From assembly GCA_007131945.1 (NCBI GenBank), contig SLPP01000011.1:1-27199 (forward strand): a stretch of 27,199 nucleotides of DNA, read 5' to 3'. The stretch is from Paracoccaceae bacterium (GTDB taxonomy: Bacteria > Pseudomonadota > Alphaproteobacteria > Rhodobacterales > Rhodobacteraceae). Shown here in pieces: positions 1 to 27,199 of this stretch (position 1 is the first letter of the stretch; each line of letters starts with the position of its first letter). The notes beneath the pieces were generated by a model. It did not search any database. It saw only the letters and a program-made list of their open reading frames with translations, and was not told the origin of the DNA. Both the position numbers and the translations under genes were made by a program.

Positions 1-1
1 C

Positions 2-1078
2 GCGCGCGCGGGGCTGTCGCGGTCGCTCTTCGACCTGATCAACGGCTTCTTCGGCCATCTGCGCGGCGGGCTCGCCGTCTCGTCGGTGGGCGCGAGCGCG
101 ATGTTCGGCGCCATCTGCGGCTCGTCGCTGGCCACCGTCGCCACCATCGGCCGCGTCGCCATGCCCGAGATGCGCCGCTACCGCTACGACGACTCGCTTT
201 CCGCCGCGGCGGTGGCGGCGGGCGGCACGCTGGGGGTGCTGATCCCGCCCTCGATCCTGCTGGTGATCTACGGGCTGCTCACGCAGACCTCGATCGGCCA
301 GCTGTTCATCGCCGCGATCATCCCGGGGCTTCTCGGCGCGCTCCTCTACGGGCTTGCCATCGTCCTGCGCGTGCGCCTGCGCCCCGAGCTTGCGCCACCG
401 GCCGCACGCACGCCCTGGGTCGAGCGGCTGCGGCTCTTCCGCGGGGTCTGGCCGGTGCTCGCGCTCTTCGCGGCGGTGATCGGCGGCATCTACGCCGGCT
501 GGTTCTCGCCGACCGAGGCGGCGGCCGTCGGCGCGACCGGCGCCTTCCTGCTGGCGCTGGCCTCGGGGCGGCTCGACCGCGCGACACTGCGCGACGCGCT
601 GCGCGAGACCGCGGGGCTGACGGGGATGATCTTCTTCATCCTGATCGGTGCGGCGCTGTTCAACAACTTCCTCGAGGCGACCGGCCTGCCGCGGCAGCTG
701 GTCCTGTGGATCGAGGCCTCGCCGCTGACGCCGACCACGGTGCTGATCCTGATCCTCGTCTTCTACGTCATCCTCGGCTGCTTCATGGACTCGATGTCGA
801 TGATCCTGCTGACGGTGCCTCTCCTGGCCCCGGTGGCGCTCGGGCTCGGCATCGACATGGTCTGGTTCGGCATCCTCGTCGTGACCGTCGCCGAGGTCGG
901 GCTGATCACGCCGCCGGTGGGGATGAACCTCTTCGTCGTGCAGGCCACGGTGAAGGATCTCAAGCTCGCCCGCGTCGTGCGCGGCATCTTTCCCTTCATC
1001 GCCGCCGACCTGGTGCGACTGGTGCTGCTCCTCGCCTTCCCGGCGCTCGCGCTCTGGCTGCCGGCGCGGATGTTCTGA
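2..1078 (+). CDS. TRAP transporter large permease (DctM), 5' end missing
   Basis: Inner-membrane channel subunit of a tripartite ATP-independent periplasmic transporter, which uses an ion gradient to take up carboxylates or sulfonates delivered by a binding protein. The reading frame is open from the window edge, so the N-terminus lies outside. The visible part is typical of the DctM family: a GAICGSSLATVATIG segment, then GGTLGVLIPPSI, then FMDSMSMILLTVPLL and EVGLITPPVGMNLFV near the C-terminus. About nine hydrophobic segments are visible. The gene ends with TGA at 1076-1078. Its small permease and binding protein must lie upstream, so it is unlikely to belong to the TRAP gene that begins at 26383. 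The substrate cannot be told from this fragment. Confidence 0.93.
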   Translation, partial: ARAGLSRSLFDLINGFFGHLRGGLAVSSVGASAMFGAICGSSLATVATIGRVAMPEMRRYRYDDSLSAAAVAAGGTLGVLIPPSILLVIYGLLTQTSIGQLFIAAIIPGLLGALLYGLAIVLRVRLRPELAPPAARTPWVERLRLFRGVWPVLALFAAVIGGIYAGWFSPTEAAAVGATGAFLLALASGRLDRATLRDALRETAGLTGMIFFILIGAALFNNFLEATGLPRQLVLWIEASPLTPTTVLILILVFYVILGCFMDSMSMILLTVPLLAPVALGLGIDMVWFGILVVTVAEVGLITPPVGMNLFVVQATVKDLKLARVVRGIFPFIAADLVRLVLLLAFPALALWLPARMF

Positions 1079-1087
1079 TCCGCGGGC

Positions 1088-1111
1088 CCTGGCAACGCAA
1101 CCCTTGCCGGG
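1088..1111 (+). terminator. Possible stem-loop terminator after dctM
   Basis: CCTGGCAA and TTGCCGGG form an 8-bp stem with one T-G pair around an 8-nt loop, 10 nt after the dctM stop. No T-run follows, so this may be a 3'-end stabiliser and not a true intrinsic terminator. Confidence 0.35.
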
Positions 1112-1200
1112 GGACATGGTCACGGCTGGCTGTCCGGGCGAACGGCTGGACTCGCCCCCGGATCGCAAGGTCGACCCGATCCCGTCAATTGCGCGCCGGG

Positions 1201-1225
1201 GGAACTGAACGGAGAGTTGCGGGTT
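1201..1225 (+). promoter_or_regulatory. Near-consensus EcfG (general stress sigma) promoter before ctaG
   Basis: GGAAC at 1201-1205, a 16-bp spacer and GGTT at 1222-1225 differ from GGAAC-N16-CGTT by one base in the -10 element. It ends 51 bp before the ctaG start. Four perfect matches elsewhere in the window show that this sigma factor operates here. The remaining bases of 1079-1276 show no other clear signal. Confidence 0.35.
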
Positions 1226-1276
1226 CTCCTCGGGAAGAGATCCTGGCATCCGCCGAACGGCAGGACGAGCGCAAGC

Positions 1277-2029
1277 ATGCAGAACTACGAGACGGCCCGC
1301 CTCGACCCCTATTGCGGCCCCGCCCCCGCTCCGGGCGAACTCTACGCGGCCTGGAACCTCGATCCGGTCCTGATCGGCGCTCTCTCGCTTGCGAGCCTGG
1401 CCGGATATGCGCAACTCCACCGCAGCCATGCAGGACCGTTGCGCCGGACGGGATTGAGTGCGGCCGCGCTCCTTGCCTTCCTCGCCTTCGTCTCGCCGCT
1501 TTGCGCGCTCACCACGGCGCTTTTCGCCGCGCGCGGCCTGCACCACCTCATCCTGATCGGCCTGCTCGCCCCGGCGCTCGCGGTGGCGATCCCGGCGCCG
1601 AAGCGCGCCGGCGCGGCCGGGTTCCTCGCGCTCTCGGCCGCCCTCTGGGCCTGGCACGTGCCCTCGGTCTATGCCGCCGCCTGGGACAGCGCCGCGGTCT
1701 ACTGGCTGATGCAGGCGGCGCTCCTGCTGCCCGCCTGGGCGTTCTGGAGCGCGGTGCTGAGCGCGCGGCGCGACCTCGAGGCCGGCATGGCGGCGAGCCT
1801 GCAGGTCGCCGCGATCGCCGGGCAGATGGGGCTGATCGGGGCGATCCTGACCTTCGCCCCACGCCCGATCTATGCCGAGCATCTGGCGTTGACGGAAGTC
1901 TTCGGGCTGTCGCCGCTTGCCGATCAGCAGCTCGCCGGGCTGGTCATGTGGGTCCCGGGCATGCTGCCGATGGCGCTGGTCGCGTTCTGGATCCTGCGCG
2001 CGGCCTGGCTGCGCGAGGCGCGGGCATGA
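1277..2029 (+). CDS. ctaG: Cytochrome c oxidase assembly factor, caa3_CtaG family
   Basis: Polytopic membrane protein of 250 residues of the caa3-type CtaG family, which supports assembly of the copper centres of heme-copper oxidases. Around seven hydrophobic segments follow an N-terminal CGPAPAPGELYAAWNLDP stretch typical of the family. Histidines that could bind copper are visible in RGLHHLILIG and LWAWHVPSVY, and the C-terminal helix carries MWVPGMLPMAL. I chose the ATG at 1277 because family proteins begin just before this Pro-rich segment. An in-frame GTG at 1217 would add 20 atypical residues. The ribosome-binding site is weak. The stop overlaps the next start (ATGA, 2026-2029), so the two genes are probably translationally coupled and head the oxidase operon. 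Confidence 0.85.
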   Translation: MQNYETARLDPYCGPAPAPGELYAAWNLDPVLIGALSLASLAGYAQLHRSHAGPLRRTGLSAAALLAFLAFVSPLCALTTALFAARGLHHLILIGLLAPALAVAIPAPKRAGAAGFLALSAALWAWHVPSVYAAAWDSAAVYWLMQAALLLPAWAFWSAVLSARRDLEAGMAASLQVAAIAGQMGLIGAILTFAPRPIYAEHLALTEVFGLSPLADQQLAGLVMWVPGMLPMALVAFWILRAAWLREARA

Positions 2030-2532
2030 TCGCGCTGATGAAGGCGCTGCACATCGCCGCGCTCGCCGTCTGGTGCGCCGGGCTGGTCGCGCTGCCGGTG
2101 ATCATGCAGCACTACGGGCGCGGGGCGCGCGTGCGCAGCGCGGCCGGTTTCGCCGAGTTCCGCCTGCTCAGCCATCGCGGCTACACGCGGGTGGTCACGC
2201 CCGCCGCGGTGATCGCCATCGCCGCAGGAACGGCGCTGATCTTCATGGTCGAGATCCGCGAGCCTTGGCTGATGGCGAAACTGGCGGCGGTGGCGGGCAT
2301 GGTGCTCGTGCATACCTGGCTCGGCCATCTGATTGCGCAGGCCGGAGAGCATCGGGGCGGCTACCGCCTTCCCTCCACACTGCCGGCGCTTCTTTCGGTG
2401 CTGCCGCTGATGGGCCTCGTTCTCTGGCTGGTCCTGGCCAAGCCCGACCTCGCGCCGCTGGCCGATCTTCTGCCCGACTGGCTGCGTCAGCCGCGCGGGC
2501 GGGAACTGCCGTCGGTGCTGGTGCCGATCTGA
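2026..2532 (+). CDS. CopD/HemJ-like four-helix membrane protein
   Basis: Membrane protein of 168 residues with four hydrophobic segments, coupled to ctaG by an ATGA overlap. The first helix, MKALHIAALAVWCAGLVALP, has the His and W-x-AG-x-x-x-LP pattern shared by CopD-type copper proteins and by HemJ (UPF0093). Conserved-looking Arg/His residues follow in LLSHRGYTRV. Beside CtaG and oxidase genes, a part in copper or heme supply to the oxidase is likely but inferred. The last 46 bp overlap the 3' end of the convergent DUF2231 gene. A HemJ function cannot be excluded, but protoporphyrinogen oxidase HemJ normally has a longer conserved core. Confidence 0.7.
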   Translation: MIALMKALHIAALAVWCAGLVALPVIMQHYGRGARVRSAAGFAEFRLLSHRGYTRVVTPAAVIAIAAGTALIFMVEIREPWLMAKLAAVAGMVLVHTWLGHLIAQAGEHRGGYRLPSTLPALLSVLPLMGLVLWLVLAKPDLAPLADLLPDWLRQPRGRELPSVLVPI

Positions 2533-3017
2533 TAGTCGAAGACGAGCTTGCCGCCATGCCATCCCGTGATCGCCGTCATTCCCGCCGCCAGCACCGACAG
2601 CAGAAGCCCCGTCGGCAGCACCGCCGCTTCCGGCGCGCCGATGCGCAGCACCCAGTTGGCGCCGAGGATCGAGAGCAGCATCACCGCGAGCACGAAATGC
2701 GTCCAGCTGGCCGAGCGGTTGCGGATGCCCGGCACGATCAGAAGCTCAACCGTCCCGGTGATCCCCGCGATAACCCCCATGAGGAACGCGCCGAAAGCCG
2801 CCCAGCCCGCCGCCCGCGCCCAGAAGCCGTCGCCCGTCCACCAGAAAAGGAGATCCGCCCCCAGGACGCTCATCGTCAGCGCGATCGGGAAGGCGACCAG
2901 CATCGCGTGCAGCGGATGACCGGCGATGGCGACGCGCGATTCGGTGGGGAACAGCGCCCGGTTCTCCTCCACCGGGTCGGTGAAGCGGGTCTCGTCGTCG
3001 TGCTCCGTCGTGCCCAC
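2487..3017 (-). CDS. DUF2231-family membrane protein
   Basis: Membrane protein of 176 residues with four predicted helices and the DUF2231 signature VAIAGHPLHAMLVAFPIAL near residue 30, which places a possible heme- or metal-binding His pair at the membrane face. The GTG start at 3017 is favoured by an AGGAGG ribosome-binding site 7 nt upstream on this strand. Longer upstream frames have shadow-type composition. The gene sits opposite the oxidase operon: its 3' end overlaps the CopD-like gene by 46 bp, and its start abuts or overlaps the subunit II gene. DUF2231 proteins often neighbour respiratory oxidase genes, but their role is not established. Here the antisense arrangement could couple its expression inversely to the oxidase. 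Confidence 0.82.
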   Translation of the reverse strand: MGTTEHDDETRFTDPVEENRALFPTESRVAIAGHPLHAMLVAFPIALTMSVLGADLLFWWTGDGFWARAAGWAAFGAFLMGVIAGITGTVELLIVPGIRNRSASWTHFVLAVMLLSILGANWVLRIGAPEAAVLPTGLLLSVLAAGMTAITGWHGGKLVFDYQIGTSTDGSSRPRG

Positions 3018-3713
3018 GATCGGCCTCCTGCTTTCGGTTCTCGCTGGATCAAGCCGCTGGTCCCGCTTTCGGTTCCCGTTCCTCTTGCCGGTTGCGACGG
3101 CCCGCTCTCGACGCTCGCGCCCGCCGGGCCGGTGGCGCGCGAGATCGCCTGGCTCTGGTGGGCGATGCTCGGCGGCGCGACGGCGCTGACCGCGCTGGTG
3201 CTCGTGCTTCTGGCGATGGCCTTCGGCCCGCCCCGCGCGGTGCGCCCGCGCCGATGGACCCACGGGCTGGGCCTGTGGCTGTCGATGGCGGTGCTCGGCA
3301 CCACGCTCGCCGGCGGGTTGTGGGTCGGCGAGCGCATCCTGCCCCGCGACGACGGCGCGATCGAGGTCCGGGCACATGCGCGGCAATGGCACTGGGAATT
3401 CACCCATCCCGGCCCCGAGGGCCCGGTGACCATCCGCGACGAACTGACCATCCCGGCGGGCATGCCGGTCGACATCCTGATCACCGCCGAGGACGTGATC
3501 CATTCCTTCTGGGTGCCGCAGCTCGGCGGCAAGACCGACGCGATCCCGGGCCGCACCAACCGGCTGCGGCTGACGGCCGATGCGCCGGGCCGGCTGCGCG
3601 GGATCTGCGCCGAGTTCTGCGGCCTCGGCCATGCCGGCATGCGCTTCGATGTCCGCGTCGTCCCGGCCGCGGACTGGCCCGCCGCCCTGATCGCCGAGGA
3701 GGCGTCCGAATGA
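3000..3713 (+). CDS. Cytochrome c oxidase subunit II, lipoprotein type
   Basis: Electron-entry subunit of a heme-copper oxidase. A lipobox (PLAGC, Cys codon 3093-3095) is followed by GPLSTLAPAGPVA, two membrane helices and a cupredoxin domain. The CuA ligand set is complete: the His in VIHSFWVP, then CAEFCGLGHAGM with the C-x3-C-x3-H-x2-M spacing. The start is uncertain. No ATG lies upstream of the lipobox in frame. The GTG at 3000 gives a 31-residue leader with arginines and overlaps the divergent DUF2231 start; a rare start nearer the lipobox is possible. The gene ends in an ATGA overlap with subunit I. The lipobox implies processing by signal peptidase II and a lipid anchor. Confidence 0.85.
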   Translation: MLRRAHDRPPAFGSRWIKPLVPLSVPVPLAGCDGPLSTLAPAGPVAREIAWLWWAMLGGATALTALVLVLLAMAFGPPRAVRPRRWTHGLGLWLSMAVLGTTLAGGLWVGERILPRDDGAIEVRAHARQWHWEFTHPGPEGPVTIRDELTIPAGMPVDILITAEDVIHSFWVPQLGGKTDAIPGRTNRLRLTADAPGRLRGICAEFCGLGHAGMRFDVRVVPAADWPAALIAEEASE

Positions 3714-6274
3714 CCGACGCCACCGCCGACCGGACCCCCGCCGAGGCACGGGCCGAAACGCTCGCCATCCCCGCGAATCCGCCGCAACGGGCGCTGGCGC
3801 TGCATCGCGCGCTCGACCGCGTCTGGCGCAACGACCGCGGCTGGTGGGGCCAGGTCACCGCCGTCAACCACACCACGCTCGGCCTGCGCTTCATGGGCAC
3901 CGCGCTCGTCTTCTTCGCCATCGGCGGGGTGCTCGCGATGCTCGTCCGCACCCAGCTCGCGACGCCCGGCGGCGCCTTCCTCGACACCGAGCTCTACAAC
4001 CAGATCTTCACGATGCACGGCAGCATCATGATGTTCCTCTTCGCCATCCCGATGCTGGAAGGGCTGGGCATCTACCTGCTGCCGAAGATGCTGGGCACGC
4101 GCGACCTGGCCTTCCCGCGGCTCACCGCGCTCGGCTACTGGTGCTACCTGTTCGGCGGGCTGATCCTGCTCGCCGCGCTCCTCTTCGGGGTCGCGCCGCG
4201 CGACGGCTGGTTCATGTACACGCCGCTTTCTGGCGCCACCCATTCGCCCGGGATCAACGCCGATGTCTGGCTCCTCGGCATCACCTTCGTCGAGATCTCG
4301 GCGCTCTGCGCGGCGGTCGAGATCACCGTGACCATCCTGCGCCAGCGCGCGCCGGGGATGCGGCTGACCGAGATGCCGCTCTTCGCCTGGTACATGCTCG
4401 GCACCAGCGCCATGATGCTGGTGGGCTTTCCGCCGCTGATCCTCGCCTCGGTGCTGCTCGAGATCGAGCGCGCCTTCGACTGGCCCTTCTTCGAGGTTGC
4501 CCGCGGCGGCGACCCGCTCCTCTGGCAGCACCTCTTCTGGCTCTTCGGCCATCCCGAGGTCTACATCATATTCCTGCCCGCCGCCGGGGCGCTTTCGACC
4601 ATCATCCCGGTCATGTGCCGCACCGAGATCCTCGGCTACGGCGCCATCGTCGCGGCGATCCTGGCGCTGGTGTTCCTGTCCTTCGGGCTCTGGGTGCACC
4701 ACATGTTCACGGTCGGCATTCCGCACATGGCGCTCGCCTTCTTCTCCGCGGCCTCGCTTCTGGTCGCGGTGCCGACGGCGGTGCAGGTCTTCGCCTGGAT
4801 CGGCACGATGTGGAAGGGCCGGCCCGAACTGCACCTGCCGATGTATCACATCCTCGGCTTCTTCCTGACCTTCGTCATGGGCGGGCTCACCGGCGTCATG
4901 CTCGCGGTGGTGCCGTTCAACTGGCAGGCGCATGACACCGCCTTCGTCACCGCGCATCTGCATTACGTGCTGATCGGCGGCTTCGTCTTTCCGATGATGG
5001 CGGCGGCCGCCTGGTGGATGCCGCTGGTGAGCGGGCGCGCGCGCATCCGGAGCTTGGGCGAGGCCGCCTTCTGGCTCATCCTCGTCGGCTTTCACGGCAC
5101 GTTCTTCCTGATGCACCTGACCGGGCTTCTGGGCATGCCGCGGCGGATCGACGTCTATCCGGACAATCCCGAATGGATCTGGCTGAACCTGACCTCCTCG
5201 GTCTTCGGCTTCGTGATGACGATCGGCTTCGCGCTCTTCGCGCTCGATCTCGTCCTGCAGGCCGTGATGGGCCAGCGCAGCCGCCGCGATCCCTGGCGCG
5301 CGCCGACGCTGGACTGGAGCCTTGCGCTGCCCACGCCCAGCTACACCTTCGCCTCGATCCCCGGCCCGCGGCAGCTCGACCGGCCGGCCGGCGCGGTGGC
5401 GCTGCCGCTCGCCCGCGGCGAAGGGCTCCTGCCGGGCGCGCCGCGCCCGCGGCGCGAGCTTCTGGTCACGACCGTCGGCGATGCGCGACCGGACCACGTC
5501 GCGCTTCTGCCGGGCAACAGCGCGCTGCCGCTGGCGGTCGCGGCCGCGATCGGCTCCTTCGTGCTTCTGATGCTGGCGGGGTTCTACGCGCTCACCCCGC
5601 TGTCGCTGGTTCTGGTCGCCGTGCTGGTCTGGTGCTGGGGGCGCGGACTGGTGCGGCAGGGCGATGCCGCGCCCGTCGAGGTCGCGCCGGGCCTCTCGCT
5701 GCCGGTGCAGACTGCGCGGCGCCGGACCCTCGGCTGGAGCGGCAATCTCTGCCTGCTCCTCGCCAACGGCACGTTCTTCGCGTCGCTGATCTTCGGCGTC
5801 GGGTTTCTCTCCCTCGTCGCGCCAGGCTGGCCGGCTCCGCCAGCGCGCGCGGCCGATGCCGGAGCGGCGGGATGGGTCGTCGTGGCGCTGCTGGCGCTAC
5901 TCGTTGCGGCGATCTGTGCCCGCCTGGCCGACGCCCGACAGCGAAACGGCCATGTGTCGGGCCGCCCGGCGCTGGCGGGCGTCGCCGGCAATGCCGTCGC
6001 GCTCGTCGCCATCGCGGCGCTGGCGCTCCTTCACATGGACGACCCGACGCAGCACGCGCGTGACGCGCTGCGCGGCGTCCTGGCGGGCTACGCGGCGCTG
6101 CACGCGCTGACCGCCGGCGGCCTCGCCGCCTTCGCCTGGCAGCAGCTCCGCCGGGGCGAGATCGCAACCCGTCACGGCGGGGCACTGCCGACCTGGCGGC
6201 TCTGGCAGGATTTCGCCGCCGCCACGGCGCTGATCGGCGCGGCGCTGGTCATCGGGCAGGAGGCGCTGGGATGA
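3710..6274 (+). CDS. Cytochrome c oxidase subunit I fused to a subunit III-like domain
   Basis: Catalytic subunit (854 residues) that reduces oxygen at a heme-CuB centre. The start has a GAGGAGG ribosome-binding site and an ATGA overlap with subunit II. Residues 1-545 are subunit I: low-spin heme ligands His103 and His418, CuB ligands His281, His330 and His331, heme a3 ligand His416, the cross-linking Tyr285 and the gating Glu283 (GHPEVY). The D-pathway Asp132 is kept, but the K-pathway Lys is replaced by Gln359. After a Pro-rich linker, residues 600-854 form about seven helices resembling a degenerate subunit III, with LWQDFAAAT in place of the usual YWHFVD-type motif. The fusion recalls alternative oxidases of the CoxMNOP kind, but the exact subfamily is unconfirmed. 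Confidence 0.9.
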   Translation: MTDATADRTPAEARAETLAIPANPPQRALALHRALDRVWRNDRGWWGQVTAVNHTTLGLRFMGTALVFFAIGGVLAMLVRTQLATPGGAFLDTELYNQIFTMHGSIMMFLFAIPMLEGLGIYLLPKMLGTRDLAFPRLTALGYWCYLFGGLILLAALLFGVAPRDGWFMYTPLSGATHSPGINADVWLLGITFVEISALCAAVEITVTILRQRAPGMRLTEMPLFAWYMLGTSAMMLVGFPPLILASVLLEIERAFDWPFFEVARGGDPLLWQHLFWLFGHPEVYIIFLPAAGALSTIIPVMCRTEILGYGAIVAAILALVFLSFGLWVHHMFTVGIPHMALAFFSAASLLVAVPTAVQVFAWIGTMWKGRPELHLPMYHILGFFLTFVMGGLTGVMLAVVPFNWQAHDTAFVTAHLHYVLIGGFVFPMMAAAAWWMPLVSGRARIRSLGEAAFWLILVGFHGTFFLMHLTGLLGMPRRIDVYPDNPEWIWLNLTSSVFGFVMTIGFALFALDLVLQAVMGQRSRRDPWRAPTLDWSLALPTPSYTFASIPGPRQLDRPAGAVALPLARGEGLLPGAPRPRRELLVTTVGDARPDHVALLPGNSALPLAVAAAIGSFVLLMLAGFYALTPLSLVLVAVLVWCWGRGLVRQGDAAPVEVAPGLSLPVQTARRRTLGWSGNLCLLLANGTFFASLIFGVGFLSLVAPGWPAPPARAADAGAAGWVVVALLALLVAAICARLADARQRNGHVSGRPALAGVAGNAVALVAIAALALLHMDDPTQHARDALRGVLAGYAALHALTAGGLAAFAWQQLRRGEIATRHGGALPTWRLWQDFAAATALIGAALVIGQEALG

Positions 6275-6591
6275 GGTGGCTCGGCCTCTCGCTCGCCGGG
6301 CCGGCGATCTGGGCCGCCGGCTTCACGCTCGTCTACGCGCTGCATGGCGCGGGTTGCGCTCAGGGTTGGACCGACATCGCGGTGGCGGGCGCCGTCAGCC
6401 TGCACGCGCTCCTTCTGTGGTCCGCCTGGCTTGCCACGCTGGCGGCCGGAGGGCTGCTGCTCGCCCGGCTCCTGGCAGCCGCGCCGAAGGCCCCCGGGCT
6501 CGTCCGCGCGCTGCCCCGCGCCGGCGCCTGGATCGGGCTCGGCGCCACCGCCTTCACCCTCCTGCCGGTCGCGCTCGCCACGAGTTGCTGA
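6271..6591 (+). CDS. Small membrane protein of the oxidase operon
   Basis: Protein of 106 residues with three hydrophobic segments. It starts in an ATGA overlap with the subunit I/III gene, so it is translated with it. I do not recognise a named family. The sequence has two cysteines, one after the first helix (HGAGCAQGW) and one as the last residue, and a central LHALLLWSAWLATLAAGG helix. Position at the operon end suggests an accessory or subunit IV-like component, but this is inference from context only. A 10-bp hairpin follows 15 bp after the stop. Confidence 0.75.
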   Translation: MRWLGLSLAGPAIWAAGFTLVYALHGAGCAQGWTDIAVAGAVSLHALLLWSAWLATLAAGGLLLARLLAAAPKAPGLVRALPRAGAWIGLGATAFTLLPVALATSC

Positions 6592-6605
6592 CGGCAAATG
6601 CAGAA

Positions 6606-6630
6606 CGCCCCGCCGTGATCCGGCGGGGCG
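6606..6630. terminator. Perfect hairpin between convergent oxidase operon and csbD
   Basis: CGCCCCGCCG (6606-6615) and CGGCGGGGCG (6621-6630) pair perfectly around a 5-nt loop. The flanks are T-rich when read on the minus strand (TTCTGCATTTGC). It probably serves as a shared terminator for both converging transcripts. Confidence 0.7.
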
Positions 6631-6669
6631 CTGCGATGTCGCTCCGAATTGGCGGTCAGCCCGGCGGAA

Positions 6670-6867
6670 TCAGGCCTTTTCCGTCCATTCATCGACCTGC
6701 TTCTCGGCCTCGGCCTTGGCGACGCCGTACTTCTCCTGGATCTTGCCGACCAACTGGTCGCGGTTGCCCTCGACCTGCTTCAGATCGTCATCGGTCAGCT
6801 TGCCCCAGCGCTCCTTGGCGCTGCCGGTGAGTTGCGTCCACTTGCCCTTGATCTGGTCCCAGTTCAT
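6670..6867 (-). CDS. CsbD-family stress protein
   Basis: Soluble, highly charged protein of 65 residues that matches the CsbD family end to end: [19 protein letters not shown], then [28 protein letters not shown]. CsbD proteins are strongly stress-induced in many bacteria, but their biochemical role is unknown. GGGAGA lies 7 nt before the ATG. A perfect EcfG promoter (GGAAC-N16-CGTT, 6961-6937 on this strand) lies about 70 bp upstream, so it is very likely a direct target of the sigma factor encoded at 8794-9414. It is separated from the upstream kinase operon by a hairpin at 6986-7016. Confidence 0.93.
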
Positions 6868-6936
6868 CGATCGTCTCCCTTTGCTGTTTCGCGTCGGCGC
6901 ATGAAACGGCCTACATGTCCGACCGGACAGTCAAAC

Positions 6937-6961
6937 AACGCCGCAGGCCGGGGCGGGTTCC
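6937..6961 (-). promoter_or_regulatory. EcfG-dependent promoter of csbD
   Basis: Read on the minus strand: GGAAC (6961-6957), 16-bp spacer, CGTT (6940-6937). This is a perfect match to the alphaproteobacterial general stress consensus and points to csbD, whose start lies 70 bp downstream. Confidence 0.85.
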
Positions 6962-6985
6962 AGACCTCTGTGCAGAACCCTTCGA

Positions 6986-7016
6986 CACCGGGCGTCGGAT
7001 CGTCCGGCGCCCGGTG
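6986..7016 (-). terminator. Terminator-like stem after the nepR-ecfG-kinase operon
   Basis: A 13-bp stem (CACCGGGCG-TCGG with its complement, one T-G pair) closes a 5-nt loop, 12 bp past the kinase stop on the minus strand. No strong T-run follows. It separates the operon from the csbD promoter. Confidence 0.6.
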
Positions 7017-7027
7017 CAGGCCGCGCT

Positions 7028-8788
7028 CTAGCGTTCGGCGCGGAAGCGCAGCTCGAGCCGCCAGGCCGGGCCGCGCCCGTCCTCGCGCGGCAGGCGGCCG
7101 ATGTCGATCCGGCCGTCGAGCTGCATCGCGAAGGCCTCGATCAGCTCGACGCCGATCCCGTCCCCCGGTCCGGATGCAGGCTCGTCCGCCTCGCCCTCGC
7201 CCTCCGGCGCTTCCGGCGCCCCGGCCGCGAGGTTGGTGATCCGCAGCAGGATCTCGCCGCTCTCCTCGGGACGCAGCACGACCTCGATCCACCCCGCATC
7301 GCCCTCCCGGCCCGAGGAAAGATGCTTGACCGCGTTCGTCACCGCCTCGGTCACCAGGAAGGAAAGCGGCACGATCTGGTCGGTGCTCAGCACGACCGGC
7401 TCCAACCGCTTGATGAGCTCGGGCAGCCTGCCGGGAATGCCGCCGAGGCTGACGATGCGGCCGAGGATGTCCTCGATCACCCGGTCGGCGCGGACCTCCG
7501 ACAGGCGCGCTTCCTCGTAGAGCGAGCGGTGGATCGTGGCGAGGCCCTGCACCCGCTCCTGCACGTTGCGCAGCACGCGCTGCGCCTTGGGATCGTCGAA
7601 CTGCCGCGCCTGCAGGTTGATGATCGAGGAGATCAGCTGCAGGTTGTTCTTCACCCGGTGATGAACCTCCTTGAGAAGCACCGTCTTCTCGCTCAGCGCA
7701 TTCTCGAGTTCGGCCTCGTCGCGGGCGATGATCCGGGCCATGTTCCGGAAGGTCGTGTTCAGCTCGCGCAACTCGGCCGGCGGGTTTCCCGGCAGGTCTG
7801 CCCAGGCCTCGCGGTGGCCCAGCGCGAAGCGGCGCATCTGCCGGTTCAGCCCCTTCAGATGCCTCAGCACCAGGTGATAGAGCGACAGCAGCACGACACC
7901 CAGGCTCGCCAGCCACATCAGCGGCGGGAAGAGAAGCGGCAGCATCGCCGGACGCGTCGGCGGCAGGCCGGGCGAGGACTCGGGCCACATGCCCAGCGCA
8001 TAGAGCCGGCCGGGTATCACCTCGGCCACCGAGTAGACCGCCGCCTTGCCGTCGGCCGACTGGTCGCGGAAGACGGCGTTGCCGCCGCCCGACAGCCCGG
8101 CAAGCGACGTGTTCGCGGGCAGATGCGCCATCTTCGGGCTCTCCGGGTCCAGCGTCAGGACGTTGCCGACGTGGTTGATCAGCGTGGCGAACTGTGGCGC
8201 ATCCGCCAGCGATCGCCGCGCCATCAGCTCGAGCGACCGCCGGGTGATCGAGATCGAGACGAACCCCACCAGGTCCCGCTCCTGGAACACGGGGCGGGTG
8301 ACGATCACCACCGGCAGCCCGGTTGCCGCGCCCGAGGGATTGGCCGAGATCGTGGCCATCGGCGCCTCGCGCAGCTGCCGGAAGACCGGGCTCGCCGCAA
8401 AGCCGACCTCCTCGCCGCTGGAGCGACATTTCATCTCGCCGTCGAGATCGACGAAGCCGGCGAAGCTGAAGACGGCCGACCGCGCGATGAAGTCGGCGAG
8501 GAACGCGCTGCATTCCTCGGGATCGGCAAGCCGCTCCAGCACCAGCGACTCGATTGCCGAGGCCGAGGCGAGCGCGCTCTCGATCAGCGCCCGTTCGCCC
8601 ACCGTCGCTTCCGAGGCGAGACTCACGAGGCTGCGCTCGGCCGCGCGCTGTGCCGCACGGATGGCCTCGGTCGTCGTGCTGATCGCGATCGCGCCCAGCG
8701 GCAGAAGCGCCAGCGACATCAGGATCGTCAGCCGCAAGGCCAGCGTGTCGGTCAATCCCGACAGGTAACCCGGCCGCCTGATCCGCAT
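7028..8788 (-). CDS. Membrane sensor histidine kinase, HisKA_2 family, of the general stress response
   Basis: Protein of 586 residues. A first membrane helix (about 17-37) is followed by an extracytoplasmic sensor domain of roughly 240 residues, a second helix (LLFPPLMWLASLGVVLLSLY) and a cytoplasmic kinase core. The HisKA_2 phosphoacceptor motif EVHHRVKNNLQL has His376/377. An N-box (TEAVTNAVKH) and a G-box (GDGIGVELI) complete the ATPase domain. In related loci such kinases phosphorylate PhyR, and the gene order nepR-ecfG-kinase opposite phyR supports that. The ATG at 8788 lies 5 bp after the ecfG stop, so both are co-transcribed. The sensor domain looks like a periplasmic PAS/CACHE-type fold, but its ligand is unknown. 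The linker at about residues 530-550 is acidic and Pro/Gly-rich. Confidence 0.9.
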   Translation of the reverse strand: MRIRRPGYLSGLTDTLALRLTILMSLALLPLGAIAISTTTEAIRAAQRAAERSLVSLASEATVGERALIESALASASAIESLVLERLADPEECSAFLADFIARSAVFSFAGFVDLDGEMKCRSSGEEVGFAASPVFRQLREAPMATISANPSGAATGLPVVIVTRPVFQERDLVGFVSISITRRSLELMARRSLADAPQFATLINHVGNVLTLDPESPKMAHLPANTSLAGLSGGGNAVFRDQSADGKAAVYSVAEVIPGRLYALGMWPESSPGLPPTRPAMLPLLFPPLMWLASLGVVLLSLYHLVLRHLKGLNRQMRRFALGHREAWADLPGNPPAELRELNTTFRNMARIIARDEAELENALSEKTVLLKEVHHRVKNNLQLISSIINLQARQFDDPKAQRVLRNVQERVQGLATIHRSLYEEARLSEVRADRVIEDILGRIVSLGGIPGRLPELIKRLEPVVLSTDQIVPLSFLVTEAVTNAVKHLSSGREGDAGWIEVVLRPEESGEILLRITNLAAGAPEAPEGEGEADEPASGPGDGIGVELIEAFAMQLDGRIDIGRLPREDGRGPAWRLELRFRAER

Positions 8789-8793
8789 CCGGT

Positions 8794-9414
8794 CTATCCC
8801 GTGCCCTGGCGTTGCCGCGAGAGGACCGCGAGCGTCGAGGCTTCGGTCAGGTCCATCCCCTCGCCCTCGTCGAGGCCGAGGATCGCGGCCAGCGCCCGCC
8901 GACCGCGATTCGCCCGGCTCTTGATCGTGCCCGGCGCGCATTGGCAGGTTTCCGCCGCCTCCTCGACCGAGAACCCCATGGCCCCGACCAGCATCAGCGC
9001 CTCGCGCTGTTCGACGGGCAGTTGCGTGAAGGCCGCCGCCAGGTCGGCAAGCGCCAGCCGCCCGTCATGGTCCGGCTTCGAGGCCAGCTGGCCTGCCAGC
9101 ACGTCATCGACATCGGCAACCTCGCGCGCCCGCTTGCGGCGCATCGAGTGGAAGGAGTTGCGCAGGATGGTGAAGAGCCAGGCGCGCAGGTTCGTGCCCG
9201 GCGTGAAAAGATCGAACTTCGACCAGGCCTTGAGCAGCGTTTCCTGCACGAGGTCGTCGGCGATGCTCGAATTGCGGGCAAGGCTCAGCGCGAATGCGCG
9301 CAGCGACGGCAGATGCTCGATGATCGCTTCGCGCGGATCGTCCGAACGCACGGCTTCGCGCGCGGCACCGGCAGGAGCGACGGGCGCGCCATGACAGACC
9401 GACGTGTCGGTCAT
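8794..9414 (-). CDS. ecfG: General stress ECF sigma factor EcfG
   Basis: Sigma factor of 206 residues that directs RNA polymerase to GGAAC-N16-CGTT promoters in the alphaproteobacterial general stress response. Region 2 is clear (ADDLVQETLLKAWSKFD, then NLRAWLFTILRN), as is region 4 (LPVEQREALMLVGAMGFSVE, then CAPGTIKSRANRGRRAL). It starts in an ATGA overlap with nepR, its anti-sigma factor, and is followed 5 bp later by the sensor kinase. Assignment to EcfG rests both on sequence and on the nepR/phyR neighbours. Expression is probably autoregulated, because a perfect EcfG promoter precedes nepR at 9684-9708. Confidence 0.93.
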   Translation of the reverse strand: MTDTSVCHGAPVAPAGAAREAVRSDDPREAIIEHLPSLRAFALSLARNSSIADDLVQETLLKAWSKFDLFTPGTNLRAWLFTILRNSFHSMRRKRAREVADVDDVLAGQLASKPDHDGRLALADLAAAFTQLPVEQREALMLVGAMGFSVEEAAETCQCAPGTIKSRANRGRRALAAILGLDEGEGMDLTEASTLAVLSRQRQGTG

Positions 9415-9587
9415 TTTCGTGAACTCTCGTCGCGCAGGCGCGCCACCAGCGCCTTGAGGTTGTCCGGCAGCTCTTCCTGAACCTGTCGTTCGTAGAGCAG
9501 CTTGAGGTTCTCGTTGATCTGCTGCTCGACGGCCGAAGATATCCGGCGCTGCCCCTCGCGGCGCGTCTCTGGCGGTTTCATCTGCAT
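9411..9587 (-). CDS. nepR: Anti-sigma factor NepR
   Basis: Small protein of 58 residues of the NepR family. NepR binds and silences EcfG until phosphorylated PhyR titrates it away. The family core is visible: INENLKLLYERQVQEELPDNLKALVARL, two short helices joined by the conserved Glu-x-x-Pro-Asp turn. The stop overlaps the ecfG ATG (9411-9414). The chosen ATG (9587) has only a weak ribosome-binding site. An ATG two codons later and an in-frame GTG at 9614, which would give 67 residues, are alternatives. The promoter at 9684-9708 leaves a leader of roughly 90 nt. Confidence 0.88.
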   Translation of the reverse strand: MQMKPPETRREGQRRISSAVEQQINENLKLLYERQVQEELPDNLKALVARLRDESSRK

Positions 9588-9676
9588 CTTGCTACTGTTC
9601 GTTCTCGATTTCACGTTGCGCTCTTTGCCGAGCGGTTTCAACACTTCGATCGGTGACCCGAAAAACGGGGCAGACG

Positions 9677-9701
9677 GGAACCGAACGTGCCGCGAGGCGT
9701 T
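9677..9701 (+). promoter_or_regulatory. EcfG promoter of phyR
   Basis: GGAAC (9677-9681), 16-bp spacer, CGTT (9698-9701), ending 33 bp before the phyR ATG. It is a perfect consensus and overlaps head-on with the nepR promoter on the other strand. Confidence 0.88.
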
Positions 9702-9708
9702 TGGTTCC
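9684..9708 (-). promoter_or_regulatory. EcfG promoter of nepR-ecfG-kinase operon
   Basis: On the minus strand: GGAAC (9708-9704), 16-bp spacer, CGTT (9687-9684). It is a perfect consensus, interleaved with the phyR promoter so that each -35 lies just beyond the other's -10. This predicts autoregulation of the operon. Confidence 0.87.
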
Positions 9709-9734
9709 ACGGATTCCGAAGGGAAACGGGAGAA

Positions 9735-10583
9735 ATGACAGAAAAACGAGACGCAGCCGTCGAAACGGCGCAGGAGAAACCGGGCGACGAGAGCATGGCG
9801 ATGCGCATCGCGGCGGAATTGCCCTATCTGCGCCGCTACGCGCGCGCGCTGACCGGCAGCCAGCAGTCCGGCGACCGCTACGCCGCGGCGACGATCGAGG
9901 CGCTGATCCACGACCGGTCGCTGCTCGAGGCCGAATCGAGCCCGAGGATCGCGCTCTTCCGCGCCTTTCACGTCGTCTGGCAGACATCCGGCGCCCCGGT
10001 CACGCGCGAGGGGGGTGACGGGCTCGAAACCCGCGCCCAGTCGCATCTCGGCCGGCTGACCCCGAACACGCGCGAGGCGCTCCTGTTGCGCACCATCGAG
10101 GGGTTCGACCATGCCGAGATCGGCCGGATCATGCAGATCGACCCGGCCGAGGCCGAGGAACTCGTCGCCATCGCCTATCGCGAGATGGAGACCAGCATCC
10201 GCGGCAGGGTCCTGGTGATCGAGGACGAACCCCTGATCGCGCTCGACATCAAGGGGATCGTTTCCGACATGGGGCACGCGGTCACGGGCATCGCCCGGAC
10301 GCACGACCAGGCGGTGAGCCTCGGGCGCAAGGAACGGCCGGACCTGATCCTCGCCGATATCCAGCTTGCCGACAATTCCTCGGGCATCGACGCGGTGAAC
10401 GAGATCCTCGCAGATCTCGGCGAGGTGCCGGTGATCTTCATCACCGCCTTCCCCGACCGGCTGCTGACCGGAGAGAAGCCCGAGCCCGCCTTCCTGATCA
10501 CCAAGCCCTTCGTGCCCGAGCAGGTGCGCTCGGCGGTGTCGCAGGCGATGTTCTTCGCCTCGACCGAAACGCTCTTCGGCTGA
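9735..10583 (+). CDS. phyR: General stress response regulator PhyR
   Basis: Anti-anti-sigma response regulator of 282 residues. Residues 20-150 form a sigma-like domain that mimics EcfG and binds NepR (LPYLRRYARALTGS, then LTPNTREALLLRTIEGF and EELVAIAYREME). Residues 155-280 form a receiver with acidic pocket Glu163/Asp164, phosphoacceptor Asp208 (ILADIQ), Thr237 and Lys257 (ITKPF). Phosphorylation opens the sigma-like domain, sequesters NepR and frees EcfG. GGGAGA lies 5 nt before the ATG at 9735. The frame is open further upstream to 9687, but that would overlap the promoter. The gene is transcribed away from the nepR operon and is followed by a 12-bp hairpin. Confidence 0.95.
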   Translation: MTEKRDAAVETAQEKPGDESMAMRIAAELPYLRRYARALTGSQQSGDRYAAATIEALIHDRSLLEAESSPRIALFRAFHVVWQTSGAPVTREGGDGLETRAQSHLGRLTPNTREALLLRTIEGFDHAEIGRIMQIDPAEAEELVAIAYREMETSIRGRVLVIEDEPLIALDIKGIVSDMGHAVTGIARTHDQAVSLGRKERPDLILADIQLADNSSGIDAVNEILADLGEVPVIFITAFPDRLLTGEKPEPAFLITKPFVPEQVRSAVSQAMFFASTETLFG

Positions 10584-10618
10584 TCGATCGAGACTGTCAC
10601 CGGCGACGATTTCCCGAT

Positions 10619-10646
10619 GGGCGGCGCCGGACGACCGGCGCCGCCC
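10619..10646. terminator. Strong hairpin after phyR
   Basis: GGGCGGCGCCGG (10619-10630) and CCGGCGCCGCCC (10635-10646) pair perfectly around a 4-nt loop. No T-run follows on either strand. It could end phyR transcription and also any minus-strand RNA starting from the element at 10762-10838. Confidence 0.65.
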
Positions 10647-10761
10647 CTGTCGTCGGTCGTCGGCCGTCGGTCGTCCGGGCCGCGCAGCGCTCGGGCCCGA
10701 GCCTGTCTCCTCCCGCCCCGGCGCCTGCGCCGTCTCGCGGTCACCCGCGCGCCGCCCGGGC

Positions 10762-10838
10762 CAAAGGTTTCATTACGGTTAATTTTTTCGATTTCCAGTT
10801 CAATATCAATGAACTGGAAAGAGGTTCACGCGTGGACC
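10762..10838 (-). repeat. Copy A of a four-copy 77-bp intergenic element
   Basis: Read on the minus strand: a 16-bp imperfect dyad GGTCCACGCGTGAACC (10838-10823), 13 bp, TTGATAT (10809-10803), then TTAACC starting 27 bp after the TTGA, then GAAACCTTTG starting 11 bp after TTAACC (10771-10762). A second, perfect 10-bp inverted repeat, TTTCCAGTTC with a 9-nt loop (10792-10820), overlaps it. It lies between the convergent 3' ends of phyR and the 10890-11141 gene, so it is not a promoter of either. The rest of the 306-bp gap holds only short GTCGGTCGTCGG-type repeats near 10650-10675. Confidence 0.7.
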
Positions 10839-10889
10839 AGCTGCCTGCGGCAACCTCCGGAAGCCAATTGGCGGTCGATGCCGGTCGAT

Positions 10890-11141
10890 TCAGTCCGCCG
10901 GTTCCGGCGCCGGATCGGTCGCCTCGTCGACGGTTTCTGCGTCGATCACCGGCGCGCCGGGCGCCGCGTCGGTCTCGGCCGGCGTTTCCGGCACGGGCGG
11001 CTCAGCCGTCTCGGTATCCACCGTGAAGGCGAGGAAAGCGAGGAAGAGCGCGCCGACGACGACAAGGACCGCCACGATTCCGATCAGCGGACCCCAGTGG
11101 CGTTTCTTCTGTTTCTCGACATTGGTTCTAGGAGCCGACAT
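10890..11141 (-). CDS. Small single-span membrane protein under EcfG control
   Basis: Protein of 83 residues: a basic cytoplasmic N-terminus ([12 protein letters not shown]), one membrane helix ([20 protein letters not shown]) and an acidic, Pro-rich tail of about 45 residues likely outside the cytoplasm. GGAGG lies 5 nt before the ATG at 11141, which favours this start over in-frame ATGs at 11159 and 11195. I do not recognise a named family, and no enzyme motif is visible. A perfect EcfG promoter at 11251-11227 on this strand makes it a predicted member of the general stress regulon, perhaps acting at the envelope. Confidence 0.8.
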
Positions 11142-11226
11142 CTTGCCTCCAGTCTTCATGTCCAGCCCACCGGCCCGCGCCTGTCTCGGCACCAAGGCCG
11201 GGAGCGGTACGCTTCGTCAGGAAACC

Positions 11227-11251
11227 AACGCAACCGACAGCGCGAGGTTCC
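11227..11251 (-). promoter_or_regulatory. EcfG promoter of the small membrane protein gene
   Basis: On the minus strand: GGAAC (11251-11247), 16-bp spacer, CGTT (11230-11227). It is a perfect consensus. The start codon at 11141 lies 86 bp downstream. Confidence 0.83.
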
Positions 11252-11314
11252 ATCCTCCACGGGTTTGCCAGCGATCGGCCGTCGGCCTGCTTCGGCCGGG
11301 CGACCGGATCATCG

Positions 11315-11339
11315 GGAACCGCGCGCGCCGATGCGTGTT
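11315..11339 (+). promoter_or_regulatory. Probable EcfG promoter of the DUF1328 gene
   Basis: GGAAC (11315-11319), 16-bp spacer, TGTT (11336-11339), one base off the -10 consensus. It lies 37 bp before the DUF1328 start and is divergent from the perfect promoter at 11227-11251. Confidence 0.6.
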
Positions 11340-11376
11340 GTCCCGCCAATCGCAACCTGATGTGAAAGGACATGCC

Positions 11377-11550
11377 ATGCTTGGTTGGGCCCTGACGTTC
11401 CTGATCGTTGCCCTCATCGCGGCCGCCCTCGGCTTCACCGGGATCGCCGGAGCGGCGTCCTCGATCGCGCAGATCCTGTTCGTCGTCTTCCTGATCCTGT
11501 TCGTCGTAGCCATGGTGTCGCGCGCGATCCAGGGCCGCCCGCCGGTCTGA
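11377..11550 (+). CDS. DUF1328-family small membrane protein
   Basis: Protein of 57 residues made of two membrane helices: [20 protein letters not shown], then a [11 protein letters not shown] link, then [17 protein letters not shown]. This matches the DUF1328 (YtjA-like) family along its whole length; the function is unknown. AAAGGA precedes the ATG at 11377. An out-of-frame ATG 5 bp upstream is not used. Its promoter is one base off the EcfG consensus, and such proteins are commonly stress-induced, so general stress control is likely. A 10-bp hairpin terminator follows. Confidence 0.9.
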
Positions 11551-11572
11551 CACCCGGCTGTTTTCCTTCCCG

Positions 11573-11598
11573 GGCCGCCGACCGCCGCGTCGGCGGCC
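11573..11598 (+). terminator. Hairpin terminator after the DUF1328 gene
   Basis: GGCCGCCGAC (11573-11582) and GTCGGCGGCC (11589-11598) pair perfectly around CGCCGC, followed by the moderately T-rich TGTTCTAATC. Confidence 0.68.
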
Positions 11599-11734
11599 TG
11601 TTCTAATCCGCTACCGGGATTCCCGGCCCGGGTCGGGCATTGCGATGACGCGCGGCAACACCGTGCGGGAAAGCCATCCTCCCGGTCGTCCCGATTCCCG
11701 GAAATGACCGTGGACAGACACGCGACGCGCGAGG

Positions 11735-11811
11735 TGCTCAAATTTGCGCAGCTCTACAAGTATCTGTAAGAAATACAGAATACGCCCGCGTTAACCACAA
11801 CGAAATCTTTG
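11735..11811 (+). repeat. Copy B of the four-copy 77-bp intergenic element
   Basis: A 16-bp dyad TGCTCAAATTTGCGCA (11735-11750; 7 of 8 positions symmetric), 13 bp, CTGTAAG (11764-11770) at the place of the TTGATAT box, TTAACC (11791-11796) 27 bp on, and GAAATCTTTG (11802-11811) 11 bp after that. The TTAACC/GAAATC part sits in the loop of a 6-bp stem (CCCGCG 11785-11790, CGCGGG 11812-11817). A small dyad CTGTA-N5-TACAG lies at 11764-11778. It lies between convergent genes. The rest of the 360-bp gap holds the hairpins described nearby. Confidence 0.65.
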
Positions 11812-11888
11812 CGCGGGCCGTCACGACGCCATCTCGAGCCGGGGACCCGCAGCGAACGAAGCCCGAAAACCGGGCATCGCGTCAAGCT

Positions 11889-11910
11889 GCCGGCATGATC
11901 GCCTGCCGGC
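11889..11910 (-). terminator. Stem-loop after the LacI-type regulator gene
   Basis: GCCGGCA and TGCCGGC form a 7-bp stem with an 8-nt loop immediately after the stop codon on the minus strand. A smaller stem, GCCCG/CGGGC, follows at 11861-11875. Confidence 0.5.
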
Positions 11911-12930
11911 TCAGCGCGTTTCGCCGGGGCGTCCTGTCGAATGGCGCTCGACCAGTTCGATCGGGAGCATCACATGCCCCGCCTTCGTCATGTCGGCGAT
12001 CAGGGCCAGGACGCGTTCCACCGTTTCGGAGCCGATCCGGGTGGCCGGGATCTCGACCGAGCTCAGCGACGGCGAGACATGGGCGGCAAGCTCGATATTG
12101 TCGATGCCCGCGATCGACATCTCCTCGGGCACCGCGATGCCCCGCGCGTGGCATTCGGCGATGGCGCCGATGGCGATGACATCGACGGTCCCGATCAGCG
12201 CCGTCGGGCGATCGGCAAGCTCGAGCAGGATGCTGCAGCCGACGCGTCCGCCCGGAACCGACAGCGCCTGTTCGGTGAGATAGGCGGCGGGCAGCGCCAC
12301 CCCGGCCTCGGAAAGCGCGGCGCGGATCCCCTCCAGCCGCGCGCGCTGGCGGTCGTTGTGGCGAAGGCGGCCGGTGATCACCGCGATCCGGCGATGGCCG
12401 AGGGCCAGAAGATGCCGCGCGACCAGTTCGCCCGCCGCGTGGTTGTCGACGCCGACACAGGCGTGATCGGAACGCCCGCACCACATCTGGACAACCGGGA
12501 CGCCGGCCGATTCGACGAGTTTCCAGGTCGCCTCGGGCCGGCTGCCGCCGACAAGGACGAGGCCGTCGATCCCGTGCGCCAGCAGCTTGTCCACCGCGGC
12601 GAACTCGCCAGCCGGATCGTATTCGTGCGAGGCGACGAGCAGCTGGTAGCCGGCGGCGTCGAGGCTGCGCTGCATCTCCTGCAGCGTGTCAGCGAAGATC
12701 GGGGAATTCAGCGTCGGGATCACCACGCCGACCGTATGCGACTTCCCGGAAGCGAGCGTGCGCGCCACGTGGTCCGGGCGGTAGCCGAGCCGCGCCGCCG
12801 CCGCGCGCACGCGTTCGAGCGTGTCTGCACGCAGCATCTCGGGCTGGGACATCGCCCGCGAGACGGTCGCGATCGAGACGCCGGCCGCGTGGGCGACATC
12901 GGTCAGGCTGGAGCGTTGACGGCGGGCCAT
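11911..12930 (-). CDS. LacI/GalR-family transcriptional regulator
   Basis: DNA-binding protein of 339 residues. The N-terminal helix-turn-helix is typical (LTDVAHAAGVSIATVSRAMS, about residues 9-28), followed by the hinge helix region RPDHVARTLASGKSHTVGVV. A periplasmic-binding-protein-like effector domain follows (VGVVIPTLNSPIFADTL to the C-terminus). It is divergent from the ABC/hps/suy operon starting at 13080, and a LacI-type operator lies in between (13029-13044). It is therefore likely a repressor of that operon that responds to a sulfonate or pathway intermediate. LacI control would be unusual for sulfonate genes, which in described cases often have LysR, GntR or IclR regulators. The ribosome-binding site is weak. 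A second operator-like site, TGCAAACTTTTCAT (12943-12956), lies just before its start. Confidence 0.92.
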   Translation of the reverse strand: MARRQRSSLTDVAHAAGVSIATVSRAMSQPEMLRADTLERVRAAAARLGYRPDHVARTLASGKSHTVGVVIPTLNSPIFADTLQEMQRSLDAAGYQLLVASHEYDPAGEFAAVDKLLAHGIDGLVLVGGSRPEATWKLVESAGVPVVQMWCGRSDHACVGVDNHAAGELVARHLLALGHRRIAVITGRLRHNDRQRARLEGIRAALSEAGVALPAAYLTEQALSVPGGRVGCSILLELADRPTALIGTVDVIAIGAIAECHARGIAVPEEMSIAGIDNIELAAHVSPSLSSVEIPATRIGSETVERVLALIADMTKAGHVMLPIELVERHSTGRPGETR

Positions 12931-12988
12931 GGAAAAAAGATCTGCAAACTTTTCATCTCCTTACATATCTCGAAAGAAAGGAGAAAGC

Positions 12989-13003
12989 AAGTTCCGAGAA
13001 CTT
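12989..13003. promoter_or_regulatory. Palindrome in the lacI/ABC operon intergenic region
   Basis: AAGTTC-CGA-GAACTT is a perfect 6-3-6 inverted repeat between the divergent genes. It could bind a second regulator; there is no direct evidence. Confidence 0.35.
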
Positions 13004-13008
13004 CCGCA

Positions 13009-13044
13009 TTGACGAAACAAATGACAAGATGTAAACGCTTTCAT
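13009..13044 (+). promoter_or_regulatory. LacI-type operator and promoter of the sulfonate operon
   Basis: ATGTAAACGCTTTCAT (13029-13044) fits the LacI/GalR-family operator pattern with a central CG and 6 of 8 symmetric positions. TTGACG at 13009-13014 can act as -35. The -10 would fall at about 13032-13037 (TAAACG, a weak match), inside the operator, which would give simple repression. The operon GTG start lies 36 bp downstream of the operator. Confidence 0.7.
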
Positions 13045-13079
13045 TACGCGTTCGTATCGCGGTCCTGAGGGAGGATGCC

Positions 13080-13865
13080 GTGCCAAGACGCCTGACAATC
13101 GGCGCCGCCACGATCCTGACGCTGGTCGTCCTGTGGTTCCTGGTAACCTCCGTCCTGGGGCTGATCGCCCCGGGGCGCTTCCCCTCGCCGCAGGCGACCA
13201 TCGCCGCGCTCGATCACGTGCTCTTCCGCGGCTATGCCGGTGGCACGCTCGTTGAGCACGTGGTCAATTCGCTCCGTCTGGTGCTGCTCGGATTCCTCGT
13301 CGCCATCGTCACCGGCGTCCCCTTGGGCCTGCTGATGGGCTGGAACCGGACCGCCGAGGCGCTGATCAATCCCGTCTTCCTGATCATCCGGCCGATCCCG
13401 CCGCTGGCCTGGATTCCGCTCGCCATCCTCTGGCTCGGGCTCGGCGACGGGGCGAAGATCATGGTGATCTGGTTCGCCGCCTTCGTTCCCTCGGTGATCA
13501 ACGCCTATGCCGGCGTGCGCACGATCGAGAAACCGGTGCTCGAGGCCGCAGCGATGCTGGGAACGCCGAAGCTGCGCTTCATCGTCGAGGTGCTGGTGCC
13601 GGCGGCGAGCCCGATGATCTTCACCGGCCTGCGCCTGTCGCTGCAGGCGTCCTGGACGACGCTGGTCGCGGCCGAACTGGTCGGCGCCTTCTACGGACTC
13701 GGCCGGGTGCTGAACGTCGCGCAGCAGGATCTCTATCCCGGCATGATCCTGGTCGGGATGATCGCCGTCGCGATCCTCGGCTGGGCGACGACCAAGGGCC
13801 TCGGCATGCTCGAGGCGCGCGCGCTGAGCTGGAACCAGGCCGCGGCGCTGGCAGGAAAGGGCTGA
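13080..13865 (+). CDS. ABC transporter permease 1, sulfonate/taurine (SsuC/TauC) type
   Basis: Inner-membrane permease of 261 residues of the binding-protein-dependent family. It has an N-terminal helix, a periplasmic SPQATIAAL stretch, about five further helices and the ATPase-contact (EAA) motif EAAAMLGTPKLRFIVEVLVPAASPMIFTGLR. The GTG at 13080 is used because GAGGGAGG lies 6 nt upstream; the nearby ATG at 13075 is out of frame. It is the first gene of the operon, and the second permease starts 3 bp after its stop. Two different permeases imply a heteromeric channel, unlike the single TauC or SsuC subunit of the classical systems. Confidence 0.9.
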   Translation: MPRRLTIGAATILTLVVLWFLVTSVLGLIAPGRFPSPQATIAALDHVLFRGYAGGTLVEHVVNSLRLVLLGFLVAIVTGVPLGLLMGWNRTAEALINPVFLIIRPIPPLAWIPLAILWLGLGDGAKIMVIWFAAFVPSVINAYAGVRTIEKPVLEAAAMLGTPKLRFIVEVLVPAASPMIFTGLRLSLQASWTTLVAAELVGAFYGLGRVLNVAQQDLYPGMILVGMIAVAILGWATTKGLGMLEARALSWNQAAALAGKG

Positions 13866-13868
13866 GCC

Positions 13869-14654
13869 ATGCCGAAGCGGATCGACTTCATGCGCAGCGT
13901 CCTTCTCGGCTTCCTCGGCCTCGCGCTCTTCCTCGGGCTCTGGCACGGTCTGTCGGCAAGCGGGATGGTTTCGCCGCTGTTCCTGCCGTCGCCCGTCGAG
14001 GTGCTCGAACGCTTTTCCACGCTGCTCGAGCGGCGCTTCGCCGGCGCCACCCTGCCCGCCCATCTCGCCGCGAGTTTCGAGCGCTTCGCCTACGGCTTCA
14101 TCCTCGCCGCGGCCATCGGCATCCCGCTCGGCCTGCTGATGGGCTGGTTCCAGATCCTCGACGAGATCGTCTCGCCGATCTTCGACGGGCTGCGCTTCAT
14201 CGCCCCGATCGCCTGGGTGCCCTTCGCCGCGCTCTGGTTCGGCACCGGCATCGGCGGGCCGATCATGATCATCTTCGCCGGCGCCTTCCCGCCCTGCGTG
14301 ATCAACGCCTATCGCGGCGCCAAGTTTGTCGACCCGCGGCTGATCGAGGCGGCGCGGATGCTGGGCACGCCGAACCACCGGGTGATCACCGAGATCCTGC
14401 TGCCGGCCTCGGTGCCCTCGATCATCTCGGGGCTGCGCGTCTCGGCCGGGCTGGGCTGGCAGAGCCTCGTCGGCGCCGAACTGATCGTCGCCTCGACCGG
14501 CGTCGGCTACTTGATGGTCATGGGGCAGGCAAACGTATCCACAACCACGGTGATGTCGGGAATGATCGCGATCGGCCTCGTCGGCCTCGCGCTCGATACC
14601 GCGCTGCGCTTCGCCGAGCGCATGATCCAGCGCCGCCGCGGTCTCGAGGTCTGA
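13869..14654 (+). CDS. ABC transporter permease 2, sulfonate/taurine type
   Basis: Permease of 261 residues, homologous to the preceding gene with the same length and topology. Its ATPase-contact motif is EAARMLGTPNHRVITEILLPASVPSIISGLR. A periplasmic SPVEVLERFSTLLE segment follows the first helix, as in TauC-like proteins. A paralogous pair separated by 3 bp suggests ancient duplication and a heterodimeric pore. The start at 13869 has AAAGGG upstream. Substrate inference rests on the downstream sulfonate enzymes. Confidence 0.9.
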   Translation: MPKRIDFMRSVLLGFLGLALFLGLWHGLSASGMVSPLFLPSPVEVLERFSTLLERRFAGATLPAHLAASFERFAYGFILAAAIGIPLGLLMGWFQILDEIVSPIFDGLRFIAPIAWVPFAALWFGTGIGGPIMIIFAGAFPPCVINAYRGAKFVDPRLIEAARMLGTPNHRVITEILLPASVPSIISGLRVSAGLGWQSLVGAELIVASTGVGYLMVMGQANVSTTTVMSGMIAIGLVGLALDTALRFAERMIQRRRGLEV

Positions 14655-14665
14655 GGGAGGAAGAG

Positions 14666-15463
14666 ATGGGTGTCATCCGCTTCGACAATGTCGGCCGCGT
14701 CTTCGGCGCGAAATCCAACCCCTTCGTCGCGTTGAAGGAGATCGACCTAGAAGTCGGCGACAAGGAATTCGTCGCCATCGTCGGGCCGTCGGGCTGCGGC
14801 AAGACGACCTGCCTGCGGCTGGTCGCGGGCTTCGACTTCCCCAGTTCCGGCAAGGTGCTGGTCGACGAGCAGCCGATCCGGCGCCCGCGCCCCGAGCGGG
14901 CGGTCGTCTTCCAGCAATTCGCGCTTTTTCCGTGGAAGACGGTGCACGACAATATCGAGCTTGGCCTGCGCAACCAGAGCGTCGCCAAGGCCGAGCGCGA
15001 GGAGCGGATCAACCGGATCCTCGAGCTGATGAACCTCACGGCCTACGCGAAGCACTTCCCGCACCAGCTCTCGGGCGGGATGCAGCAGCGCGTCGCCATC
15101 GCCCGGGCCTATGTGCTCGACCCCGACGTGCTCCTGATGGACGAGCCCTTCGGCGCGCTCGACGCGCAGACCCGCGTGGTCATGCAGGAGGAACTCGTCC
15201 GCCTCGCCCGCCGCAACCCGCGCACGGTCCTCTTCATCACCCATGCGGTCGAGGAGGCCGTCTACCTCGCCGACCGGGTGGCGATCATGACCCGCGCGCC
15301 GGGCCGCATCAAGGAAGTGCTCGACATCCGCTCGATCCGCGAGGCCGAGGACTGGGACAGCTACGAGAAGATCGAGGACGTGATGGACCTCGAAAGCTTC
15401 GTGCATCTGCGCACGCATATCTGGCGCAGCCTGCGTGAGGAGAAGGCGGCCGCAACCGCCTGA
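14666..15463 (+). CDS. ABC transporter ATP-binding protein, sulfonate/taurine type
   Basis: Cytoplasmic ATPase of 265 residues that drives the importer. Walker A is GPSGCGKTT (residues 40-48), the Q-loop lies in VVFQQFALFPW, the signature is LSGGMQQ (135-141), Walker B is VLLMDEP (155-161) and the H-loop is in LFITHAVEEA. The overall form matches TauB/SsuB. GAGGGAGG lies just before the ATG, 11 bp after the permease 2 stop. The C-terminal extension of about 40 residues (EDWDSYEKIEDVMDL) is acidic. Confidence 0.93.
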   Translation: MGVIRFDNVGRVFGAKSNPFVALKEIDLEVGDKEFVAIVGPSGCGKTTCLRLVAGFDFPSSGKVLVDEQPIRRPRPERAVVFQQFALFPWKTVHDNIELGLRNQSVAKAEREERINRILELMNLTAYAKHFPHQLSGGMQQRVAIARAYVLDPDVLLMDEPFGALDAQTRVVMQEELVRLARRNPRTVLFITHAVEEAVYLADRVAIMTRAPGRIKEVLDIRSIREAEDWDSYEKIEDVMDLESFVHLRTHIWRSLREEKAAATA

Positions 15464-15495
15464 AGAACGACACCAACAGCAACTTGGAGGATCCC

Positions 15496-16542
15496 ATGAA
15501 GACCCAGATTGCAGGCCTCGGGCTTGCGGCCCTTCTGACGACGACCGCCTTGCCGGTACAGGCGCAGGACCTGACGCCGATCAATGTCAGCTACCAGCCG
15601 GCGCTCTACTGGGCGCTGCCCTTCCACCTGGCCAACGAGATGGGCTGGTGGGCCGAGGTCGGGCTGCAGCCCTCGTTCACGACCTTCCCGGCGGGCGCAC
15701 CGCAGATCGCCGCGGCGCAGGCCAGAGACTGGGATGTGGGCGGCACCGGCTCGGTCCCGGCGGTGCTGGGGGCGGCGCGCTTCGGGCTCAAGACCATCGG
15801 CATCACCAACGACGAATCCGCCGCCAACGCGATGATGGCGCGCAACGAGGTGCTGGAGGGGCTGCGCGCCGATCCGTCCTCGATCGCCGGGCAGTCGATC
15901 CTGCTGACCACCAACTCGACCGTCGATTACGCCACCCAGGCCTGCCTGCGGATGTGGGGCGTGCCGGCGAGCGAGGTCGAGTTCGTGAACCTCGCCCAGG
16001 CGCAGATCATCTCGGCGGTGATCTCGCGCAACGGCGACATCGCCGGCGTGTGGGCGCCCAACACCTACACGCTGCAGGAGCGCGCCGACAGCGACTACCT
16101 CTGCTCCGGCGCCGATGCCGGCGCGATCGTGCCCGGCGCGCTGGTCGTGCGGCCGGAATATGCCGAGGAGAACCCCGAACTGGTGGCCCGCTTCCTGGCC
16201 GTCTACCTGCGCGGCTGGGCCTGGGCGGCCGAGAACCCCGACGAGGCGCGCTCGATGCTGGTCGATTTCTACTCCGAGGGCGGCGTGGAGATCTCGGATG
16301 CCGCCGTGAACGCCGAGTTCGACCTGCGCCCGACCTTCAACCTCGAGGAGCAGGTGGCGATACTCGATCGCTCGGGCGGAGCCTCGGACGTCGATCAGTG
16401 GCTCTCGGCCATCGGTGACTTCATGGTCGATGTCGGCACGTTCGACGTCAATCCTGACCCGGCCGAATACATCGACCCGAACTTCATGCAGATGGTGATG
16501 GACGACCCCGAGCTGGCCGCGTTCGCCACCCTGCAGGACTGA
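15496..16542 (+). CDS. ABC transporter substrate-binding protein, NMT1/TauA-like
   Basis: Periplasmic binding protein of 348 residues with a Sec signal peptide (MKTQIAGLGLAALLTTTALP, cleavage after VQA). The mature protein has the SsuA/TauA-like fold signs: INVSYQPALYWALPFHLANE, then AAAQARDWDVGGTGSVPA, then a FLAVYLRGWAWAAENPDEA helix. GGAGG ends 5 nt before the ATG. It is probably the specificity determinant for a C3 sulfonate, given the enzymes downstream. Within the operon it comes last of the transport genes, and a palindrome separates it from hpsN, which may let it be expressed above the enzymes. Confidence 0.9.
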   Translation: MKTQIAGLGLAALLTTTALPVQAQDLTPINVSYQPALYWALPFHLANEMGWWAEVGLQPSFTTFPAGAPQIAAAQARDWDVGGTGSVPAVLGAARFGLKTIGITNDESAANAMMARNEVLEGLRADPSSIAGQSILLTTNSTVDYATQACLRMWGVPASEVEFVNLAQAQIISAVISRNGDIAGVWAPNTYTLQERADSDYLCSGADAGAIVPGALVVRPEYAEENPELVARFLAVYLRGWAWAAENPDEARSMLVDFYSEGGVEISDAAVNAEFDLRPTFNLEEQVAILDRSGGASDVDQWLSAIGDFMVDVGTFDVNPDPAEYIDPNFMQMVMDDPELAAFATLQD

Positions 16543-19141
<2,599 letters not shown>

Positions 19142-19145
<4 letters not shown>

Positions 19146-19900
19146 GCCGGCTCGCCTCCCTCTTCGACCTGAACGGCCGGCGCGCGCTGGTCACCGGCGG
19201 CAGTTCCGGGCTCGGCCTCGCCATGGCGCGGGCGCTCGGGCTGCAGGGCGCGACGCTGCATCTCGCCGCGCGCTCGGCCGACCGGCTGGACACGGCGGTC
19301 GAAAACCTTGCCGCGGACGGGATCGCGGCCCGCCCGCACCCCGCCGATCTGGCTGATCCCGAGGCGCTGGCGGATCTGGCGGAGGCGGCCGGCGAGATCG
19401 ACATCCTGGTCAATGCCGCCGGCATCAACCTGCGCCGGCCCTTCGCCGAAGTGACCCCCGGGGCCTTCGACCTGCATATGGCGATCCACCTGCGCGCGCC
19501 CTTCCTGCTGACCCAGGCGCTGGCGCCGGGCATGGCGGCGCGGGGCTGGGGACGGATCGTCAACGTCGCCTCGCTGCAGTCGGTGCGCGCCTTCGCCGAC
19601 TCCGCCCCCTACGGCGCGGCCAAGGGCGGCGTCGTGCAGCTCACCCGCGCGATCGCCGAGGCCTGGTCGCGGCACGGGATCACCTGCAACGCGATCGCGC
19701 CGGGCTTCTTCCGCACGCCGCTGACCGAGGCCGTCTTCGCCGATCCCGAGCGCGCCGCGCGGAACGCGGCGCAGACCGCGCTCGGCCGCAACGGCGAGCC
19801 CGAGGACATCCACGGCCTCGTCGTCTTCCTGGCCTCGGCAGCCTCTGCCTATGTCACCGGCCAGACCATCTATCTCGACGGGGGGTTCACCGCGAAATGA
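19142..19900 (+). CDS. hpsO: Short-chain dehydrogenase, probable sulfopropanediol 2-dehydrogenase
   Basis: NAD(P)-dependent SDR of 252 residues. The nucleotide-binding motif is TGGSSGLG (18-25), the NAAG motif is at 91-94, and the catalytic Ser144, Tyr157 and Lys161 are in place. The usual helix-4 Asn of the catalytic tetrad appears as His116 (MAIHLRAP). In DHPS degraders HpsO and HpsP are C2 dehydrogenases that convert one enantiomer to the other through 3-hydroxy-2-oxopropanesulfonate. SDR type, operon position and the adjacent MDR gene fit HpsO, but I assign the symbol from context and memory, not a search. Overlaps of 4 bp at both ends show tight coupling. Confidence 0.7.
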
Positions 19901-20904
19901 GCGCAACCATGGAGGCCCTCGTCTACACCGCGCCAAACACGCTGGTGCTGCGCGAGACCGCGGTGCCCGAACCCGGCCCCGGCGAGGTGCTGGTGCGCGT
20001 CGGCGCGGTCGGGATCTGCGGGTCCGACATGCACGCCTATCACGGCCATGACAGCCGTCGCCCGGCGCCGCTGGTGCTGGGGCACGAGGCCGCGGGCACC
20101 ATCGTCTCGGGGCCGCGGACGGGGGCGCGGGTGACGATCAACCCGCTCGTCGTCGATCCGGACTGCCCGGCCGCGCGCGCCGGCCGCCCGCATCTGTCGC
20201 CGACGCGGCAGATCATCTCGATGCCGCCGCGCCCGGGAGCGTTTGCGGGTTTCGTCACGATCCCCGAGCGCAACGTGCTGCCGATCGGCGACGCGCTGGA
20301 TTTCCGCCGCGCGGCGCTGGCCGAGCCGATCGCGGTGTCCTGGCACGCGGTGCGGATCGGCTTCGAACGGCTTGGCCAGGCACCCGAAACCGCAAACGTC
20401 CTTGTCCTCGGCGGCGGCGCGATCGGGCTCGCCGCGGCGCTGGTGGCGCGCAGCAAGCGGTTGCGCGGGCTGTGGCTCGCCGAACCGAATGCCCGGCGCC
20501 GGGCGCAGATCGCGGCGCAGGGCGGCATCGTCGCCTACGATCCCGCCTCGGACGCAGCGCCCGAGGAAGTCGACCTGGTGATCGACGCCGTCGGTGCAGC
20601 GGCGACCCGCGCCGCGGCCTCGCGCCGCGTGCGCCCGGGCGGGGTGATCGTGCATGTCGGCCTTCTGCCGGGCGAGGCGGGTTTCGACATCCGCCGGATC
20701 ACGCTGCAGGAGATCACGCTCTGCGGGTCCTACTGCTACACGCCCGAGGATTTCGCGGCGACGCTCGCGGCGATGGAGGCAGGCGCGCTCGGCCCGCTCG
20801 ACTGGTTCGAGACGCGGCCCCTGGCGGCGGGGGCGCAGGCCTTCGCCGATCTCGACGCGGGCGCTGTCCCGGCAGCGAAGATCGTTCTGGTGCCCGGCGG
20901 ATGA
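19897..20904 (+). CDS. hpsP: MDR-type zinc dehydrogenase, probable sulfopropanediol 2-dehydrogenase
   Basis: Alcohol/polyol dehydrogenase of 335 residues. Catalytic zinc ligands are visible: Cys41 (GICGSD), His63 with Glu64 (GHE), and Glu143 (AEP). The Rossmann motif is LGGGAIG (171-177). The structural-zinc lobe has decayed: at the four positions that normally hold cysteines there are Asp87, Cys90, Ala93 and Ser101, so that zinc is probably absent. With the SDR it could racemise dihydroxypropanesulfonate through the C2 ketone (HpsP role). The assignment rests on context. It starts in an ATGA overlap with the SDR gene and is followed by an 8-bp hairpin. Confidence 0.7.
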
Positions 20905-20907
20905 GGA

Positions 20908-20926
20908 CGGGTCCGGGTCGGACCCG
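20908..20926 (+). other. Intercistronic hairpin between hpsP and suyA
   Basis: CGGGTCCG and CGGACCCG pair perfectly over a 3-nt loop, 3 bp after the hpsP stop. No T-run follows, so it could mark an mRNA processing or attenuation point in the 144-bp gap before suyA. No other signal is seen in that gap except two ribosome-binding sites. Confidence 0.5.
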
Positions 20927-21048
20927 GAGGAAGAATGCGGGCCCATCGCGCGACGGCGCGTGACCGGCCCGGAAGTTGCCGGCAGGGCGCGACGCCCGGG
21001 CCGGTGGAGGAGCGAATGCTCGAGGTTCAAGCAAGGGGAGTGGCGCAG

Positions 21049-21339
21049 ATGGCGACCAGACCGCACCTTCTGGTGCATCACAAGGGCGACAACGTCGGCG
21101 TTGTCGTCGTCGAGGGACTGACCGCGGGCACCGAGATGCTCGCGGTCTGCACCGAGGACGATTCCGACTTCCGGATCACGGCGAAGGCCGACATCCCGAT
21201 CGGCCACAAGGTGGCGCTCACGGCGCTAAGGGCCGGTGAGACGGTGATCAAGTACGGCGAGGACATCGGCAAGATGGTCGGTGACGCCGAGACGGGCGGG
21301 CACGTCCACACCCACAACCTCAAGACGAAGCGGTGGTAA
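21049..21339 (+). CDS. suyA: 3-sulfolactate sulfo-lyase small subunit SuyA
   Basis: SAF-domain protein of 96 residues that pairs with SuyB to split (R)-sulfolactate into pyruvate and sulfite in the cytoplasm. The UxaA/SuyA N-terminal pattern [18 protein letters not shown] and the C-terminal [12 protein letters not shown] are present. The ATG at 21049 fits the family start and has AGGGGAG 8 nt upstream. An ATG at 21016 with a stronger GGAGGAG site would add 11 residues and cannot be excluded. suyB starts 2 bp after the stop. A small altronate-dehydratase subunit would look similar, but the operon partners favour sulfolactate. Confidence 0.86.
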
Positions 21340-21341
21340 GC

Positions 21342-22523
21342 ATGGCACTGGATTTCACGAATGCGACGGTCAGGGCCTGGCGGCGCGAGAACGGCCGGGT
21401 GGGGGTGCGCAACCATGTGCTGATCCTGCCCGTCGACGACATCTCGAACGCCGCCTGCGAGGCGGTGGCGAACAATGTCAAGGGCACGATGGCGATCCCG
21501 CACGCCTATGGGCGGCTGCAGTTCGGCGAGGATCTCGAGCTGCACTTTCGCACCATCATCGGCACCGGCGCCAATCCGAACGTCGCCGCGGTGGTGGTGA
21601 TCGGGATCGAGCCGGAATGGACGAGGACGGTGGTCGAGGGGATCGCCAGGACCGGCAAGCCGGTGGAGGGCTTCTGGATCGAGCAGAACGGCGATTTCGA
21701 GACGATCCGGCGGGCCTCGTGGAAGGCGAAGGAATTCGTCCACTGGGCGAGCGAGCTGCAGAAGGAGGACGTGCCGCTCACCGATCTCTGGGTCTCGACC
21801 AAATGCGGCGAGAGCGACACGACGACGGGGCTGTCCTCCTGCCCGACGGTCGGCAACATGTACGACAAGCTCCTGCCGCACGGGCTCTACGGCGTCTTCG
21901 GCGAGACCTCCGAGATCACCGGGGCCGAGCATATCTGCGTCAAGCGCGCGGCCAGCCCGGAGGCCGCCGAGAAGTTCATGAAGACCTGGCAGGCCTATCA
22001 GGACGAGGTGATCGAGCCCTTCAAGACCTCGGACCTTTCAGACAGCCAGCCGACCAAGGGCAACATCCTCGGCGGGCTGACGACGATCGAGGAGAAGGCG
22101 CTGGGCAATCTCGAGAAGATCGGGCGGAGCTCGAGCTACATCGACGTGCTGGAGCCGGCCGAGGCGCCGGCCAAGGGGCCGGGGCTCTACTTCATGGACA
22201 CCTCCTCGGCGGCGGCGGAATGCGTCACGCTGATGGCGGCGGCGGGCTACGTCATCCACACCTTCCCGACCGGGCAGGGCAACGTCGTCGGCAACCCGAT
22301 CGTGCCGGTGATCAAGATCTCGGGCAATCCGCGGACGCTGAGGACGATGTCGGAGCATATCGATGTCGACGTGACCGGGGTGCTGACGCGGGAGATGACG
22401 ATCGAGCAGGCGGGCGACGCGCTGATCGAGATGATCCGGCGCACCGCCAACGGCCGCTTCACCGCCGCCGAGGCGCTGGGGCACCGGGAATTCTCGATGA
22501 CCAAGCTCTACCGTTCGGCGTGA
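21342..22523 (+). CDS. suyB: 3-sulfolactate sulfo-lyase large subunit SuyB
   Basis: UxaA-family catalytic subunit of 393 residues. It removes sulfite from (R)-sulfolactate and leaves pyruvate. Family signs are [20 protein letters not shown] near the N-terminus, [20 protein letters not shown] (Cys155 and Cys167, candidates for the metal site) and [20 protein letters not shown]. The related altronate dehydratases have the same fold. SuyB is preferred because of the separate small subunit, the hpsN-type enzymes upstream and the YeiH exporter downstream. The start lacks a good ribosome-binding site, so translation is probably coupled to suyA. The operon ends in a 14-bp hairpin. Confidence 0.9.
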
Positions 22524-22529
22524 CCGGGG

Positions 22530-22564
22530 CCGGCCGGCGGGGGCATCGAACCCCCGCCGGCCGG
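22530..22564 (+). terminator. Strong hairpin ending the sulfonate operon
   Basis: CCGGCCGGCGGGGG (22530-22543) and its exact complement (22551-22564) form a 14-bp stem with a 7-nt loop, 6 bp after the suyB stop. There is no T-run, but it is the most stable stem in the window. Confidence 0.78.
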
Positions 22565-22627
22565 TCGGGCGCCTTGCGCCCTCCATCCGCGCCCCGGGTC
22601 GGGCTTGGAGACCGGCGACGGGGCCGG

Positions 22628-22704
22628 TGCTCGCATGCGAGCACTTTTCCAATTCGTTGATATAAAGAGATGATCCAGCCTCATTAACCACAACGAAACC
22701 TTTG
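22628..22704 (+). repeat. Copy C of the four-copy 77-bp intergenic element
   Basis: A perfect dyad TGCTCGCATGCGAGCA (22628-22643, extendable to 18 bp), 13 bp, TTGATAT (22657-22663), TTAACC (22684-22689) 27 bp on, and GAAACCTTTG (22695-22704) 11 bp after that. It ends 57 bp before the YeiH-type exporter start and may contain its promoter, but no good -10 is visible. Confidence 0.75.
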
Positions 22705-22761
22705 TTCCGGGGTCCCGCAAGGCAGGCGCCGGGTGATGCCGGCGGGTGCGGGAGACTGACG

Positions 22762-23808
22762 ATGGCGCAGGAACAGGACGGGAAGGAACGACCCCGGGGG
22801 CCGGCGGCGGCGGCCGGACAGGCGGCGCGGCGGCTGGCGCCCGGGCTCCTGCTCTGCGCGACGATCGCGGCGGCGGCGAGCTTTCTTGCCGATCACTACG
22901 GCGCCCCGGCGATGCTGTTCGCGCTCCTGATCGGGATCGCGTTCAACTTCGTCATGGAGGAGGGCCGCGCGGCGCCCGGCGTCGACCTCGCGGCGAAGTT
23001 CGTGCTGCGCCTCGGCGTCGGGCTTCTCGGCATCCGCATCACCTGGGACCAGATCGCCGCCTTCGGCTGGCAGACGCCGGCGGTGGTCGCCGGGCTGATC
23101 GCGCTGACCATCGCCGCGGGCTTCGTCGCCGCGCGCGCCTTCGGGCGGCAATGGCGCTTCGCGGTGATGACCGGCGGCGCGGTGGCGATCTGCGGCGCCT
23201 CGGCGACGCTCGCCATCGCCGCGGTGATCCCGCACAACGACAAGACCGAGCGCAACACGCTCTTCACCGTGGTCGCGGTCACGACGCTGTCGACCGTGGC
23301 GATGGTGCTCTACCCGATCCTCTTCGGCCTGCTCGACCTTTCCGAACGCGAGATCGGCTTCCTGATCGGCGCCACGATCCACGATGTCGCGCAGGTGGTC
23401 GGCGCGGGCTATTCCGTGTCCGAGGGCGCGGGCGACGCGGCGACGGTGGTCAAGCTGATGCGCGTGGCGATGCTGCCGGTGGTGCTCGTCGCGCTGGTCC
23501 TGGTCCTGCGGTTCTCGGGCGCGGCGCGGCCGGGGGCGCGGGTGCCGCTGCTGCCGTGGTTCATGCTCCTGTTCATCGCGCTCTCGGTCATCGCCAGCAC
23601 CGTCGCGCTGCCCGGCTGGCTGACCGGCGCGGTCGAGACGGCCTCGCGGGCGATGCTGCTGACGGCGATCGCGGCGCTCGGCGTCAAGACCGCGCTCCGC
23701 TCGATGCTGGCGGTGGGCGGCGGGCATGTCGGCGTGGTCACCGCCGAGACGCTGTTCCTGCTGGTCGCCGCGGTCGCGGCGCTGCAGCTCTTGCTGTCCT
23801 TCGCGTGA
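22762..23808 (+). CDS. suyZ: YeiH-family putative sulfate exporter
   Basis: Inner-membrane protein of 348 residues with about ten helices. Family marks are ICGASATLAIAAVIP and FLIGATIHDVAQVVGAGYSVS. Proteins of this family follow suyAB in Paracoccus and are proposed there to export the sulfate made by oxidising released sulfite (SuyZ). The same placement here supports that role, though direction of transport and ion are inferred. GGGAGA precedes the ATG at 22762. The gene lies between element copies C and D and after a strong terminator, so it probably has its own promoter. Confidence 0.82.
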   Translation: MAQEQDGKERPRGPAAAAGQAARRLAPGLLLCATIAAAASFLADHYGAPAMLFALLIGIAFNFVMEEGRAAPGVDLAAKFVLRLGVGLLGIRITWDQIAAFGWQTPAVVAGLIALTIAAGFVAARAFGRQWRFAVMTGGAVAICGASATLAIAAVIPHNDKTERNTLFTVVAVTTLSTVAMVLYPILFGLLDLSEREIGFLIGATIHDVAQVVGAGYSVSEGAGDAATVVKLMRVAMLPVVLVALVLVLRFSGAARPGARVPLLPWFMLLFIALSVIASTVALPGWLTGAVETASRAMLLTAIAALGVKTALRSMLAVGGGHVGVVTAETLFLLVAAVAALQLLLSFA

Positions 23809-23873
23809 CCGAATGGGGGCCTCGTGCAACGATGGATGCTTCGGATATGCGCGGGACCGGCGATCCGGCCGGC

Positions 23874-23951
23874 TGCTCGCCAGCGAGCAATCCGGCAAGC
23901 CATTGACATGTATTCACAATATCTGGACAATTTACCGAAATGAAACCTTTG
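23874..23951 (+). repeat. Copy D of the four-copy intergenic element
   Basis: Dyad TGCTCGCCAGCGAGCA (23874-23889), 13 bp, TTGACAT (23903-23909), TTTACC (23931-23936) 28 bp on, and GAAACCTTTG (23942-23951) 11 bp after that. TTGACA with GACAAT 17 bp downstream (23926-23931) would make a fair sigma70-type promoter toward cuyA. Copies C and D share the half-sites TGCTCGC/GCGAGCA exactly. Confidence 0.75.
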
Positions 23952-24290
23952 GCTCGACCGATCGGCTCTGGCGCCGCGAACCCCGCCGGGACCGGGGCGT
24001 CGCCGGAGCGATGTCCGGCCGCCGGGGACCCTTCGGACGGAGCGACACGCCGCGCGCCCTCGGCCGGACCGCTATCGGCCGCGCCGGCACCGGGACCGGA
24101 TGCCCGGTGCCGATCCGCGGCCGCGGCGAAGGGACCGGGCGGCATCATGGCCGCAAGACGCCCGAGCCCGTCGAGCCGCATCTGCCGCCGAACCCTGCCG
24201 AATGCGCGCGTCCCGGCGCGCATCCGGCACTTGAGGGCCGGAGAAACCCGGCCCAAGACCCCCGTCGACCCATGAACGAAAGGCCCTGAC
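23952..24290 (+). other. Long structured leader before cuyA
   Basis: About 340 bp with no convincing gene separate element D from cuyA. It contains a 10-bp stem CGGCACCGGG/CCCGGTGCCG with an 8-nt loop (24085-24112) and a 7-bp stem GGGCCGG/CCGGCCC with a 6-nt loop (24235-24254) close to the cuyA start. If transcription starts near element D, this is a long 5' untranslated leader that could regulate cuyA. Short open frames here have the composition of random GC-rich sequence. Confidence 0.45.
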
Positions 24291-25313
24291 ATGCACCTTG
24301 CCCGCTTTCCGCGCATCTTCCTCGCGCATCTGCCGACGCCGCTCGAACGGCTCGACCGGCTCTCGGCCGAGCTTGGCGGACCCGAGATCTGGATCAAGCG
24401 CGACGACTGCACCGGCCTCTCGACCGGCGGGAACAAGACCCGCAAGCTCGAATTCCTGATGGCCGAGGCCGAGGCGGCGGGCGCCGAGATGGTGATGACG
24501 CAGGGCGCGACGCAGTCGAACCATGCCCGCCAGACCGCGGCTTTCGCCGCGAAGCTGGGGATGCGCTGCCACATCCTGCTCGAGGACCGGACCGGCTCGA
24601 CCGACCCGAACTACAACGAGAACGGCAACGTCCTTCTCGACCGGCTCCACGGCGCCACGATCGAGAAGCGCGCGGGCGGGCTCGACATGAATGCCGAGCT
24701 GGAGGCGGCGGCGGAGCGGCTGCGCGCGCAGGGGACGAGGGTCTACACGATCCCCGGCGGCGGTTCGAACCCGACCGGCGCGCTGGGCTATGTCAACTGC
24801 GCCTTCGAGCTGATCGGACAGGCGAACGACCGCGGCCTCGCCCTCGACCATATCGTGACCGCGACCGGCAGCGCCGGCACGCAGGCCGGGCTGATCGTCG
24901 GGCTGAAGGCGATCAACGCCAATGTCCCGCTTCTGGGTTTCGGCGTGCGCGCGCCGAAGCCGAAGCAGGAGGAGAACGTCTACAACCTCGCCCTCGCCAC
25001 GGCCGAGAAGCTCGGCTGCCCCGGCGTCGTTTCGCGCGCCGACGTGGTGGCGGATACCGATTATGTCGGCGCCGGCTACGGCATCCCGCGCGAGGACACG
25101 ATCGAGGCGATCCGGATGTTCGCCGAGCTCGAGGGCATCCTGCTCGACCCGGTCTATTCGGGAAAGGGCGCGGCGGGGCTGATCGACCATGTCCGCAAGG
25201 GCCGGTTCCGCAAGGGCGAGCGGGTGGTCTTCCTGCATACCGGCGGCGCGGCGGCGCTCTTCGGCTACGACGCCGCCCTCGCCGCGGGGGCCGGGGCGGC
25301 CGAGGCGGCATGA
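24291..25313 (+). CDS. cuyA: L-cysteate sulfo-lyase CuyA (D-cysteine desulfhydrase family)
   Basis: PLP enzyme of 340 residues. CuyA converts L-cysteate to pyruvate, ammonium and sulfite. The N-terminus [20 protein letters not shown] and the block [20 protein letters not shown], with PLP Lys49 (Lys52 less likely), match the D-cysteine desulfhydrase/ACC deaminase fold and especially the marine CuyA sequences as I recall them. [10 protein letters not shown] and [11 protein letters not shown] bind substrate and PLP phosphate. D-cysteine desulfhydrase activity is the main alternative. The suyAB genes and exporter upstream and the TRAP system downstream favour cysteate. It overlaps the racemase-like gene by ATGA. 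AAAGG lies about 10 nt before the ATG. Confidence 0.85.
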
Positions 25314-26050
25314 GCCCGCGGCGGATCGGCGTTCTGGGCGGAATGGGGCCCGAGGCGACGGTGCTGCTGATGCAGCGGCTGATCGCCGCGGTGCCGGCCG
25401 CCGACGATGCCGACCACGTCCCGCTGATCGTCGATCAGAACCCGCAGGTGCCGTCGCGCATCCGGCACCTGATCGAGGGCACGGGCGAGGACCCGGCGCC
25501 GGTGCTGGCGGCGATGGCGCGGCGGCTGGAGGCGGCGGGGGCCGAGGCGCTGGCGATGCCCTGCAACACCGCGCATCACTACGCCCCGGCGATCCGCGCC
25601 GCGACGCGCCTGCCGCTGATCGACATGGTCGGCCTCTCGGTGGCGCGCGCCCGCGAGCTCGCCGGCGACGGCGGCCGCGTCGGCCTCCTCGCCTCGCCGG
25701 CGGTGGCGCGGATCGGGCTCTTCGACCGCGCCTTCGCCGAGGCCGGCCTGGCCGCCGTCCTTCCCGGCGATCCCGACGCCCTGCTGGCCACGATCCGCGA
25801 GATCAAGGCCGGGGGCCCGACCCCGGCTGCCGCTGACCGGCTGCGCGCCGCGTCGGCCGGGCTGCGCGACGCGGGCGCCACGGTCCAGATGATCGCCTGC
25901 ACCGAGTTCTCGCTGATCGCCGCCGCGGCCGCGCCCGGAACCAGCGTCATCGACACGCTCGACGTCCTGGTCGACGGGATCGTCGCCTTCGCCCGCGGCC
26001 GGGAGGCGCCGGCAGGCCGACCCGAGGGCACCGCGCAGCGCGGCGCCTGA
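25310..26050 (+). CDS. Aspartate/glutamate racemase-family protein, possible cysteate racemase
   Basis: PLP-independent racemase family protein of 246 residues. It has the N-terminal [12 protein letters not shown] motif and both catalytic cysteines, Cys85 (MPCNTAHH) and Cys197 (IACTEFS), so it is likely active by two-base proton transfer at an alpha carbon. It is translationally coupled to cuyA. Cysteate is the sulfonate analogue of aspartate, so a role in converting D-cysteate to the L form for CuyA is plausible but inferred. A general aspartate racemase is the alternative. The last 15 residues ([10 protein letters not shown] region) are low-complexity. Confidence 0.82.
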
Positions 26051-26210
26051 TCGGGGGCGGAGGCCCTCGGGCAACGGCCCGGGCAGCATCGCCGTCCTGC
26101 GCCGCCGCGCGCCCGGTCGTGTGCGGAGGGACATCTGCAGGGTCCCCGTCTCGATCCGGTTCCAGCGCGCTTGCCGGGACGACGGCGTCCTGCGGAGGAT
26201 TCCCGATCAC

Positions 26211-26298
26211 CCGGCCGCCCGACGAGCCACACGCGATTGCCCTGACCGTCTTGGGAGTCGGGCACGGCAAGTCATCATCGGGGGGCGGCCGGGCTTTT
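26211..26298 (+). other. Long stem-loop ending in T5 between racemase and TRAP genes
   Basis: CCGGCCGCCC (26211-26220) pairs perfectly with GGGCGGCCGG (26283-26292) around a 62-nt loop that itself holds TTGCC/GGCAA (26237-26241 and 26266-26270). CTTTTT follows at 26294-26299. It has the form of a small structured RNA with an intrinsic terminator, or of an attenuator before the TRAP gene. The 26051-26210 part of this gap shows nothing else. Confidence 0.5.
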
Positions 26299-26328
26299 TA
26301 CCGACCGGCCGGCAATGAGCGGTTGCTT

Positions 26329-26340
26329 TATCGCGCGATA
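26329..26340. promoter_or_regulatory. Perfect palindrome upstream of the TRAP binding protein gene
   Basis: TATCGCGCGATA is a 12-bp perfect palindrome, 42 bp before the start codon, adjacent to TTGCTT. It could be the operator of the TRAP operon. The regulator is not in the window. Confidence 0.45.
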
Positions 26341-26382
26341 TTGGCCAAGTAATCTTACCACACACACAAGGGGAGGAATCAC

Positions 26383-27199
26383 ATGACCCTATACAAGACC
26401 CGCCTTCTGGGCAGCGCGGCGGCCATCGGCGCCGTCGCCGTCATGGCCAGCGCCACGTCGGCCGACGCGCTCGACCGGGTTCGCTGGCAGGTGCCGATGG
26501 CCTTTGCCTCGACGCTGACCGCGCTTGGCGACACGATGCCCTGGGTGGCCGACCAGCTGCGCGCCGCCTCCGGCGGGCAGATCGACCTGCGCGTCGCCGA
26601 GCCGGGCACGGTGATCCCGGCGCTTTCGGTCTTCGACAACGTGTCGGAAGGCAATATTGACGCGGGCTTCTCGTGGATGGGCTACGAATGGGGCACGGTG
26701 CCGGCCGCGGCGCTGTTCGGCGCGACGCCCTTCGGCCCCGAATCCATCGAGTTCCTGGCCTGGATGACCCATCACGGCGGGCAGGAACTGCTGGAGGAAA
26801 CCTTCCATCCCTACAACGTCCATCCGATCCTCTGCGGCACGATCAGCCCCGAGACCGCCGGCTGGTTCCGCTCGGAGATGGCGACCGTCGACGACCTGCG
26901 CGGCCTGCGCTTCCGCGCGGCGGGTGTCGGCGGCGAGATCTTCCAGGAATTCGGCATGTCGGTAACCATGCTGCCGGGTGGCGAGCTCTACCAGGCGCTG
27001 GAGACCGGGACGCTCGACGCGACCGAATTCTCGCTGCCCACGGTCGATGAACAGCTCGGCTTCTACCAGGTGGCCGACTACCTCTACCTGCCCGGCTGGC
27101 ACCAGCCCGCGACGAACCAGTTCCTCTACATCAACCTCGATGTCTGGAACGGGCTGAGCGAGCAGACCCAGGCGATGCTCAACATGGCCTGCATGGCCG
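26383..27199 (+). CDS. TRAP transporter substrate-binding protein (DctP), 3' end missing
   Basis: Periplasmic binding protein, 272 residues visible and still open at the window edge. A signal peptide (MTLYKTRLLGSAAAIGAVAV, cleavage after TSADA) leads into the DctP fold: VRWQVPMAFASTLTALGD, then VFDNVSEGNIDAGFSWMGYE, and DLRGLRFRAAGVGGEIFQEF with the conserved Arg that binds an acidic group of the ligand. GGGGAGG lies 6 nt before the ATG. Following cuyA and a racemase-like gene, it may import cysteate or a related sulfonate; this is context only. Its permease genes should lie just beyond the window. Confidence 0.92.
   Translation, partial: MTLYKTRLLGSAAAIGAVAVMASATSADALDRVRWQVPMAFASTLTALGDTMPWVADQLRAASGGQIDLRVAEPGTVIPALSVFDNVSEGNIDAGFSWMGYEWGTVPAAALFGATPFGPESIEFLAWMTHHGGQELLEETFHPYNVHPILCGTISPETAGWFRSEMATVDDLRGLRFRAAGVGGEIFQEFGMSVTMLPGGELYQALETGTLDATEFSLPTVDEQLGFYQVADYLYLPGWHQPATNQFLYINLDVWNGLSEQTQAMLNMACMA

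What the first reader, a model, noticed from the sequence alone, without database searches (positions are those of the whole stretch)
10762..23951. Four 77-78 bp intergenic elements with fixed internal spacing
At 10762-10838 (minus), 11735-11811, 22628-22704 and 23874-23951 the same architecture recurs: a 16-bp dyad, exactly 13 bp, a TTGAYAT box (CTGTAAG in copy B), TTAACC (TTTACC in D) 27-28 bp after the TTGA, and GAAACCTTTG (GAAATCTTTG in B) exactly 11 bp after TTAACC. Dyad sequences vary (TGCTCGC halves in C and D, TGCTCAAA in B, GGTCCACG in A) but length and position do not. Sequence outside the boxes is not conserved, which argues for a protein-binding or promoter architecture and not a recent duplication. 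TTAACC-N5-GAAACC has the 11-bp phasing of CtrA sites (TTAA-N7-TTAA), so a CtrA-like response element with an upstream dyad-binding partner is one reading.
Basis: partly seen in the sequence, partly recalled or inferred. Interest (0 to 1): 0.82.

Follow-up and report, generated by a model that had tools for sequence, protein, structure and literature searches.

The report
Dispersed IHF-site palindromes at gene ends
An alphaproteobacterial genome carries many copies of an 80-base DNA element that sits almost only after gene ends, pairing a mirror-image sequence that varies from copy to copy with a likely binding site for a DNA-bending protein, and it was found in only a few related genomes.

Summary
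The four copies belong to a genome-wide family: 135 core matches in the 3.29-Mb home genome against 0 for the reversed pattern. It is not a promoter element: of 137 distinct copies in two genomes, 86 lie between convergent genes, 36 between tandem genes, 1 between divergent genes and 14 at contig edges. The 11 close pairs are all core to core. At 7 of 88 gene junctions shared by two species only one has the element; at the four read in full the gap differs by 80-178 b. With the main core, only three related genomes carry it, among 18 congeners, 393 further family genomes and an 84,980-species collection. Best reading: a new variant of the RIB/BIME-1 kind of IHF-binding 3'-end repeat, without REP heads, and without a RAYT gene in two of three carriers. 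Function is inferred, not shown. CtrA-like full sites occur in 2 of 22 variant copies.

The parts
10762..10839 (-). Element A: dyad 10837-10824 (GTCCACGCGTGAAC, 7 of 8 pairs), IHF-like box 10816-10804, core 10782-10762; in the gap between phyR and a convergent hypothetical gene
   Evidence: neighbours
11734..11811 (+). Element B: dyad 11736-11749 (7 of 8 pairs), IHF-like box 11757-11769, core 11791-11811; between the DUF1328 gene and the convergent LacI-family gene
   Evidence: neighbours
22627..22704 (+). Element C: perfect dyad 22629-22642 (GCTCGCATGCGAGC), IHF-like box 22650-22662, core 22684-22704; after the galactarate/altronate-dehydratase-like gene, tandem with the next gene
   Evidence: neighbours
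23873..23951 (+). Element D: dyad 23875-23888 (GCTCGCCAGCGAGC, central pair not complementary), IHF-like box 23896-23908, core 23931-23951 (TTTACC); after the PF03601 (Cons_hypoth698) gene, tandem with the next gene
   Evidence: neighbours

Best explanation
It is a dispersed, insertable DNA element of about 80 bp that works as a protein-folded DNA site at the ends of genes, like the IHF-binding RIB/BIME-1 repeats of E. coli. Shown here: a fixed three-part plan (symmetric palindrome, IHF consensus, two half-sites 11 bp apart); location at gene 3' ends, mostly between convergent genes; core-to-core pairing; presence in one species and absence in another at orthologous junctions; restriction, in what was searched, to three related genomes. 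Inferred: IHF binds and bends the DNA, so that a dimeric protein on the palindrome and a response-regulator-like or other protein on the half-sites meet. The complex marks the ends of transcription units (topological or 3'-end boundary) and/or is the substrate by which the element spread. Location at gene ends would follow if promoters and coding DNA do not tolerate the insertion.
For: Copy number against reversed controls. IHF box at +15 in 133 of 137 copies; 122 of 137 match at least 7 of 9 consensus positions, against about 17% of shuffled segments. IHF alpha and beta genes present in the home genome. Palindrome halves covary: pairs 1-8 are Watson-Crick in 106, 135, 131, 133, 126, 130, 133 and 109 of 137, against shuffle means 53, 68, 73, 133, 40, 67, 133 and 54; 49 distinct 14-mers. 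Context 86 convergent, 36 tandem, 1 divergent, 14 at contig edges, against 130, 306 and 188 intergenic regions of at least 100 b. 11 of 11 pairs closer than 200 b are core to core. Orthologous junctions home/G012: both 3, home only 6, G012 only 1, neither 78, of 88. Three of the one-sided junctions have conserved gene ends and gaps of 106 v 3, 96 v 14 and 6 v 184 b; at a fourth (76 v -4) the element supplies the last codons and the stop. No near-identical copies, yet intact boxes.
Against: No binding, transcription or mobility data. No mobilising enzyme was found: Y1 transposase 0 in the home genome and G008, Y2 0 in all three carriers. E. coli RIBs have two inverted REPs; here there is one palindrome and no GTAG head. 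The palindrome side is nearer its gene's stop in 47 of 67 single-copy convergent gaps (core side nearer in 19; Wilcoxon p 6e-5), which a purely inert insertion would not need. Few orthologous junctions could be compared; the gap differences at the four read in full are 103, 82, 178 and 80 b, not one exact unit; at one of the three shared junctions the two species have it in opposite orientation.
Confidence: 0.72

Rival explanations
1. It is mainly a transcription terminator or mRNA 3'-end element: the palindrome forms an RNA hairpin that ends or protects the transcript of the gene upstream, and the rest is a downstream helper.
For: Gene 3' ends; palindrome side nearer the stop in 47 of 67 single-copy convergent gaps; in 11 of 11 close pairs each palindrome faces its own gene; hairpin MFE median -10.6 kcal/mol. 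A classical terminator between stop and same-strand element was found at only 1 of 50 (home) and 1 of 21 (G012) convergent ends, against 11 of 64 ends in G002.
Against: That scarcity does not discriminate: convergent ends without any element in the carriers are also poor in scanned terminators (2 of 36 and 6 of 38; shuffled 3 and 5). Weak T-tract: median 2 T in the 8 nt after the stem, 138 copies. The two central pairs, which an RNA hairpin loop cannot form, also covary (pair 2: 135 of 137, shuffle 68; pair 1: 106 of 137, shuffle 53). 18 of 36 tandem copies point against the genes. At locus L108/L187 a classical terminator is kept beside the element in both species (by eye).
Confidence: 0.17
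2. It is a recombinase attachment-like site: a core palindrome, an IHF bend and arm-type direct repeats, the plan of lambda-type att sites (recalled), recognised by a tyrosine recombinase that moved it.
For: Same order of parts at fixed spacing; variable core with conserved arms; presence/absence at orthologous junctions; opposite orientation at one shared locus.
Against: No recombinase gene was tied to the elements; PF00589 occurs in all 18 congeneric genomes, so its presence is uninformative. Inserts seen are single units, not cassettes flanked by two sites. No palindrome is left in the three short empty gaps read (3, 14 and 6 b).
Confidence: 0.06
3. One reading: a CtrA-controlled promoter or response element with an upstream dyad-binding partner.
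For: TTAACC in nearly all copies with a second half-site 11 bp on; 2 of 22 variant copies carry exact TTAA-N7-TTAA.
Against: 1 of 123 copies with both neighbours lies between divergent genes; second half-site TTAA in 0 of 138 main-family copies; absent from most relatives searched.
Confidence: 0.04
4. A classical REP family moved by a RAYT transposase.
For: Palindromic, extragenic, many copies, compensatory changes as reported for REPs (passages of PMC2817692); 3 PF01797 match rows in G012.
Against: PF01797 absent from the home genome and from G008; no GTAG head in the logos.
Confidence: 0.01

Closest known systems
RIB / RIP / BIME-1 elements of E. coli (Boccard and Prentki 1993: only the title seen, in the reference list of PMC12306157; BIME-1 described in a passage of PMC2817692; the name RIP is recalled)
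   Different: One palindrome per unit, of free but symmetric sequence; no GTAG REP head; an extra box of two half-sites 11 bp apart; no RAYT in two of three carriers; pairs are two whole elements core to core.
GTAG and CGTC REP super-families (passages of PMC3733652)
   Same: Short palindromic repeats, mostly between convergent and unidirectional genes, forming dimers; CGTC type without a known transposase.
   Different: No unpaired GTAG or CGTC tag in the logos; about 80 bp with IHF and half-site boxes instead of 20-40 bp.
CIR, Caulobacter CcrM-associated intergenic repeats (PMC2229807, section 7 read)
   Same: Alphaproteobacterial intergenic repeat of about 100 bp with inverted repeats and a site for a regulatory protein.
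   Different: GANTC is conserved there; here GANTC in 12 of 137 copies.
CtrA full site TTAA-N7-TTAA (passage of PMC6180460)
   Same: TTAACC with a second half-site at the same 11-bp phasing; 2 of 22 variant copies match exactly.
   Different: Second half-site is GAAA-type in the main family; sites are at gene ends, not promoters.

Membership tests
RIB/BIME-1 | IHF-binding site within the repeat | tested here: inconclusive
   Consensus met at +15 in 133 of 137 copies and IHF genes present; binding itself not testable here.
[quoted passage not shown]
   86 convergent, 36 tandem, 1 divergent, 14 at contig edges, of 137
RIB/BIME-1 | Two inverted REP sequences flanking the IHF site | tested here: not met
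   One palindrome per unit; the other end is the core
REP (RAYT-associated) | GTAG-type head next to the palindrome | tested here: not met
   Logos show none
REP (RAYT-associated) | RAYT (Y1) transposase in the genome | tested here: not met
   PF01797: 0 in G000, 0 in G008, 3 match rows in G012; G000 is 92% and G008 82% complete
CIR | Conserved GANTC | tested here: not met
   12 of 137
CtrA promoter site | TTAA-N7-TTAA | tested here: not met
   0 of 138 in the main subfamily; 2 of 22 variant copies
CtrA promoter site | Upstream of regulated genes, near -35 | tested here: not met
   1 of 123 in a divergent region; start sites not testable here
Intrinsic terminator | Hairpin followed by a T-tract | tested here: inconclusive
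   Hairpin yes; T median 2 of 8, 138 copies
lambda-type att site | Recombinase acting on core and arm sites | not testable with these tools
   PF00589 in all 18 congeners, uninformative
MITE | Terminal inverted repeats | tested here: not met
   The two ends differ in the logos: palindrome at one, core at the other
MITE | Presence/absence at orthologous sites | tested here: met
   7 one-sided junctions of 88; four read

The most novel reading that the evidence does not exclude
A self-dispersing three-part nucleoprotein element: IHF folds the DNA so that a CtrA-family (or arm-binding) protein on the half-sites meets a protein that demands two-fold symmetry but tolerates many sequences (49 distinct 14-mers in 137 copies). 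Such symmetry-reading at the ends of genes, possibly under cell-cycle control, would be a class of chromosomal element not described in what I searched.
Probability: 0.2. Interest if true: 0.85.

Novelty: new variant of a known kind. Interest (0 to 1): 0.62.

Why it matters
It suggests that IHF-binding palindromic repeats at gene ends, known from E. coli, also arose in a Rhodobacteraceae lineage with other parts. The symmetric but sequence-free palindrome is unusual: it allows a direct test of whether a protein (or DNA cruciform) reads symmetry itself. Because carriers and apparent non-carriers are congeners and empty sites exist, gain, function and effect on neighbouring genes can be tested by comparing them.

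Tried and rejected
Rejected: promoter reading (location); RAYT-REP; rolling-circle Y2 transposase; CIR; a known Rfam family: 0 matches over the window at gathering scores; presence in viral contigs: 0 exact core matches. Uninformative: tyrosine recombinase counts; recurrent gene families next to elements (largest cluster 7 of 236 adjacent genes). The intrinsic-terminator scan was inconclusive: home-genome ends facing the core side gave 19 of 42 against 10 of 42 shuffled, ends without element 2 of 36 against 3. Single core matches outside the three carriers (G006, G009, G014; four of the family sample) were inspected and are not elements. The one exact core match of G014 was read by eye and lacks the palindrome. 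(gene caller trained on shadow frames) was replaced; searches used a wrong frame for rpoB and are replaced. Rows dropped: one search kept 89 of 93 hits (3 cut by a contig end, 1 duplicate); one search used 118 hits and counted the 102 even-centred ones scoring 5 or more; include a few hits without palindrome (reversed controls 2 and 2), removed by the score; searches dropped 1 duplicate of 138.
Full report
Observation. A core pattern has 23 matches in the home genome and none when read backwards; with up to 3 mismatches 135 against 0. The home genome has 3,292,963 b in 417 contigs and is about 92% complete.

Anatomy. I collected copies from 61 stretches of the home genome (the window and 60 stretches chosen because they carry core matches, 533,720 b) and 59 stretches of congener G012 (1,151,095 b, most on contigs first chosen because they carry exact core matches). 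A score joining core, left half and palindrome gives 138 copies (85 and 53; 137 distinct) with 0 in the reversed sequences and 0 in 400,000 b of congener G002. Aligned on the palindrome centre the plan is: G-Y-N-C-R-M-N|N-K-Y-G-N-R-C; T-rich positions +10 to +12; C15 A16 A17 N4 Y22 T23 G24 A25; an A/T-rich stretch; then TTAACC-RCAAY-GAAASYTTTSG, 49 or 50 bp from the centre (103 and 32 copies; 48 and 51 bp once each). The CAA-N4-TTGATW box is the reverse of the IHF consensus WATCAANNNNTTR (consensus recalled). It sits at +15 in 133 of 137, and 122 of 137 match at least 7 of 9 positions against about 17% of shuffles. Two home-genome proteins score above the NCBIfam cut-offs for IHF alpha and beta.

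The palindrome. 91 of 137 14-mers are perfect and 49 different 14-mers occur. Pair 5 is any of four base pairs (48 CG, 37 GC, 29 TA, 12 AT), Watson-Crick in 126 of 137, shuffle mean 40. The central pair is Watson-Crick in 106 (shuffle 53) and pair 2 in 135 (shuffle 68). A hairpin loop does not explain pairing of the central bases, so symmetry of the double strand, or a mechanism that copies one half to the other, is favoured over RNA alone. Shared ancestry of palindrome types inflates such counts; the shuffle does not correct for it.

Location. With genes from my own caller (onward), 86 of 137 copies lie between convergent genes, 36 between tandem genes, 1 between divergent genes, 14 at contig edges; intergenic regions of at least 100 b number 130, 306 and 188. 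Of 123 copies with a gene on both sides 1 overlaps a called gene by more than 25 b. Tandem copies point with the genes 18 times and against them 18 times. Convergent gaps are longer in the carriers' stretches (median 188 b of 73 and 220 b of 48) than in G002 (58 b of 46). The 11 pairs closer than 200 b are all core to core. In single-copy convergent gaps the palindrome side is nearer its gene's stop in 47 of 67, the core side in 19.

Gain and loss. Of 88 gene adjacencies shared by the home genome and G012, both have an element at 3 (all convergent, one inverted, different palindromes), the home genome alone at 6, G012 alone at 1, neither at 78 (main subfamily only). At three one-sided junctions the gene ends align and the gap is 106 v 3, 96 v 14 and 6 v 184 b; at a fourth the home gene's last codons and stop are element sequence, gap 76 v -4. 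At a fifth the other species has a longer gap without a main-subfamily element (188 v 464 b). At the phyR 3' junction the home genome has element A, while G008 and G002 show a hairpin with a T-run or T-poor tail and no element (read by eye). Copies of equal spacing share at most 81% identity, median 58%: old, yet with intact boxes.

Distribution. In 18 congeneric genomes: home 126, G012 116, G008 46, three others one each and 12 none; the single ones are not elements. In the 84,980-species collection exact core matches lie in 34 stretches of two assemblies, Pararhodobacter sp. SW119 (27) and MAG Rhodobacteraceae CSSed165cm_288 (7) (the home genome may be left out there); contig lengths and positions identify them with G012 and G008. 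Of 393 other genomes of the family sample, 4 had one match each, none an element; the reversed pattern had 11 matches in 10 of those genomes (counted by eye). rpoB DNA groups the home genome and G012 with 93% support; G008, without rpoB, could be placed only by PhyR, at no more than 69%. Scanned with the left half alone, G002 gave 0 in 412,456 b and eleven other congeners 0 in 7,036-48,481 b each; G005 and G013 were not scanned. So variant copies in other congeners are not excluded.

A wider family. The left half alone finds 20 further copies in G012 and 2 in the home genome with a different right half; reversed sequences gave 0 at that threshold. In 15 of 22 two NNAACC half-sites lie 11 bp apart with at most 1 mismatch, against 0 of 22 for the reversed segments; 2 of 22 (L076, L281) are exact TTAACC-N5-TTAACC; 7 of 22 show no such pair within 1 mismatch. 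So the right half is best seen as two half-sites, of which TTAACC...GAAASY is the main form. This is the CtrA full-site geometry (PMC6180460, passages), but no CtrA binding was or could be tested.

Mechanism and comparison. I favour a DNA element folded by IHF at gene ends, the working plan of E. coli RIB/BIME-1 (a title in a reference list, and passages of PMC2817692), but not a member by the two-REP criterion. What it does to the neighbouring genes, and what moved it, is inference. Literature: the listings of searches show no description of such an element in Rhodobacteraceae; the library holds open-licence papers only, and the RIB and CIR originals were not held.

Noticed in passing
window 9735-10583: PhyR-like general stress regulator beside element A (pfam); what follows phyR differs among congeners.
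   Followed up: partly
window 3710-6274: 854-aa protein with COX1 over residues 57-502; the remaining ~350 residues match no Pfam family, so it may be a fused oxidase subunit (inference).
   Followed up: no
L098 (G000:C274), junction of called genes 0 and 1: A called gene ends in codons and a stop supplied by the element core (C-terminal MREKFRYG), unlike its G012 counterpart.
   Followed up: partly
L108 and L187: A gene with a conserved C-terminus keeps a classical terminator in both species, followed by the element in opposite orientations with similar palindromes.
   Followed up: partly
G012 loci L183, L266, L270, L271, L274, L288: Variant copies with a CGTGAT-containing stretch before the half-sites (by eye): perhaps a further subfamily.
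   Followed up: partly
G000:C70:4461 and 4638-5183: The home genome's best tyrosine-recombinase match lies next to an element, facing its core side; probably chance.
   Followed up: no
G014:C6:214106-214657: A Y2 transposase match in a congener without elements.
   Followed up: no
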